Assembly (NCBI RefSeq): GCF_015645385.1
Contig: NZ_JADOET010000002.1
Coordinates: 248,001 to 312,000 of the forward strand
Length of the DNA: 64,000 bases
From: Winogradskyella marina
GTDB taxonomy: Bacteria; Bacteroidota; Bacteroidia; Flavobacteriales; Flavobacteriaceae
Direction of reading: 5' to 3'
Shown here: piece by piece, positions 1 through 64,000 of the stretch
Numbering within the stretch: the first letter of the stretch is position 1
How the letters are laid out: every line of letters starts with the position of its first letter
Notes under the pieces: generated by a model
What the model was told of the DNA's origin: nothing
Database searches by the model: none
The model's input: the letters and a program-made list of their open reading frames with translations, nothing else
Program-made: the position numbers and the translations under genes

Positions 1-982
1 CTGCCATAAGATGTAACTGATGTTTCATCCAAACGTTAAACAGATTATTAAAATCGGCATCTGGCGTATTTAATTCTGAAAGGCCTAATCTGGCTATATT
101 TTGTTTTTTTATAGTTTCAAGTTCGGCATCAATACGAGTACTATTGGCATATAAAGCCGTAAAGTCATCGGCTTCAGCTTCATCAAATACAATACCCATA
201 ACAATATTGATACGTTGTTCCGATCCTTCATCTAGATTCAAATTATGCTGTAAAGCAGATACCATATATTCTGTTGAAGCATCACTATCACTTAATTGTC
301 CTTTAACGATACAGTCTGGCATTTCAAAACTAAGGTTGTGACCTAAGAATACATCTTTACTAATATCAAAATGATCAAAAGGTACATCCGTATAGGTAAA
401 TGCGCGATACTTTTCCGTCATAACACTTACCGATCGGTTTCTAAAAAACAAGCGTTGTTTTTCTCTATCGTGATAACCATCAACGGCAGAATTATAACCA
501 TAGGTGAGATTTACTCCATCTAAAATCACTTTTGCTACGCTAAATACAGATATGTTTCGTGGTCTACCTGACTCATTAAATACCTTTACAGACCAAATTT
601 CTCCGGCTTCCTTACGAGGTACAAATATTTGAAATGATACTTTGATGCCATTTTTTTTACTCTCTAAAACAGTGTATCCTAATCCGTGAGTACAACTATA
701 GTCATCTAATTCAACACCAGTTGTATTTGGTGCAACGGACCATACGTCGTTCGTCTCATTATCTCTTAAGTAAATATGTCGTGGCGCACTTCTATCATCT
801 TGCTTTCCAAATAGATTAGTTAGGACACCAGCTTCATTTTGATATAGCGAAAAGCCATTAAGGTTTTGTCCTACACTGGCTAAGTATTTTGGGTTCCACA
901 ACATGTTAAACCAATCGCGAGGCGGTTGTGAATTTGTTATTTTATATTCAAGTCCGTTATTTATATAACTACCGTATTTCAT
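1..982 (-). CDS. GH94-family-like glycoside phosphorylase/hydrolase, 3' end beyond window
   Basis: The frame is open from an ATG at 982 to the window edge, so about 327 N-terminal residues are visible and the catalytic half is missing. The start MKYGSYINNGLEYKIT and the later run of PRDWFNMLWN, GFSLYQNEAG and RHIYLRDNETNDVW resemble the N-terminal beta-sandwich of GH94 enzymes (cellobiose phosphorylase type: YGYF, EYVITRPDTPRPWIN, GFSFYKD, RYIYIRD). There is no signal peptide, so it probably acts in the cytoplasm. GH94 enzymes split beta-glucosides with phosphate. It starts 19 bases after the rhamnosidase gene and is probably the next gene of the same operon. The substrate and whether it is a phosphorylase cannot be told from this part. 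Confidence 0.7.
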   Translation of the reverse strand, partial: MKYGSYINNGLEYKITNSQPPRDWFNMLWNPKYLASVGQNLNGFSLYQNEAGVLTNLFGKQDDRSAPRHIYLRDNETNDVWSVAPNTTGVELDDYSCTHGLGYTVLESKKNGIKVSFQIFVPRKEAGEIWSVKVFNESGRPRNISVFSVAKVILDGVNLTYGYNSAVDGYHDREKQRLFFRNRSVSVMTEKYRAFTYTDVPFDHFDISKDVFLGHNLSFEMPDCIVKGQLSDSDASTEYMVSALQHNLNLDEGSEQRINIVMGIVFDEAEADDFTALYANSTRIDAELETIKKQNIARLGLSELNTPDADFNNLFNVWMKHQLHLMA

Positions 983-1001
983 ATTACTGTTTTCTAAATT
1001 T

Positions 1002-3380
1002 TTATAATGCTATGTTTTGTTTTCCCCCAACAAGCGAAACTGATTGTCCTTGCCATTTAAATTCACCTGTAAGATCTTCTGGCATTGAAATCTCTGCATT
1101 TATATTATTGTCATTTTTTGAATAGCGAATTGTGATCATACCTTGAGGATGCGGAAATTCGACATTAAGTGTTTTTAATTGTCCCAAATTTGGTTCTATT
1201 ACAACCGACTTAAATGAGTGTTCTCCAGGATAAATTCCGGCAACAGTATGAAGAAAATCGAAGTTGGGACTCGAGCTCCACGCATGACATTCTGAACGCG
1301 GATTAATATCCGTTTCTCCATAGGTCGTCATGCCATCATCAATCATACCTCTCCAAGATCCTAATAAATCGAAATATAAATCTCCTAAACCTACCTTTTG
1401 AAGCGCTCTAAAGAGGTAAAATTTAAAATATATTGTAGCTTGAAAAAGCGTCTCGTCTTCAAGTACTTTTTTCATTATGTCAGATTGAACATCTTGTTTA
1501 AATGTATCGGTTAATATCCCTAAGATGTTCGTGTGCTGCGAGAATTCTTTTTTATCTGGTGTTTCGGCAATAAGTCCCTTTTTTGTATCAAAACAGTGTT
1601 CTAAAACGGACTTTTTAATACGTTTAGACAGTTTTTGATACGAATCGACTTCATGTTCTAAATTAAAATAACGGAATACGGCTTGCGCATGATCTAAGGT
1701 TTTTACAAACTGCAAGGCAATATTTGCTGAATAACCATCGTCTGCACCTTGCGGAATGCCACTTGGAAAATCAATTGTCCAATCGGTAAAATTCCACCAT
1801 TTTAAATTGGTAAGCATACCTGTTTCATCAACACGAGAGGCAAACCAATCGATTACCGATTTAATTCCAGGTATGAATGGACGTAAAAATTCAGGATCAT
1901 TTCTATACATGAAATAATCATAAATCATATCGACCCAAATCAATGAAAAAGGTGGTATAATTTGAATTATGTTTGATGGATATCGACTTTGGGTTAACCC
2001 TTCTGAAGTGCGCGAGTCGTCAAATTGTTGTATGGCTTTTCGCATTAACCGATCATCACCAGATACATAAATTGAGATGAGCGATGCAATTTTGGTGTCG
2101 CCTATATATTGTAAATTCTCATAATAAGAATCGTAATACATCTCGTCTGCAGAGTTTCGTAAGGTTCTCCAAGCCGCATCCCAAATCTTACTGAGTACTA
2201 GATCTCCTGTCTCCACTTTTGCTTTTTCTTCAAATGGATATCCTGTATAAACACCATAGTAATCTTCTAAAATTAAAGCCTCTTCTTTTGTGGTTATTTC
2301 TAGTTCTACAAAACGATACGTGCGTCGTGAAAGCGGTTTATAAAATCTATTTTTACCTCCATCGGGACAAATGATATCATAATACCCAAATATGGATTTG
2401 CCTTCAAACTCATTCCGATTCCCTTTTAAATCTACTAGATTTAAATTACCATCAGAAACTTTTTTATCTGGATTGACATCTTTTATTAATGCTTCAGCAT
2501 AGGTTATTTTTAGTTCACTGTCCTTTCCATGGCTATAGGTTAATTCTGGATATCCTGTAGTGTGATATTTTTGATCGATTAGAATTTTTACTTTTGAATT
2601 TTCAGGGATTATAGTGGCTTTACCATTTAAAAACCCGTCGTTTTTTTCAATGCCATTCACCCGAATAATTTCAGGAAATCGTTCTACTTTTTCTTCCATA
2701 AAAGGAATGGTTCTCGGTACTAAATGCCAAGCTCCTCCATATAAAAAACCTCTACCAACCGCGAACTCCGTTGTTGTACTTTTAGGGTTTAGCCAATGGT
2801 TGTCATTAAACTGTAATTGGTTCCAACCCCAAGGATATTTTGAGTCATCAACATGGTCACGTGGTCCAGCTGCATAATAAGCATTCATCATCTCGCTCGT
2901 AATCTTAACTGGTGAAAACGCATGATTTTTAATCACTTTCCAATCGGCACTTCCAGTATTAATATCTAAGTTGAGGTTTCGGTCTGCTTGTAAAATAAAA
3001 GCCGTTTGGTAAGTCACTTGCGATACACTTCTGTACTCTCCAAAATTCACGACTTCAGCGGCAATAACATTTTTGCCAACGTTTAATTGATCGGCTATAT
3101 TTAGTGTTTCATAACGTTGGTGTGCTGTATCTCCAATGGATGGTCCGTAACAAACCCGTTCTCCATTAACAAAAAGTCTATAACGGTTATCGGCAGATAC
3201 AAAAATGATGAACTCACTTATTTTCTCTTTGAGAGTAAATACATGTCGAAAAAGAAAAATACCATAGTCTAGCGTTGATGCACTTGGGTGTGTAATCCAT
3301 TGTGCTTTCCATGTATGTTTAAGCAAGTTAATATCTTTTCCGGACCCATTAACCGTTACTGTTGACTCTGGTCTACTCAT
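1002..3380 (-). CDS. GH78-like alpha-L-rhamnosidase
   Basis: 792 residues. The N-terminal half is built of beta-sandwich modules (for example WKAQWIT at 24-30 and FVNGERV at 70-76). The (alpha/alpha)6 barrel follows from about 385. The motif YYENLQYIGDT (419-429) matches the GH78 motif that usually reads DCPYYEQLQYxGDTR and holds the acidic catalytic residue (E421 here). SECHAWSSSPNFDFL (696-710) matches the conserved C-terminal part of the active site. GH78 enzymes release terminal alpha-L-rhamnose by inversion. No signal peptide is visible, so it probably trims imported oligosaccharides inside the cell and feeds the rhamnose pathway encoded nearby. It lies between the SGNH esterase (50 bases away) and the GH94-like gene. 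The family call is firm; substrate specificity is inferred. Confidence 0.85.
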   Translation of the reverse strand: MSRPESTVTVNGSGKDINLLKHTWKAQWITHPSASTLDYGIFLFRHVFTLKEKISEFIIFVSADNRYRLFVNGERVCYGPSIGDTAHQRYETLNIADQLNVGKNVIAAEVVNFGEYRSVSQVTYQTAFILQADRNLNLDINTGSADWKVIKNHAFSPVKITSEMMNAYYAAGPRDHVDDSKYPWGWNQLQFNDNHWLNPKSTTTEFAVGRGFLYGGAWHLVPRTIPFMEEKVERFPEIIRVNGIEKNDGFLNGKATIIPENSKVKILIDQKYHTTGYPELTYSHGKDSELKITYAEALIKDVNPDKKVSDGNLNLVDLKGNRNEFEGKSIFGYYDIICPDGGKNRFYKPLSRRTYRFVELEITTKEEALILEDYYGVYTGYPFEEKAKVETGDLVLSKIWDAAWRTLRNSADEMYYDSYYENLQYIGDTKIASLISIYVSGDDRLMRKAIQQFDDSRTSEGLTQSRYPSNIIQIIPPFSLIWVDMIYDYFMYRNDPEFLRPFIPGIKSVIDWFASRVDETGMLTNLKWWNFTDWTIDFPSGIPQGADDGYSANIALQFVKTLDHAQAVFRYFNLEHEVDSYQKLSKRIKKSVLEHCFDTKKGLIAETPDKKEFSQHTNILGILTDTFKQDVQSDIMKKVLEDETLFQATIYFKFYLFRALQKVGLGDLYFDLLGSWRGMIDDGMTTYGETDINPRSECHAWSSSPNFDFLHTVAGIYPGEHSFKSVVIEPNLGQLKTLNVEFPHPQGMITIRYSKNDNNINAEISMPEDLTGEFKWQGQSVSLVGGKQNIAL

Positions 3381-3430
3381 ATTTATATTAAAAATTATCT
3401 TTTATTAAAGTTCCTGACTGATGATTGTAA

Positions 3431-4930
3431 TTAATCTATTTTCGTTCGAAAAGTTGATACAGGCAATCCATTATTTGAGGTTAAATTAGCTTCTGTATAG
3501 GGCTTCCAAGCGTATCTTATATACAATGGTTTTTTGTGTTTATTTGGTAAGCTAAACGTTATTGTTTTGCCTTCAATATGAGGTTCTAATTTTTCAAAAT
3601 GAATGTTATCTGTACTTATTTCAAAACCAATTATAGCTTCTGATGATTTTGTTTTTAAACTACTAAACTCCCCATTAAAATGAATCGTATAAGTGTTGTT
3701 AGAATAGGTGATTTTATCAAACACAGGACTTTCATAATCCTTAACTGCTTTATAGGTGTCACCGAGTGCTAAGAATGCCAATCTGTCTCCAACAGGTTGT
3801 TTGTTTTTTGCATGTGTGTCTTGCCGATCTCCAACATCAGTTATAACGACCATTTTAGAATTAGGCACTTCATTTAATAATTCGCTTTGCGCAAATCTAA
3901 ACTCTGGCCATGCATGTCTATCTTCTCTACTCGTTAATTGCGTAGAATAAAAAGGGAGATCGTCATTAAAATCTGAACGCCATAAAGCCACCATTTTTTT
4001 AAACATAGTTTTGTACAAAATAGGAGCTTCTGCATTGGACTCTCCTTGGTACCAAATAACACCTTTGATTGGTACGTTTTTTATTGGTAATATGCCATTC
4101 TCATAATTATAACTCGGCATCCAAGGGTGTTTCTGGTTGGGATTTTTACTTAATGATATTTGATGTTTTGCTACTGAAATCATCGCGTCCTTTTCTTCCG
4201 CTTTAGCTTTCCAGCGTTGTTTTACAAAACTGGCTATAGCAGAATCTTGTTCAATATCGTTTTTAGTCAACCAAGATTCAATGGGAGAACCCGGAACGGC
4301 ATTGTGAATAATACCGATAGGAATATTCAATTCACTTTGTAGTTTTTCTGCAAAATAATACCCAACAGCAGAAAAATACAAAACCTCTTCAGGCGTTGCT
4401 TTTACCCAACCTTTAGTATTAAAATAGTGATTGTTTTGAATTTTTTTTAATTCTTCCAAGGTATGAACACCATCTTTACCCGTTGGGTAAGTGGGTTTCA
4501 TATTGTAAATTCTTAAGTTAGGATTGTTAGCTTTTTTAGCAACACTATCTCCATTTAAAGTGCGTTTTAAATCAAGATGCATGTTTGACTGCCCTGAAGC
4601 CAACCAAACGTCACCGATTAAAATGTCTGTGAGTTGAATTGATTCATTTTTAGATTTAATATTTAATTGATATGGACCGCCTGCTTCTAATGGATTAAAA
4701 TTAACGTTCCAGTGACCTTCACTATTAGCTATAGTATGAATTGTGGTGTCTTTTAAAGTTGCAACTACTTTGGTATCTGGCTTGGCTGTTCCCCAAACAG
4801 GGATGTTATGATGCCTTTGCAACACCATGTGACTAGAAAAAACAGGATCCACTTTCAAGTTGCTCTGCGCACTTAAAAAAATGGAGTAAAACGTTAGAAA
4901 AATGAAAAAAGAAACATTTTTAATTTTCAT
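3431..4930 (-). CDS. SGNH sialate O-acetylesterase-type carbohydrate acetyl esterase, secreted
   Basis: 499 residues with a signal peptide (1-22, ending FLSAQ). The layout fits the SASA/sialate 9-O-acetylesterase family: an N-terminal jelly roll (HMVLQRHHNIPVWG near 34-47), then the split SGNH domain. The nucleophile block is SGQSNM (112-117, Ser115). Block III is WYQGESN (293-299). The Asp/His pair is in DTHAKNKQPVGDRLA (371-385; D371, H373). Such enzymes remove O-acetyl groups from sugars, not only sialic acid; several in Bacteroidota act on plant or algal glycans. It probably works in the periplasm, deacetylating oligosaccharides before the GH78 enzyme acts. The gene is 22 bases after the PL14-like gene and belongs to the same transcription unit. 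Confidence 0.87.
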   Translation of the reverse strand: MKIKNVSFFIFLTFYSIFLSAQSNLKVDPVFSSHMVLQRHHNIPVWGTAKPDTKVVATLKDTTIHTIANSEGHWNVNFNPLEAGGPYQLNIKSKNESIQLTDILIGDVWLASGQSNMHLDLKRTLNGDSVAKKANNPNLRIYNMKPTYPTGKDGVHTLEELKKIQNNHYFNTKGWVKATPEEVLYFSAVGYYFAEKLQSELNIPIGIIHNAVPGSPIESWLTKNDIEQDSAIASFVKQRWKAKAEEKDAMISVAKHQISLSKNPNQKHPWMPSYNYENGILPIKNVPIKGVIWYQGESNAEAPILYKTMFKKMVALWRSDFNDDLPFYSTQLTSREDRHAWPEFRFAQSELLNEVPNSKMVVITDVGDRQDTHAKNKQPVGDRLAFLALGDTYKAVKDYESPVFDKITYSNNTYTIHFNGEFSSLKTKSSEAIIGFEISTDNIHFEKLEPHIEGKTITFSLPNKHKKPLYIRYAWKPYTEANLTSNNGLPVSTFRTKID

Positions 4931-4952
4931 AAAATAGGGGAATATGTCTTAC

Positions 4953-5804
4953 TTAAAATTCGGGTTTTAATTTTGTCACTTTTATCTTATCAAACAACGC
5001 AAAGGAATCGTTTTGTGGAGCCCAATCTTCTGTAGCGCCTCCGTGAAATGTTGAAAAGTAAAAAGAATCAATATCACCTTGATCCCATAAACGATAGCGG
5101 ACTTCTGTATCATCAATTACTTTTACACCATCGATCCAAACCTGCATAATGCCGTTTGGTAAGTTGTTTTGATTTAATTTTATTCTTTGGGTTAAGCGGT
5201 ACCATTTTCCGGTTTCAAAATATATTCCAGAATCGACAGAATCTCCATATTCTGAAGTCATATCCATATAATAAAAATAGACTATGGCTTCAACGCCAGC
5301 ATTTCTATTGACCCACATGTATCGTGCGCTCCAGCCTTCACCATTGTCGGGATGATTTCCACCCGTATACGTAGAGCCACCACTGGTTAAACCTGGTAGT
5401 TTACCGCCTTCTTTAAAATCGAACCCTTCTTTGAAATATACATAATAGTCCAAATAATATTCATTTGAAGCCGGTAAGGTTTTTATAAATTGAACACCAT
5501 TAGTTTCTGGTCCAACGGTGCCTTCAGGATAATCTACTTTTAAAACCTGTCCTTTTTCTCCTTCAGGATCATCAACAATATTGGCGTTATCACCAAGTAA
5601 AGACCAACGGATATCTCCACCTTCGCTTATTAAATTTTGTGTTGTATAGGTTCCTTGCGCTGCGGTTTCAAAATCTAATTCAAAAATTATATTTTCAGCA
5701 ATAGGTGTTTGTGGGTCTTCATTACTATCCTCAACGCTTTCCTGAGCACAAGCATTCAGCATAATGCCATTAAAGAATACTATAAATAAGATTGTATTTT
5801 TCAT
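4953..5804 (-). CDS. PL14-like polysaccharide lyase lipoprotein
   Basis: 283 residues. The N-terminus has a lipoprotein signal with lipobox LNAC (Cys19), so the protein is probably anchored to a membrane facing the periplasm or cell surface. The body is one beta-jelly-roll domain with the pattern of the polysaccharide lyase 14 fold: GKLPGLTSGG, then ARYMWVNRNAGVEAIVYFYY, then KWYRLTQRIKLN, WIDGVKV and FYFSTFHGGATEDWAP. PL14 enzymes cleave alginate or polyglucuronate by beta-elimination, so a uronic-acid-containing substrate is inferred. It lies 7 bases after the alpha/beta hydrolase gene and 22 bases before the SGNH esterase. The family is recognised by pattern only; I cannot verify the catalytic residues without a structure alignment. 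Confidence 0.72.
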   Translation of the reverse strand: MKNTILFIVFFNGIMLNACAQESVEDSNEDPQTPIAENIIFELDFETAAQGTYTTQNLISEGGDIRWSLLGDNANIVDDPEGEKGQVLKVDYPEGTVGPETNGVQFIKTLPASNEYYLDYYVYFKEGFDFKEGGKLPGLTSGGSTYTGGNHPDNGEGWSARYMWVNRNAGVEAIVYFYYMDMTSEYGDSVDSGIYFETGKWYRLTQRIKLNQNNLPNGIMQVWIDGVKVIDDTEVRYRLWDQGDIDSFYFSTFHGGATEDWAPQNDSFALFDKIKVTKLKPEF

Positions 5805-5811
5805 AATTCTA

Positions 5812-6846
5812 CTATTTGGTAATCCCTAAGTGTTTATAGATAAAGTTTTTTGTGTTTTTAACTGCTATTTTTGATTCTGGAATATCATAATGACCTTGCC
5901 AAACATGCCACATCCCTTCATAAATATCTAACTCTACATCTTTATTGTTTTCTTTTAGTTGTCGATACATTCTGAGGGAATTGCTTAAAAATATTTCTTT
6001 ACTTCCCACTTGAATTAGAGTAGGGGGAAAGGCTTTTGAATAATCTCCATACACTGGTGAAACATACGGATTTTTCCATTCTTTTCTTGGTGCGTAAGCT
6101 TCAGCACAATTTTCTAAAAATCCTTTATAAATTAACGTAGGGTCTGTGTCTTTTAATGTATGATAGGAGTCTCCGATTTCATCTAAATCTAACCAAGCAG
6201 ACCATAATACAACGGAACTTGGTAAATTTATTTTTAAATCTCGCATTTTTAAAATTGAAGCGACAGTAATTGTGCCTCCAGCGGAATCACCATATATGGC
6301 AATATGTTCTGCTTTATAAGTTTTTAATAATGCTTTATAAGCCGTAATGACTTCTTCTAATATTTGACTAAACTTGGCTTGTGGTGCTAAGGTATAATCA
6401 ATGGCTATGATTCTTAAGTTGCTTGTTTCTGCTAACGGAACACTAGATAATAACGTGACATCGGCAGGATAGAAAACGAAACCTCCACCATGGATGTAAA
6501 TAATGACTTTGTTAGATTCTTGATAATTCTTCGGCTTAATATCGATGGCTCTAATGCCATCTAGAAATATGGTTTCTACACTAGGTTGATATACTTCTAA
6601 TAACTTAGCTAAAGGTTGTTCTGCTTCAATTTGAAACTCCCGTTGTCTCTCTTCCCACACCGAAATTGGAGCATCATGTTTTGGTAAATTTGCTCCAGCA
6701 TTTCTACCTTCAATTGTCCAATTGCTTAACATCGTTTTAGCTTCTTCTGAAATTGTAGAAGGTATAGCTAATTCGTTTTCAGTCTTGTGGTTAATATTTC
6801 TCTCTTCTTGAGATGAAATTAAAGCGTTATTAGGGGTTTGTTTCAT
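5812..6846 (-). CDS. Alpha/beta hydrolase of the HSL (hydrolase-3) family
   Basis: 344 residues without a signal peptide. It has the oxyanion motif HGGG (119-122) and the nucleophile elbow GDSAGG (186-191, Ser188), both typical of hormone-sensitive-lipase-like esterases. The probable catalytic His is H314 in EGMWHVWQG. The region before it (LIQVGSKEIFLS, near 277-288) carries a Glu where this family places the acid. The first 45 residues are hydrophilic and not part of the usual fold. In this setting it is probably a cytoplasmic carboxylesterase that removes acetyl or other acyl groups from imported sugars, but HSL-family substrates are hard to predict. It follows the 2058-residue gene by 19 bases. 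Confidence 0.8.
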   Translation of the reverse strand: MKQTPNNALISSQEERNINHKTENELAIPSTISEEAKTMLSNWTIEGRNAGANLPKHDAPISVWEERQREFQIEAEQPLAKLLEVYQPSVETIFLDGIRAIDIKPKNYQESNKVIIYIHGGGFVFYPADVTLLSSVPLAETSNLRIIAIDYTLAPQAKFSQILEEVITAYKALLKTYKAEHIAIYGDSAGGTITVASILKMRDLKINLPSSVVLWSAWLDLDEIGDSYHTLKDTDPTLIYKGFLENCAEAYAPRKEWKNPYVSPVYGDYSKAFPPTLIQVGSKEIFLSNSLRMYRQLKENNKDVELDIYEGMWHVWQGHYDIPESKIAVKNTKNFIYKHLGITK

Positions 6847-6865
6847 TTTTAAATATACTTCTTAA

Positions 6866-9800
6866 TCAATTAACGATTAATTTTTGAGTAAATATTTTTG
6901 ATGTATTTCTTAATTTTAGAATGTATACTCCAGAATTCAATTGTATATCGGCATGCATTGTATTAGATTGTGTTGGCTGCACATGCTGTTTAAATACTAA
7001 ACGACCTGTTAATGAGTAAATTTCAAGAGTAGATTTCTGATTTAACATACGACTAGAAATAGTAACTTTACCTTCATTAATAGGGTTTGGGTAAACACTT
7101 ACAGTTGAATTTTCTATTTCAAGTATTTCTTTTGTGTTATTGTTATAAGCTTTTCCTAGAGTTAAGGCTGTATCAAAATTTAAAACAGGTCTATAACTTG
7201 ATGTTGTATGATCTTGAGATGCGATATCCCAATAGTTATAATTCCCTGATCCATTATAGTCTAAACTAAATCTGAAAAATATGAAGTCTCCTGTAACAGC
7301 TCCGTTATCTAATTGATTATTGATATAGTTAACAATATTTTGAGACGATGAACTTTGAAGATTCCCTTGTGGTGAATTTAAATCTAAAATATCATCTTCT
7401 ATTGCCGTAGCTGTTAGGTCTGTATCGTAAACTCCTGCATAAAAATCGGTACTTAAAATAGTACTACTACTTCTATACGGCAACCCATAAAGATCGACTT
7501 TATGCGCTAGGTTTCCACCATTTTGTAATAGGTGAAAATTTAAGGTAGCAGAGGTAAGCCTTTCGTCTTGTGCTAACGTTGGAATCTGAAAAGGTATTAT
7601 AGCGGATGTTTTATTGTTTGATCCTATTCTATGCGTATGATATCCTACCCATTGCATTCCTCCATTCTCATAAACCGTTTGGTCATCCATAACCGCCTCT
7701 ACGATATAGTTATTTTGTTGAGGTAAAGCATTAACTTGGATATTTAAGATAGCGCTATCATTTAATTCCCCATCGTAAACTGTAACAGTTATGTTTGAAG
7801 TACCTTCATCTCCTGAAATAGGAGATAGTGTTATTGTTGCTGTTCTGTCTCCATTGTCAACAAAAGTAGCATAACTAGGTGCATTGTTGATTGCAAAAGT
7901 TAATGCATCAGCATCCGCATCTGTTGCAGATATATTTATGATTTTAACTTCATCAACATTTAGAGTTTGACTTACTAAAGTTGACAATACAGGTGCATTA
8001 TTAGCCGTGGTTGAGTCATTATTAACTACAATATTTAAGGTTTCAGTATCAATTGTAGTACCATCGTTTACAGAAATAGAAATACTATTTGTTGAAGCAT
8101 CTCCAATAGCTGGAGCAATAGTTAATGTAGCCGTATTATCGTTATTATCCATAAAGGTTACAAATGAAGGTAAATTGTTTGCTGTAAAACTTAATGTATC
8201 TCCATCGGTATCTGTAGCAGAAACAATTATATTTAAAGTGTCACCTTCAGTGATGGTTTGATTTCCAATTGGTACTAAAACAGGAGCGGTATTTGTTGGC
8301 GGTGTATACCCTGATGTATTAATAACAATTTCAGAATAATTATTCCACCCATTAACATCACTTCCTGAACCTACTATTCTAAAATATTTTGCTGAGACAT
8401 CTACAAAATCAAAATGTTCCGCAGCTGTTGTAGTTCCGGTACTCGTATCTGAATGTACTTGAGTGAAATTACGTCCATCTGTTGAAACTTCAATTACAAA
8501 ACTATAAGCTCTTTCATCACCTAAACCAAAGCTAATATCTACCGATTGAACCGTAACAATTTCGCAAAAGCTTTTTTGTATCCACTGATTACCCTCAGCA
8601 GCCCATTTTGTTTGGTTATCTCCATCAAAAGCATTTGATGGAGGGTTATATCCCCATTGGTCATCTTGATAAGTACTTGCCCAATTGGTATCGCATTCAT
8701 AAATAAAAGTGGCAGAAGAATTAGAAGCTGTATTTCCAGCATAGTCTTCTACATTGTTGGCCGTAATTGTATAGGATGTATTCCCATTTAAAGCAGAACA
8801 GGTTAATGTTACCGTTTTATTATCTGCTGATAAAGAGGCTGAACTTATAGTTGCACCTCCGCTTAAAGTATAATTTCCTGGCAACTCTGAAGAAATGTTA
8901 GTCACACTTTCGCTAAAAACAATAACAAATTCATCATTAAAAAACGTATTATTTGCACTTACAATAACTGGCGAAGTTATATCTGCACTTGCTTGAAGTT
9001 CAAATGCGCCACAGTCCACTGCTGCACCAACAGATCTTGGGTCTCCGTTAATATCTAAAGTAGTAAGACTTGTATTTACACCAGCATCAATTGCGGAACT
9101 TCCGGCTTTTAGATTAAAGTCCCAATTATTAAAATCTTCATAAGTATTGATAGCGTCAATTGCAGATACTACAATATTATATTCTACTGTATTAGTTGTT
9201 TCATCATAAGTCCATGGTGTATATTTTGCGGCTATATTATTTCTTATAATATTCCCTGTACTTCCGTTACCTTGCTTATCATTTTTTATTTGTATCCAAG
9301 GAATGGCATCAGTTACAGGATTGTAGGACGTAGGGGTTTTAGAAACTGTGTTATTTTGAATTTTACAATTAATAGCTCCTGTAAGGGTAATGCCATGATA
9401 GTGATCGGAAACGACTAAATTATTTTCTACAATGACATTTTCGGTATGACCGTCGGTAATAATAATACCTTGCATGGAATACCCTATTAAATTATCATCA
9501 ACCATCGCCTGAGTTATAGGGTCTGCAAAGTTGAATATTTTATTATTCCTAATAACGACATCGTCTATAATCCCTGCTGCAACATTATCCTTGTCGTACA
9601 TCTGTATACCATCATCATGATTTATATTGTAATCTTCGATATAAGCATCTCTAATAATATTATTTTCGTAAATAGCGTGCGAACCTAATGCCCTAATAGC
9701 ATCTGCGCCAAAATTATCAATTAAGTTATTTCTAATTTCAGCATAATCACCTTCTATTTGTAATGCAAAATACACATTTTTGATGGTGTTGTTATTAAAG

Positions 9801-12800
9801 ATTATATTATCCCCACGAATAATAACAGCATCTTCAGAATTTGCATACCAATCGTTTTTAGACCAAGTTGAAGAATCATTTGCACTAGAGAACGTACAGT
9901 TTTCAATTTTTAAATAGGTGGCATCGTCTTTTGTTAAGAACATGTAATCTCTTACGAAATTACCGCCAGATCCATCAGTTGAAAATGTTAATCCATCAAA
10001 TGCCCAATAAGATCCATTTTCAACTTGGACAGAGGCTAAAACTGGATGCTCTCCACTTAATGGCTTTATAGTTACATAATCTGAATGCGTACCTGTCATA
10101 TAAGGGCTTCCGTGAGCCCCTGAGAGTAAGTAAATTACATCACCAGAATTAAACGTTTTTTGAGCAGTAAATACGTCTTGTAAGCTTTTCCATGGGCTAG
10201 CTAGTGTTCCAGGATTACTCATAGATCCATTAATTGGATCACAATAATAGGCTGTTCCGGTAACATTAGTTATTTCAGAAACACTAACAACAAAGTTCAA
10301 TGTGGTAGTATCTATAGTGTCTGATGCTTGAACATCAATGTTGTAAGTCCCTGCATCACCTTCAGAAGGTGTAAATTCAAATAAAGCCGTACCATCACCA
10401 TGATCTGTAAATGTTGCAAAATTTGGCAAGCTTGTAGATGTTATTGTTAAGGTATCATTATCGCTGTCGGTTACCGAAATATTTACATTAAGTATGTTAT
10501 CTTCTTCGACAGTTTGGTTTGTTACATTAGCAATTATAGGAGCATTATTTAAGGGAGTCGTTCCCTCTGGGTTTATAGTTACTAGAATAATTTCTTCATT
10601 TGAATCTGTTCCATCGGTTACAGAAACGGTGATATTATAAGAATTAGCATCTCCTATTTGTGGAGATAAAGTTAATGAAGCAGTACCATCTCCATTATCA
10701 ACAAACGTTGTAAAATTTGGTGCGTTTGTTATTGAGAAAGTTAAGGTGTCATTATCTAAATCAGTAGCAGAAATTGAGACTTCTAAGGTTTCAAGTTCGT
10801 TCATTGTTTTGCCTCCAATTGAAGCTAAAATAGGGGCATTATTTGCTGGTGGATTTACTGTGCCTGTATACTCGTAAGCTCCAGCATCTACATTGGTTCC
10901 CATAGATCTAGGATTGCCCTCTAAATCAGTTACAGCTAGGTCTGTATCAACACCTGCATCTATAGCAGGGCTCGTAGCTGATAAATGAAAATCATTAGTT
11001 ACATAATCAACAAAATAATTACTATAGTTAGCATAATTACTACCATCTATGGTTATATTATGTTCTACTGTTGAGGTTGTGTCATACGTCCATGTTGTAT
11101 ATTTTGCTGAAATATTATTTCTAATGACATTATTAAAATTAGTCTGACCTGTTTTGGTTTGATCTGTTAACATGATCCACGGGACATGATCAGCATCAGA
11201 ATATAGAGGTGATTGAACCACAGTATTATTCTGTACTTTACAATTACGCGCGCCGTATAATGATATACCATGATCTTGATTATTACTAACGATGTTATTC
11301 TCTACAATCCAACCATCAGCGTAACCATCGGTAATTATTATTCCTTGCATTAAATCTCCAATTAAGTTATTTGATTGAACAAAAGGAGTTACTGGATCTG
11401 CAAATAACATAAACACGTTGTTACGAAGTGTGACGTTTGAAATTTTCGGATCACTTTGTAAGTTATAAGCTTGAAAACCATCATCATGCTGAATAGCGTA
11501 ATCGTTAATATAACAATCTCTAACAGTATTGTTTTCATATGTAGAATTACTACCTAAACCACGTATAGCGTCTCCAGCGAAATTATCAATTAAATTATTA
11601 TGTACTTCTGTAAACTCACCTCTCACTTCTAAAGCGTGGTACGTATTTTTTATTACATTATTTTCTAGAAAAGCGTAGTCACTTCTTATTTGAATACCAC
11701 TGGTCACATTATTGTACCAATCCGTTTTGGTCCAGGTTTCTATATTTTCTGCGGATGATATTGTTGAGTTTATGATTTTAGTATGATGCGAATTTACATC
11801 CGAAGAAAATAAAACTTGTTCTTTAGTTTTAGTATTGTTTGTACCATCAATCTTAATACCATCAAAAGCCCAATACGAGGAATTTACCAATTGAATTGAC
11901 TTAATTATTGGAGCATTTCCGCTTAAAGCTTTTACCGTAACGTAGTCGTTAAAAGACATACTGTTAATATATGGATCTCCATGATCACCAGACATTAAGT
12001 AAATTATATCACCAGAATTAAGGGGCTTATTTGTATACACTACTGCAGCTAGCGTGCTCCATGGGTTTGCTTGTGAACCGTCATTGTTGATATTTCCGTT
12101 TATAGGGTCACAATAATAAACTCCAGCCACAGGTGTTTGGTATGTTGATACGACAATAGAAATAGTTTCAGTAACCATTTCAATACCATCACTAACAGTA
12201 ATGGTTACTGAATATGTTGATGCGTCTCCAAGTTGTGGATTTAAAGACATGACAGCTGTACCGTCACCATTGTCGATTAAAGTTGCAAAACTTGGTAAGG
12301 TGCTAGACGTTATGGAAAGTGCATCACCATCCATATCACTTGCGCTAATGTTTACATTTAAAGTTGATTGTTCTTGAACATTTTGATTGCCAATAAAAGT
12401 AAGTGTGGGTGTTGTATTCGAGGTATTGGAAATAGCGATATCCAAAATAGGCCTATTACTAGTAGTTCCATTGTCTTGCGAAGCTAAATTCCATGTTTCT
12501 GAACTATTAGCGTCTGCACTAAAACGAATAAAAACAAAATCCCCTCCTACAGCACCAGCTGAGTATTGAGCATTTAAATATGAAACTAAATTTTGCTGAG
12601 TATTGGAGTCTAAATTTACCAATCCAGTGACATTATCTTCGAATATATTGTCTTGAATTAATGTTGCTGAAGTATCTAATACTCCCACAAAATAATCAGT
12701 ATTTAAATCTACGGTAGATGTTGTTCTAAAGGGTAGACCGTACAAATCGATATTTGTATTACTTGGTTGGTTACTATATGAAATAACTTGAACTGCTAAA

Positions 12801-13042
12801 TCTGCAGTTGTGATAGATTCTCCAGGTTGTAAAACAGGTAATTGAAATGGAATAATATAGGCTTGTGCATTATTATGGCCTAACCTTGCGGTTGTTTGAC
12901 CAACCCATCCCCAAGAGGTGTTATCGTTTTTAATGGTAATATCGTCTGAATGCGCTGGAATAATTTGAGAATTTTGTGCCTCTGCAGATATAATTCCTAT
13001 TAATATCATTATAAATGCATATTGAAATTTTATGATGTTCAT
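6866..13042 (-). CDS. Giant secreted multidomain protein: two beta-helix domains, CBM96-like ends, F5/8C, T9SS tail
   Basis: 2058 residues. In order: signal peptide (1-23); DUF7594/CBM96-like module (about 24-205); Ig/cadherin-like (210-300); right-handed parallel beta-helix 1 (308-726); two Ig-like (737-824, 833-920); beta-helix 2 (931-1350); Ig-like (1355-1450); discoidin F5/8C (1453-1577); two Ig-like (1585-1675, 1683-1773); second CBM96-like module (1778-1960); T9SS type A sorting tail (about 1981-2058, starting VYPNPINEGKVTI). Each helix opens with YYCDPINGxxxN and GDxIYLxSGxHG, as in chondroitinase-B/PL6-like proteins, and closes with AIDAGV, GxPRSxG and GAxE. Both carry an HDDG(F/I)Q motif (H519 and H1142). 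It is probably a cell-surface lyase or hydrolase with substrate-binding modules. The reaction is not determined. It is the first gene of the unit running down to GH94. Confidence 0.82.
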   Translation of the reverse strand: MNIIKFQYAFIMILIGIISAEAQNSQIIPAHSDDITIKNDNTSWGWVGQTTARLGHNNAQAYIIPFQLPVLQPGESITTADLAVQVISYSNQPSNTNIDLYGLPFRTTSTVDLNTDYFVGVLDTSATLIQDNIFEDNVTGLVNLDSNTQQNLVSYLNAQYSAGAVGGDFVFIRFSADANSSETWNLASQDNGTTSNRPILDIAISNTSNTTPTLTFIGNQNVQEQSTLNVNISASDMDGDALSITSSTLPSFATLIDNGDGTAVMSLNPQLGDASTYSVTITVSDGIEMVTETISIVVSTYQTPVAGVYYCDPINGNINNDGSQANPWSTLAAVVYTNKPLNSGDIIYLMSGDHGDPYINSMSFNDYVTVKALSGNAPIIKSIQLVNSSYWAFDGIKIDGTNNTKTKEQVLFSSDVNSHHTKIINSTISSAENIETWTKTDWYNNVTSGIQIRSDYAFLENNVIKNTYHALEVRGEFTEVHNNLIDNFAGDAIRGLGSNSTYENNTVRDCYINDYAIQHDDGFQAYNLQSDPKISNVTLRNNVFMLFADPVTPFVQSNNLIGDLMQGIIITDGYADGWIVENNIVSNNQDHGISLYGARNCKVQNNTVVQSPLYSDADHVPWIMLTDQTKTGQTNFNNVIRNNISAKYTTWTYDTTSTVEHNITIDGSNYANYSNYFVDYVTNDFHLSATSPAIDAGVDTDLAVTDLEGNPRSMGTNVDAGAYEYTGTVNPPANNAPILASIGGKTMNELETLEVSISATDLDNDTLTFSITNAPNFTTFVDNGDGTASLTLSPQIGDANSYNITVSVTDGTDSNEEIILVTINPEGTTPLNNAPIIANVTNQTVEEDNILNVNISVTDSDNDTLTITSTSLPNFATFTDHGDGTALFEFTPSEGDAGTYNIDVQASDTIDTTTLNFVVSVSEITNVTGTAYYCDPINGSMSNPGTLASPWKSLQDVFTAQKTFNSGDVIYLLSGAHGSPYMTGTHSDYVTIKPLSGEHPVLASVQVENGSYWAFDGLTFSTDGSGGNFVRDYMFLTKDDATYLKIENCTFSSANDSSTWSKNDWYANSEDAVIIRGDNIIFNNNTIKNVYFALQIEGDYAEIRNNLIDNFGADAIRALGSHAIYENNIIRDAYIEDYNINHDDGIQMYDKDNVAAGIIDDVVIRNNKIFNFADPITQAMVDDNLIGYSMQGIIITDGHTENVIVENNLVVSDHYHGITLTGAINCKIQNNTVSKTPTSYNPVTDAIPWIQIKNDKQGNGSTGNIIRNNIAAKYTPWTYDETTNTVEYNIVVSAIDAINTYEDFNNWDFNLKAGSSAIDAGVNTSLTTLDINGDPRSVGAAVDCGAFELQASADITSPVIVSANNTFFNDEFVIVFSESVTNISSELPGNYTLSGGATISSASLSADNKTVTLTCSALNGNTSYTITANNVEDYAGNTASNSSATFIYECDTNWASTYQDDQWGYNPPSNAFDGDNQTKWAAEGNQWIQKSFCEIVTVQSVDISFGLGDERAYSFVIEVSTDGRNFTQVHSDTSTGTTTAAEHFDFVDVSAKYFRIVGSGSDVNGWNNYSEIVINTSGYTPPTNTAPVLVPIGNQTITEGDTLNIIVSATDTDGDTLSFTANNLPSFVTFMDNNDNTATLTIAPAIGDASTNSISISVNDGTTIDTETLNIVVNNDSTTANNAPVLSTLVSQTLNVDEVKIINISATDADADALTFAINNAPSYATFVDNGDRTATITLSPISGDEGTSNITVTVYDGELNDSAILNIQVNALPQQNNYIVEAVMDDQTVYENGGMQWVGYHTHRIGSNNKTSAIIPFQIPTLAQDERLTSATLNFHLLQNGGNLAHKVDLYGLPYRSSSTILSTDFYAGVYDTDLTATAIEDDILDLNSPQGNLQSSSSQNIVNYINNQLDNGAVTGDFIFFRFSLDYNGSGNYNYWDIASQDHTTSSYRPVLNFDTALTLGKAYNNNTKEILEIENSTVSVYPNPINEGKVTISSRMLNQKSTLEIYSLTGRLVFKQHVQPTQSNTMHADIQLNSGVYILKLRNTSKIFTQKLIVN

Positions 13043-13062
13043 AATAAACTATTTTTAGTTAG

Positions 13063-13074
13063 ACAATCGATTGT
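13063..13074. promoter_or_regulatory. Perfect 12-bp palindrome upstream of the giant beta-helix gene
   Basis: ACAATCGATTGT is a perfect palindrome with a central CG, lying 20 bases upstream of the start at 13042. Palindromes with a central CG are typical of LacI-family operators. No regulator gene is in the window, so the role is inferred. Confidence 0.4.
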
Positions 13075-13321
13075 ATTATTGTGAAAATGTTTTTAAAAAT
13101 TTGATAACACTTTGCTTGAGGCTACACTAAATTATCAATAGTAATATTTCTTAATCCCTTTTGTATTTTATGCCAATACTTCACTTAATTATAAGGTTAG
13201 ATAAGTTTAATTAAGTCAATTTGTTTGCTCCATTTACTTTTTAATCCTTAAACGGTTATTTGAGAAGTTCCTATTTTAGAACATGGAAGTACTAGATTAC
13301 TTAAATAATAATTATTAAATA

Positions 13322-13354
13322 GAAAACGAGGGCATATATTAATCCCTCGTTTTC
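13322..13354 (-). terminator. Intrinsic terminator after the tandem CBM96-like gene
   Basis: A perfect 11-bp stem (GAAAACGAGGG with CCCTCGTTTTC) around an 11-base loop lies 16 bases past the stop of the gene ending at 13370. On the minus strand the right arm ends in a T-rich run. It separates the deacetylase/CBM unit from the giant beta-helix unit. The rest of the 327-base gap (13043-13369) holds the palindrome at 13063 and no gene. Confidence 0.8.
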
Positions 13355-13369
13355 AAAAATTGCTATTAA

Positions 13370-15010
13370 TTACTGAATGATTAATTTTTGTGTTTTAGAA
13401 CGCGTTCCATCTTGAAGTTTAACGATATACACACCTGATTTTAAATTTAATGTTGTGTTAAAAGAGTTTGCTGAATTTGCTTCAACTTTTTCAGAGTGGA
13501 CTAACTGACCTGTTATTGAGAAAATAGTCAATTTGGAATCATTACTAAATCCGTTTGATGTAATTGTTAACTTACCATCAGTTACAGGGTTTGGATATAA
13601 TTTTAAAGTTGATTTTTCTACACTATCTACAGATAATTCACCATCTATAGAAATTGATAACGTTGGCGCATTGGCAGTTGAACCATCGTCAACTCCAAAA
13701 TAATGAGCACCAGTAGTTGCTGGGTCATCTACATTTAATCTTAAAAACACATAATCACCTTCAACTGCACCAGCATCATATTGCGCATTTAAATAGTCTA
13801 CTAAAGCATTATCTCCATTAGCATTTGTTTCTTCAAAACGTGCAGTATCTAAAGATCCAGCATCTACATTTTTTGAAAAGTAATCATCCTGAATTGCTGT
13901 AACATCAGCTGTAGCATCTGGATACGCGCCATCATAATGGTCTGCAGGATAAATAGTGCTAGCCGCATTATAAGGAAGTCCATATAAATCGACATTAGAA
14001 GAGATCCATTCGCGACCATAATTGACATGTACTTTTAAATTCGCAGAAACTACCAACTGACCTGATGGACGCGCAGGTAATTTAAATGGAATAATACCAC
14101 TTGTTGTAACTGGGCTTCCGTCTGCAGCACTTGCTCCTATTTTTAACGAATTTATTCCGCCTACATTATTTCCATTCAAATAAGGATTGTTAGCAGGCAA
14201 AGCAGTTATATCAGAAACAATACCATCAACGTGGAAAGCTTGATCTAATACCATCTCTGGCACTAAGTCATAATCTGTTGTTGGACTTGCCTCAGCATCT
14301 TCCACTTCTATAGTTAATGTTGGTGCGTTTGCAGTTGAACCATCATCAACTCCAAAATAATGAGCTCCAGTAGTCGCTGGGTCATCTACATTTAGTCTTA
14401 AAAACACATAATCGCCTGCAACAGCTCCAGCATCATATTGTGCATTTAAGTAGTCTACTAAAGCGGTATCTCCACCAGAATTTGTCTCTTCAAAACGTGC
14501 TGTATCTAAAGATCCAGGATCAACATTTTTTGAAAAGTAATCATCTTGAATTCCTGTAACATCAGGTGTAGCATCCGGGTAGGCATCATCAAAATGGTCT
14601 GCAGGATAAATAGTACTAGCCGCATTATAAGGAAGTCCATATAAATCGACATTGGAAGATATCCATTCGCGACCATAATTGACATGTACTTTTAAATTCG
14701 CATTAACTACTAATTTTCCTTCTGGGCGTACAGGCAGTTTAAAAGGTATGATGGCACTTGTTGTATTTGGGCTTCCGTCTGCAGCACTTGCTCCTATTTT
14801 TAACGAATTTATTCCGCCTACATTATTTCCATTTAAATAAGGGTTATTTGCAGGCATAGCAGTTATATCAGAAACAATACCATCGACATGATAGGATTGA
14901 TCTGTAACAATTTCTGGTGTAACATCATAAGATGTTGTTTGGGCTTGTAATGCAAATGGTGTCACACCTAATGCAATTCCCAATAAAGAATTTAGTAGCG
15001 TTGTTTTCAT
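13370..15010 (-). CDS. Secreted tandem DUF7594/CBM96-like binding protein with T9SS tail
   Basis: 546 residues: a signal peptide (1-24, ending ALQAQ), two nearly identical CBM96-like modules (about 25-240 and 244-458) and a T9SS sorting tail (about 468-546, LKLYPNPVTDGKLTI and later LKSGVYIVKLQDG). No catalytic domain is present. Each module has the pattern HVDGIVSDITA, IIPFKLP, NVDLYGLPYNAASTI, YLNAQYDAGAV and GDYVFLRLNVDDP. Similar modules end the other secreted proteins of this locus. It is probably a surface protein that holds the polysaccharide near the cell; binding is inferred from the family. It follows the deacetylase by 33 bases and ends at a strong terminator. Confidence 0.8.
   Translation of the reverse strand: MKTTLLNSLLGIALGVTPFALQAQTTSYDVTPEIVTDQSYHVDGIVSDITAMPANNPYLNGNNVGGINSLKIGASAADGSPNTTSAIIPFKLPVRPEGKLVVNANLKVHVNYGREWISSNVDLYGLPYNAASTIYPADHFDDAYPDATPDVTGIQDDYFSKNVDPGSLDTARFEETNSGGDTALVDYLNAQYDAGAVAGDYVFLRLNVDDPATTGAHYFGVDDGSTANAPTLTIEVEDAEASPTTDYDLVPEMVLDQAFHVDGIVSDITALPANNPYLNGNNVGGINSLKIGASAADGSPVTTSGIIPFKLPARPSGQLVVSANLKVHVNYGREWISSNVDLYGLPYNAASTIYPADHYDGAYPDATADVTAIQDDYFSKNVDAGSLDTARFEETNANGDNALVDYLNAQYDAGAVEGDYVFLRLNVDDPATTGAHYFGVDDGSTANAPTLSISIDGELSVDSVEKSTLKLYPNPVTDGKLTITSNGFSNDSKLTIFSITGQLVHSEKVEANSANSFNTTLNLKSGVYIVKLQDGTRSKTQKLIIQ
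13625..14938 (-). repeat. Two 657-bp direct repeats inside the CBM96-like gene
   Basis: The two module-coding segments are near-identical at the DNA level. For example CGCGACCATAATTGACATGT begins at 14011 and again at 14668, a period of 657 bp (219 codons). The approximate units are 13625-14281 and 14282-14938. The high DNA similarity indicates a recent duplication or ongoing gene conversion. Confidence 0.85.
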
Positions 15011-15043
15011 ATTTTATTGTTTTAAAGAATTAGTTTATTTAGT

Positions 15044-17368
15044 TTATTGTACGATTAGTTTTTGTGTTTTTAAGGTTATCCCATCCGATATCTTAAGAAG
15101 ATATAGCCCAGCATTTAAATTCAAATTTGTTTCAAAATTTGAACTTGAATTGGTTGTAATCATTTCACTATGAACTAAACTACCTGTTAGAGAATAGATA
15201 TTTAGTTTCGTGTTTTCTGATTTAAATCCTTTTAATACGATGGTTAATTTGCCTTCTGTTACTGGATTTGGATAAAGACTTACATTTGATTGATCGAAAG
15301 CATCAACGCTTAAAACATTTTCAATTTCTAACGTTAAAGTTGGTGCTTCTTCTGTAGATTCGTCACTTATACCGTAATAATGGGCACTTGTAGAACCTGT
15401 TGTAGCATCTACACTTAACCTTAAAAAAATGTAATCTCCTGCAACGGCACCTGCATCATATTGTGCATTTATGTATGCTGCTAGGTTAGTGTCACCTTCT
15501 GAATCCGTATCTACTTGTCGGTCTGTTAAAATCAAAGTGCCTACAGGTTCATTACCATCTACATCTCTAACAACAAATCCATCTTGTAGTCCTGTTGCTG
15601 TACCTTGAACGTTAGCAAAAGCGCCATCATAAAAATCATTTGGAGATATAGCGTTTGAGGCATTATATGGTAATCCGTATAAATCGATATCAGAAGAAAT
15701 CCAGTGTCTTATATAGGCAATGTTCACATTTAAATTTGCAGCCGTCACTAATTTACCTGGTGGACGTACTGGTAATTGAAAAGGAATAATTGCATTAGTT
15801 GTAAATCCACCACCAGTTGATGCACTAGCTCCAACTTTTAAGACTTTGGTGCCATCGATATCATTACCATTTAACCAAGGATTTGTACTACCCTCTTCTA
15901 AATTAAGAACATCAGATATGATACCATCTCCTGTAGGAGTAATTATATATTCTGTCGTTGGTTCTCCACCAGAATCAGGACTAACCGTTAAGTTAAAAGA
16001 CTGTGATGTGATACTTCTTCCATTATCTGCAATAACTGTAATATTTTGATAATCGCCAGCATTTAAAAGTGAAGGTGAAAATACAATGTTTCCTGTATTG
16101 TCTCCATTGTCAGTTAAGACTCCAAAATTAGGCAGGTTAGATGTTGTAAAAGAAATGGCATCATTACCAATAGTAGCTGCTGAAAAATCTATTTGTAACG
16201 TAGTTTCTTCAACCATAGATTGATTTGCTAAGGATGGAGAAATTATTGCTGGGTCAGAATCTGCAACACCTGCTATTGTAACTTGACCTGCGTCTGGTAC
16301 AGTTTTTACTAGCGTATATTTTTTACCATTATGTGTTATTATTTCAGAATCTACAGGCTCTCCATTCTGAATGGCGGTAACACTTACCCAACTATTGTCA
16401 ATTCTTATTTTAACGGTTAGGGGAAAATAGAAAGCGGAGTCTAACATGTCATCTGTTAGTGTGTATTTTATTTCACTTTCTGAAACATTATCTATGGTTA
16501 AATTATGCGTTGCAAAGGATTGAGAGTATTGAGTGACCTCTGTGAATCCGGCTACCCACAATTCTGGTTTGTCTGCTAAGTATTGTAAAAATTCGTTAGT
16601 GGTAGTTTCACCCGCTTCATCTAAGCCGTGAAAATGTGTACTTCCCCAACCACGATAGTAATTGGTGCCATATAATGTATTGACATTGTCTAATAGTGGT
16701 AAAATATATTGATCCCTGTCCGTATCATTACCATAAATATGAACATTGGAAACGCTATTAACATCTAAATAATTGACGGTGTTGGATTGATTTAGAATTC
16801 CTTGGGTGCCTCTAATTCCTATAAATTGTGTTCTAGCAATGGTTTCGTTACCTTCACCATAAGGATAGGCATAGGTTAAACATTTATTAGATCCAGAGGT
16901 TACTTCTGTGTCAATAGTTGTAACTGTGGCTTGCAATCTTGCGAGATAATCCGCATCAGAAAGGTTGGTTTCACCTTCTGCTGGGTTAGTATACCAATTT
17001 CTATCATCGTGCCCATCTATTTGACTACCTAAAGCCGCAAGATTATTATAAAGGCTCCAATCCTGAACATTATATGCCGGATCTGCCTCAGTAATTACAA
17101 ACCACGAAAAATGGAAACCATATTCAGCAATCATCGATGTCCAAAAAGGGATATCCTGTTCGTTATTATCATCAATGGTTATTGTGAATGCGGCTAATTT
17201 GTCATCATTCCATAAGCAGACATCTCCTTCTCCTACGACTTCTGGCCAAACTTTATCTGTTACTGTAAACCTTGTTCCGACAGCCGGATCAAGATTAAAA
17301 GTGTTTTGTCCAATCGATTGTATGAAAATCATTAAGAAGACGAAAAGGGTAGTACTTTTTTTAAACAT
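15044..17368 (-). CDS. Secreted NodB-like polysaccharide deacetylase with CBM96-like module and T9SS tail
   Basis: 774 residues from the ATG at 17368. The frame is open further up to 17458, but 17368 gives a clear signal peptide (MFKKSTTLFVFLMIFIQSIG) and lies downstream of the predicted -7 box at 17444. A NodB-like domain follows: FTITIDDNN (motif 1, D67-D68), GSQIDGHDDRN (motif 2, H120) and YAYPYGEG (motif 3). The usual second His of motif 2 (HxxxH) is not apparent, so metal binding may differ. Then come a linker with an Ig-like domain, a CBM96-like module and a T9SS tail starting LYPNPVTEGKLTI. CE4 enzymes remove N- or O-acetyl groups from glycans, so a role in stripping acetyl groups outside the cell is inferred. 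It is the first gene of its unit. Confidence 0.8.
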   Translation of the reverse strand: MFKKSTTLFVFLMIFIQSIGQNTFNLDPAVGTRFTVTDKVWPEVVGEGDVCLWNDDKLAAFTITIDDNNEQDIPFWTSMIAEYGFHFSWFVITEADPAYNVQDWSLYNNLAALGSQIDGHDDRNWYTNPAEGETNLSDADYLARLQATVTTIDTEVTSGSNKCLTYAYPYGEGNETIARTQFIGIRGTQGILNQSNTVNYLDVNSVSNVHIYGNDTDRDQYILPLLDNVNTLYGTNYYRGWGSTHFHGLDEAGETTTNEFLQYLADKPELWVAGFTEVTQYSQSFATHNLTIDNVSESEIKYTLTDDMLDSAFYFPLTVKIRIDNSWVSVTAIQNGEPVDSEIITHNGKKYTLVKTVPDAGQVTIAGVADSDPAIISPSLANQSMVEETTLQIDFSAATIGNDAISFTTSNLPNFGVLTDNGDNTGNIVFSPSLLNAGDYQNITVIADNGRSITSQSFNLTVSPDSGGEPTTEYIITPTGDGIISDVLNLEEGSTNPWLNGNDIDGTKVLKVGASASTGGGFTTNAIIPFQLPVRPPGKLVTAANLNVNIAYIRHWISSDIDLYGLPYNASNAISPNDFYDGAFANVQGTATGLQDGFVVRDVDGNEPVGTLILTDRQVDTDSEGDTNLAAYINAQYDAGAVAGDYIFLRLSVDATTGSTSAHYYGISDESTEEAPTLTLEIENVLSVDAFDQSNVSLYPNPVTEGKLTIVLKGFKSENTKLNIYSLTGSLVHSEMITTNSSSNFETNLNLNAGLYLLKISDGITLKTQKLIVQ

Positions 17369-17443
17369 TTGATTTTTATTGGGATTTGTTATTTGTTTCT
17401 GTATTTGATACAGATAAGGCTGAAAAATAGAAAGCGCTATTCT

Positions 17444-17540
17444 CAAATATAAATACAAATAGCTGACTAATCCTAGTGTTTTCAGTGCTTAGCTCAATAA
17501 AACAGACAAAACTAACAAACAATTAAACAGATAGTATAAA
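17444..17540 (-). promoter_or_regulatory. Promoter and conserved upstream region of the deacetylase operon
   Basis: On the minus strand the -7 box TATATTTG (17444-17451) fits the flavobacterial consensus TAnnTTTG and would start RNA about 70 bases before the ATG at 17368. There is no TTG at the usual -33 distance. The segment 17457-17540 aligns without gaps to 25838-25921 upstream of rhaEW (57 of 84 bases identical by hand count), including CAGATAGTATAAA, AGACAAA, ACTAA and AAATAGC. A weak -33 plus conserved upstream boxes suggests activator control. The rest of the gap (17541-17687) shows nothing clear. Confidence 0.65.
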
Positions 17541-17687
17541 CTTCAATTGCGCTTTTTGAGAATAATGGGTAAAATTAAGGTGATTATTGTGAGAAATTTA
17601 AATTTTATGAATTCAGTTATCAATTTAATAACTTTAAAGTGTGATTAACTGTAATTTGTTAAAAACTGATGGTGTAAAATAATCCAA

Positions 17688-19811
17688 TTACCAAACGAAG
17701 AAAATTTGCTTTTTTGTTTCACCTTCAGTAGTATATTCTAATAAATATTTCCCAGTAGGTAGTTTTGAATTTTCACTTCGAAAAACATGATCTGATAAGT
17801 CAGAAGGATTTATAGTCTGTTCAAAAACCTGCTCACCTGAAAAATTCAGTAATTTAAGTTGTACAGTTTTACCTTGTTTAAAACCTAAGAAGTACACGTT
17901 AAATTCTCCATTATGCATAGAGTTTGGTGCAATAATAATATTGTTTTTAATAGATTCTATGTTACTAATATTACCTTCATTAAGTTCAGGATATCCAACA
18001 GTAATTTCAAGCGTTGGTTGGTTTTCTTTTTTCTTACCATTGGCACTTACAAAGTTCCATCTATTATAATCTGAAACATCTTTAGAGTTTGGGTTCATTC
18101 TTAAAAAGATATAATTCGCAGAGTTTGTTTCTGTTTCAAAAATGGTGTTCAAGTAATCTTTGAGTCCTTTTTGTCCAATGTTATTTGTTTTAATGTCTCC
18201 GGAATACATATTAGGGTCTACAAAATTATTCTGAATGGGTCTTGCCGAAACATCTTGTCCAAAAGTTCCTTGATAATAAAGGTCTTCAGTGACCCAAAAG
18301 TTCGATTTTGGAGGCAACGCATATAAATCAATGCCTCCTTCGGGTTGATTATCTACTTTAGATAAATACACTTTAAAATTAGCAGATAGAATTTTTTTGC
18401 CTCCAGGGATTTCTGGAAGCTTAAATGGAAAGACTCCAGCACCGTCAATATTTTCGCCAACACCTCCAATACGAATTTGTGGTTGACCATCCCAGTCTCC
18501 TTTACCTTTGGAGTGAATCTGTCTATCTGAAGCTTCCGAAGGTATTTCAAAAACCTGATTAGCCTCGTCAATTTTAGTATATTCAAAGGCTCCAATATTA
18601 ACAAAGTTACCTAAGGACCGTTTGTTTTGACTTGCGTCTAAATTTGGTGCCATATCCGATGTTCCACTGTTCAGAGCTTTTGAGTTAGGGCCTAAAGAGA
18701 AATCAAACAGAGCCCAATTATTAAAGCATTTGTCATAATCATGTACGGAGACAGGAAGCGTTAGATTATAATCTGCAATCCCTTTTATGTTCTTAAATAG
18801 GACATCATTAGACAGGTTATTTCTTATAAACAGATTTGAAGAATCATTTTCGCCAATGATCTGTATGGCAAGTGGTGCATTTGTTTCGCTTTTATCGGTG
18901 AAATTTAAACCAAAATAGGGATTTACAACTGTATTATTAACAATTTTTAGATTGTTCAATTGACCAGTAAGAGATATCCCTTTTTTACCATTTGTAATAA
19001 CAATATTGTTTTCAAAAATACTCTCAGAAATAATGGTTTTCAACCCGTAAATACCATTTAATACTCCTATTTGCGCTCTATTTGATTTGGTGAAATTGAT
19101 AATTGTATTACCTCTAAAAATGTTACCTTTTGTTTCTTTCTCGGTAAAATATATACCAGAATTTACTTCAGCATCTGTGGCTATACTTTCTTTAATTAAG
19201 TTGTATTCTAATAAATTAGAATCTGCTAAAATAGTAATGGCATTATGGCTAAAAAAATTGATACGATTATTCCTGATTTGAGTTTTTTCACCAGAAACTA
19301 TAATACCGTTTTTGTAATGAGAAATGACATTACTTTCTATTTTACATTGCGTTCCTTTGACATCGATTGCAGTATCATCCTTAGTATTTGAAATAAAATT
19401 ATTTTCCGTTAATCTGATTTTAGAACTATTTTGATGTATAAAAACAGTATTTGAATTGAAGGCTCCATTAAAAGTAATATTACTGAATATCCACTTGGAT
19501 GCAGGCGATTCTTCAGTTCCAAATATTATAGAGTTTATCGTAGGATTTTGGTCTGTAAGTCCAGAAATAGTAATGTATTTTTCGTTTTGGCCTATAACTT
19601 TGACGTTTCCATGATTTCCGGAAAGTAAGAATATCACATCACCTGCTTTAAATTCTATTCCTTTTTCAAAAACACTTTCTAAGCTTCCCCATGGATTAGC
19701 TTTACTTCCGTCGTTATTTGTATTCCCGTTTATTGGGTCACAATAGAAATCAGTTGCGTAGATCGCTTGTGCGAATAAGAAAAAGAGAAAGAAGTAGCCG
19801 TAAGTTTTCAT
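17688..19811 (-). CDS. Secreted beta-helix protein with CBM96-like module and divergent T9SS tail
   Basis: 707 residues: a signal peptide (1-19), a right-handed beta-helix starting FYCDPINGNTNNDGSKANPW (about 22-410), a CBM96-like module (about 420-620, GAGVFPFKLPEIPGGKKI and later NYIFLRMNPN) and a C-terminal domain resembling a T9SS tail (about 630-707), with APNSMHNGEFNV replacing the usual YPNP start. It is a paralogue of the helix domains of the 2058-residue protein, but the HDDG(F/I)Q motif is absent; the matching place reads EVNSGIYF. It may therefore bind without cutting, or use another active site. It is the last gene of the rhamnose operon, 12 bases after lldD, which ties surface attack to sugar catabolism. 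Confidence 0.78.
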   Translation of the reverse strand: MKTYGYFFLFFLFAQAIYATDFYCDPINGNTNNDGSKANPWGSLESVFEKGIEFKAGDVIFLLSGNHGNVKVIGQNEKYITISGLTDQNPTINSIIFGTEESPASKWIFSNITFNGAFNSNTVFIHQNSSKIRLTENNFISNTKDDTAIDVKGTQCKIESNVISHYKNGIIVSGEKTQIRNNRINFFSHNAITILADSNLLEYNLIKESIATDAEVNSGIYFTEKETKGNIFRGNTIINFTKSNRAQIGVLNGIYGLKTIISESIFENNIVITNGKKGISLTGQLNNLKIVNNTVVNPYFGLNFTDKSETNAPLAIQIIGENDSSNLFIRNNLSNDVLFKNIKGIADYNLTLPVSVHDYDKCFNNWALFDFSLGPNSKALNSGTSDMAPNLDASQNKRSLGNFVNIGAFEYTKIDEANQVFEIPSEASDRQIHSKGKGDWDGQPQIRIGGVGENIDGAGVFPFKLPEIPGGKKILSANFKVYLSKVDNQPEGGIDLYALPPKSNFWVTEDLYYQGTFGQDVSARPIQNNFVDPNMYSGDIKTNNIGQKGLKDYLNTIFETETNSANYIFLRMNPNSKDVSDYNRWNFVSANGKKKENQPTLEITVGYPELNEGNISNIESIKNNIIIAPNSMHNGEFNVYFLGFKQGKTVQLKLLNFSGEQVFEQTINPSDLSDHVFRSENSKLPTGKYLLEYTTEGETKKQIFFVW

Positions 19812-19823
19812 AGTAATTAAACG

Positions 19824-20975
19824 TTATTGGTTGATTAAAAAATTCGGAAAATCTTCTGTTTTTTCACAGTTCAATTGTTCCATGACTTGTTGTAATTCCG
19901 TTTTTAATAAAGATATAGTATGGTCTCCTCCCTTTTTTCCTAATGCCGAAACACCATACATAAATGAACGTCCTAAAAACGTAAATTTGGCTCCCGATGC
20001 TAAAGACCTAGCCACATCTGGACCAGAACGAAGTCCACTGTCCATCATAACCTCAATCTTATCTCCATATTTTTGAGCAATGGTTTTTAGCGGTTTTATA
20101 GTGGATTGTCCTGCGTCTAATTGGCGTCCACCATGATTGGAGACTATAATGCCATCTAAGCCTAAGCGTATGGCCTCTTCAGTGTCATGCTCAGAGGCGA
20201 CACCTTTTAAAACGAGTTTTCCTTTCCACATATCTCTAATAGGCTTGATTTTTTCTTCATTTAATCGTCCACTAAAGGTTTGATCCATAAACTTGCCAAG
20301 TTGCCTTAAATCTAAGCCTTTTGGCATGTAAGGTTTTAACGTTTCAAAATTGGGTTGTCCATATTTTAAAGTTTCTAATGCCCAATGCGGTTTACCTAAA
20401 ATTTGCAAAATATTTTTAACAGACATTTTCGGTGGCATAGCTAAGCCATTTCTGATATCACGAGGTCTAAAACCAAAGGTTGGAACATCACATAAAATAA
20501 CAAGCACTGGGCAATGTGCAGCTTCCGCGCGTTTAATAATATCATCTCGCAATCGATCTTCTGTTGGGTGATACAATTGAAACCATGCTTTGCCTTCCGT
20601 AAGTTCACTTGCACGCTCAATACTTGTTGTGGTAACTGTACTGAGAATAAACGGGATGTTGTGGTTAAATGCCGCTTTTGCTAATATTTCAGGGGAATTT
20701 GGCCACATTAAGCCTTGAAGGCCAACAGGTGCAATGCCGAAAGGAGCGCTATATTCTATTCCAAAGAGATTTGTTTTTAAAGACGCGCCAGAATGATTTT
20801 TTAAATAATTAGGTTTTAATTGTACGTCTCTAAGCTCAGCGGTATTCCGATGTAAGTTAACATCTTCATTGCAGCCACCATCTAAATACTCAAAAGCAAA
20901 TTTTGGTATTTTTTTTTGCGCCCTTGATCTTAAATCAGTAACCGACGGATATTTTGTGTTTATCTTCAAAGTCAT
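19824..20975 (-). CDS. lldD: FMN-dependent alpha-hydroxy-acid dehydrogenase (L-lactate dehydrogenase type)
   Basis: 383 residues, the usual length of the family. It begins with a YPSVTDLRSRAQKKIPKFAFEYL-type N-terminus (first 20 residues of the domain near 9-30) and has the TIM-barrel signature SNHGGRQLDAG (near 280-290) with the catalytic His and Arg, followed by MDSGLRSGPDVARSLASGA. These enzymes oxidise L-2-hydroxy acids such as L-lactate to the keto acid with FMN. The aldolase/dehydrogenase encoded three genes upstream is expected to yield L-lactate, so this enzyme would deliver pyruvate to central metabolism. It follows the kinase by 6 bases. Glycolate or another hydroxy acid is possible but the context favours L-lactate. 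Confidence 0.85.
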   Translation of the reverse strand: MTLKINTKYPSVTDLRSRAQKKIPKFAFEYLDGGCNEDVNLHRNTAELRDVQLKPNYLKNHSGASLKTNLFGIEYSAPFGIAPVGLQGLMWPNSPEILAKAAFNHNIPFILSTVTTTSIERASELTEGKAWFQLYHPTEDRLRDDIIKRAEAAHCPVLVILCDVPTFGFRPRDIRNGLAMPPKMSVKNILQILGKPHWALETLKYGQPNFETLKPYMPKGLDLRQLGKFMDQTFSGRLNEEKIKPIRDMWKGKLVLKGVASEHDTEEAIRLGLDGIIVSNHGGRQLDAGQSTIKPLKTIAQKYGDKIEVMMDSGLRSGPDVARSLASGAKFTFLGRSFMYGVSALGKKGGDHTISLLKTELQQVMEQLNCEKTEDFPNFLINQ

Positions 20976-20981
20976 TAGGTT

Positions 20982-22361
20982 TTACTTTAGAATAAAGGGT
21001 ATATGTTTTTTCAAGCCATAATTCTTTTTTAAAAAATTAGAAGCCAATTTTCCATCCATAATTACTATAGCAGCTCCTAACGCCGAACCTAATGAAGAAC
21101 TGGTCGACCTCACTTTCAGGTTACGTAAACGATGAGTCAATAATTTTATAAAGACGTCATTATCGCTAAACCCTCCATCAATATACAATCGTTTTATTGA
21201 ACTGTTAGTGCCTAATGTGGTTTTTATACTTTGTAGTTGTACATCAATAAGCTCTATCATTAATTGATGATAAGCGTCTTGATAATTGTTAAGTTTGAGG
21301 TTCGTTTTCTCTGGTGTTTCTGTGTTGGCCAAATATTTCCACCTAAAACATGGACTGAAATTGTATGATAATCTGTTGAAAATTTGACTATTAAATGTTA
21401 CTGATTTGTGTCGGTCTAATGGCACGTCAAAATATTGACTTAATTGTGTAATTTGATGTATGTATTCTTTTCCTAGTAATAATTTTGCCGATTTCACAGG
21501 CTTGCCATTAACTTTCATGTAATTAATGGTGTCATTTTGAAGATCTTCGTTAGTTAAGGATACGTCGGAATACGGATTTAGTGACACACTCCAAGTGCCT
21601 GTTGAAACCAACACAAAAGGTTTTTTAGAACCCTTTAAATAGGGTATGAGTGCTGAAGAACTATCATGAATACCTACTCCAATTTTTATGCGTTTTCCAT
21701 TATAATATTTAGAAATACATGTTTCTGTTGAAACAATCGGAGGAAGTATTTGGTCAATGTCTTCGTTATAAACCCAACTGTGATAATCTTTTTTACCATA
21801 ATCCCAAAGTGATGTGTGGCAACCTATACTGGTAAATTCACTAAGCGGAACACCTGTAAACATATAACTAAGATATTGTGGCAGGTGCAAGGAATACGAA
21901 ATGTTTTTGAATACGTCTGGTTGCTTATATTTTAACCAATATAACTGCATTCCAGAATTTAGCATACCAGATTGCGGTGATCCCGTTTCAGTAGAAATAT
22001 CTCCATGCGTGTTATTAAACTGTTCTAAAATATCTGATGGAATAGGCTTTAAATAATTATAAAGCGGTGTTAGTAGATCTCCGTTTTTATCTAAATGAAC
22101 AAGACTTGCTCCATATGTAGAAAAATTAACAGCTGTAATAGTGTAGGTGTTGGAATCTAAAATATTTTTAAATACTAATTGTATCCATTTTTGAAGCGCA
22201 TGAATATCTTCCGTTGGAAACCCATCTTCATCAACAATTTCTTCTAAGGTCGTGTACTCTTTATAGACTTCGTTATAGTTAGTATCGAATAGGAAAAACT
22301 TTTTATTAGTCTTTCCTATATCGAATATTGCTATAACCTCTTGTTTTATTGGAGTACTCAT
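20982..22361 (-). CDS. FGGY-family sugar kinase, probable L-rhamnulokinase
   Basis: 459 residues with the N-terminal FGGY motif VIAIFDIGKTNKKFFLF (about 9-25), the ATPase-fold element VGIHDSSSALIPYL, the phosphate-binding stretch VSTGTWS and a C-terminal YIDGGFSDND. These mark the FGGY kinase family. Between the isomerase (7 bases upstream) and lldD, the likely reaction is L-rhamnulose plus ATP to L-rhamnulose 1-phosphate, the step before the aldolase. Sequence alone does not separate rhamnulokinase from L-fuculokinase; the isomerase next door decides for rhamnose. Confidence 0.8.
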   Translation of the reverse strand: MSTPIKQEVIAIFDIGKTNKKFFLFDTNYNEVYKEYTTLEEIVDEDGFPTEDIHALQKWIQLVFKNILDSNTYTITAVNFSTYGASLVHLDKNGDLLTPLYNYLKPIPSDILEQFNNTHGDISTETGSPQSGMLNSGMQLYWLKYKQPDVFKNISYSLHLPQYLSYMFTGVPLSEFTSIGCHTSLWDYGKKDYHSWVYNEDIDQILPPIVSTETCISKYYNGKRIKIGVGIHDSSSALIPYLKGSKKPFVLVSTGTWSVSLNPYSDVSLTNEDLQNDTINYMKVNGKPVKSAKLLLGKEYIHQITQLSQYFDVPLDRHKSVTFNSQIFNRLSYNFSPCFRWKYLANTETPEKTNLKLNNYQDAYHQLMIELIDVQLQSIKTTLGTNSSIKRLYIDGGFSDNDVFIKLLTHRLRNLKVRSTSSSLGSALGAAIVIMDGKLASNFLKKNYGLKKHIPFILK

Positions 22362-22368
22362 AGTGTTT

Positions 22369-23640
22369 TTACAAACCTGTTGCTTTAGAATTCATTCCCC
22401 TTTCTTTAATCAATACATTTCTAACATCAAGCGACCTATATGCTGAAATAGGATCGATGGCTCCGTCATTTCTTAATCGGGCTTCGGCTAAAATTGTTTT
22501 TACATCCGTGTTAAAAGCGTCTTGTAAAATGCGTTGTGCCGTTACTACATCATTTTTCAATTGTGCTTCTTCAAGTGCTTTTTGGTCAATTAATAAAGCT
22601 TTTGCATAAGCTGTTTCAATGGCTTCAATAGACTGAATTAAATCCTCTAAAGGATCTTTTAAATTATGACTTGCATCAATCATCCACGCAGGAATTGGGT
22701 TATTTGCAGGATTGTTTTCCATTCCAAAAACCAATTCATTGAATATTAGAAATAATTGATAGGGTTTCATGACGCCAACACTTAAATCATCATCGCCATA
22801 TTTACTATCATTAAAATGAAAACCACCTAACATGCCTCTTGTCATTAATGTGGCAACAATATGCTCAATATTTGTGTTTGGTAAATGATGTCCTAAGTCC
22901 ACTAAAGTATAGGCTTGTTCACCTAAATCTTTAGCCAACATATGAGACGTTCCCCAGTCTTGAATCACCATAGAATAGAAATTTGGCTCGTAAGGCTTGT
23001 ATTCTATAAACAGTTTCCAATCTGCTGGTAAATGGGCATAAATTTCTTTTAAACTTGCTAAGGTATTTTCAAAAGCACGTCTAAAATTGAGCTGACCAGG
23101 AAAATTAGATCCATCTGCCAACCATACCGTCAAAGATTTTGACCCTAAGGCAATTCCATAATCTATAACGGCTTTATTGTGTGCCACAGCTTGATCTCTC
23201 ACGTTTTTGTCTGTATGACATAAAGATCCAAACTTATAACTATATTCTTGGTTGTCTTGATCTTGAAACGTGTTGGAATTCATGGCGTCAAAATGAAGCC
23301 CTAAATGTGTTGCTTTTTCTTTAATGGCATTAGTATTTTTAGGAATATCCCAAGGAATATGTAAAGACACTGCATTTGCAGATTTGGTTAAAGCATTAAT
23401 AACACTAATGTCTTCAAGTTTTTGTTCTAAAGTACTGGGTTCTCCGCCAAATCCGAATTTTCCAAATCGTGTGCCTCCAGCTCCTAATGCCCAACTTGGT
23501 ATGGCAATATTATAGTTTGAAATGGTATCTATAATATCTTCTAAGTTGCTATGTTTTCTAGATAATTGGGTTAGCTTTTCCTTATGTTCAACTAATAAAT
23601 CTTTATTTAAGGCTACTATTTCTTCTTGATGTATTTGCAT
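22369..23640 (-). CDS. rhaI: L-rhamnose isomerase, RhaI type
   Basis: 423 residues. The stretch IAIPSWALGAGGTRFGKF (about 46-63) and the metal-site region LVDLGHHLPNTNIEHIVA with GGFHFNDSKYGDDDLSVG fit the RhaI (Pseudomonas stutzeri type) TIM-barrel rhamnose isomerases rather than the E. coli RhaA type. The enzyme converts L-rhamnose to L-rhamnulose and needs divalent metal. It sits between rhaEW (21 bases upstream) and the kinase, as expected for a pathway operon. No L-rhamnose mutarotase gene is seen nearby. Confidence 0.88.
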   Translation of the reverse strand: MQIHQEEIVALNKDLLVEHKEKLTQLSRKHSNLEDIIDTISNYNIAIPSWALGAGGTRFGKFGFGGEPSTLEQKLEDISVINALTKSANAVSLHIPWDIPKNTNAIKEKATHLGLHFDAMNSNTFQDQDNQEYSYKFGSLCHTDKNVRDQAVAHNKAVIDYGIALGSKSLTVWLADGSNFPGQLNFRRAFENTLASLKEIYAHLPADWKLFIEYKPYEPNFYSMVIQDWGTSHMLAKDLGEQAYTLVDLGHHLPNTNIEHIVATLMTRGMLGGFHFNDSKYGDDDLSVGVMKPYQLFLIFNELVFGMENNPANNPIPAWMIDASHNLKDPLEDLIQSIEAIETAYAKALLIDQKALEEAQLKNDVVTAQRILQDAFNTDVKTILAEARLRNDGAIDPISAYRSLDVRNVLIKERGMNSKATGL

Positions 23641-23661
23641 AGTTATAGTTTCAAAGATTGA

Positions 23662-25761
23662 TTATCGTACAAAGGCATTTGCCATGCCTCCGTCAACATT
23701 AATAATGTTTCCTGTGCTTTTATCTAAAATAGCAACTAAAGAAAATACGCCATTTGCAATATCAGCAGGATAAATTATTTCGTTTAACAAATTTCTTTTG
23801 GCATAATGTGCAGGCAATTCTTCAACTGTAATGCCATAGGCTTCAGCGCGTCCTTTTGCCCATTCGCCTTCCCATATTTTACTACCCACAATAACACCAT
23901 CTGGGTTCACAACATTCACCCTTATTTTATCGGTTCCTAATTCAGCAGCTAATAATCTAGACATGTGTTGTTGTGCCGCTTTTGCTGTACCATAACCTAC
24001 ATTGTTAGGCCCTGAAACGAGACCGTTTTTGCTCGCTATATTTACAATATCGCCACCTAATTTTTGTTTTTTGAAAATTGTAACGGCTTGTTTTGCTAAT
24101 TCAAATTGACCTTTAACCAATACATTTTGCAGAATATCCCAATCTTTATCCGTGGTTTCTTCTAATGGTTTTGAAATCGCTAAACCAGCACTGTGCACTA
24201 CGATATCTACACCACCAAAGGCTAAACAAGCCTGCTTATAGGTGTTGGCGATAGATTTGCTGTCTGTGACATCTCCTTGAACATAAATTGCGGTATCGTT
24301 TTTATAGGTTGTGATGGCTTCTTTTAGTCGGTCTTCTGATAAATCTGTAAGTACAACATTGGCACCTTCTGCTGCTAACCTATCGGCAATAGCTTTACCA
24401 ATACCTCCACCAGCACCTGTAATTAAGGCTACTTTTCTAGACAATGATTGCTCTTTTGGCATGCGTTGTAGTTTAGCTTCTTCCAATAACCAATATTCAA
24501 TATCAAAGGCTTCTTGTCTAGGCAATGATGTGTATTCTGAAATGGCTTCAGCACCACGCATTACGTTAATGGCGTTTATATAAAATTCACTTGCGACACG
24601 AGCTGTTTGTTTATTTTTTGCAAAACTGAACATGCCAATGCCTGGATACAAAATAATGACTGGGTTTGCATCTCGTATTGCAGGACTTGTGTCGTTTTTA
24701 CAAGTCTCGTAATAAGCTTCATATTCCTTCCTGTAGTTATCAAATGCCGGCTCTAATTTTTCAAAAATGAGTTCGGTGTTATTTACATCTTCAGAAGGAC
24801 TTAAATTGAGTACTAATGGTTGAATTTTGGTTCTTAAGAAGTGGTCTGGACACGATGTGCCCATTGGAGCCAAACGCTGTAGGTCTTTACTATTTATAAA
24901 ATCTAAAACTTTGTCGTCATCTGTGAAATGGCCAATCATTCTGTTTTCTGAGGCACATAAGCCTCTCAGTATTGGTGCCAATACAGCTGCTTTTTCTAGG
25001 CGTTCTTCTTTGGGAAGACTTTCAACTGTTTGGCCGCCAAAAACCTCTCCATTTTCAGAAATTTTGTTTTCGATATAAGCAGATGCCATCTCTATGACTT
25101 CTAAACTGTTGATATAGCATTCGTATGAGGTATCTCCCCAAGTGAATAAACCATGGGAACCTAAAACAATACCTCGAATGCCTGGGTTGTCTGCTAAACA
25201 TTTTTCGAGCATTAAACCCAATTCAAAACCTGGTTTTTTCCAAGGCACCCAACCCATGGTGTCTCCCCAAATTTCTTTGGTTACTTTTTCACTGTCTTTT
25301 GCAGCAGCTACGGCAATTAAAGCATCAGGATGTAAATGATCAATATGTTTAAAGGGTAACAATCCATGAAGCGGAGTGTCAATTGATGGTGCTTTGCTAT
25401 CCAAATCAAAAATACAGTGATTGAAAAGCGCCACCATTTCGTCTTCATAGGCAACACCTCTGTATACTTTTTTTAAATCTCTTAAGCGATCGGTGTACAA
25501 GCCTGCGATTCCGCTTCTTGTCAGAGTGCCAATATCTCCTCCAGATCCTTTTACCCACATAACTTCAACATCTTTATTTGTTAAAGGGTCTTTCTCAATA
25601 GTTTTGCAGCTTGTATTTCCTCCTCCGTAATTGGTAATTCTTAGATCACGACCTAAGATGTTAGAGCGATATAAGAATAGTGCGACTTCATCATTTTTTA
25701 TCTTTTCTACTTTAGTGTCGTCCCATAGATAATCTACATAACGGTAATTTTTTATTGACAT
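23662..25761 (-). CDS. rhaEW: Bifunctional L-rhamnulose-1-phosphate aldolase / L-lactaldehyde dehydrogenase
   Basis: 699 residues in two parts. Residues 1 to about 400 are a class II aldolase, with RITNYGGGNTS (41-51) and the metal-binding HIDHLHPD (139-146) and GSHGLF (201-206). Residues about 440-699 are a short-chain dehydrogenase with TGAGGGIG (448-455) and YxxxK as YGTAK (590-594). The fused family splits L-rhamnulose 1-phosphate into dihydroxyacetone phosphate and L-lactaldehyde and oxidises the latter to L-lactate. It is the first gene of the operon rhaEW-rhaI-kinase-lldD-beta-helix. A -7 box lies 66 bases upstream. Confidence 0.88.
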   Translation of the reverse strand: MSIKNYRYVDYLWDDTKVEKIKNDEVALFLYRSNILGRDLRITNYGGGNTSCKTIEKDPLTNKDVEVMWVKGSGGDIGTLTRSGIAGLYTDRLRDLKKVYRGVAYEDEMVALFNHCIFDLDSKAPSIDTPLHGLLPFKHIDHLHPDALIAVAAAKDSEKVTKEIWGDTMGWVPWKKPGFELGLMLEKCLADNPGIRGIVLGSHGLFTWGDTSYECYINSLEVIEMASAYIENKISENGEVFGGQTVESLPKEERLEKAAVLAPILRGLCASENRMIGHFTDDDKVLDFINSKDLQRLAPMGTSCPDHFLRTKIQPLVLNLSPSEDVNNTELIFEKLEPAFDNYRKEYEAYYETCKNDTSPAIRDANPVIILYPGIGMFSFAKNKQTARVASEFYINAINVMRGAEAISEYTSLPRQEAFDIEYWLLEEAKLQRMPKEQSLSRKVALITGAGGGIGKAIADRLAAEGANVVLTDLSEDRLKEAITTYKNDTAIYVQGDVTDSKSIANTYKQACLAFGGVDIVVHSAGLAISKPLEETTDKDWDILQNVLVKGQFELAKQAVTIFKKQKLGGDIVNIASKNGLVSGPNNVGYGTAKAAQQHMSRLLAAELGTDKIRVNVVNPDGVIVGSKIWEGEWAKGRAEAYGITVEELPAHYAKRNLLNEIIYPADIANGVFSLVAILDKSTGNIINVDGGMANAFVR

Positions 25762-25826
25762 GTTAGTGGGTTTTATATGTTAAAAAAGTGTCGATTTATA
25801 CGTGTATAATAAACTTCGACTCCTCT

Positions 25827-25921
25827 CAAAAATACATAAATAGCCCACTAAACCTAAGGTAAACAGACGCTGTCATATCATAAAAGACAAATAAAACAAG
25901 TAATTAATCAGATTGTATAAA
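25827..25921 (-). promoter_or_regulatory. Promoter and conserved upstream region of the rhamnose operon
   Basis: On the minus strand TATTTTTG (25827-25834) is a perfect TAnnTTTG -7 box, 66 bases upstream of the rhaEW start. No TTG is found at -33. The segment 25838-25921 matches 17457-17540 without gaps, with CAGATTGTATAAA, AGACAAA, ACTAA and AAATAGC at the same spacing. CAGA-like words recur about 20-25 bases apart in both copies, as expected for binding of an AraC-type or hybrid two-component regulator. The regulator itself is not in the window. The rest of the gap to 26057 holds nothing recognised. Confidence 0.68.
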
Positions 25922-26057
25922 ATTTGATATCTTATAAAAAAGGGTAATGAGGAAGGGCTTATTATTCCTAAGTCAGATTAAATTCTCCTGCACCTTTAAA
26001 AAGTAGATAACCAAAGCTAAGCAATCACAGTTCTAAAACAAGCACACCAAACCAATC

Positions 26058-27380
26058 CTATTTCTTCTTCAGACCAAGCTTATGCCCATAAAAAGCATAA
26101 TATAGAATAACGACATAACAAGGTAATAAGACCCAATAGCCAAAAGATGAAGCTTCAGCTAAAGCAGATGTTTCCAAAATTCCATTGGTTATAAGTTCCT
26201 CTTTTTTATGATCGACAATAGCGCCATATAAAGGAGGCAGAATAGCACCACCTGAAATAGCCATAATCAACAAGGCAGAAGCCGTTTCTGTAAACTTTCC
26301 TAAGCCTGTTAATGCTAACGGCCAAATGGCAGGCCAAACTAAAGCGTTGGCGATTCCAAGTGCCGAAACAAAAAGAACAGATGTAAATCCAGTGGTAAAT
26401 ACAATACAAAACGATAATACAATGCCTAATACAGCACTTAGTTTTAGTGCCAACGCCTGACTTATATATTTTGGGATTAAAAAGACACCCAGGGCGTATG
26501 TGCCTACCATAGCCATTAAGGTAAACAAGGTGAAAAATTTAGCAGTTTCAGCAGGAATATCTAAGGCTATCCCATAAGCTATAATAGTATCTCCAGCGAT
26601 AACCTCAACACCAACATAAAGAAATAACGCTAATACCCCCAACCATAAATGCGGGAATTGAAAAATAGAGGTTTTAGATTTTTCACCATCTTTTGGAATC
26701 GCAATAGGTTCGGGTTCTACATTTGGTAACGGAGCTTTTCGTATTAAAATACCAAGTATAAATAACACAACAGCCATAATAATGTATGGTGTGATAACAC
26801 TATCTGCCATGGTGTTTAAGATACTTGCTTTTTCGGCGACATCTACAGTGCTTAATTGGGCTTTCATATCGTCGATTCCCGACAATAAAATGGCACCAAA
26901 AATAACCGAACCAAGGGCGCCTGCGACTTTATTCGCAATACCCATAATAGCAATACGCTTTGCGGCACTTTCTATTGGGCCAAGTATCGTAATGTATGGG
27001 TTAGAGGCTGTTTGTAATAAGGTCATTCCCATCCCTTGAATAAAAATTCCAGCTAAAAACATCCAATAAGTTCTGGCATTTGCCGCAGGAATAAAAACCA
27101 AAGCACCAATAGCCATAATGGCTAAGCCTAAAGACATACCTTTTTTAAATCCTATTTTATTTATAATATAAGATGCTGGCAAGGCCATCACTACAAACGA
27201 TATATAAGATGCCGATGCCACCAAATAAGACTGTGCATCTGTTAACTCGTTTATGGTTTTCATAAAAGGGATTAAAGCACCATTAATCCATGTGACAAAA
27301 CCAAAAATAAAGAATAAGCCAGCAATAATTAGTATAGGAACTAAGGTGCTGTGTTTAGGTTGTGAAATAGTCGCTTTCAT
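26058..27380 (-). CDS. FucP-type MFS sugar:H+ symporter, probably for L-rhamnose
   Basis: 440 residues with about 12 hydrophobic segments. The N-terminus (FFIFGFVTWINGALIPFMK, about 21-39) is characteristic of the FucP family, as are GMGMTLLQTASNPYITILGP (about 115-134) and the C-terminal ISGGAILPPLYGAIVD. These inner-membrane carriers import L-fucose or related sugars with protons. Next to a rhamnose operon, L-rhamnose is the likely substrate. It is separated from rhaEW by 296 bases, so it has its own promoter or terminator; I did not find a clear -7 box upstream. Confidence 0.85.
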   Translation of the reverse strand: MKATISQPKHSTLVPILIIAGLFFIFGFVTWINGALIPFMKTINELTDAQSYLVASASYISFVVMALPASYIINKIGFKKGMSLGLAIMAIGALVFIPAANARTYWMFLAGIFIQGMGMTLLQTASNPYITILGPIESAAKRIAIMGIANKVAGALGSVIFGAILLSGIDDMKAQLSTVDVAEKASILNTMADSVITPYIIMAVVLFILGILIRKAPLPNVEPEPIAIPKDGEKSKTSIFQFPHLWLGVLALFLYVGVEVIAGDTIIAYGIALDIPAETAKFFTLFTLMAMVGTYALGVFLIPKYISQALALKLSAVLGIVLSFCIVFTTGFTSVLFVSALGIANALVWPAIWPLALTGLGKFTETASALLIMAISGGAILPPLYGAIVDHKKEELITNGILETSALAEASSFGYWVLLPCYVVILYYAFYGHKLGLKKK

Positions 27381-27462
27381 GTGTAGCTAGTGTTAATGTC
27401 ATTTGTTTCTACTGCCAAGATATTATATTTTCTATCAAAACCTTTAAAACACAAAAAAACTC

Positions 27463-27557
27463 TTACACTAAAAAAGTGTAAAAGGCCTTTTTTCCATAAA
27501 AATAAAGTACCCCAAAAAGTAATTACGGAAATCAGTAATCAAATAACAATAGTTATT
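27463..27557. other. Three inverted repeats between fucP-like gene and the pseudogene
   Basis: The 212-base gap 27381-27592 holds TTACAC/GTGTAA around TAAAAAA (27463-27481), ATTAC/GTAAT spaced by 8 bases (27521-27538) and AATAAC-AATA-GTTATT (27542-27557). They lie upstream of the symporter gene on the minus strand and could be operators or weak terminators. No protein-coding feature is supported here. Confidence 0.4.
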
Positions 27558-27592
27558 CCTATTTTTAAGATTTCAATAAACCAAAGTTACTA

Positions 27593-27792
27593 ATGGCACT
27601 ATATCAGGTATCTGTATTAAAACAGCAACTTAAACTGATAGTGAAACAATTTGCAGAAGCTGTCACTTCGAGCGCAGTCGAGAAGTCTCAACCAGTAGAA
27701 GTGCCAACCTTAACCAAATCGATGCAGCAATTGACCAAATGGTGTATGGGTTGTATGGGTTAACTGAGGATGAAATTGCAGAGAACAGTTAA
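27593..27792 (+). pseudogene. Collapsed type II/IIG restriction-modification gene (start and end only)
   Basis: The ATG at 27593 begins MALYQVSVLKQQLKL, like the first residues of a family of large Eco57I-type restriction/methyltransferase proteins in Bacteroidota. The stretch before the TAA at 27790 reads NQIDAAIDQMVYGLYGLTED then EIAENS, the usual C-terminus of that kind of enzyme. The two ends are in different frames and only about 60 bases apart, separated by a REP-like element at 27660-27691. An ancestral gene of several kilobases has therefore lost its middle. A defence-type gene (AbiH) follows 3 bases later. The family is recalled by pattern; a protein search would settle it. Confidence 0.6.
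27660..27691. repeat. REP-like dispersed repeat
   Basis: The sequence CACTTCGAGCGCAGTCGAGA and its flanks resemble a short imperfect-hairpin repeat that I know as widespread between genes in Flavobacteriaceae. Here it sits at the deletion junction of the collapsed restriction gene. It is the only copy I found in the window. Confidence 0.55.
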
Positions 27793-27795
27793 AAT

Positions 27796-28941
27796 ATGGC
27801 AAGTATAAAAACTATAAATAAGTTATTTCTAGTAGGTAATGGTTTTGATAGAGCATTAGGTTTAAAAACTACATATGAAGATTTTTTATTTTGGTATTTC
27901 ACAAACTTTATCGTTAAAGCTTTAGAAGTTCAAAATACTATAATAAATGATTCTGGCAATCATGAATATTATTATAACACCGATTTACTAATCACTTATT
28001 CTCACAGTGTAAAATCAATCGATAATAATAATCTTATTGAGAATTTTAAAAAGAACAATATCACTTATGAAAAAATAAGAAAGTTTATAAATAATAGCTC
28101 AAGCCAGTATAAATTGACAATTAAATCTGATTTACTTAAAGCAGTTTTAGAAGAATCCATAAAGGGTTGGGTTGACATAGAAGGAGTTTATTTTAAATTA
28201 TTAAAAAAGGCGTTTAAAAGTAAAGACAAAGTATCGATAGATAGTCTTAATAAAGATATAGTTTGCTTAACTAAATTATTAAAAGACTATTTAAGTCAAT
28301 TAGATATATCTAAAACAACAGAGAAAACTGTAAGTCAGAAATATATTGACCAATTTATAAGTCCAATTGTTCCTGGTGATGTTATTTATCCAATAAAAGA
28401 ACACACAATTAAATCAAATAGATATTATTTTTTAAATTTTAATTATACCAAAACACTTTCAAATATTCTTTTAACCTTACCAGATGATTACTTTAAAAAA
28501 TATGGTCATGAGATAGACGCTTTCATATCTCACATTCATGGCGATATAGATAGAGAAGAAATTGTATTCGGTTATGGTGATGAAATGGATAAAGATTACA
28601 AAGGCATTGAAGAATTAAATGATAATCGTTTTTTTGAAAATATAAAATCGTTTAAGTATAATAAAGCATACGAGTACCGTGACCTTTTAAGGTTTTTAAA
28701 TACTGAAGAATATCAAGTTATTATTTATGGTCACTCATGTGGTTTGTCAGATAGATTATTACTTAACGAGGTTTTTGAGCATGACAACTGTAAATCAATA
28801 AAAATATATTATTATAATGAAGCAGAGTTTACCACTAAAACTATGGATATCTCTAGACATTTTAATAGCAATCAAGTAATGCGGCAAAAAATTGTTGAGT
28901 TTGATGAAGAAAATAGAATACCGCAAACAATGATATCATAA
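27796..28941 (+). CDS. abiH: AbiH-family abortive infection protein
   Basis: 381 residues. The N-terminus KLFLVGNGFDRALGLKTTYE (about 10-29) and DFL after it are the signature of the AbiH family (bacteriophage abortive infection). Further family-like elements are YYFLNFNYTKTL (about 210), SHIHGD, VFGYGDE (about 258) and IIYGHSCGLSDRLLL near the C-terminus. AbiH was described as a phage abortive-infection protein in Lactococcus; its mechanism is unclear. It starts 3 bases after the remnant of a restriction gene, which fits a decayed defence island. No partner gene is seen downstream. Confidence 0.82.
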   Translation: MASIKTINKLFLVGNGFDRALGLKTTYEDFLFWYFTNFIVKALEVQNTIINDSGNHEYYYNTDLLITYSHSVKSIDNNNLIENFKKNNITYEKIRKFINNSSSQYKLTIKSDLLKAVLEESIKGWVDIEGVYFKLLKKAFKSKDKVSIDSLNKDIVCLTKLLKDYLSQLDISKTTEKTVSQKYIDQFISPIVPGDVIYPIKEHTIKSNRYYFLNFNYTKTLSNILLTLPDDYFKKYGHEIDAFISHIHGDIDREEIVFGYGDEMDKDYKGIEELNDNRFFENIKSFKYNKAYEYRDLLRFLNTEEYQVIIYGHSCGLSDRLLLNEVFEHDNCKSIKIYYYNEAEFTTKTMDISRHFNSNQVMRQKIVEFDEENRIPQTMIS

Positions 28942-29238
28942 AATAAGAGGGTTAAGATATATTACTTTACACATCACGCTAGTCATATTCACAAATGTCC
29001 AAAGTGTACCCTTAACTTTACTATAATCTTTATGTTTTTCTCTATTATGTAAGAGCAGATTAATAATTATTGATATGTTAGTATACTATGTTTTGGCTGC
29101 AAAAGGCAAAGTATGAGCATCAAAAATAATACCAGAAGAAATGTAAAATAGAGGTATTAAATTGAATAAAATTTATTAATATGCAAAAGCATCACAAACC
29201 TAATACCCCCTTCAATAAGGAATTATAAAATAAACATT

Positions 29239-30618
29239 ATGAGTAAAAACGCTGAGGTAAAATGTCCCAACTGTAAAGAAGTTTTCAAAGTAGACGATTC
29301 GGTGTATACAGACATTGTAAAACAAGTGCGCGACCAACAATTTCAAGAGGAGGTTAACAACCGTTTAGAAGTCGCTCAAAGAGAAAAGCAAGCAGCCATT
29401 CAATTAAAAGCTGCAGAACTAAAAAATGAGTTCCAAGGGCAATTAGCTCAAAAACAACGCGAAATAGAAGAGTTAACCCACAAAAGTAAGGCGCAATTAG
29501 TCGATGAGGTCTCTAAAAAAGAGAAATTCATTCAAGACTTACAATCTAAAATCCAAAATTCAGAAACTCAAAAATCATTAGAATTATCTAATGCAGTTAA
29601 GGATGCGGCCGAAGCATTATCTAAAAAAGAAGCCGAAATAAAAGCCTTAGAAGCTAAAATAGAAAACACCAACATCCAAAAAACATTAGAACTGTCTACA
29701 GCCGTTAGAGAGGTAGAAAAAGAAAGAGACCAGCTCAAAAACGATTTAAAGAGTAAAGACACCGAAAAAGAACTTTTAGAAAAGTCTTTAGTAGAACAGT
29801 TCAAAAATAAATTAGAACACAAAGACGAAGCCTTAAAACTAAAAGAAGAGGAAATAGAGCGCCTTAAAGATTACAAGCAGAAGCTATCCACCAAAATGAT
29901 TGGCGAAACGCTAGAGCAGCACTGCGAAACCGAATTCAATAAATTACGAGCAACCGCCTTTCAAAATGCCTATTTCGAAAAAGATAACGATGCCTCTGGC
30001 GGTACCAAAGGCGATTATATTTACAAAGAACAAGATGTTAATGGCAACGAAGTCATTTCTATTATGTTCGAAATGAAAAACGAAAACGACCAAACCGCGA
30101 CTAAAAAGAAAAACGAAGACTTCTTTGCCAAACTAGACAAAGACCGAAAAGCAAAAGGCTGCGAATATGCCGTATTGGTATCCTTATTAGAAGCCGATAA
30201 CGAATTTTACAACACAGGGATTGTAGACGTCTCTTACAAATACGACAAAATGTACGTGGTACGTCCGCAGTTTTTTATCCCTATTATATCCTTGCTGCGT
30301 AATGCAGGCATGAAATCCTTACAGTACAAAGCCGAACTAACACTCATGCGGAATCAAAATGTGGACATCACTAATTTTGAAGAAAAAATAAACGATTTTA
30401 AAACCGGTTTTGCAAGAAACTACGATTTAGCCAGTCGTCAATTTGGGGAAGCTATCAAAGAGATTGATAAAACCATGAACCACCTGCAAAAAACCAAAGA
30501 TAATTTACTATCCTCAGTAAATAACCTGCGTTTAGCAAACAACAAAGCCGAAGATTTAACTATTAAAAAATTGACGCGTGGCAACCCAACCATGAAACAA
30601 AAATTTGAAGACTTATAA
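29239..30618 (+). CDS. DUF2130 protein with coiled coil and nuclease-like core
   Basis: 459 residues. The N-terminus has a small zinc-ribbon-like motif ([10 protein letters not shown], about 7-16). A long charged coiled coil follows (about 30-215). The C-terminal domain has KGDYIYKE and [10 protein letters not shown] (near 255-285), in which the D and ExK pattern resembles a PD-(D/E)xK nuclease core, then [10 protein letters not shown] and [15 protein letters not shown]. This is the DUF2130 family, of unknown cellular role and distantly like RmuC. It stands alone after a 297-base gap in which I see no gene. A fragment of a second copy follows at 30724. Confidence 0.8.
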
Positions 30619-30723
30619 ATATCTCTAATTGTACTTCCCTTAAGGTAAATGTTTATGTACGCTTTTATGATTATTATTAGTGCCAATTAGTATCTATTTT
30701 TCTCTCTGCGAAACTCTATGTAA

Positions 30724-30810
30724 TTTTGCAAGAAACTACGATTTGGCCAGTCGTCAATTTGTGGAAGCCATCAAAGAGATAGATAAAACCATGAAACACC
30801 TAAATAAATG
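30724..30810 (+). pseudogene. 3' fragment of a second DUF2130 gene
   Basis: Bases 30724-30805 repeat 30408-30489 with only a few differences, at an offset of 316 bases. The frame reads [20 protein letters not shown] and TMKHLNK before the stop at 30808-30810. It is the tail of a DUF2130 paralogue whose body is lost. The stop overlaps the start of the next gene (ATGA), suggesting the lost copy formed an operon with it. Confidence 0.8.
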
Positions 30811-31158
30811 AACACATTTCCAAACCTTAACAGAACAATAGTTTTAATTGAAGGAAAGCAACCATTTTACGATTGGATAAACTCAGTATTTCCATCCGAC
30901 GAGCCACTAAAGCCAGAAGACACAGTAGAGCACAATAGCTACCTCTTAGAGTCAGAATTATATTTCGAAGAACCAAAAGAAGCATTACAAGACTACTGGA
31001 AAGACATTTTCGAAAACGAACTATTCGATATGTGTACAGATCCTAATGATTGGCCAAAAATCAGCTGGTCACTTTTCAATAAATATTTCCAATGTCATTT
31101 TAGCAGCATCGTTCATGATTTGGGCAAAGATTCCCTAAAACAAGAAACCTTTATATAA
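30808..31158 (+). CDS. Small acidic protein of unknown function
   Basis: 116 residues, no signal peptide or membrane segment. The sequence is rich in acidic and aromatic residues (for example EGKQPFYDWINSVFPSDEP and SWSLFNKYFQCHFSSIVHDL). I do not recognise a named family. The start overlaps the stop of the DUF2130 fragment by 4 bases (ATGA), which is strong evidence that it was translated as the second gene of an operon with a DUF2130 gene. It is probably a partner of DUF2130 proteins. It ends just before a heptanucleotide repeat. Confidence 0.65.
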   Translation: MNTFPNLNRTIVLIEGKQPFYDWINSVFPSDEPLKPEDTVEHNSYLLESELYFEEPKEALQDYWKDIFENELFDMCTDPNDWPKISWSLFNKYFQCHFSSIVHDLGKDSLKQETFI

Positions 31159-31161
31159 CTT

Positions 31162-31217
31162 ATCCCTAATCCCTAATTCCTAATTCCTAATTCCTAATCC
31201 CTCATACCTCACACCCC
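31162..31217. repeat. Heptanucleotide tandem repeat (ATYCCTA)
   Basis: Eight 7-base units: ATCCCTA twice, ATTCCTA three times, then ATCCCTC, ATACCTC and ACACCCC. The last units run over the stop and final codons of the minus-strand gene ending at 31202. Such an array can change length by slippage and here would alter that protein's C-terminus. Confidence 0.85.
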
Positions 31218-31948
31218 AAAACACAACATCCAATCCCACCATTCAACCCATAAACCTCACCATCCACCACCTCACAAAAACGGAGTCCCAAAATCGCAAT
31301 CCCAGTATACTCCGTTGAGATCATGGTATCAGGGACAAGTGTAAATGAAGCAGAAGCCGTTCCAACCTCCAATAATTGAGTAGGTGAAACCGAAAGGGTT
31401 GACGATAAACCATCAAAATCAAAGTCCAAAACTCCTAACGTAACACCAATATGTGTTGCTGATTTAGGAGACTTAAAGACACCAAAATTAAAATCACTAA
31501 CAGTGAATTGCTGTGAACTCCAGTCAAAAGTAGCACGATCAGACAACGCATCTAAGAGTTGATGCCGAGGTGTAAACACAAACCGCGACAATAAACGCTT
31601 GCCCTTTGCAGTCTGTAAACCATGTGTTACCCGACGTTGACCACGTTCAGAAACACCATCTAAAGCTTTAATACCTAAAAATAATTGCATCAATCTAGTG
31701 TGCAATGCCCGACCTTTAATGTCTGATAAAAATGGAGATAAAGCCAATCGAAATGCTTTTTTCACCTGACTGCAATGTCCAAATTCACTAGCATTCTCGC
31801 GTACACGTTGCATATTGGGCTGCGTTCGTATCGCGTTGCCATTAAAGCCACCACCAGCTTTACGAGCATAGCCAACACCCTTAACAACATAAAAATTAAC
31901 AGCACCCAAAGTACCTGTTATTTTAAATAAACCTTTCTGCCGCGCCAT
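31202..31948 (-). CDS. Conserved Bacteroidota protein of unknown function (MARQKG family)
   Basis: 248 residues from the ATG at 31948. An upstream TTG at 31978 is in frame, but the family start MARQKGLFKITGTLGAVNFY fits 31948. Then come ARKAGGGFNGNAI and RVRENASEFGHC, which recall a family seen in many Flavobacteriaceae genomes (MARQKGxxKxxGTIGDxxFY), often in several copies. Its function is unknown to me. The C-terminal half is beta-rich. An inverted repeat (ACTAC-TAAA-GTAGT) lies just upstream of the start at 31951-31965. The gene sits between two repeat regions, in a variable part of the window. Confidence 0.6.
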   Translation of the reverse strand: MARQKGLFKITGTLGAVNFYVVKGVGYARKAGGGFNGNAIRTQPNMQRVRENASEFGHCSQVKKAFRLALSPFLSDIKGRALHTRLMQLFLGIKALDGVSERGQRRVTHGLQTAKGKRLLSRFVFTPRHQLLDALSDRATFDWSSQQFTVSDFNFGVFKSPKSATHIGVTLGVLDFDFDGLSSTLSVSPTQLLEVGTASASFTLVPDTMISTEYTGIAILGLRFCEVVDGEVYGLNGGIGCCVLGCEV

Positions 31949-32120
31949 AATACTACTAAAGTAGTCATTATTAGTCAAGTACGCAATAGGTATAGCGTAT
32001 CTATAGCGTATTAAACCCGTGTTATATCCGTATATAGTTCGTGTATGCCCTATGGAATCCCCAACTCAAATAGGAGTCATCAAAGTAGCATTCCATTATT
32101 AGTTGGGTAAAAACGAAGCT

Positions 32121-32283
32121 TGTACCGCTAGGCCCAAAATATGGGTAATGAAAAGATGGTAACAGTTGGTCTTGTGCCGTGAGGTACAATATATAGGTAG
32201 ATCTGTGCCGTTAGGTACAATATACGGGTAGCATAATAGGGGTAGCAAATCGGGTTATTCCAGCGTGCCTTTAGGTACGCCAT
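32121..32283. repeat. Cluster of four short hairpin repeats (GTRCC-N4-GGTAC core)
   Basis: Copies start at about 32121, 32173, 32204 and 32264. The core is a 5-base stem (GTGCC or GTACC pairing with GGTAC) around a 4-base loop, followed in three copies by an AATAT-like run and GGGTA or AGGTA. They fill most of the 515-base gap 31949-32463, which holds no gene. They look like REP-type dispersed elements. Confidence 0.6.
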
Positions 32284-32463
32284 GTGAAACGCTAAAGCCA
32301 CAATATAGGCCTTAGGCTTTAAGGTGAATTCAGAATCTCTTTAAGGAAATATTATAACAGCCAAACAAGGAATTAAAAGGCATAATTCCCCCATTATTAC
32401 CCTCGTTTTTATTATCTTAGACGTCCAGAGCAAAGCCATAGAAACATCATCAAAAATCGAAAC

Positions 32464-33129
32464 ATGTGGTACCTTAAAAATGCATTAACCCGAAAGAATT
32501 TAATGGCATTAACAGGCCTGTTTCTTTCTTTTTTCCTCATCATTCATTTAGTAGGGAACCTTCAACTCTTACTCCCTGAAGCCGAAGCACAATTACAATA
32601 CAATTGGTACAGCCGTTTATTGGCAGATAATATCTTTATTAAGATCATCGCGATGGTGCTTTACCTCTGTATATTGTTACATACCATAGATGCCATTTAC
32701 CTCACCATAAAAAGCAAAAAAGCCCAAGGTGCTGGCTATGCTAAAGATAAAAGAGGACGCGCCAGCAAATGGTATGCACGAAATATGATGTTCTTAGGAA
32801 GCATTGTCTTCCTCTTTTTAGTGATTCACTTTAAAGACTTTTGGTACCAATTTAAATTCGGGGAAATGCCCTTAGATGCCAACGGCAACAAAGACTTATA
32901 CACGTTGGTGGTGGAAGCCTTTGACCAATTATGGTATGTAATATTGTATGTTATTGCCATCATTGCACTGGGTTACCATCTGTTGCATGGTGTCTTTAGT
33001 GCACACAGAACCTTAGGACTTTACCATCCTTTATATTCCAAAATTGTAAAGTACTTAGGAATCATTTACACGGTGATTATGACCATAGGTTACATTATCA
33101 TTCCCATTTTTATTTATTTAAATCGCTAA
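32464..33129 (+). CDS. sdhC: Succinate dehydrogenase cytochrome b subunit
   Basis: 221 residues with five hydrophobic segments, as in the di-heme type B succinate:quinone oxidoreductases of Bacteroidota, which use one large membrane subunit. The first helix carries LTGLFLSFFLIIHLVGN (about 17-33) and the last part YHLLHGVFSAHRTLGL; the histidines in these helices are candidate heme ligands. It anchors the complex in the inner membrane and passes electrons to menaquinone. The gene is 3 bases before sdhA. Confidence 0.92.
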   Translation: MWYLKNALTRKNLMALTGLFLSFFLIIHLVGNLQLLLPEAEAQLQYNWYSRLLADNIFIKIIAMVLYLCILLHTIDAIYLTIKSKKAQGAGYAKDKRGRASKWYARNMMFLGSIVFLFLVIHFKDFWYQFKFGEMPLDANGNKDLYTLVVEAFDQLWYVILYVIAIIALGYHLLHGVFSAHRTLGLYHPLYSKIVKYLGIIYTVIMTIGYIIIPIFIYLNR

Positions 33130-33132
33130 ACC

Positions 33133-35055
33133 ATGGAACACGTTTTAAAATCCGAAATACCAGAAGGACCACTTAGCGAAAAGTGGAGTAACTATAAGAA
33201 ATACGCCAAATTGGTAAGTCCAAATAACCGAAAAAAGCTCGAAGTTATTGTCGTTGGCACAGGTTTAGCAGGCGCTTCTGCAGCGGCTTCACTTGCAGAA
33301 ATGGGATATAATGTGAAGAGCTTCTGCTTTCAAGATTCCCCTAGACGAGCACATTCCGTTGCAGCACAAGGTGGCGTTAATGCTGCAAAAAATTATAAAA
33401 ACGATGGTGACAGTGTATATCGTATGTTTTATGATACGTTGAAAGGCGGTGATTTTCGCTCTCGCGAAGCTAATACCTATCGACTAGCAGAGTGTTCAGC
33501 TAATTTAATAGACCAAGCTACAGCACAAGGCGTCCCTTTTGCAAGGGAATACGGAGGCTATCTCAGAAACCGTTCTTTTGGTGGTGTACAAGTATCCCGA
33601 ACATTTTACGCACGTGGGCAAACCGGACAACAATTATTATTAGGCTCTTATCAGGCTTTAATGCGGCAAGTCAACACCGGAAAAGTAAACTTATACGCCA
33701 GACACGAAATGCTAGATTTAGTACTTATTGATGGTAAAGCAAAAGGCATCATCGCCAGAAATTTAGATACTGGAAAGATAGAACGTCATGGAGCGCATGC
33801 CGTAGTGTTGGCTACAGGTGGTTTTGGAAAAATATATTACTTATCCACGTTAGCCATGGGTTGTAATGCTTCTGCTATTTGGCGCGCCCATAAAAAAGGA
33901 GCCTTTATGGCGAATCCAAGCTGGACACAAATTCACCCAACATGCCTACCACAAAGTGGTGCTTACCAATCGAAATTAACCTTAATGTCAGAATCCCTTC
34001 GGAATGATGGTAGAATCTGGGTACCAAAAGATAAAACCGACACTCGAAAAGCAAACGACATTCCTGAAGCGGATCGCGACTATTATTTAGAACGCAAATA
34101 TCCTGCCTTTGGAAACCTCGCACCGCGTGATATCGCTTCGCGTTCTGCTAAAGAACAAATTGATTTAGGTAAAGGCGTTGGACCTTTAAAAAACGCCGTA
34201 TATCTCGATTTTTCTAGAGCGATAAAAGAATATGGAAAGGATATTATTGCCGAACGTTACGGCAACTTATTCAAAATGTATAAAAAAATAACAGGAATTG
34301 ATGCCTATTTAGAACCGATGAAAATTTCACCAGCAGCCCACTTTTCTATGGGTGGCCTCTGGGTCGATTATGAATTGATGACCACCATTCCCGGACTCTT
34401 TGCCATAGGCGAAGCTAATTTTTCAGACCATGGAGCCAATCGATTAGGCGCGAATTCCTTATTACAAGCCTGTGTGGATGGCTATTTTGTGCTGCCTTAT
34501 ACATTACAAAATTTCTTAGCAGACGAAATTAAAAATCCAAAAACAGACATCAATCATCCTGAGTTTGAAAAAGCTGAAGCAGCAGTAATAAAACAGATGG
34601 AAGGGTTTCTAAGCACCAAAGGTACTAGAACAGCGGAAGAATTCAATAAGTTATTAGGAGCTGAATTGTATGATAAATGTGGTTTGTCTCGGTCTAAAGC
34701 GGGCTTAGAACAAGCCATAAAAAATATTCAGAAATTACGAGAAGCATTTAAAACCGATTTAATTGTGCCAGGTAAGACTTCGGAAGTGAATAGTGAATTA
34801 GAAAAATCAGGACGTGTAGCAGATTATTTAGAATTAGCCGAACTCATGTGTGTGGATGCTTTACAACGCGAAGAATCCTGTGGTGCACATTTTAGAACAG
34901 AACACCAAACGGAAGAAGGTGAAGCCAAACGAGACGATACTAATTTTTGTTATTCCTCGGCTTGGGAGTGGAACCAGAATCCTTCAACCCCAATACTGAA
35001 TAAAGAAAAGTTGACTTTTGAAACAGTTCAACCTTCCGTTAGAAGCTATAAATAA
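33133..35055 (+). CDS. sdhA: Succinate dehydrogenase/fumarate reductase flavoprotein subunit
   Basis: 640 residues. The FAD-binding start [21 protein letters not shown] (about 38-58, glycine-rich) is followed by [13 protein letters not shown], which holds the region of covalent FAD attachment, and by active-site elements THPTCLP-like ([10 protein letters not shown]) and [10 protein letters not shown]. It oxidises succinate to fumarate in the citric acid cycle as the soluble part of complex II. It is flanked tightly by sdhC (3 bases) and sdhB (6 bases) in one operon. Confidence 0.95.
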
Positions 35056-35061
35056 AAGAGA

Positions 35062-35808
35062 ATGAAACTACACTTAAAAATATGGCGGCAAAAAGATAGC
35101 CAAAGCAAAGGGGAATTTAAGGCATATACCTTAGAGGATGTAGACCAAGAATTGTCTTTTTTAGAAATGTTAGATACCTTAAACTTAAAATTGGTTAAAA
35201 AGGGAGACTACCCTGTAGAATTTGACCATGATTGTCGCGAAGGTATTTGTGGACAATGCGGTATGATGATTAACGGAATTGCCCATGGTCCTATAAAAAA
35301 CCTGACTACTTGCCAACTTCATATGCGTTCCTTTAAGGATGGTGATACCATTTATATTGAACCGTTTAGAGCTGCTGCCTTTCCTATTGTAAGAGATTTA
35401 AAAGTAAACCGTTCGTCTTTAGATCATATTATCACTTCAGGGGGTTATGTGTCCGTAGATACAGGTCAGGCACCAGAAGCAAACAGCATTCCTATAGCTC
35501 ATGAAGTCGCTGAAGCAGCCTTTGATGCTGCCGCTTGTATTGGTTGTGGCGCTTGTGTGGCAAGTTGTAAAAATGCAAGTGCAGCCTTGTTTACCAGTGC
35601 TAAAATTACCCAATTAGAATTGTTACCACAAGGACAAACAGAAACTAGTAAGCGTGTGGTTGCCATAGTAAATCAAATGGAAGAAGAAGGCTTTGGACAT
35701 TGTACCAATACTGAAGCTTGCCAAGTGGAATGCCCCGAAGATATTTCGGTTTTAAATATCCCACGTATGAATTATGAATACAATAAGGCGAAAATTTTAA
35801 ATAAATAG
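35062..35808 (+). CDS. sdhB: Succinate dehydrogenase iron-sulfur subunit
   Basis: 248 residues. The [2Fe-2S] ligands are in DCREGICGQCGMM and TTCQLHM (about 57-95). The [4Fe-4S] and [3Fe-4S] ligands are in CIGCGACVASC (about 159-169) and in CTNTEACQVECP. It links the flavin in SdhA to the heme subunit. It ends the sdhCAB operon. A weak stem with a T run at 35841-35864 may terminate it. Confidence 0.95.
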   Translation: MKLHLKIWRQKDSQSKGEFKAYTLEDVDQELSFLEMLDTLNLKLVKKGDYPVEFDHDCREGICGQCGMMINGIAHGPIKNLTTCQLHMRSFKDGDTIYIEPFRAAAFPIVRDLKVNRSSLDHIITSGGYVSVDTGQAPEANSIPIAHEVAEAAFDAAACIGCGACVASCKNASAALFTSAKITQLELLPQGQTETSKRVVAIVNQMEEEGFGHCTNTEACQVECPEDISVLNIPRMNYEYNKAKILNK

Positions 35809-36301
35809 TAAAGGAAATTAGAATGAATCTTAATTTTAGACAAGGAAGCCCTTTGCCTTTTTTATATCTAAAAAATCATCACTCACCAAATTATATTACC
35901 GGTAGGCATTAACGTTTTACGTTTGTATACACTGTGTAGAAACCAAAACATCTTCACTAAAGTTGGTAATATTCTATTCTAAACCGATAATGGACTTAGG
36001 GTTGTTGTCTGTAACAATCACATTCAATATAGGTGTTTATATTTTAATTGCTTAGGCATTGTATTGAGAGGTGTATTCCATTCGAATTGTAGAAAAATAC
36101 ATAGTATATCCAAAATACGACTATTAGTACACTATTTTAAGTCATTTATACAAAGGTTCTTTATAGGTACAGTTATAAATTAGATATTTGAACGTAAAAC
36201 AAATATTAATTGGCGTTTATTATGAGTCTAAAAATTAGTTGTTTAACTGTATGTTAGTTCATGTTTATCGCTGTAAATCTTTTTAATTAAACTTTAAAAT
36301 T
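35809..36301. other. Intergenic stretch without a gene
   Basis: A weak possible terminator (CAAGG/CCTTTG stem, then CCTTTTTT at 35841-35863) lies after sdhB. The rest shows no open frame, repeat or clear -7 box. It should hold the promoter of the outer-membrane protein gene at 36302. Confidence 0.4.
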
Positions 36302-36811
36302 ATGACTTTAAAATCACTTTGTTTAGGAGTGTTTATTGCGGTTCTCGCTCCATTCGTTTCTAATGCACAAGACCAAACAAAACTCGGCGGATACTTAGCT
36401 TATGGTACTGAGATAGAGAATATTGGTATAGGTGTCAATGCAGAATTTCCTATTGCCGACCAATTAACTATAGCACCAAGCTTTACCTATTTTTTACCTA
36501 AAGATGAATTTGGAGTAAAAGTTAATTGGTTTGAACTAAACGGAAATGTCAATTATTACTTTGTAGACTCATCAAACATTAGTGTTTATGGTCTAGGCGG
36601 ACTTAACTACTCAAGTGTTAAGGTGTCTTACGATGACGCTGTTGGATTTGGTGGTGATTTTTCGGCTTCTGATGGTCGCTTTGGGCTTAATTTAGGAGGA
36701 GGTGCTAACTTCGAAATTGGTAGTAATATCTTGCCATTTGCAGAGCTAAAGTATGTTATAATTGATGGCGGTCAACTAGTTATTGCTGCTGGTGTAAAAT
36801 TTAATATTTAA
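36302..36811 (+). CDS. Small outer-membrane beta-barrel protein
   Basis: 169 residues with a signal peptide (1-22, ending VSNAQ). The rest alternates polar and hydrophobic residues in the style of an eight-strand barrel (YGTEIENIGIGVNAEFPIA, PSFTYFLP, FELNGNVNYYF, VYGLGGLNYSS, GLNLGGGANFEI, LPFAELKYVI, LVIAAGVKFNI) and ends in an aromatic-containing strand, as needed for insertion by the Bam complex. It is a close paralogue of the protein encoded at 42108-42635. A lipoprotein gene follows 13 bases later. No specific function is known. Confidence 0.8.
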   Translation: MTLKSLCLGVFIAVLAPFVSNAQDQTKLGGYLAYGTEIENIGIGVNAEFPIADQLTIAPSFTYFLPKDEFGVKVNWFELNGNVNYYFVDSSNISVYGLGGLNYSSVKVSYDDAVGFGGDFSASDGRFGLNLGGGANFEIGSNILPFAELKYVIIDGGQLVIAAGVKFNI

Positions 36812-36824
36812 AAAAAAAAAACCT

Positions 36825-37448
36825 ATGATGAAAGTAAAAAATAATGTATTAAAAGTCCTATTTATAAGCCTAATGTTTTCGTTTGCAGCTTGTAGTAGTG
36901 ATGATGATAATCCAAATGATGATAATGGTGGAACAATTGGAGGCAACCACACCTATGATATAGAGTTGGTGGGTGCTTCTGAAACTATTGAGCTTTCGGC
37001 ATCTATACCTAACCCTCCTCAAGAAGGTGAAGAGGACGCTTTTAGTGTGTCGGCAGTATATGGATCAAATCCTGATGATAGTGATGGTGATGATAATATG
37101 GTGATATCGATGTCGATATTTAATAATGCCTCATCGGAAATGATTTATGGTTTGTTTAATTTAGGTGATAACCGACAGGCATTGTATCCTTTTGCTCACC
37201 CTGATGATAACGACGACGATAATGAGACAGGATTAGCTATAAGACCTGCCGGGTTGTCAACAGTATATGAATCTATTTCTGGTACTTTAAATTTTTCAAA
37301 TGTTAAATTGTCAGGCACTACAATTGCTACTGGTGTATCTAGTTTTACACTCAATTTTTCAGGTGATTTTATAGATGAAGATGATAATATCTATCAAGGC
37401 TCTGGTACAATTGTTATCAGTCCTTTAGAAGGTCTTAATTATAATTAA
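36825..37448 (+). CDS. Asp-rich lipoprotein of unknown function
   Basis: 207 residues with a lipoprotein signal and lipobox FAAC (Cys about 24) followed by SSDDDNPNDDNGG, an acidic spacer typical of surface-exported lipoproteins in Bacteroidota. The body is beta-rich and includes two more acidic clusters (NPDDSDGDD and HPDDNDDDNE). No family is recognised. It follows the small outer-membrane protein by 13 bases, probably in the same operon, and is followed by a clear terminator. Confidence 0.7.
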   Translation: MMKVKNNVLKVLFISLMFSFAACSSDDDNPNDDNGGTIGGNHTYDIELVGASETIELSASIPNPPQEGEEDAFSVSAVYGSNPDDSDGDDNMVISMSIFNNASSEMIYGLFNLGDNRQALYPFAHPDDNDDDNETGLAIRPAGLSTVYESISGTLNFSNVKLSGTTIATGVSSFTLNFSGDFIDEDDNIYQGSGTIVISPLEGLNYN

Positions 37449-37587
37449 TCGTTTAAAGATTTGAAATAAGTAATTATAATACTAAAAGTTTCAAACCAAT
37501 ATAAAATCAATTAAAAATACTGAGTTAGTAATATTTTTTTTTTGAAAACTAAATATGAAATGGATACGTTCATTTCTTGTATAAAAT

Positions 37588-37626
37588 TGCCCTTATCTAA
37601 CCTATTAGATTAGGGCATTTTTTTTT
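37588..37626 (+). terminator. Intrinsic terminator after the lipoprotein gene
   Basis: TGCCCTTATCTAA (37588-37600) pairs with TTAGATTAGGGCA (37605-37617) with one mismatch, followed by nine T. It ends the two-gene unit 36302-37448. The remainder of the 313-base gap holds a -7-like box at 37669. Confidence 0.85.
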
Positions 37627-37668
37627 GGGTAACTGACTTAAGTCATAACGCAACATTGTTGAGAGTCC

Positions 37669-37676
37669 TATTTTTG
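37669..37676 (+). promoter_or_regulatory. Possible -7 box of the hydroxyacyl-CoA dehydrogenase gene
   Basis: TATTTTTG is a perfect match to TAnnTTTG, 85 bases upstream of the start at 37762. A TTG at the usual -33 distance is not present, so the call is tentative. Confidence 0.35.
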
Positions 37677-37761
37677 TGTCATCTATTGATATAATAACTC
37701 AAGAAATAGACATCGAAATCTATTTTCCGTAGAATCGAAATACACTAAAAACGATAAAAAA

Positions 37762-38658
37762 ATGACCTATAAAAATGTAACCATAGCAGGAAGTGGGGTT
37801 TTAGGATATCAAATTGCATTTCAAACTGCATTTCATGGATTTAACGTCACCGTTTATGATATTAATGATGCTGTTTTAGGTAAAGCAAAAGCAAAATTCA
37901 GTAGCCTTGGTGAAGCATTTAAAAGAGACCTAAATGCAACTCAGCAACAATTAGATAAAACATTTCAAAACTTAAGTTACACATCAAATTTGCTAGAGGC
38001 AGTTAAAGATGCCGATTTACTTATCGAAGCTGTACCAGAAAATCCAGAAATTAAAATAGATTTTTATACCAAGCTAGCAAAAGTAGCACCTGATAAAACG
38101 GTTTTTGTAACCAATTCTTCAACACTATTGCCAAGTCATTTTGCAGAAGCCACAGGGAGACCTTCTAAATTTCTAGCGTTACACTTCGCGAATTCAATTT
38201 GGATTCATAATACAGCAGAAATTATGGGACACAACGGAACGGACCCTAAAGTTTTTGATGCTGTAGTTGACTTTGCAAAAGCGATTGGTATGCTCGCATT
38301 ACCTTTACATAAAGAGCAACCTGGCTATATTCTAAACTCTTTATTGGTGCCATTGTTAAGTGCTGCTACAAGTTTATTGGTAAATGAAGTTGCTAAGCCA
38401 GAAACCATTGACAAAACTTGGATGAAAGCTACAGGAGCACCCGTTGGCCCATTTGGTATACTAGACATTGTAGGTATAACCACAGCATATAATATTGATA
38501 AAATAGCGGCAGAAAAAACGAAGGACGACTTAAAAATAAAAACCGTAGCCTACTTAAAAGAAAATTTTATTGATAAAAATAAATTAGGAGTTGCAACCAA
38601 TGAGGGCTTTTATAACTATCCAAACCCAGCGTATAAGGATGTTGATTTTTTAAAATAA
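37762..38658 (+). CDS. 3-hydroxyacyl-CoA dehydrogenase (3-hydroxybutyryl-CoA dehydrogenase type)
   Basis: 298 residues. The NAD-binding motif is VTIAGSGVLGYQIA (about 6-19), with the usual acidic residue at the end of strand 2 (VYDIND). Later elements are LLIEAVPENPEIK, FVTNSSTLLPS, FLALHFANSIW (catalytic His) and GYILNSLLVPLL, all as in the family. It oxidises 3-hydroxyacyl-CoA with NAD+, in beta-oxidation or butyrate-type pathways. It stands alone, so the pathway is not shown by context. Confidence 0.85.
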   Translation: MTYKNVTIAGSGVLGYQIAFQTAFHGFNVTVYDINDAVLGKAKAKFSSLGEAFKRDLNATQQQLDKTFQNLSYTSNLLEAVKDADLLIEAVPENPEIKIDFYTKLAKVAPDKTVFVTNSSTLLPSHFAEATGRPSKFLALHFANSIWIHNTAEIMGHNGTDPKVFDAVVDFAKAIGMLALPLHKEQPGYILNSLLVPLLSAATSLLVNEVAKPETIDKTWMKATGAPVGPFGILDIVGITTAYNIDKIAAEKTKDDLKIKTVAYLKENFIDKNKLGVATNEGFYNYPNPAYKDVDFLK

Positions 38659-38807
38659 TTTAAACTTGAGTTCAACTTATGATTTAATGTTTAGACCCCT
38701 AAAAAAAAAAGGCTATAATTCAGTTGAAATTATGAGGACATAAACCGTTTTAATACAGGAAATGTTCAAAGGTTTACTTTGAAAATAATAAGAGTGATTA
38801 TCCTATT

Positions 38808-39575
38808 TTACGATATGAATAATTCTTTGTTTTTCTCAAGGGCAGATTGTGTTGCTGTATAGCCCAAGTTAAAAATGGCGTCCATATTATTCATTCCAAA
38901 AGTGCTGTAATTTACCAATTCTTGAGGATTGATAACTAAATCACAATTTGGAAATTTAGTTGAGGATTCTGCCGCCACTTTTATTTTATATGCACGTTCT
39001 ATTACTGAGTAAGAATGTTTCAAATCTTTCATACTCACCGTTTTTAATGGGTTTACACAGACACCAATAATTTTATCGCATGTGTTTAATAATGGTTCTA
39101 CCGGAAAATTATTTAGGGTACCTCCATCTACGTAAAACTTCCCGTTTATTTCAGTAGGTGTAAAAACACCAGGAAAAGAAGCGGATGCTATAATAGGTTT
39201 AATGAGTTGCCCTTTGCTAAAAATTTTTGATGTGCCATCAACGATATTTGCAGCAGTAATAAATAAGGGTTTTTTTAAAGCATCAAAACTATCCTCTGGC
39301 AAATAGGATTTAAGATCGTTATAGAAGTTGTCGGAATTTAAAAATCCGGGTTTTTTTCGAGCAAATCGTTTGGTATGAAAAAGCGGTGTTGTTTTAAAGA
39401 ACGTCAATATTTCCGGCCATGGTACACCAGCGGCGTATAAAGCACCTACAATAGCCCCTGCACTTGCTCCAGCAATATGAGTGGGAAAAATACCGTGTTC
39501 TTCTAAAGCTTTAATCACTCCAATATGAGCGGCTCCTCGTGCACCACCACCCGAAAGTACTAATCCTATATTCAT
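38808..39575 (-). CDS. Patatin-like phospholipase (RssA-like)
   Basis: 255 residues from the ATG at 39575 (MNIGLVLSGGGARGAAHIG). An in-frame TTG at 39590 is less likely. The family blocks are the oxyanion motif GGGARG, the nucleophile GASAG in THIAGASAGAIVGAL, and the Asp of the catalytic dyad in YVDGGTLNNFPV. There is no signal peptide, so it is a cytoplasmic serine acylhydrolase. Its lipid substrate is unknown. It is a single-gene unit. Confidence 0.88.
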   Translation of the reverse strand: MNIGLVLSGGGARGAAHIGVIKALEEHGIFPTHIAGASAGAIVGALYAAGVPWPEILTFFKTTPLFHTKRFARKKPGFLNSDNFYNDLKSYLPEDSFDALKKPLFITAANIVDGTSKIFSKGQLIKPIIASASFPGVFTPTEINGKFYVDGGTLNNFPVEPLLNTCDKIIGVCVNPLKTVSMKDLKHSYSVIERAYKIKVAAESSTKFPNCDLVINPQELVNYSTFGMNNMDAIFNLGYTATQSALEKNKELFIS

Positions 39576-39879
39576 GTTACAAAGGTACAAGCTTACTAAT
39601 AAATGTATAATGATTTTTATAATTATTAGTGTCCGACTAAAAATAATTAAGCTACTAAAGCCTTATTTAAATTTCTGGTTTCAAGAGTTTTGAGGCATAA
39701 GGCCAAACTACTGGAAAATTCAATTTAAAGCAGAAAAATTTTAATTTTAATAAAGCTTGCCACCAGTGTGTTAGAATTAGGTCTTGGTTCTTTTGTCTAA
39801 CAGCAAAGCGGTCTTATGTCATTTATGTTTACAGAAAACGAGTTAGCATAAATAGAAATAAAGACTGTTGAATTAAAAA
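39576..39879. other. Intergenic stretch, possible transposase remnant
   Basis: No intact gene. On the minus strand a short open stretch (about 39660-39800) reads RQKNQDLILTHWWQALLKLK and then ends KLLKPEI and a stop; it resembles the end of a transposase but I could not assign a family. The stretch TTAGTCGGACAC next to it may be an insertion-sequence end. The support is weak. Confidence 0.25.
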
Positions 39880-39911
39880 AGGCCATCCCAAATTTATAAT
39901 TGAAACGGCCT
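39873..39911 (-). terminator. Intrinsic terminator after the FnIII lipoprotein gene
   Basis: On the minus strand AGGCCGTTTCAA pairs with TTTGGGATGGCCT, with G-U pairs, and a T run follows (39873-39880). It starts 10 bases past the stop at 39921. Confidence 0.75.
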
Positions 39912-39920
39912 CATTTTTTA

Positions 39921-40622
39921 TTATGCCTTAATAAATGTTAATATTGTTCCATCAATATTTACTACCAGTTCGGTAGATGAAATGGACTGAATATCCCAAA
40001 TGGTCGTAGTGCCATTTAGTGTCACTTCAAACTGAAACCTATCAATTACTTGGTAGGTACCATTTTCACTATTCATTAGCACACAATTTCCATTAGTATC
40101 TTCGTCATAGTTAGTTACTTGAAAGAATAGGTCTTCTGTGAAATTGATAAAGGCATTTTTTTTACATTCTGAGAATGGCGGTGCTCCAGCCTGACTTTCA
40201 AAATACCATTCTCCTATTAAGATCTCTCCAGTAGTCAGCTCTCTAGTTGTAAATGAATCGATGTTACTTTGGGTTGTATTTCCATTAGCATCTTTTGCTA
40301 TAACGGTCCAGTAATATGTGGTTTCTGGTTGTAAATCCGTTTGTATGTTATAAGTAGTTGTATTCAAGTTATTAGCAATTTCCATTTGGGGTGGATTTTG
40401 AGTATCCAAATAAACTTGGTAACTAATTGCATCGCCTTCTGGATCTGTTGAGGCTTCCCAAGATAATTGAAGTTGTAAATCGGCAGCATTAGCCACATCC
40501 ACAACATTAAAGTTGTTTGGGGCCTTGTTAGTTATGTTATCATCATCGCTGCTGCAGCTTGAAACTAACCCTATAAGCATTAATATAAGTAGGGTTCTTG
40601 ATATATTTTGATATGTTTTCAT
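39921..40622 (-). CDS. Lipoprotein with one fibronectin type III domain
   Basis: 233 residues. The lipobox is VSSC (Cys23), followed by SSDDD. Residues about 33-130 form a fibronectin type III domain (PNNFNVVDVANAADLQLQLS, then TYYWTVIAKDANGNTTQS). The C-terminal part (about 133-233: GEILIGEWYFES, then NCVLMNSENGTYQV) resembles lipocalin-like domains common in Bacteroidota lipoproteins, including two Cys. It is probably on the outer membrane; its role is unknown. It ends at a terminator and is separate from the next lipoprotein by 176 bases with no gene. Confidence 0.75.
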   Translation of the reverse strand: MKTYQNISRTLLILMLIGLVSSCSSDDDNITNKAPNNFNVVDVANAADLQLQLSWEASTDPEGDAISYQVYLDTQNPPQMEIANNLNTTTYNIQTDLQPETTYYWTVIAKDANGNTTQSNIDSFTTRELTTGEILIGEWYFESQAGAPPFSECKKNAFINFTEDLFFQVTNYDEDTNGNCVLMNSENGTYQVIDRFQFEVTLNGTTTIWDIQSISSTELVVNIDGTILTFIKA

Positions 40623-40798
40623 TTTATATAATTTATTTATTGAATATTTTTAATTTTAAAAGTGAGCTAGAAGAACACCTTTATGATTTATGCACTCGTA
40701 TTTTTTTGTATCAAAAAGGTGTTTTAAGCATGGTTTATTACCTGTTTTTGACTATTTTCATTAGGTATAAAACAAACCACTTTAAATGTGCTATTTAA

Positions 40799-42013
40799 TT
40801 AGTTGGAGCACATATAATCACCACTTACATTTTCTAGCGTGTTGTTGTTTTCGGTAAGGTTTGGATTTGTAGGGTCATAGCGGTTATATAGAGCACAAGC
40901 ACCAATATCCTTGAATGTTGTGTTTGTAACTGTTAAAACGGGATCTACCCACATTTCAATGGCACCGCCAGCTCCTGCACCACCTGCATATTCAATTAAA
41001 ACGTTATCAAATTTATTTAAAACAGATGAAGAACGTTGAATAGAAAGTGTTTTCCAAGCACCTGGTGCTTTTGTTACACCTGTAAAGGTGATTGGGTTCG
41101 TTGGAGTTCCTACTGCAATTAATGCGCTACCCTCATTAAAAAGTTTATCTAATTCAAGTCCTTTGCTGTCTTCAAATTCCAAAATAACACCTGGCTCTAA
41201 AGTTAATTGTGCGCCATTTTTTATTACTATATCATCAGCAGTTCGGTATGGTACGCTTAATGTTTTCCATGTTTGAGTGGTTGTTATTGATCCATCTTGA
41301 CCTGCACTTAAACGAATGACATCAATTGTATTTCCTGTAAAATCGCCTCCAGAAATATCACTAACAATATTGGTATCCGCATATAAGGGTATATTACAGT
41401 TGTTTATTATTGTATTATTAATTTCTACATCATAGTCAAATGCTGTGGCAGCAATACCATTATTTGAACTATTTTTAATGGTTACATTATTTAGTCTGAA
41501 ATACGTGTCTCTAGTTAATATTAGGCTCGCCGGTTCACTATTACTGGTTAAGCCACCATCGCCAGCGTACTCCATAGTCACATAATCAAAACGGTTGCTT
41601 AAACTTTCACTAGAAACCATGATACCTTTCCATGCCCCTTTTGCTTTTGATCTACCCGAAAAAGAAATAGGATTGCTTTGAGAGCCTATCGCATTTATAG
41701 AACCACTTTCCGTAACTTTCATACCAGCGGCATCAGAAAACTCTATCACCACACCTGGTTCAATTTTTAAGTCTATTGAGACGGACATAACGCAATCTAT
41801 AATGTAATCCACATCGTTATTTATATTTTCTAATACCAGAATAGCATCTGCATTATTGGTTTGAAAAGAATTACACTCTAATAAAACAGTAGGATTATTA
41901 CCTTGAGGCGGCTCTTCAGTTAAGGGGCCATCGTCACTGCTACAACTGGTAAAAGCGAAGCCAATTAATAGTAAAAGCATTAAAGGTTTTAATGTATTTT
42001 TTAGATTTTTCAT
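40799..42013 (-). CDS. Lipoprotein with parallel beta-helix repeats
   Basis: 404 residues. The lipobox is FTSC (Cys24), followed by SSDDG. The body shows two similar halves, each with KIEPGVVIEF or TLEPGVILEF, then a SQSNPISFSG or TPTNPITFTG turn, then GAWKGI or GAWKTL and a FDxVxxEYAG element. This is the repeated right-handed beta-helix lipoprotein type that is common in Bacteroidota. It has no recognised catalytic motif and may be a surface protein. It is read alone. Confidence 0.72.
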   Translation of the reverse strand: MKNLKNTLKPLMLLLLIGFAFTSCSSDDGPLTEEPPQGNNPTVLLECNSFQTNNADAILVLENINNDVDYIIDCVMSVSIDLKIEPGVVIEFSDAAGMKVTESGSINAIGSQSNPISFSGRSKAKGAWKGIMVSSESLSNRFDYVTMEYAGDGGLTSNSEPASLILTRDTYFRLNNVTIKNSSNNGIAATAFDYDVEINNTIINNCNIPLYADTNIVSDISGGDFTGNTIDVIRLSAGQDGSITTTQTWKTLSVPYRTADDIVIKNGAQLTLEPGVILEFEDSKGLELDKLFNEGSALIAVGTPTNPITFTGVTKAPGAWKTLSIQRSSSVLNKFDNVLIEYAGGAGAGGAIEMWVDPVLTVTNTTFKDIGACALYNRYDPTNPNLTENNNTLENVSGDYMCSN

Positions 42014-42107
42014 TTTTATTGTTTTTGATTAAATGTTTAATTGATATTGAAAGTTTTTTATTTTTTAGAATTCATTGTTATTCCAATAAAAAACATGCTG
42101 TGTTATT

Positions 42108-42635
42108 TTAAAGATTAAACCTTACTCCAGCTGCGAGCACAAGCTGTCCTCCGTCTATAATGACGTATTTGAGCTCTGCAAACGGCGTAATATTTCCATT
42201 GAGTTTAAGGTTGGCTCCACCACCAAGGTTGAGGCCAATTCTGCCATCGCTTCCGCTGGCGTTGCCACCAAATCCGCCGAAGGCATTAGTGTCAAATTTT
42301 ACGTTGACATTGGTATAGTTTAAACCACCAAGACCATAGACATCAAACTGTTCATCTTGAATAAAATAGTAATTGACATTGGCATTAAACTCAAACCATG
42401 TCACCTTTACCGGACCTTCTTCTTTAGGCAGGTAATAAATAAAACTTGGTGAAATACTGATTTTATCGGCAATACCAAATTCTGCATTGGCACCAATACC
42501 AATGTTTTCAATTTCGGTACCATAAGCAAGCATACCTCCAATATTGGTATCTATGTCTTGGGCATTTGTGGTATTTGAAAAGAGGCAGGTCAGCACTAGG
42601 CTTAACGTGATAATAAATAGTTTTTGAGTTTTCAT
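42108..42635 (-). CDS. Small outer-membrane beta-barrel protein, paralogue of 36302-36811
   Basis: 175 residues with a signal peptide (1-25, ending TTNAQ). The barrel part follows its paralogue closely: AYGTEIENIGIGANAEFGIA, PSFIYYLP, FEFNANVNYYFI, VYGLGGLNYTN, GLNLGGGANLKL, and ITPFAELKYVIIDGGQLVLA. It differs in a small glycine-rich loop (NAFGGFGGNASGSDG). The two copies lie 5.3 kb apart on opposite strands, pointing to an old duplication and inversion. Function unknown. Confidence 0.8.
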   Translation of the reverse strand: MKTQKLFIITLSLVLTCLFSNTTNAQDIDTNIGGMLAYGTEIENIGIGANAEFGIADKISISPSFIYYLPKEEGPVKVTWFEFNANVNYYFIQDEQFDVYGLGGLNYTNVNVKFDTNAFGGFGGNASGSDGRIGLNLGGGANLKLNGNITPFAELKYVIIDGGQLVLAAGVRFNL

Positions 42636-42691
42636 ATTATTAATTTTAAGATTTGGTTAAGTATGTTGATTTTTAATTAGCGAAAAGAATG

Positions 42692-42895
42692 TTAATATAG
42701 GTGGCATGAATTCTTAACTACCCGTTTGATCATAGTTTGGTTATCACCTGTAGTGATTTTTACAAAATATATTTCGGCTGCAAATTGAGATAGATTGATT
42801 TCGGATTGTGCACCCCAACGTTTTAAAGATTGACCAGTGATAGAAAAGAGATTGATTTTTTGAATGTGTTTTGTTGTATCGTAGTTCTTTAACAT
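42692..42895 (-). pseudogene. Orphan T9SS sorting-domain tail
   Basis: 67 codons. KINLFSITGQSLKRWGAQSE, INLSQFAAEIYFVKI and NQTMIKRVVKN follow the last two-thirds of a type A T9SS sorting domain, which normally ends a secreted protein of several hundred residues. There is no signal peptide and no passenger domain, and the YPNP start of the domain is missing. It is best read as the remains of a lost secreted protein. Confidence 0.65.
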
Positions 42896-42919
42896 GATTT
42901 TTTAAGGATTGCGTTGTTA

Positions 42920-43303
42920 TTAATTATTCTTAAACCATTCTTCATATTTCGCTCCGAGAAAAGGTACTGGTTTTTGTTTTCCATTAATAGCATTGAGAAG
43001 CCCTACAACCCATAAATAAAGCATTATAAACATTCCCAAGAAGCTGACGATCCATCCTAAAATGGGGATCATTCCAACCACACCTAAGGCTAATCCGGTA
43101 AGGCCTAAACCCAAAGATTGTTTGATGTGATAACTAGGAAAAGCGTGCTTTTTATCATTGTTCATTACAAAAGCGATAATCAGACCTATTAAAGTGATGT
43201 AGGAGATGACTGCAATATTTTTTTCTTCACTGCTAAGGGATTCATTCATATCATTTGAAGTTTCTACAGAATGTGTTTGGGGTGTGTCTATGTTTGTGTC
43301 CAT
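42920..43303 (-). CDS. DUF4870-family membrane protein
   Basis: 127 residues. A hydrophilic N-terminus (1-28) is followed by EKNIAVISYITLIGLIIAFV (about 27-46), then HIKQSLGLGLTGLALGVVGM and IPILGWIVSFLGMFIMLYLW, giving three to four membrane segments. The HIKQS motif and the final GLLNAINGKQKPVPFLG are typical of DUF4870 (Tic20-like) proteins. They are small inner-membrane proteins of unknown function. It has no close partner. Confidence 0.78.
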   Translation of the reverse strand: MDTNIDTPQTHSVETSNDMNESLSSEEKNIAVISYITLIGLIIAFVMNNDKKHAFPSYHIKQSLGLGLTGLALGVVGMIPILGWIVSFLGMFIMLYLWVVGLLNAINGKQKPVPFLGAKYEEWFKNN

Positions 43304-43559
43304 AATTGTTTTAAAAGCAAATGTTCATATATATGGCTGATATTCAAAGATGAATTGTGTCAATGGGGCTAAGAACTTTATAACCTACATGATTTTGAAT
43401 GTAATTGGAAATACCGACTATTGGTCTAATTTGTACGATTACCAAACATCCGCGGATTTAAGCTAAATACAGTGTGTTTTATGCAAGCCATACAATTATA
43501 TTTAGGTTCCTCTATTTTTTTAGTAACTTAGAAAACCATCCATTAAAAAATTCATCGAA

Positions 43560-44282
43560 ATGATAAAAATAATTCTTGTTGACGACGAACCTAAGGCTAT
43601 AAAAAGTTTAGAATGGGAGATTGCTAATTTTTGCCAAGGCGTGGAGGTTATGGCGACCTTTACAAAACCAAACGAAGCTATTGCTTATTTACAGAAGAAT
43701 AATCCAGATTGTGTTTTTCTAGATGTAGAAATGCCAGAAATGGATGGATTTAAATTTTTAGATTACTTTAAAAATAGAACCTTTCGTGTGGTTTTTATAA
43801 CGGCTTATAACCAGTATGCCATTAAGGCTATTAAAGAGAATGCTATGGATTATTTATTGAAGCCCATAGACTCTGATGATTTGGTATTAACGATTGAAAA
43901 GATCAAGGCTGATAAATTAAATACGCGTACTTATGACGCTCTGGAAGAACGCTTGAGTGCAAACACCAAAAAAAGAATTGCCATTCCTACAGAAGGCAAG
44001 TTAATTTTTGTAAATACAGAAAATATTCTTTATTGCAATAGTGATGGCAACTACTGCAAAATCCATATGGTAGATAAAAAACCTTTGTTTGTTTCCAAAA
44101 AATTAAAAGAAATTGTGTCCATTTTACCTGATGATGATTTTTTTCGGGTCCACAATAGCTATGTTATTAATCTAAAAAAGGTTAATGAATACTTAAAAAC
44201 AGATGGCTATGTTATTTTAGACAATCATAAAAAAATTCCGGTTTCACGAAGTAGAAAATTAGCTTTTTTGGATAAAATATAA
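43560..44282 (+). CDS. LytTR-family response regulator
   Basis: 240 residues. The receiver domain has the acidic pair in LVDDEP (about 6-11), phospho-acceptor D55 in CVFLDVEMPEMDG and the Lys in YLLKPI (about 103). A LytTR DNA-binding domain follows (about 135-240, with IPTEGKLIFVNTENILYC, DGNYCKI and FFRVHNSYVINLKKV). Such regulators bind DNA through beta strands and often control surface or exopolysaccharide genes. Its kinase starts 5 bases after it. Confidence 0.9.
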   Translation: MIKIILVDDEPKAIKSLEWEIANFCQGVEVMATFTKPNEAIAYLQKNNPDCVFLDVEMPEMDGFKFLDYFKNRTFRVVFITAYNQYAIKAIKENAMDYLLKPIDSDDLVLTIEKIKADKLNTRTYDALEERLSANTKKRIAIPTEGKLIFVNTENILYCNSDGNYCKIHMVDKKPLFVSKKLKEIVSILPDDDFFRVHNSYVINLKKVNEYLKTDGYVILDNHKKIPVSRSRKLAFLDKI

Positions 44283-44287
44283 TACGA

Positions 44288-45760
44288 ATGGAGTTTGTAC
44301 CCTCACTTTTCTTTTGGCAATTTACGGTATCCGCCTTAGCCATCCTTGGTGTAATGAGTCTAATTATTGGCTATAACTCAAAGGAGAAAAGTTTTTTGTT
44401 ATATACAATCTACACATTTTTCTTATTATTTTATTTTATACTCATAAGTCCTTATGATATTGAATGGCGAGATCAACTTCTCGCTACACGCTTCAAATCG
44501 CTACGTTGGTACACCCAAGTGATTTATAATTGTTCTTATTTTCTGTTTTTCCTTTACTTTTTAGATGTTAAAAAGTACCTCTACGCATTTTACATATTTA
44601 TCAGAAAAGTTGTTGGTATCGCCTTCTTAGCAGGTACCTCTATTTTTGTTTACGCTATGGTTACCAATAACTCTAGTTTATTTGATAATTTTTATATCTA
44701 TGTGTTTGTGCCCATTCTGTTTTTATTTGCGATTTATGCGCTGTTTAGAGCCTGTTCTATTCCAGGTAAATTGAAATATTTTTTTATTATGGGCGGAGGA
44801 TTTTTTATCGTTTTAGCAATGATCGCGCTTTTCTTCCCAATTATGGGATGGGAGCTTTTTGCTATTAATCCCTTTACGTTTTTCTATATAGGCATTTTTG
44901 TTGAGCAATTTGTGTTCGCTCTTGGTTTGGCCTATAAGGTTAAGGAAATCAATTTTACATTACTCCAAAAATCCATAGAAAACGAACAAATCAAAGAAGA
45001 GCAAAATAAAATTCTCGAAGAAAAATTAAAAGAAAAAGAAATTGAAAATATTAGCGTGATGGCTAAAGCGGAAGAAGAACGCGTTTCACGTTTAAAGTCT
45101 AAATTTGAAAATGAGATTCATCATCTGCATCTCACCTCTCTACAGAACCAAATGAATCCCCACTTTATTTTTAATGCACTTAACTCCATTAAGGTGTTTT
45201 TGATTGATAATGAAAAACAAAAAGCGGTTTATTTCCTTAACAAATTTTCAAAGCTTATTCGGAGTATTTTAGAAAGCAGTAACGTGGAAAAAATCAGTTT
45301 AGAAGAAGAATTGAGCATTCTGGCACTTTATGTCAGTATTGAGAATATTCGCTTTGAAGAAGACATAAATTTTACAATCAAAAATCCAGAAAATATAGAC
45401 CTCCAAAGTATATGGCTTCCGTCAATGATTTTACAACCATTTGTAGAGAACGCTATATGGCACGGACTAATGTTGCGAAAAGGTAAAAAGCACATAGATC
45501 TAATTTTATCGCAATCAGAAAACGCCGTTATTTTACTAATTCGAGACAATGGTATTGGTCGTGAAGAATCAAAGCAAAACATTGTAAGAAAATCATTTGA
45601 AAAGAAGTCAATCGGGTTGAAGATAACCCAAGATCGACTTAATCATTTCAATCAAAAATATGGATGTAATTATTTCTTTAAAATCAATGACTTAGAAAAT
45701 GAAAAAAACCTTGCCATTGGTACTGAAATTGAATTCGTATTCTGCTTTAAACAGCCATAA
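44288..45760 (+). CDS. Membrane sensor histidine kinase of the LytS/YesM type
   Basis: 490 residues. Residues 1 to about 215 form seven or eight membrane segments (7TM-DISM-like sensor). A coiled coil follows (about 220-275). The His_kinase domain has QMNPHFIFNALNSI, with H292 as phosphorylation site, and the N-box LQPFVENAIWHG (about 378-389). The ATP-lid part reads RDNGIGREES. There is no PAS or HAMP domain. It is the likely partner of the LytTR regulator just upstream. The 297 bases after it (45761-46057) hold no clear feature. Confidence 0.88.
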   Translation: MEFVPSLFFWQFTVSALAILGVMSLIIGYNSKEKSFLLYTIYTFFLLFYFILISPYDIEWRDQLLATRFKSLRWYTQVIYNCSYFLFFLYFLDVKKYLYAFYIFIRKVVGIAFLAGTSIFVYAMVTNNSSLFDNFYIYVFVPILFLFAIYALFRACSIPGKLKYFFIMGGGFFIVLAMIALFFPIMGWELFAINPFTFFYIGIFVEQFVFALGLAYKVKEINFTLLQKSIENEQIKEEQNKILEEKLKEKEIENISVMAKAEEERVSRLKSKFENEIHHLHLTSLQNQMNPHFIFNALNSIKVFLIDNEKQKAVYFLNKFSKLIRSILESSNVEKISLEEELSILALYVSIENIRFEEDINFTIKNPENIDLQSIWLPSMILQPFVENAIWHGLMLRKGKKHIDLILSQSENAVILLIRDNGIGREESKQNIVRKSFEKKSIGLKITQDRLNHFNQKYGCNYFFKINDLENEKNLAIGTEIEFVFCFKQP

Positions 45761-46057
45761 AACCAACTATTTAAATGAGATTTACCTATTGCTAAATACG
45801 TGATTTTTTATTGTTTCTTTTATTCTTTCCTAAAGAAGCGTTAATTTTAAAGATAATTTGGCTAAATTGAGAATTAGGCACTTTCAATTTAACTATAAAA
45901 ACATAAGCTATTAAATGTTCTGCCTTTATTTATAAGAGATAAAACGAAGTATCAATTATTTCTTTATGCGTCCTAAACCTAAAACCATTTAATTTCCGAA
46001 TTAATTTTGAACCTTTCCTCTTTTCTACATCTTGTTGAGCGTAAACAGTTAGAACTT

Positions 46058-48064
46058 ATGTTAAGTACTCTGGTAGGTTTATTGCTACTAACATCTACTG
46101 TGAGTACAGCACAATCAATATCGAAACTCGATAGTATTAAATCATTGTACAATGAAACAACTAATGATTCGCTAAAAATAACCCTCGAAATTGAACTCTC
46201 AAGAGCACTCCATAAAAACCAGCATGACGAAGAGCAAGAATATGCTTATGCTAAAAGTGCTGTTGAACGCGCACTCCAATATAAAGACACGCTTTTATAT
46301 GCTAGAGCTTTAGATAATCATGGACTTCTTTATCGGTTTCATCAACATTATGAAGAGGGATTGGGTTTGCACATTAAAGCTTTTGATCTTATAAAAAATA
46401 AAAATGTAAAACCTTATTATAAAATGAGGTTTTCAAATAATGCAGGAGTGGCTGCTAGATACCTTCAAAAGTATGCAATGTCTGTTTTGTATTTTATGAA
46501 GGCTCTAAAGATTGCGGATAAGGAGAACGACCTTAGGAATATTTCGATTTCTTGTAATGGCATAGGAAATGCGTTAATTAATATTTCTGGCCGTGAAGAT
46601 GAAGCCTTACTTTATTTTGAACGTGCCTTGGAGACTGAAAAAACACGGGATAATTCTTTGGGAATGGCAATTAATTACCTTTCCATAAGTGATTACTACA
46701 TTAGCAAGGAAAAATACAATACGGCTCGTAATTACTTAGATAAATTAGTCGTGCTCAATAAAAAAAGCGGGAATGATTTTGGTTTGGCCCTTACCTATCA
46801 ATCAATGGGGTTAGCGTACCTAAAAGAATGTGAAGATTTAGGGAAATCAAAATCTTATTTTAATAATGCTCTTGGTCGTTTTAAAATCTTAAATGACAGG
46901 CATAGGCAATCAGATATATTGCTAAATCTAGCGAACATTGAGCTAAAATTAAACAATACTAAGCAAGCAGAAGGTTATTTTTTAGAATCACTAGCACTGG
47001 CCAAAGAACTTGGACAGAATGACCTTGCTAGTGCCAACTCTATGAGTCTATCTCAAATTTTTGAAAACAGGAACAATTACAAAAAATCGCTGTATTACTA
47101 CAAACAATCTAAAGCCTTCGAAGATAGTATTAAGATTACTGATCAAAATATTAAAATTGAAGCACTTACAAGACAATACAACCTAGAGAAGAAAGAAAAC
47201 CAAATCCAATTATTGGAAAAGGATAAAGCGCTGCGAATAACGGCAATGGAAAATCAAAAACAATTATCAGAACGGCGAAAGGTAACGTTGTTATTATTGA
47301 TAGTTGCCTTTGTAATGTTGCTTATTGTTTTTTTACTGCAATATCGAAATTATCGTACCAAGAAAAAAACGACTGCACAAATTCAAAAAACCGAAAAGGA
47401 AATAATGAATGCTATTTACGAGCGTAATTTGGCCCAAGCGGAAATTTTGGTAACACGATTGCAAGTCAACCCTCATTTTTTATTTAATAGTCTTAATGCC
47501 ATTATGTACCTCATTCAGAGTAAACAAAACCTGAGTGCTATAAAATACCTCAAGATTTTTAGCCGTTACACACGGATGGTGTTAGAAACCTCTACACAAC
47601 ATGTTATTTCGCTACAAGAAGAACTTAAATTATCTAGCTATTACTTAATGTTGGAAGAAAACCGTTTTGAAGAAGGGTTTATGTATGAAATAAAAGGTGA
47701 CGACTGCCTAGAGGTTCAAGATGCGGTGATACCTCCCTTATTGTTGCAACCTTTTATAGAAAATGCGATTTGGCATGGTTTACTGCCTAGTACCTCAGAT
47801 AACAAACTACTTCTTATAGAGATAGTTCCCGATTCAGAAAATTTACAAATAATTATTGAAGACAATGGGGTAGGAAGAAATAATAATGTAAAAAAGAGTA
47901 TAAAAAAACCTCATAAAAGCATGGGTATGCAGATTATACAAGAGCGGGTAGAACTGTATAACCAAAGTTCCTCGGATAAAATAAATATTGAAATTGTTGA
48001 TAAAACAGATAAAGACGGGCAGCCAGCAGGAACAAAAGTGATTATAAATTTATTGAGACATTAG
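46058..48064 (+). CDS. TPR-repeat sensor histidine kinase of the LytS/YesM type
   Basis: 668 residues from the ATG at 46058; this start gives a signal peptide (MLSTLVGLLLLTSTVSTAQ). The frame extends up to a TTG at 46007, a less likely start. The periplasmic part has about seven TPR-like repeats (about 40-380). A single membrane segment follows (LLLLIVAFVMLLIVFLLQY). The kinase part has QVNPHFLFNSLNAI (H473) and LQPFIENAIWHG. No regulator gene is adjacent downstream, so it may feed the LytTR regulator at 43560. Confidence 0.87.
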   Translation: MLSTLVGLLLLTSTVSTAQSISKLDSIKSLYNETTNDSLKITLEIELSRALHKNQHDEEQEYAYAKSAVERALQYKDTLLYARALDNHGLLYRFHQHYEEGLGLHIKAFDLIKNKNVKPYYKMRFSNNAGVAARYLQKYAMSVLYFMKALKIADKENDLRNISISCNGIGNALINISGREDEALLYFERALETEKTRDNSLGMAINYLSISDYYISKEKYNTARNYLDKLVVLNKKSGNDFGLALTYQSMGLAYLKECEDLGKSKSYFNNALGRFKILNDRHRQSDILLNLANIELKLNNTKQAEGYFLESLALAKELGQNDLASANSMSLSQIFENRNNYKKSLYYYKQSKAFEDSIKITDQNIKIEALTRQYNLEKKENQIQLLEKDKALRITAMENQKQLSERRKVTLLLLIVAFVMLLIVFLLQYRNYRTKKKTTAQIQKTEKEIMNAIYERNLAQAEILVTRLQVNPHFLFNSLNAIMYLIQSKQNLSAIKYLKIFSRYTRMVLETSTQHVISLQEELKLSSYYLMLEENRFEEGFMYEIKGDDCLEVQDAVIPPLLLQPFIENAIWHGLLPSTSDNKLLLIEIVPDSENLQIIIEDNGVGRNNNVKKSIKKPHKSMGMQIIQERVELYNQSSSDKINIEIVDKTDKDGQPAGTKVIINLLRH

Positions 48065-48160
48065 ATCTACTTTATTCTTTTAATTCAAAGTTAAAGGTCT
48101 TATCAATTTTGAATAAGACTTCACACCGTGTGATTTGACTTTTCGTAATTTTCTAATAAA

Positions 48161-48198
48161 AAAACAGCCATCAGGTTTTAAAATCTGATGGCTGTTTT
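48161..48198. terminator. Bidirectional intrinsic terminator
   Basis: A perfect 14-bp stem (AAAACAGCCATCAG with CTGATGGCTGTTTT) around a 10-base loop, with T-rich tracts on both strands. It lies between convergent genes and can stop both the TPR kinase and the cytolysin-like gene. Confidence 0.9.
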
Positions 48199-48239
48199 AA
48201 GAAATAATTTATTGTTTTATTTATAGAAGTCTTATGACT

Positions 48240-50201
48240 TTAGTCTATGATTTCAAAACGCATCCAAACAAAGGCTTTTTGATTTAAATCTCCACCCTTG
48301 TTTCTAGCTCTAATAGCTCCTTCAAGAATATTATTACCAACTTTTCTCAGTGGCAGAGATACACCATCAAAATTGTAAAACTTCAAAGATTGATTTACTC
48401 CTCCATCAAAAAAAGAAGAAGTATTTGTATTATTTATATCTTTAATACCTTTCAGAATAGCGATGACATCATGGATGGCCACTGTGGTTTTTCTTGGGTC
48501 ATAATTCATTACAACGTCTGAATTTGAATATTCCTTAACCCATGTATCAATTACAAACTCCGCTTGTTTATCATTGGCTTCTTCAGGAGTAATCTCAAAC
48601 ACAATAGAATTATTGATATTTGGATTTCGTCTCTTCGGTTTTTTTGATTCATTGACGTGAATTTGATTCCTAGAATTACCGCAGATTAACGCTGTTGAGC
48701 CTTCCCAATCTTTATTCATATCACCTGGGCGACAATTATTATTAAATTTATTAATAGTTGTTTGAATAGGAGCTTTCCAGTGACCACCATTAGCCCTATA
48801 CCTTACGTGTTGCGTAATTCCAAAATCTCCTATTTTATCACTATCCCCTGAGGTGTCGCATTGAAGCTCTAAAAGAGTTACTTTTAGTTTCGTGTTTTTA
48901 CTACTTGTGATACAGGTCTCAATCTCTTGTCGGTTTGTGCTGCTCATTCCTACAGGATCATTATTGAGGTTCTTCAACTTATAACTAATTGGGTAAGCCT
49001 CAGCTTCTGAAAACTTATGGCCTTCCATATACTTTTTTAAGGGTTTCCAATTCGCACTAGATCTATCAGCTGTTAAATCAGATATAGCGCTGTCTACTCT
49101 ACCACCATAATAAAATGCTTTTACTTCAACATTTTCTGTTTGCGATATCTGATTGAGATTTGCTTCAATCTCAGCATTATGACCAAGATAGCTTGCAGAG
49201 GCGCTTGCGCTTACCCCTAATTCATTAAGACTAGTGTCGGTTATAAACATAAAATAGCCTTTCCTTCCATAACTAACCTGAGAAATATATACATAGTTAC
49301 TAAGGTTAATGTCTGGGTTGTTTGGAAAAATATTTGTTGGATTCAATCCATCTACCTCAAGAGTAAAAAGTGTTTGCTGAAATTCAACGAGATAATAATG
49401 GTGCTCTTTTTCAGAGTTACTGGTCATTCCTAGTTGAACTGAAATATCAGCGAAAGAATTCGAATATCTTCCGTTAATCTTATAGTTAAGTTCATCTTTA
49501 GAACGAATTTCAGAATATGAGTACGTAATATTTGCAGCATGGAGTTGATCCCTGTCTGTGGATAGCAGATCAGAAATTGCCTGTGTAATTTGCGACTTAC
49601 CTCTTGGATTTTCAACCACTGTGGATACCTTCTTAGCTGATGCTGCATTCGTTGCTATTGTAATTGGGCCACGATTATAGCGTTCCTCAATTTTTGCCGC
49701 ACCATCGATAAAGGAAGGCACGTCTAAAATAATCCCTGGTTTCATCCAGTCTGGTGGTCCATTTGTTGTAAAATCTGAAAAATTTTGAGTATTTAATTTG
49801 GTATTTAAAGTAGTTGTAGAACAAAACTTACCATCTTTTTTAGTTTCTTTAGTTGTTGAAATGGTAGAATGATCACCTGTGTCAAAACCAGTTAAAGTAG
49901 TACGAAGTTTAAATCTTTTGGCTTGTTTAGCAAGACTTGCTGTATTAAAAACTTTACTAGGGTCTAGTTTACGTATTACAACCTTTGGTTTTTGCGAAAT
50001 CTGGGTCATTACTTTGGGCGTGCTTGCGTTATTAACTTTTTTAGCCTTTTTTACCACAACGTTTCGGTTCTTTTGACTGCTTTTCTTTTCTACATTCTCA
50101 TTCTTACTTATTTTCTGTTTTTTAGAAGTTTTTTGTGCATAAGACGGCATTGCCATAAGCAACAAGAATAGTGTTCCAACAAATAAAATTGCTTTTTTCA
50201 T
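48240..50201 (-). CDS. Secreted CDC-superfamily (cytolysin-like) protein without the undecapeptide
   Basis: 653 residues. A signal peptide (1-23) is followed by a basic low-complexity segment (24-60, rich in KKxKK). From about 84 the chain follows domains 1-3 of cholesterol-dependent cytolysins: GPITIATN, ITYSYSEIRSKDELNYKI (225-242), HHYYLVEFQQTLFTLEVD (267-284), ISQVSYGRKGYFMF (306-319), the conserved diglycine in FYYGGRV (G366-G367) and EAYPISYKLKN (401-411). The C-terminal part (about 430-653) has no ECTGLAWEWWR-like undecapeptide and looks different from the usual domain 4. It may be a CDC-like (CDCL) pore former as known from Elizabethkingia. The target membrane is unknown. It stands alone, with its own promoter and terminator. 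Confidence 0.82.
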   Translation of the reverse strand: MKKAILFVGTLFLLLMAMPSYAQKTSKKQKISKNENVEKKSSQKNRNVVVKKAKKVNNASTPKVMTQISQKPKVVIRKLDPSKVFNTASLAKQAKRFKLRTTLTGFDTGDHSTISTTKETKKDGKFCSTTTLNTKLNTQNFSDFTTNGPPDWMKPGIILDVPSFIDGAAKIEERYNRGPITIATNAASAKKVSTVVENPRGKSQITQAISDLLSTDRDQLHAANITYSYSEIRSKDELNYKINGRYSNSFADISVQLGMTSNSEKEHHYYLVEFQQTLFTLEVDGLNPTNIFPNNPDINLSNYVYISQVSYGRKGYFMFITDTSLNELGVSASASASYLGHNAEIEANLNQISQTENVEVKAFYYGGRVDSAISDLTADRSSANWKPLKKYMEGHKFSEAEAYPISYKLKNLNNDPVGMSSTNRQEIETCITSSKNTKLKVTLLELQCDTSGDSDKIGDFGITQHVRYRANGGHWKAPIQTTINKFNNNCRPGDMNKDWEGSTALICGNSRNQIHVNESKKPKRRNPNINNSIVFEITPEEANDKQAEFVIDTWVKEYSNSDVVMNYDPRKTTVAIHDVIAILKGIKDINNTNTSSFFDGGVNQSLKFYNFDGVSLPLRKVGNNILEGAIRARNKGGDLNQKAFVWMRFEIID

Positions 50202-50369
50202 GTTAAATTGTTTTTTAGGTTCAAATTATATTTAGATGTTTTGTATCACTATTTAATTTTGCTTTGGGAGACTAGTATGGTTTTTTACTTTTTTCGGTAT
50301 TTAAAAGACACACAGTGACAACAATTTTCTTTTAAACATGCTTATACATAGGTGTTTTTTAATGCAAGT

Positions 50370-50400
50370 CAAACCTATACTATTGGATTAGGTTTAACAA
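50370..50400 (-). promoter_or_regulatory. Promoter of the cytolysin-like gene
   Basis: On the minus strand a TTG (50398-50400) is followed after 20 bases by TAGGTTTG (50370-50377), which fits the flavobacterial -33/-7 pattern. It would give a leader of about 160 bases before the start at 50201. The rest of the gap 50202-50620 shows no gene or repeat. Confidence 0.5.
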
Positions 50401-50620
50401 GAACTCTTTTATAAGTCGCAGATAGCATTGTATAATTGGTGTTTTTAAATGAGTTCTTGGTAATTCTCATTACTAAATAAACGAGTTCGTCTAGAATAAT
50501 CAGAGCTAACGTTGTACCTAAGTCTTTTTATAGGTGTGTAAGAGACGCGTATATATCTGTTTAGGAGCTATATGTGATAATTAGTTGTTTACATTAATAG
50601 TACATATAGCTTCAATCTAC

Positions 50621-51112
50621 TCATTCAAGCTTCTTAAAAATATAAGCCAACGCTTCATAACCAGATTTTGTATTATCCTTATTGCGCCAATCGGCATTAG
50701 GAATTTCTTCTAACTTTAAAGTAGTGGCATTAATTTGAATAATTCGGTATTCCGTGATAAGTGGAAATGGACTATCTTGATAAGGGTGACTATCTTCCAA
50801 TTTAATCTTTAAGGTATTTTGCTCCACGTGGTATCTTCCAATTAGATATTCGTTTATAGTACAGGCTTCATCATACCAACGTAAATTCATTTTATGATCT
50901 GACGAAAAGCGCAATTGATCACTTTGACTACTACAAACATTGATATAGTCATAAAGACGTTGGTTAGAACCATTAATTATTGTTCCAGTTTGTTCAAAAG
51001 CCCAGCTTCCCCAAAGACTTTTAGGGAGTGGCTGCTGAAACGAGGCACAACTCATCAGTAAAGTACAAACAAGTAATAATAAAATGGCATTCTTTATTTT
51101 GAAGCTTTTCAT
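50621..51112 (-). CDS. Lipoprotein of unknown function (lipocalin-like size)
   Basis: 163 residues. The lipobox is LMSC (Cys22). The mature part has a start pattern LWGSWAFEQTGTII, then QLRFSSDHKMNLRWYDEACT and LIGRYHVEQNTLKIKL, like the short beta-barrel, lipocalin-like lipoproteins of Bacteroidota. It contains a Cys pair (about 60 and 84) that could form a disulfide. No named family is certain. It stands alone. Confidence 0.65.
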   Translation of the reverse strand: MKSFKIKNAILLLLVCTLLMSCASFQQPLPKSLWGSWAFEQTGTIINGSNQRLYDYINVCSSQSDQLRFSSDHKMNLRWYDEACTINEYLIGRYHVEQNTLKIKLEDSHPYQDSPFPLITEYRIIQINATTLKLEEIPNADWRNKDNTKSGYEALAYIFKKLE

Positions 51113-51476
51113 GTGTTTAGATTTATTGTTTTTTTAATTGTCATTCCTATAGCTATCAGAACTGTTCGCTATTAATTAGCCCTTAAAAGGATAAATTGAC
51201 TGAAATATCACTACATAAACAAGAACTATTTTATAATCAGTAGATGTCAATGTTTTGTTAGGGTTTTTTAATGGGTGAATGGTATTTTATTTGAGTGAAG
51301 GTCTGATTGTGAAAAAATTAAATTCAAATTCAGTTTTTTAAACATAGAACTTGTTTTGAAACACAGGGTTTAAACCATTAAGTTTTTCGCACTAAACATT
51401 TGGGATTCATCTTAAGTGTTTCTAAATTTTGTAACAATTATTAAATTTTCACGACACATCTTAATAAATAACACTA
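51113..51476. other. Intergenic stretch between divergent genes, nothing recognised
   Basis: The stretch lies between the starts of the lipoprotein gene (minus) and the EcsC gene (plus), so it must hold both promoters. TAAATTTTG near 51424 resembles a -7 box with one extra base. I see no gene or repeat. Confidence 0.4.
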
Positions 51477-52331
51477 TTGAATATCACAACAAACACCATA
51501 ACATCAGACGATAAAGAAGCCTTAAAGCAAGCTAAATATAGCATGCATAATTTAGGTTGGGCTATTCGTAATGTCAATAAAATTGGAAGTACGGTAGAAA
51601 CAGGTGTGAGTTATGTCCCAGAAAAAGTGTTAGTTAAAGTACAGAAGATTACAGAATCTGTATTATTAAAAATTATAAAGGCTAATTTATTAACGATTAA
51701 AAAGAATCAGTCGTTTAAGAAGCCTTCAAAAAACACCTATAAAAGCATTGTGACTGGCACCGGAGCGTTAAGTGGTTTTTTTGGAGCCTCAACAGGTTTG
51801 GGAACGGCTATTTTTGCGTCTGAAGTCACAATTACAACTAAATTCATTATGCGAACCATAATGGATATTGCACGCAGTGAAGGTGAGGATATCTATTCTT
51901 TGGAAGGCCAAATGGCATGCTTGCAAGTTTTTGCGCTTGGTGGAGATTCAGTAGATGATGATGGTATGGAAATGAGTTACTACACTACAAGGATGGCTCT
52001 AAATTCAGCATTAAATAATGTATCATCAGCTGGTATAAAGATGGGATTAGAAAGCCTAGTTAAAGGAGCAAGTGTTTTAGGTTCTAATGCGGTTAGTAAT
52101 TTCTTATCTAAAATTGCAGCTAGATTAAGTCTTTTAATTAGTGAAAAATTTCTAGCACAAGCCGTAACTGTTGCAGGAGCGATTGGAGGAGGTGGCTTAA
52201 ACTATGTATTTGTAGATCATTTTCAGAATATGGCAACGGCACATTTTACAATTAGACGACTAGAACGAAAGTATGGCGAAGCAGCGGTTAAATTGGCTTA
52301 TGAGGCTATAAAAACAAACATTAAAAGGTAG
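51477..52331 (+). CDS. EcsC-family protein
   Basis: 284 residues from a TTG at 51477; the first ATG in frame is 22 codons later and would cut into the conserved region. The features of the EcsC family are seen: KYSMHNLGWAIRNVNKIGS near the start, GTGALSGFFGASTGLGTAIF (about 97-116), IMRTIMDIARSEGED (about 126-140) and a C-terminal glycine-rich hydrophobic stretch (AVTVAGAIGGGGLNYVFVDHF). EcsC proteins are of unclear function, membrane-associated, and in Bacillus linked to an ABC transporter. No transporter lies next to it here. Confidence 0.8.
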   Translation: MNITTNTITSDDKEALKQAKYSMHNLGWAIRNVNKIGSTVETGVSYVPEKVLVKVQKITESVLLKIIKANLLTIKKNQSFKKPSKNTYKSIVTGTGALSGFFGASTGLGTAIFASEVTITTKFIMRTIMDIARSEGEDIYSLEGQMACLQVFALGGDSVDDDGMEMSYYTTRMALNSALNNVSSAGIKMGLESLVKGASVLGSNAVSNFLSKIAARLSLLISEKFLAQAVTVAGAIGGGGLNYVFVDHFQNMATAHFTIRRLERKYGEAAVKLAYEAIKTNIKR

Positions 52332-52361
52332 TGATCTATGGTGTGACAACTAATTTCATAC

Positions 52362-52396
52362 AAAAAAACCAACCATAAATGTCTTCATGGTTGGTT
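52362..52396 (-). terminator. Intrinsic terminator after the Asp-rich lipoprotein genes
   Basis: A perfect 10-bp stem (AACCAACCAT with ATGGTTGGTT, loop 52377-52386) with a run of seven T on the minus strand (52362-52368). It ends the unit 54021-52446. Confidence 0.85.
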
Positions 52397-52445
52397 CAGC
52401 TATTAATCAAGTAAGATAGGTGATTTACTTAGGGATAACTCAAAT

Positions 52446-52919
52446 TTAAAAGTCACAATTTTCGTTTTCAAACTCTAAATCATCATCACCAATTTCAAAG
52501 TCCACTTCAAACGCATCATCATCATCGTCGTCATCGTCATTATCGATGTCATCTAATCTCCAAGTGTCGTTTATGTCATCAAATCCTGGAATATCGAAAG
52601 TGACATAAATGCTATTGCCTGATTCCTCAACAGACCACGTGCCAGTCTCTGTATTGTTTCCCCAAGTAACTGTAACTCCATTGTCTATAGAGAAATTAAA
52701 CCGGTAACCGATATAGTTGTTATCTAAGTTGTTGTTATTGCGTTCTAAGTCGTCAATATACCAATCTGAACACGCTGACAAAACAGTTTCTAAACGTTCT
52801 ATTGAACAATTACCGCAATCATCATCAAAATCAAAGTCATCGTCGTCACTAGAACAAGTAGCAGACATCAGTGAGAAACCTAACATTAGCAATAAGCCGA
52901 AATACATTCCTTTTTTCAT
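52446..52919 (-). CDS. Small Asp-rich lipoprotein, paralogue of the neighbour's C-terminal domain
   Basis: 157 residues. A signal with lipobox SATC (Cys22) is followed by SSDDDDFDFDDDCGNC. The domain from about 38 on (IERLETVLSACSDWYIDDLE, then TGTWSVEESGN, VTFDIPGFDDINDTWRLD) repeats the C-terminal domain of the upstream gene almost motif by motif. A run of eight Asp (about 128-137) interrupts the end. The acidic clusters suggest binding of divalent cations. It starts 25 bases after the neighbour and is in the same operon. Family not recognised. Confidence 0.75.
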   Translation of the reverse strand: MKKGMYFGLLLMLGFSLMSATCSSDDDDFDFDDDCGNCSIERLETVLSACSDWYIDDLERNNNNLDNNYIGYRFNFSIDNGVTVTWGNNTETGTWSVEESGNSIYVTFDIPGFDDINDTWRLDDIDNDDDDDDDDAFEVDFEIGDDDLEFENENCDF

Positions 52920-52944
52920 AATATTTATATTTTAAGTTTATTTT

Positions 52945-54021
52945 TTAATTACAATTATCGTTTTGAAATTCTAGCTCGTCATCGTCTCCAATTGCAAAAT
53001 CAATTTCTACGTCATCATTATCATTATCGATTTCATCGAGATGCCAAGTTGTATTGATATCATCAAATCCTGGAATATCAAATGTTACTGTGATGTCGTT
53101 GCCTGTTCCGTTAATAATCCAAGTACCGCTTGCGCTGTTACCACTCCAAGCCACTGTTACGGTTTCATCTGCGAAGAAGTTAAAAAGGTAGCCATTATAG
53201 TTGTTTTCCAAATCATTATCATTGCGTTCTAGCTCGTCAATGTGCCAATCAGAACATGCCGTTAATACAGACTGTAATTGGCTTGGTGTACAATTATTAC
53301 AATCGTCATCACCATAATCGAAATCATCATCTTCATCGCAATCATCATCAAACTCATCAATAGCATCATCTAGCTCATTAAAATTGTTAATTACAATTTC
53401 GGTACCATCAGCAATGACAATACTTATAGGGAATTCAAAACCTATTAAATCATCTTCATCTATATCGTCTATAAATTCGTAAAGGTCATAATCGTTAGTA
53501 AAGGTTAGTGTCTCAATGACTTCATTATTGGTGTTAAAAACTGAAGCTGAAATAGGATATACAAAATCTAAACATTCTATATCATCATCAAACTCATTTT
53601 CATCATTACAATCGTCTGCATAATCTTCTAGTTGGTCTAAACTATTGACTTGCGTTTCTGTATAGTCTGCAAAAATGATGGTGATAGGAAATTCAATATC
53701 TATAGTATCATCATCGTCATCGAATTCATCTAAAATGTCTTCAAGATCGTCATAATCATCAATATTGGTAATGGTTAATTCTACTCCATTAATCGTTACT
53801 GAGATAGGAAGTTGAATCGTAAAACAGTTGGCATTATAAACGATATTGTCTATAGAGCCATCGTTCATAGTGACTTGTTGAATTTGGCTTGCTAAAACCG
53901 AATTGGCTTGTAAGGTAGATTCTGTTGGTGGATCAATACTTAAATCGTCTTCAGTTCTACAAGACGTCATGGTTAGGAACAATCCAACTAAGGCAAAAAG
54001 TAAAGGTTTAATTGTTTTCAT
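52945..54021 (-). CDS. Asp-rich repeat lipoprotein
   Basis: 358 residues. The lipobox is MTSC (Cys21). The middle (about 60-250) has two long repeats, each with two half-units built on (F/Y)PI plus a beta strand, then a helix-like YDDLEDILDEF, LDQLEDYADDC, YDLYEFIDDI or FNELDDAIDEF. Acidic linkers join them. The C-terminal domain (about 255-358, CNNCTPSQLQSVLTACSDW and on) is the one also found in the next gene. The composition is extremely rich in Asp and Glu. Divergent transcription from an ECF sigma/TonB-receptor operon suggests a link with uptake or sensing, which is inference. Confidence 0.75.
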   Translation of the reverse strand: MKTIKPLLFALVGLFLTMTSCRTEDDLSIDPPTESTLQANSVLASQIQQVTMNDGSIDNIVYNANCFTIQLPISVTINGVELTITNIDDYDDLEDILDEFDDDDDTIDIEFPITIIFADYTETQVNSLDQLEDYADDCNDENEFDDDIECLDFVYPISASVFNTNNEVIETLTFTNDYDLYEFIDDIDEDDLIGFEFPISIVIADGTEIVINNFNELDDAIDEFDDDCDEDDDFDYGDDDCNNCTPSQLQSVLTACSDWHIDELERNDNDLENNYNGYLFNFFADETVTVAWSGNSASGTWIINGTGNDITVTFDIPGFDDINTTWHLDEIDNDNDDVEIDFAIGDDDELEFQNDNCN

Positions 54022-54131
54022 TTTGATTTTTATTATTATGGTTAAGTTTTTAATTTAAAAGGCTTTTTAATTACTGCCTTTATACTTAGAACAACTCAGT
54101 AATTAAATGTCCCAAGAAATTCTTATTTTTT

Positions 54132-54368
54132 TTATTTATGCAATTGTAACTCGAGTTGTTTTAGGCTTTTTATTGTGGTTTTTAGTTTCATAAGACGAGA
54201 CTGAATAAGTTGATATTTATAGGAGTTAAGTTTATGGTTTGCGTTTGTTTCAATTTGTTTTTCTAATTCTAAAACCTTGTGATTATAATCTCGTAACTCC
54301 CTTTTTTTGATGATTGCTATAGTAGCAAGTAAACGGCTAGTTTTTTTACTTTCAATAGATGGATTCAT
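54132..54368 (-). CDS. Small basic helical protein of unknown function
   Basis: 78 residues without a signal peptide. It is rich in Lys and Leu with a heptad-like pattern (KRELRDYNHKVLELEKQIE and RLMKLKTTIKSLKQLELQL), so it is probably a two-helix coiled coil. No family is recognised. It is divergent from the sigma factor gene and 110 bases upstream of the Asp-rich operon on the same strand. Small size and lack of homologues known to me keep the confidence low. Confidence 0.45.
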   Translation of the reverse strand: MNPSIESKKTSRLLATIAIIKKRELRDYNHKVLELEKQIETNANHKLNSYKYQLIQSRLMKLKTTIKSLKQLELQLHK

Positions 54369-54522
54369 ATCTTTTTGAGGTTTTAAATTTGGGTTATAGT
54401 TTTAAAACAACTAAATAATAGAATCTCCCAAATTATATTATGGTAATTGTCATTTCTAACCTAAAATTTGAACTTGATGATTTAGTAACATTTACTTTTT
54501 TATGGTTTTTAAAAAAAAAGTA

Positions 54523-54530
54523 TACTTTTG
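54523..54530 (+). promoter_or_regulatory. -7 box of the ECF sigma operon
   Basis: TACTTTTG fits TAnnTTTG exactly, 29 bases upstream of the TTG start at 54560. It supports that start, because RNA would begin near 54537. Confidence 0.5.
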
Positions 54531-54559
54531 AAGATTCAATTTCAAACCTCACTTTTTAA

Positions 54560-55078
54560 TTGCCTAAGTCGCTTCATAAAGATGTCTGTAATAAATTGCG
54601 CTTTTCTAAACTCTATGAAAAGTATGCACAGAGTATGAGTAACATTTTGTATTACAAATATGGCGACTTATTAAATCCATCAGATAAAGTACAAGATGCT
54701 TTTATTAAATTATGGGAAAATTGTGCAAAAGTAGCACCTGAAGCCGCAAAATCTTACTTATATACAGTTGCTAATAATATGATGTTAAATGAAGTGAAGC
54801 ACCAAAAGGTAGTTTTTAAACATCAGGAAGTAAAACCACAAGATTATACCAACGAGACGCCAGAATTCATGATGCGTAAAAAGGAATTTTTAAAACGCTA
54901 TGAAACCGCCTTGTCTACATTAAAGGAAGAAGAACGTGCGGCTTTTCTTTTATGTAAGGTTGATGGAAAAACTCACAAAGAAATTGCAGAGCTATTAAAT
55001 GTGACCAAAAAAGTTGCTGAACATAGAATTTATGCCGCTTTAAATAAATTGAAAGACCAATTAGAAGAGCTTAATTGA
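54560..55078 (+). CDS. ECF RNA polymerase sigma factor (FecI-like)
   Basis: 172 residues from a TTG start. Region 2 includes FSKLYEKYAQSMSNILYYKYGD and VQDAFIKLWENC (about 15-60). Region 4 includes LSTLKEEERAAFLLCKVDGK, HKEIAELLNVTKKVAEHRIYAALNKLKDQL (about 115-168), with the usual helix-turn-helix. It belongs to the Bacteroidota sigma-70 type that works with a FecR anti-sigma factor and a TonB receptor, both encoded next. It is expected to activate its own operon when the receptor signals. Confidence 0.9.
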   Translation: MPKSLHKDVCNKLRFSKLYEKYAQSMSNILYYKYGDLLNPSDKVQDAFIKLWENCAKVAPEAAKSYLYTVANNMMLNEVKHQKVVFKHQEVKPQDYTNETPEFMMRKKEFLKRYETALSTLKEEERAAFLLCKVDGKTHKEIAELLNVTKKVAEHRIYAALNKLKDQLEELN

Positions 55079-55133
55079 AAATATTTTCGGGACAATTGAA
55101 AGTTAAGTTGTTTTATAAGTATAGCATCAAGTT

Positions 55134-56039
55134 ATGGACAAAGAATATGTACTAAAAAAATGGTTGGAAAACGACTTGTCTGAAGCAGAGGCGGAAGCCT
55201 TTAAGGCTTTAGATGATGCCAAGCTGTATGAAGAAATAGCAGAAGAGGCACATCGCTTTAGTGGCAATCACCAAGCAAAAGTGCCAACGTTTGAAACCAT
55301 AAATAATAAATTAAAGGAAAAGAATGTGGCATCTTATAACTGGATGCGTATTGCGACGCGTATCTCAGCTGTTATTGTTATTGCATTAACCGTGTTTTTA
55401 TATTGGAATAGAGATGTTACTACTACAGTTTCAACCGAAATAGCACAAAAGGAAACCATTACACTTCCAGATCATTCTAGAGTAGAGCTTAATGAATTAT
55501 CGCAATTGGATTATAGTGTTTCTAACTGGAACGAAGAAAGAACCCTAAGTTTAAAAGGGGAAGCATTCTTTGATGTCGAAAAAGGAAAACGCTTTGATGT
55601 GACCACTAAACTCGGAAAAGTAAGTGTTTTGGGGACTGAATTTAATGTCCTCTCTAAAGGTGATCTTTTTAAAGTCACTTGTTACGAAGGTTTGGTGCAA
55701 GTGCGTTATAATGATGAGGTCATTGAACTTCCAGCAGGTTCAGAATTTAGTTTAGATTCAGGAAATGCTCAAAAGTCTAACATTGTTATAGCGGAACCTC
55801 ATTGGTTGAAAGACATGAGTGTATTTAAAAACACGCCAATAAAAGCGGTTCTTACAGAACTTGAACTTCAGTACAGTATCACCATTTCAGATTCTATTAG
55901 TACAAAGAACTTAAGATTTACAGGTGCGTTTGAGCATAATAACCTTAACAATGCTTTAAAATCCATAACACAGCCATTAGATTTGACCTATGAGATTATA
56001 AATAATAAAGAGGTCACCATACAGAATGCCAAAAATTAA
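55134..56039 (+). CDS. FecR-family anti-sigma factor
   Basis: 301 residues. A cytoplasmic N-terminus of about 70 residues, one membrane segment (ISAVIVIALTVFLYW, about 76-90), a FecR domain (about 105-205: TITLPDHSRVELNELSQLDY, then SLKGEAFFDVEKGKRFDV and VSVLGTEFNV) and a C-terminal DUF4974 domain (about 225-300). It holds the sigma factor until the receptor's N-terminal domain signals across the periplasm. It overlaps the receptor gene by 14 bases. Confidence 0.92.
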   Translation: MDKEYVLKKWLENDLSEAEAEAFKALDDAKLYEEIAEEAHRFSGNHQAKVPTFETINNKLKEKNVASYNWMRIATRISAVIVIALTVFLYWNRDVTTTVSTEIAQKETITLPDHSRVELNELSQLDYSVSNWNEERTLSLKGEAFFDVEKGKRFDVTTKLGKVSVLGTEFNVLSKGDLFKVTCYEGLVQVRYNDEVIELPAGSEFSLDSGNAQKSNIVIAEPHWLKDMSVFKNTPIKAVLTELELQYSITISDSISTKNLRFTGAFEHNNLNNALKSITQPLDLTYEIINNKEVTIQNAKN

Positions 56040-58527
56040 TTATATAATTTTTTTTATAAGTTTCCTATGTGGCTTTTCTAGTATTGGCGCACAAACTCAT
56101 AACGAAAAAGTGTTAATGCTGCAGGCGCTAAATGAAATTTCTAAAGCGCATAATATTACGTTTAATTACAAAAGTGACCTTCTTAAAGGTGTTTATGTAG
56201 TTCCTGTTACCGAGAATCTCAGTGTTAATGCTAAAATTAAAAATTTAGAGCAACAAACGGATTTTGTATTTACAAGAATTAGCGATGTCGTAATTACCAT
56301 ATCTAAGCCCTTAAGCATTTGTGGTTATATACAAGATCCATTAGAAAACCCGCTTTATGGTGCAACAATCCATACAAAAGGTGACTATGCAGTTACCAAT
56401 GAGGATGGTTATTTTGAAATTGAAGTTCCATCTTCTGATGCTGTTTTAACGATTCGGTTTATCGGTTTTAAAACCATAGAACGCCAAGCCAGGTATTTTA
56501 ACTTAAATAGTTGCGAACCTATACTATTACTTGAAGAAATAGAAGTCTTTAGTTCTGTATTACTCAACGCTTATATTATTAAAGGTATCGATAAACGCCA
56601 AAATGGAAGCATCGCCATAGATTATAGTAAGTTCACACTGTTACCAGGACTTATTGAGTCTGATGTGCTCCACACGGTTCAAGCATTGCCAAGTGTACAA
56701 AGTGTTGACGAAACAGTTTCTAATATTAATATACGAGGCGGTTCTAACGATCAAAATCTATTACTTTGGGATGGGATTAAAATGTATCAATCTAGTCATT
56801 TTTTCGGACTGATTTCAAGTTTTAATCCGCAAATGACGCAAACCGCAACGGTCATTAATAATGGAACAGATGCGTCCTTCACAGACGGTGTGTCTGGAAC
56901 TATTGATATGCATTCAAATACAACGATTGAAACTAATTTTAAAGGCTCTTTCGGTCTCAATCTTTTAAATGCTGATGTGTTTTTAAATGTTCCAGTGGGA
57001 AAAAAGTCTTCAGTTCAACTTGCAGGACGGAAATCTATTGATGAGTTAGTGCGCACACCAACCTACGACACCTATTTTGAACGCGTAACACAGCACACAG
57101 AAGTACAAGAAAACGAATCTAATGTCAATAACTCCAACCAATCTTTTGATTTTTATGACACCTCCATACGATGGCTTTACAACCCGACTGATAAGGATTT
57201 TATTCGCTTAAACGTTCTACTAGTTCATAACGATTTAACTTTTGATGAGTCTGCACTTTATAATGGAATACAAGAATCGCGAGAAAGCAGTATTTCCCAA
57301 AACAGTTTATCTGCTGGTTTCAATTACCGACGCCAGTGGAATGATAAATGGAGTACAGTTCTTAATGTATATAACACAGATTATAAGTTACAAGCCGTAA
57401 ATGCGAATATTATGGCAGAGCAACGGTTTTTACAAGAAAATATAGTGTCTGAAACTTCAGCAAAACTAGAAGGCTTCTATACCCAAAACCAATGGCAGTT
57501 TAATTTAGGTTATAATTTTACTGAATCTAAGGTCACTAACTTAAATGATATTGATGTGCCACGATTTGTAAGACGAGATGAAGAAATTGTAAGAGAACAG
57601 GCTGTATTTGCACAAACTCAGTTTCAAAATGAAAATAAAGATGTCAATGTAAACATAGGAGCAAGAATTAATTATATCGAGAAGTTTGATGAACTAATTT
57701 TAGAACCGCGATTAAGTATTAGAAAAGCCTTAGGAAACCATTTTGAATTGGAAGCTTTGGGGGAATTTAAACATCAAAACACCTCGCAAATAGTCAACTT
57801 TCAAAATGATTTTTTAGGAGTTGAAAAGCGACGATGGCAACTTTCAGATAACGACAGTATTCCTATTCTTAAAAGTAAACAAGGGTCTATTGGGTTGCTT
57901 TATAGAAATAAAGGATGGTTGTTGGATGCCAAAGCATACTATAAAACCGTAGATGGTATTACAACGCAAAGTCAAAGTTTTACCACTAAGTATGAATTTG
58001 AAAAAGAAAAAGGCAGCTATGATGTTTTCGGTGCTGAAATATTAGTCCGAAAGAACTTTAACAATCTAAACACTTGGTTAAGTTATGCCTATATCAAAAA
58101 CGATTATACCTTTCATACGCTCGAAGAAGTAGAATTTCCCAGTAATTTTGATATTACTCATGCCTTTACGTTAGGAACCACCTATAGTGATGACTCATGG
58201 AAAATATCTGCCGGACTTAATTACCGATTGGGTAAACCAACCTCCATACCAATACAGGGAAATGAAGTTGTAGAAAATACTATTAATTTCGATAGTGCAA
58301 ATAACGAAAGATTACAAGATTATTTAAGAATAGACGCTTCTGCACTGTATAAATTTAAAATCAGTAAAGGGTTACGATCAGAAGTAGGTATTTCGGCATG
58401 GAACATTTCCGATGTTGAAAACCCAATAAATAATTATTATAGAATCGATGCAGAAAATCATGCGGTAAAATTCACCAGATATTCATTAGGTATTACAACT
58501 AATGCTGTTTTACGAGTTTATTTTTAG
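56026..58527 (+). CDS. TonB-dependent receptor with N-terminal signalling domain
   Basis: 833 residues: a signal peptide (1-23, ending SIGAQ), an STN-type signalling domain (about 28-95), a CarboxypepD_reg-like domain (about 97-170, ICGYIQDPLENPLYGATIHT), a plug domain (about 190-300, with VQALPSVQSVDETVSNINIR and GGSNDQNLLLWDGI) and a barrel to the end (last residue Phe). There is no SusD gene after it, so it is not a SusC-type glycan importer. Ligands could be a siderophore, metal or peptide. It overlaps fecR by 14 bases. The lipoproteins at 52446-54021 may be partners. Confidence 0.88.
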   Translation: MPKINYIIFFISFLCGFSSIGAQTHNEKVLMLQALNEISKAHNITFNYKSDLLKGVYVVPVTENLSVNAKIKNLEQQTDFVFTRISDVVITISKPLSICGYIQDPLENPLYGATIHTKGDYAVTNEDGYFEIEVPSSDAVLTIRFIGFKTIERQARYFNLNSCEPILLLEEIEVFSSVLLNAYIIKGIDKRQNGSIAIDYSKFTLLPGLIESDVLHTVQALPSVQSVDETVSNINIRGGSNDQNLLLWDGIKMYQSSHFFGLISSFNPQMTQTATVINNGTDASFTDGVSGTIDMHSNTTIETNFKGSFGLNLLNADVFLNVPVGKKSSVQLAGRKSIDELVRTPTYDTYFERVTQHTEVQENESNVNNSNQSFDFYDTSIRWLYNPTDKDFIRLNVLLVHNDLTFDESALYNGIQESRESSISQNSLSAGFNYRRQWNDKWSTVLNVYNTDYKLQAVNANIMAEQRFLQENIVSETSAKLEGFYTQNQWQFNLGYNFTESKVTNLNDIDVPRFVRRDEEIVREQAVFAQTQFQNENKDVNVNIGARINYIEKFDELILEPRLSIRKALGNHFELEALGEFKHQNTSQIVNFQNDFLGVEKRRWQLSDNDSIPILKSKQGSIGLLYRNKGWLLDAKAYYKTVDGITTQSQSFTTKYEFEKEKGSYDVFGAEILVRKNFNNLNTWLSYAYIKNDYTFHTLEEVEFPSNFDITHAFTLGTTYSDDSWKISAGLNYRLGKPTSIPIQGNEVVENTINFDSANNERLQDYLRIDASALYKFKISKGLRSEVGISAWNISDVENPINNYYRIDAENHAVKFTRYSLGITTNAVLRVYF

Positions 58528-58714
58528 AAACCGTTGGTAGTTAAACGCTTATTTTGTGATTTGAGCGCGTTCATTATGGTGGTTATTTAATTTTAATATT
58601 ATATTTGCATACATATTTAATTAGAAATGTAGGTAACTTCCCTAATTTAACCTTGTTTTGTACATTTTGTCGATGATATTTACCGTTTGAAGATGTTTTT
58701 TAGTGAATTTAATT

Positions 58715-58743
58715 TTGTTAACTCGTTTTTTTTTATACTTTTA
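58715..58743 (+). promoter_or_regulatory. Promoter of the PID-CTERM-like gene
   Basis: TTG (58715-58717), an 18-base spacer and TACTTTTA (58736-58743), one base off TAnnTTTG. It excludes an upstream in-frame GTG at 58703 as start, and supports the ATG at 58760. Confidence 0.5.
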
Positions 58744-58759
58744 CACCATAATCAATAGA

Positions 58760-58969
58760 ATGCACAAGAAGAATATGTTTGCCTCAATCTTAGTTTTTTT
58801 CGTTGGCTTTGCATCTATGGCTCAGAGTACTACTGGAGCACCACCACCACCACCACCAGGACCACCACCACCAGGTCTTCCGATTGATAATGGACTAATT
58901 GCTTTATTTATACTTGCGTTAGGCTATGGTGTTTATAAATCGTATAAATTGTCTCAAAAAAAAGCTTAA
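58760..58969 (+). CDS. Small proline-rich membrane protein with PID-CTERM-like sorting tail
   Basis: 69 residues. A signal peptide (1-22, ending SMAQ) is followed by a proline-rich stretch (28-41, PPPPPPGPPPPGLP), the triplet P41-I42-D43, one hydrophobic segment (about 46-60, GLIALFILALGYGVY) and a basic end (KSYKLSQKKA). This order fits the PID-CTERM group of short flavobacterial proteins, which are thought to be processed by a dedicated membrane sorting enzyme. No such enzyme is nearby. Its stop overlaps that of ribE by 3 bases, tail to tail. Confidence 0.7.
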   Translation: MHKKNMFASILVFFVGFASMAQSTTGAPPPPPPGPPPPGLPIDNGLIALFILALGYGVYKSYKLSQKKA

Positions 58970-59556
58970 TGTCTTAGTTCATTAAGACGTTTTACATACT
59001 TTCCGATAACATCAAATTCTAAGTTTATAGTATCTCCAACTTTTATAGTTTTAAAAGTAGTGTGATTATAGGTATATGGTATAATAGCGACTGAAAAACG
59101 ATTGAATTTAGAATTTACAACCGTTAAACTCACTCCATTTACGGTAATGGACCCTTTTTCAATAGTAATGTTGTTAAGACTTTTGTCATATTCAAAAGTA
59201 AATATCCAACTACCGTCTTCTTCTTGAATGTTAACGCAGTTTGCAACCTGGTCTACATGACCTTGCACAATATGGCCATCTAAGCGATCACCAAGTTTCA
59301 TAGCACGTTCAATATTTACGAGTTGGTTTTCTTTAAGCAGTCCTAAATTAGTTTTGTCTAGAGTTTCTTGTATGGCTGTAACCGTATATGAATCTCCCTT
59401 TATTCTAACCACAGTTAAACACACACCATTATGAGCAACACTTTGATCTATTTTTAGTTCATTAGTTATAGAGGTATGCACTGTTATGTGAAGGTTTCCT
59501 CCGTCTCTATTTAATTTTTTAATGGTGCCGAGATCTTCTATAATGCCTGTGAACAT
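58966..59556 (-). CDS. ribE: Riboflavin synthase
   Basis: 196 residues made of two similar lumazine-binding halves. The first starts MFTGIIEDLGTIKKL and holds VAHNGVCLTV; the second starts with GHIVQGHVDQVANC (about 94-107) and holds ITVNGVSLTV. It dismutates two molecules of dimethyl-ribityllumazine to riboflavin. The length fits the family. It is divergent from pdxA. Confidence 0.93.
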   Translation of the reverse strand: MFTGIIEDLGTIKKLNRDGGNLHITVHTSITNELKIDQSVAHNGVCLTVVRIKGDSYTVTAIQETLDKTNLGLLKENQLVNIERAMKLGDRLDGHIVQGHVDQVANCVNIQEEDGSWIFTFEYDKSLNNITIEKGSITVNGVSLTVVNSKFNRFSVAIIPYTYNHTTFKTIKVGDTINLEFDVIGKYVKRLNELRH

Positions 59557-59575
59557 AATTTGTACTTTATTTAGT

Positions 59576-59583
59576 TAAATTTG
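59576..59583 (+). promoter_or_regulatory. -7 box of pdxA
   Basis: TAAATTTG fits TAnnTTTG exactly, 24 bases upstream of the pdxA start; RNA would begin near 59590. Confidence 0.5.
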
Positions 59584-59607
59584 CAGTTACAAAGTTAAAG
59601 ACAAAAA

Positions 59608-60648
59608 ATGAAAAAAGACGAAAAGATAATTGTAGGGATTTCTATAGGAGACTTAAATGGTATTGGTGCAGAAATAGTCATTAAATCTTATGAAGACCCA
59701 AGATCTTTAGAGTTAAATACTCCTGTAATTTTTGCTTCGGCTAAAACAATGCAATTCTTTAAGAATCACTTTAACAGTAAAATTAATTTTTTTAGCATTG
59801 ATTCACCCGATAAAGTGGTTCATGGAAAAGTTAATGTAGTTAATGTATGGGATGAAGCTGTTAAAATTGATTTTGGTTCAGAAGATAAAAAAATAGGTGA
59901 ATATGCTATTAAATCTCTCGAGGCGGCTACCAAAGCTTTAAAAGAAGGAGCCATTGATGTTTTGGTAACAGCACCAATTAACAAACATAATATTCAGTCT
60001 GAGAAGTTTAACTTCCCAGGTCATACAGATTATTTAGCCAAAGCTTTAAATGGAAAAAGTTTAATGTTTATGGTCTCAGATGATTTGCGTGTAGGGCTTT
60101 TAACAGACCATGTGCCGCTTAAGGATGCGAGTAATACCATTACAAAAGACCTTATTAAAGAGAAGATAGCAACGGTTACTAAATCTTTAAAACATGACTT
60201 TGGAATTAGAAAACCAAAAATTGCTGTTTTAGCCATTAATCCACATGCAGGTGATAATGGAGTTATAGGCAATGAAGATGATACAGTTTTAAAACCCACC
60301 TTAGAAAAAATAAAATCTGAAGGCACTTTAGTTTACGGACCATATTCTGCAGATAGCTTTTTTGGTTCGAGTACATATAAAAACTTTGACGCTATAATTG
60401 CTTCTTATCACGACCAAGGCTTAATTCCCTTTAAAACTATTGCCTTTGGAAAAGGTGTCAATTATACAGCAGGTTTAGACAAAGTGAGAACGTCTCCAGA
60501 TCATGGAACAGCCTATGAAATAGCAGGAAAAGGTATTGCAGATGAAAGCTCAATGAAACAAGCCATTGTTACAGCAATCGAAATTTTTAGGCATAGAGAA
60601 GAGCATAATTACTATAGTAAAAACCCTTTAAAAAAAGCATCTCGTTAG
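59608..60648 (+). CDS. pdxA: 4-hydroxythreonine-4-phosphate dehydrogenase
   Basis: 346 residues, the usual length. Family motifs are ISIGDLNGIGAEIVIK near the start, VTAPINKHNIQ, FPGHTDYLA (metal-binding His), LTDHVPLKDA, AINPHAGDNGVIG, SYHDQGLIPFK and RTSPDHGTAYEIAGKG. It acts in vitamin B6 synthesis (DXP-dependent route). It has its own -7 box and is followed by the DUF177-rpmF cluster. Confidence 0.95.
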   Translation: MKKDEKIIVGISIGDLNGIGAEIVIKSYEDPRSLELNTPVIFASAKTMQFFKNHFNSKINFFSIDSPDKVVHGKVNVVNVWDEAVKIDFGSEDKKIGEYAIKSLEAATKALKEGAIDVLVTAPINKHNIQSEKFNFPGHTDYLAKALNGKSLMFMVSDDLRVGLLTDHVPLKDASNTITKDLIKEKIATVTKSLKHDFGIRKPKIAVLAINPHAGDNGVIGNEDDTVLKPTLEKIKSEGTLVYGPYSADSFFGSSTYKNFDAIIASYHDQGLIPFKTIAFGKGVNYTAGLDKVRTSPDHGTAYEIAGKGIADESSMKQAIVTAIEIFRHREEHNYYSKNPLKKASR

Positions 60649-60697
60649 TTATAAACAAAATTTGTTGATATCTACGCATTAAATTAGGAAAAAGTTA

Positions 60698-60705
60698 TAT
60701 ATTTG
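60698..60705 (+). promoter_or_regulatory. -7 box of the DUF177-rpmF operon
   Basis: TATATTTG fits TAnnTTTG exactly. RNA would begin near 60711, almost at the ATG 60716, so the ATG at 60728 is the better start for the next gene. Confidence 0.5.
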
Positions 60706-60727
60706 CACGCTCAAAATGAATGTGATA

Positions 60728-61267
60728 ATGAAGGCATTAAAATCTTATACTATCCCTTTTGTAGGTTTAAAGGTAGGAGATCATCATTTTGATTATCAAA
60801 TAGATAATACGTTCTTTGAGCATTTTGAATACGATGAATTCAATGCAGTTGATGTTAAAATCGACCTGAAATTAGAGAAAAAAACAACCCTTTTAGAGTT
60901 GCTATTTTCTGCAGAAGGGTGTGTAAATGTAAACTGTGATATATCAAACGAACCTTATAACCAGGACATTAAAGACGAGTTTAAACTCGTAGTTAAATTT
61001 GGAAATGAGTTTAATGATGATAATGAAGATATATTAATTATACCACATGGCGAATACGAAATTAATGTGGCACAATATATATATGAACTTATTATTTTAG
61101 CAGTTCCTATTAAAAGAGTTCATCCTGGTATTGAAGATGGCACGTTGCAATCGGATATACTTTCAAAATTAGAAGAATTAAGTCCACAACAGGACGATAA
61201 AGAAAAATCATCTGAGGATATTGATCCTCGTTGGAATAATTTAAAAAAACTATTAACGGATAAATAA
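60728..61267 (+). CDS. DUF177 (YceD-like) protein
   Basis: 179 residues from the ATG at 60728 ([20 protein letters not shown]); an ATG four codons upstream is also in frame but lies too near the predicted RNA start. The region [20 protein letters not shown] with a Cys pair and the later [22 protein letters not shown] (about 118-140) mark the DUF177/YceD family, which almost always precedes rpmF and is linked to 23S rRNA processing. It is 8 bases before rpmF. Confidence 0.85.
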
Positions 61268-61275
61268 CATTTAAA

Positions 61276-61479
61276 ATGGCACATCCAAAGCGTAAAATAT
61301 CGAAAACAAGAAGAGATAAAAGAAGAACACATTACAAAGCTTCTGTACCTCAAATAGCAACTTGCCCAACAACTGGTGAGCCACACTTATACCATAGAGC
61401 TCATTGGCACGAAGGTAAATTATATTATAGAGGTCAAGTGCTTATTGACAACTCTGTTGAAGAAGAAAACGCAGCATAA
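61276..61479 (+). CDS. rpmF: 50S ribosomal protein L32
   Basis: 67 residues. [20 protein letters not shown] is the typical L32 start. The usual pattern [16 protein letters not shown] follows; the zinc-binding Cys set of some L32 forms is absent apart from one Cys. It belongs to the large ribosomal subunit. It ends at a strong terminator. Confidence 0.95.
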
Positions 61480-61501
61480 GTATTATGCATGCATACAAGA
61501 A

Positions 61502-61527
61502 AACGCTCCTATGTGAGCGTTTTTTTT
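61502..61527 (+). terminator. Intrinsic terminator after rpmF
   Basis: AACGCTC pairs with GAGCGTT around CTATGT, followed by a run of eight to nine T. It ends the DUF177-rpmF unit. Confidence 0.9.
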
Positions 61528-61538
61528 GTTATTATTTT

Positions 61539-61566
61539 TTGAATAGAGCAAAAACCACTTACTTTG
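61539..61566 (+). promoter_or_regulatory. Probable promoter of fabH-accB-accC
   Basis: TTG (61539-61541), a 17-base spacer and TTACTTTG (61559-61566), one base off TAnnTTTG. It lies between the rpmF terminator and the fabH start. Confidence 0.4.
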
Positions 61567-61658
61567 CGTTACTATTTGCCAAAAAACGCGGAAAATTGAA
61601 TAAAACACACTGTTTTTCTATCTATTTTTCATACTTTTAATTAATCTAAAAGCTAATA

Positions 61659-62654
61659 ATGAGTAAAATCACAGCGGCAATTACAGCTGTCGGAGGCTAT
61701 GTTCCTGAATATGTTTTAACGAACAAAATCCTCGAAACAATGGTTGAAACCAATGACGAGTGGATCACCTCAAGAACAGGTATAAAAGAACGTCGAATTC
61801 TTAAAGAGGAAGGAAAAGGTACCTCGTTTTTAGCCATTAAAGCGGCAGAGGATTTAATCCAAAAAAAGGGATTAGACCCTAAAGAAATTGACCTAGTTAT
61901 TGTTTGTACGGCATCACCAGATATGAAAGCCGCATCAACCGCAGCGTATACAGCAACAGAAATTGGAGCCGTGAATGCATTTTCATACGATTTGGAAGCA
62001 GCATGTTCTAGTTTTCTTTTCGGAATGTCTACGGCAACAGCTTATATAGAAGCCGGTCGCTATAAAAAAATTCTTTTAATAGGAGCCGATAAAAATTCAT
62101 CATTTATAAACTATAAAGACAGAGCAACGTGTATTATCTTTGGAGATGGTGCAGGTGCTGTACTTTTTGAACCTAATGAAGAAGGTTTAGGTTTGCAAGA
62201 TGAATTACTTCGAAGTAATGGTGAAGGAAGAGAGTTTTTACAAGCCACTTACGGAGGGTCGTCTTATCCTATAACCAAAGATACTTTTAACGAAGGAAAA
62301 CATTATGTCTTTCAAGACGGAAAAACAGTATTCAAAAATGCTGTTTTTAATATGGCAGATGTATCAGAAAGGATTATGAAAAGAAATAATCTTACAAACG
62401 ATGATATTGCATGGTTAGCAGCGCACCAAGCCAATAAACGTATTATTGATGCTACAGCTAATAGAATTGAATTAGAAGAAGATAAAGTAATGATAAATAT
62501 TCAGAGGTATGGAAATACGACTTCCGCTACCTTACCATTACTATTGTTTGATTACGAATCACAACTTAAAAAAGGTGATAAAATTATATTTGCTGCCTTT
62601 GGTGGCGGATTTACTTGGGGCTCAATTTATCTTAAGTGGGCTTACAATTCCTAA
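61659..62654 (+). CDS. fabH: 3-oxoacyl-ACP synthase III
   Basis: 331 residues. The catalytic Cys is C116 in LEAACSSFLFG. The His is in AHQANKRI (about 255) and the Asn in NTTSATLPLLL (about 286). It condenses acetyl-CoA with malonyl-ACP to start fatty-acid synthesis. It is 34 bases before accB, which provides malonyl-CoA, so the three genes form one functional group. Confidence 0.95.
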   Translation: MSKITAAITAVGGYVPEYVLTNKILETMVETNDEWITSRTGIKERRILKEEGKGTSFLAIKAAEDLIQKKGLDPKEIDLVIVCTASPDMKAASTAAYTATEIGAVNAFSYDLEAACSSFLFGMSTATAYIEAGRYKKILLIGADKNSSFINYKDRATCIIFGDGAGAVLFEPNEEGLGLQDELLRSNGEGREFLQATYGGSSYPITKDTFNEGKHYVFQDGKTVFKNAVFNMADVSERIMKRNNLTNDDIAWLAAHQANKRIIDATANRIELEEDKVMINIQRYGNTTSATLPLLLFDYESQLKKGDKIIFAAFGGGFTWGSIYLKWAYNS

Positions 62655-62688
62655 TTAAAAACTAACTAATCAAAAAATATCTAAAATT

Positions 62689-63174
62689 ATGGATATCAAA
62701 GAAATTCAGAACTTAATTAAATTTGTTGCCAAATCTGGAGCAAGCGAAGTTAAGTTAGAAATGGATGATATTAAAATCACCATTAGAACCGGTTCAGAAA
62801 GCGAGACTACAATTGTACAACAAGTACCAATGCAAGCGGCTCCTGTAATGCAACAACCAGCGCCAGTAGCACAAGCTGCAGCACCAGCGCCAGAAGCTGC
62901 AGCTACACCAACACCTGCCGCAGAAGATTCAAAATATATCACCATAAAGTCACCAATAATTGGTACATTTTATCGCAAGCCTGCTCCAGACAAACCAGTT
63001 TTTGTAGAAGTAGGTACAGATATTAAAGAAGGTGATGTGCTTTGTGTTATCGAAGCGATGAAGTTATTTAACGAAATTGAGTCAGAGGTTTCTGGTAAAA
63101 TTGTAAAAGTACTAGTTGACGATGCGTCTCCAGTAGAGTTCGATCAGCCATTATTCTTGGTAGATCCATCATAA
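62689..63174 (+). CDS. accB: Biotin carboxyl carrier protein of acetyl-CoA carboxylase
   Basis: 161 residues. An N-terminal domain (1-40), a flexible Ala/Pro-rich linker (about 46-80) and a biotinyl domain with the attachment site EAMKL (Lys125). It carries carboxybiotin between AccC and the carboxyltransferase. The accC gene follows after 76 bases. Confidence 0.95.
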   Translation: MDIKEIQNLIKFVAKSGASEVKLEMDDIKITIRTGSESETTIVQQVPMQAAPVMQQPAPVAQAAAPAPEAAATPTPAAEDSKYITIKSPIIGTFYRKPAPDKPVFVEVGTDIKEGDVLCVIEAMKLFNEIESEVSGKIVKVLVDDASPVEFDQPLFLVDPS

Positions 63175-63250
63175 CCCAATTTAAAATTCCAAAGTATAAT
63201 TTCTGAATACATAGAAATTTGGAATTTGAAATTTTAAATACCTAAAAGTT

Positions 63251-64000
63251 ATGTTTAAAAAAATACTAATTGCCAATAGAGGTGAAATAGCGCTTAGAGT
63301 TATTAGAACCTGTAAAGAAATGGGCATACGAACGGTAGCTGTATACTCTACAGTAGATGCAGAAAGTCTACATGTAAAGTTTGCAGATGAAGCTGTTTGT
63401 ATAGGACCTCCTCCAAGTAGCGAATCGTACTTAAAAATATCAAATATTATTGCTGCTGCAGAAATTACAAATGCAGATGCCATTCATCCTGGCTACGGTT
63501 TCTTATCAGAAAATGCAAAATTTTCAAAAATATGTGAAGAGCATGGCATTAAGTTTATAGGTGCGTCTGAAGATATGATTAATAGAATGGGAGATAAGGC
63601 AAATGCTAAAGCGACCATGAAAGCAGCAGGAGTACCTTGTGTACCAGGAAGTGAAGGTGTCATTGAAACGTTTGAAGACTGTAAAAAATTAGCTAAAGAA
63701 ACAGGTTATCCTGTAATGCTTAAAGCTTCTGCAGGTGGAGGTGGAAAAGGGATGCGTGCCGTTTGGAAAGCAGAAGACCTTCAAAATGCATGGGAATCTG
63801 CACGTTCAGAATCTAAAGCGGCTTTTGGAAATGATGATATGTATATGGAAAAGCTTATTGAAGAGCCACGCCATATTGAAATACAAATCGTTGGTGACTC
63901 TCGTGGAAAAGCTTGTCATTTATCAGAACGCGACTGCTCTATACAGAGACGTCATCAAAAGTTAACAGAAGAAGTGCCTTCTCCGTTTATGACTGATAAA
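63251..64000 (+). CDS. accC: Biotin carboxylase subunit of acetyl-CoA carboxylase, 3' end beyond window
   Basis: The first 250 codons are present, from ATG at 63251. The start [20 protein letters not shown] is typical. [13 protein letters not shown] and the ATP-grasp glycine loop [12 protein letters not shown] follow, then [14 protein letters not shown] and [13 protein letters not shown] near the edge. About 200 residues are missing. It carboxylates the biotin of AccB with bicarbonate and ATP. Confidence 0.95.

Follow-up and report, generated by a model that had tools for sequence, protein, structure and literature searches.

A probable AraC-type regulon of three operator-promoter modules in a rhamnose-linked polysaccharide utilization locus of Winogradskyella marina

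Introduction

In the genome of Winogradskyella marina, an operon for secreted enzymes and an operon for rhamnose catabolism are preceded by upstream regions that closely resemble each other. Does one regulator govern both, and if so, which regulator, and through what sequence? We addressed this question in the window (the whole stretch of 64,000 nucleotides that was analysed, C22:248001-312000 in contig coordinates), along its contig C22 and across related genomes, computing the motif, its target promoters, its spacing, its specificity and its co-occurrence with a candidate regulator. Our data indicate, with good though not complete confidence, that three operator-promoter modules, their cores most likely bound by an AraC-family protein, form the regulon of one polysaccharide utilization locus (PUL), with a probable rhamnose-linked inducer.

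Matching upstream regions in the window

The regions at 17457-17540 and 25838-25921 are identical at 57 of 84 ungapped positions, which reproduces the count of the first-pass annotation, and the shared blocks that it listed (CAGATwGTATAAA, AGACAAA, ACTAA and AAATAGC) are present. When 1000 pairs were simulated from a first-order Markov model with the same dinucleotides, no ungapped 84-base match within 320 bases exceeded 49. When the upstream regions in the window were compared in 941 non-overlapping pairs, the observed pair ranked second: the first (63/84) comes from within two outer-membrane paralogues, with most of its mismatches at third bases, and the third reaches 50/84.

Flavobacterial sigma-A promoters carry a TTG at -33. 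Each of the two regions is followed, just beyond the 84-bp block, by a match to the flavobacterial -7 box: TATATTTG at 17444-17451 (- strand) for the secreted-enzyme operon and TATTTTTG at 25827-25834 (- strand) for rhaEW, offset from each other by 2 bases (core position 90 versus 88). The TAnnTTTG consensus, with the box at -12 to -5, follows PMC9723704. The distances from box to start codon are 75 bases (start 17368) and 65 bases (start 25761). The boxes reported earlier are real, but they stand outside the 84-bp blocks. No TTG with a 15-26 base spacer occurs upstream of either box in the window, in agreement with the -33 element having been described as missing.

Operator motif and its genomic distribution

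Comparison across genomes narrowed the shared sequence to a conserved 43-bp core, TTTATACnATCTGnTTAATnnnTTGTTnnnTTTGnCTTTT. In the window, the core lies at 25879-25921 (- strand) upstream of rhaEW and at 17498-17540 (- strand) upstream of the secreted-enzyme operon; both are training sites of the 43-position weight matrix (PWM) and score 56.4 bits each. A third site precedes susC at C22:243641-243745, 4.3 kb left of the window. This susC site of W. marina (G000) was left out of the 13 training sites of the PWM, which nevertheless recovered it at 243703 with 32.2 bits, while 20 shuffles all stayed below 8. Over C22:208001-312000 the PWM found nothing above 14 bits apart from these three sites and, since they are the only ones, the divergent spacer between araC and the desaturase gene discussed below seems to be no target.

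A longer model of 106 positions (R1), built on 13 sites including the susC site of W. marina, matched the window at 25819-25921 (78.2 bits) and 17436-17540 (71.3 bits). The genome-wide search that the first-pass annotation had proposed yielded strong R1 sites in seven genomes, exactly three in each (E 5.5e-23 to 1.9e-11; 150 candidates scored per genome, so that weak sites may escape). These are the genomes of four Winogradskyella (G000, G007, G029 and G061), Tamlana haliotis (G357), Flavicella sediminum (G069) and Polaribacter marinus (G462). The next match had an E of 0.004. Eight of the 21 strong sites were absent from the training set; for the untrained susC sites in Tamlana and Polaribacter, no susC site of the genus had entered training. 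Motif occurrences before many unrelated genes, the outcome that would have spoken against a dedicated operator, did not appear.

Strong R1 sites were absent from 17 genomes that lack an orthologue of the candidate regulator, with 150 candidates scored per genome (best E 0.009 in G463, G008, G056, G054, G013, G019, G001 and G014; best E 0.0096 in G464-G472). The 64 genomes of the genus without an orthologue are represented in these searches by seven scanned with R1 and by G065, scanned with a 35-base pattern alone. Allowing up to 3 mismatches, this pattern occurred in 3 of 397 genomes of the family sample (twice in W. marina, three times in Flavicella and twice in Tamlana); it was also found twice each in G007, G029 and G061, with zero occurrences in G008 and G056.

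The targets of the R1 sites are susC, the deacetylase-like gene and rhaEW, although in G007 and G061 we infer susC as the target from equal spacing. To the two operons named by the first-pass annotation, the susC operon adds a third target. In Flavicella the third site precedes a beta-helix gene; rhaEW begins there at the very end of contig C11, and its promoter falls outside the assembly.

Promoter geometry

The arrangement of core and box is rigid. In all 12 sites compared, a TAnnTTTG box of the kind found in flavobacterial sigma-A promoters is present and begins at core position 88-90. Eleven of the sites have no TTG separated from the box by 15-26 bases; the Polaribacter deacetylase-like site has one with a spacer of 15. 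If the box is taken as -12 to -5, the core extends from about -100 to -57. The distal 43 bases hold most of the invariant columns, and a weaker conserved block (tagg-tTagt) occupies the position of a would-be -33 element. Because the distance from core to box is fixed and the -33 TTG is mostly absent, these promoters look activator-dependent.

The internal structure of the core is less distinct. The first-pass annotation had suggested half-sites about 20-25 bases apart, and among lags of 8-29 the self-similarity of the core peaks at 21; the permutation p was 0.054 for that lag alone, rising to 0.16 when lags 20-22 are allowed and to 0.75 when any lag is. A spacing of 21 bp has a prior, given that the motifs of AraC-type hybrid two-component systems (HTCS) are tandem sites averaging 21 bp apart (PMC3878776); with a test this weak, a half-site repeat of 21 bp is only suggestive. 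The best palindrome in the core was no better than in permuted columns (p 0.67), which gives a palindromic operator no support.

The locus and its target operons

Each of the three modules is about 100 bp long and stands in front of one of three neighbouring predicted operons, 18 genes in all, that belong to one PUL; operon limits were deduced from strand and short gaps. The rhaEW operon comprises five genes on the - strand: rhaEW itself (23662-25761), a bifunctional rhamnulose-1-phosphate aldolase/dehydrogenase above the cut-offs of NCBIfam NF006191 and TIGR02632; an L-rhamnose isomerase-like rhaI (22369-23640; TIGR02629, E 3.7e-154, under its cut-off); rhaK (20982-22361), an FGGY sugar kinase that is probably a rhamnulokinase (FGGY domains and a weak TIGR02627 match); an FMN-dependent, L-lactate dehydrogenase-like protein (19824-20975; PF01070, with NF008398 under cut-off); and, as the predicted final gene, a beta-helix protein (17688-19811; PF13229), the gene that has its own site in Flavicella.

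The predicted secreted-enzyme operon, also on the - strand, begins with a secreted deacetylase-like protein with a T9SS tail (15044-17368). Its PF18962 match is above cut-off; the deacetylase label given earlier has a PF01522 match behind it, which at 20.2 bits falls under the cut-off of 23.1. There follow a T9SS-secreted, DNRLRE-like protein (13370-15010) and a 2058-aa secreted protein with beta-helix, Ig-like and F5/8C domains and a T9SS tail (6866-13042); the 327-bp gap before the latter (13043-13369) may hold an extra promoter. Further along are an alpha/beta hydrolase (5812-6846; PF07859), a polysaccharide lyase 14-like protein (4953-5804; PF21294), a carbohydrate esterase-like (SASA) protein (3431-4930; PF03629), an alpha-L-rhamnosidase-like protein of the 6-hairpin type (1002-3380; PF17389, PF08531 and PF17390) and the start of a 768-aa gene without annotation (1-982 in the window; C22:246676-248982 in full). 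Left of the window the predicted operon extends to an MFS_2 symporter and a GH47-like protein.

The susC/D/E-like genes lie left of the window at C22:236955-243547, the SusE-like label resting on position. Beyond them the locus contains a desaturase-Rieske-reductase fusion, creatininase-like and aldo/keto reductase genes, araC, and genes for DUF4861, KduD-like dehydrogenase, KduI and LacI proteins, together with genes that, from inspection of their sequences, we take to be TRAP-like. The order from araC to rhaEW is kept in Tamlana haliotis and Polaribacter marinus, the latter having only a partial homologue of the 2058-aa protein. Flavicella sediminum keeps the order from araC to the beta-helix gene, minus the symporter and the 768-aa gene.

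The fusion, creatininase-like and aldo/keto reductase genes (C22:232764-236799) are divergent from araC and are kept in the locus in other genera and in the Flavobacteriaceae metagenome-assembled genome (MAG) BB35 (G463). They might serve the oxidation or demethylation of an unusual sugar.

A linked AraC-family candidate

The likeliest activator of the three modules is the predicted product of araC (C22:231684-232550, 15.5 kb left of the window), a single 288-aa protein that combines an AraC_binding ligand domain with an AraC-type helix-turn-helix (PF12833, PF00165 and PF02311, all over cut-offs). Its matches to the NCBIfam RhaR and RhaS equivalogs (E. coli types) are far under cut-off. The first-pass annotation had advised looking for an AraC-type or hybrid two-component regulator just outside the window; the candidate is AraC-type and so placed, but it is a one-component protein and not a hybrid. 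It is the sole PF12833 match within 188 kb left of the sites and rightward to the contig end, the other matches on C22 being at 55 kb or below. The LytTR and histidine-kinase genes at window 43560-48064 were set aside as candidates, being more than 17 kb from the nearer site.

This candidate is favoured because its orthologue tracks the motif. In each of the seven motif genomes, araC sits inside the locus. Within the genus, an orthologue (E 1e-20 or better) occurs in 4 of 68 genomes, the four that have sites; in the family sample, at least 80% identity was reached in 3 of 397 genomes, the three with the 35-base pattern, and the next best matches were paralogues at 36% (6 candidates were scored per genome in this search, so that homologues may escape). 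The Polaribacter orthologue is 85% identical.

Particularly informative are eight genomes free of both orthologue and strong sites that still have rhaEW at 79-90% identity. These are five Winogradskyella (79-81%), two Aureibaculum (82%) and BB35, which has a deacetylase-like protein at 69% and rhaEW at 90%; as BB35 is a MAG, absence from it weighs less. Co-occurrence is partly linkage, since regulator and sites are inherited together in one locus. Motif specificity, box spacing and an orthologue that follows the motif together support the claim, made at first pass, of a single regulator for the glycan-attack and rhamnose operons.

Two other kinds of protein could bind the operator, and we consider each of them improbable. 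One is the LacI-family protein of the locus (C22:227547-228566), acting as a repressor while AraC controls something else. Every one of the seven motif genomes does have a LacI orthologue, usually inside the locus: identity is 94-100% among the four Winogradskyella, the copies near araC reach 68% for Tamlana and 65% for Polaribacter, and the Flavicella copy (60%) lies on another contig. Two Aureibaculum genomes in which no strong site was found, however, also have orthologues, at 71%. The core moreover shows no outstanding palindrome, whereas LacI-family rhamnose operators are described in PMC3870299 as 20-bp palindromes, and the missing -33 TTG suggests an activator and not a LacI repressor.

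The second, to which we give about the same small chance, is a regulator of the AraC or hybrid two-component type whose gene is not linked to the locus. W. marina has 23 PF12833 matches, some in frames of 950-1380 aa, and the operators of AraC-type HTCS consist of tandem sites about 21 bp apart (PMC3878776); against this, the linked AraC orthologue follows the motif, in a comparison that, of the AraC-type regulators, profiled the linked one. It is very improbable that the likeness is due to chance, to AT-rich composition or to a recently duplicated promoter with no regulator in common, for although intergenic DNA is AT-rich and the -7 box general, simulated pairs stopped at 49 against 57, and the same columns are conserved across four genera as flanks diverge, with three sites per genome.

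A putative second control of rhaEW

Relatives that lack the AraC orthologue appear to place the same genes under another control. A GTACAGTACAGGATA-like box precedes rhaEW in five Winogradskyella and two Aureibaculum genomes of this kind; the loci with such a box are L015-L019, L102, L193 and L194. According to Pfam, a GntR-type gene is divergent from rhaEW in one of the Winogradskyella (G008) and in one Aureibaculum, and a similar frame was seen by eye in G013. In BB35 neither box, nor a perfect TAnnTTTG, was found within 300 bases before rhaEW. By inference, the GTACAGTACAGGATA-like box and GntR offer a second way to control the same genes: orthologous rhaEW would be the controlled gene in both cases, and the difference would lie in the box and, where checked, in the divergent GntR-type gene. 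In G220 (locus L102) an AraC paralogue adjoins rhaEW, yet the rhaEW box is GTACAGTACAGGATA, a case that does not help the AraC reading.

Putative inducer and AraC paralogues

The inducer is likely to be L-rhamnose, or a product that contains rhamnose, inside the cell. The soluble AraC-like ligand domain leads us to expect an intracellular ligand, and L-rhamnose is the simplest choice, given that RhaEW, RhaI-like and RhaK-like enzymes are encoded by one target operon; an oligosaccharide or uronate product could also be the ligand.

The surroundings of AraC paralogues give a hint in the same direction. After a length filter, rha genes lie beside the paralogue in 2 of 17 neighbourhoods (0 of 17 in control AraC neighbourhoods), and in a third (L095) rha is represented by a 40-residue match at a contig end. 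GH78-like matches near six paralogues are short, and after the length filter 2 of 17 neighbourhoods keep one, partly at other loci. These counts are suggestive only of a rhamnose-specific AraC subfamily.

In L095 (2355-2450) and L107 (about 1380-1500), distant AraC paralogues are divergent from rhaEW or rhaI, and by eye TCAAAAAGTATAAA is common to the spacers. TCAAAAAGTATAAA resembles the GTATAAA end of the operator and is perhaps a half-site retained in the AraC subfamily.

Proposed mechanism and relation to known systems

In the mechanism that we infer, which comprises binding, activation, half-sites, operon limits and inducer, the 288-aa AraC-family activator would bind the 43-bp core, probably as a dimer that contacts tandem half-sites at a spacing of 21 bp, and help sigma-A polymerase to a TAnnTTTG box at fixed distance without a -33 TTG. 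The first module would drive the susC-susD-susE-like operon, the second the secreted and periplasmic enzymes with the symporter, and the third the rhaEW-rhaI-rhaK-lldD-like operon. Intracellular L-rhamnose or a rhamnose-containing product could then close a feed-forward loop from import to catabolism.

A broader interpretation, to which we give slightly less than even weight, is that one cytosolic AraC sensor runs the whole PUL, from outer-membrane import and T9SS surface enzymes to inner-membrane uptake and monosaccharide catabolism, by way of exactly three rigidly arranged promoters and with no linked HTCS, SusR or ECF sensor. On this tentative account rhaEW joined its control when the locus was assembled, and the rhaEW of sister species, keeping another box beside a GntR-type gene, would represent a regulator swap within one genus.

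Regulons of this general kind have precedents. CgrA (ZGAL_3159) of Zobellia galactanivorans belongs to the AraC family and regulates the carrageenan regulon; without it, growth on carrageenan is impaired (PMC5698469). Like our candidate, it is encoded in a flavobacterial PUL, with a regulon of PUL enzymes, susCD-like pairs and sugar catabolism; it differs in its distal susCD-like pairs and in its substrate, and the excerpts of PMC5698469 mention no operator for it. RhaR (BT3768) of Bacteroides thetaiotaomicron is, according to PMC3878776, PMC3870299 and PMC11669328, an AraC-family activator of the rhamnose operon, to which our putative activator corresponds in family and in its link with rhamnose catabolic genes. 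The reconstructed regulon of RhaR (PMC3878776 and PMC11669328) is a single operon with no susCD or secreted enzymes.

Bacteroides HTCS regulons (PMC3878776) resemble the one proposed here in placing SusCD and enzymes of several operons under one regulator; their operators have two sites about 21 bp apart, the spacing that is only suggestive in our core. These HTCS are sensor-kinase hybrids with a periplasmic sensor (PMC3878776), whereas our candidate, 288 aa long and with an AraC_binding domain, has neither a periplasmic sensor nor a kinase domain, and no other PF12833 match lies near the sites. In our searches on Winogradskyella rhamnose, PULs and AraC and on flavobacterial RhaR regulons, no title or opening of an abstract described this regulon. 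We regard a PUL regulon of a one-component AraC-type protein as well supported by clean comparative evidence, and as an already known kind of system. For this glycan locus of marine bacteria, the analysis yields an operator short enough to be tested, a specific gene as candidate regulator and three operons as targets. Sister species, in which other regulatory boxes precede the same rhamnose enzymes, offer a natural comparison.

Other features of the window

At the right border of the locus lies an AbiH-type phage-defence gene (27796-28941; PF14253). Two paralogous outer-membrane genes stand in opposite orientation at 36302-36811 (+ strand) and 42108-42635 (- strand) and contain an inverted repeat (36398-36562/42363-42527) of 75% identity. 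An 85-nt direct repeat, 91% identical, is found at the end of a DUF2130 gene and ahead of a 116-aa frame (30408-30492/30724-30808), apparently the result of a partial tandem duplication.
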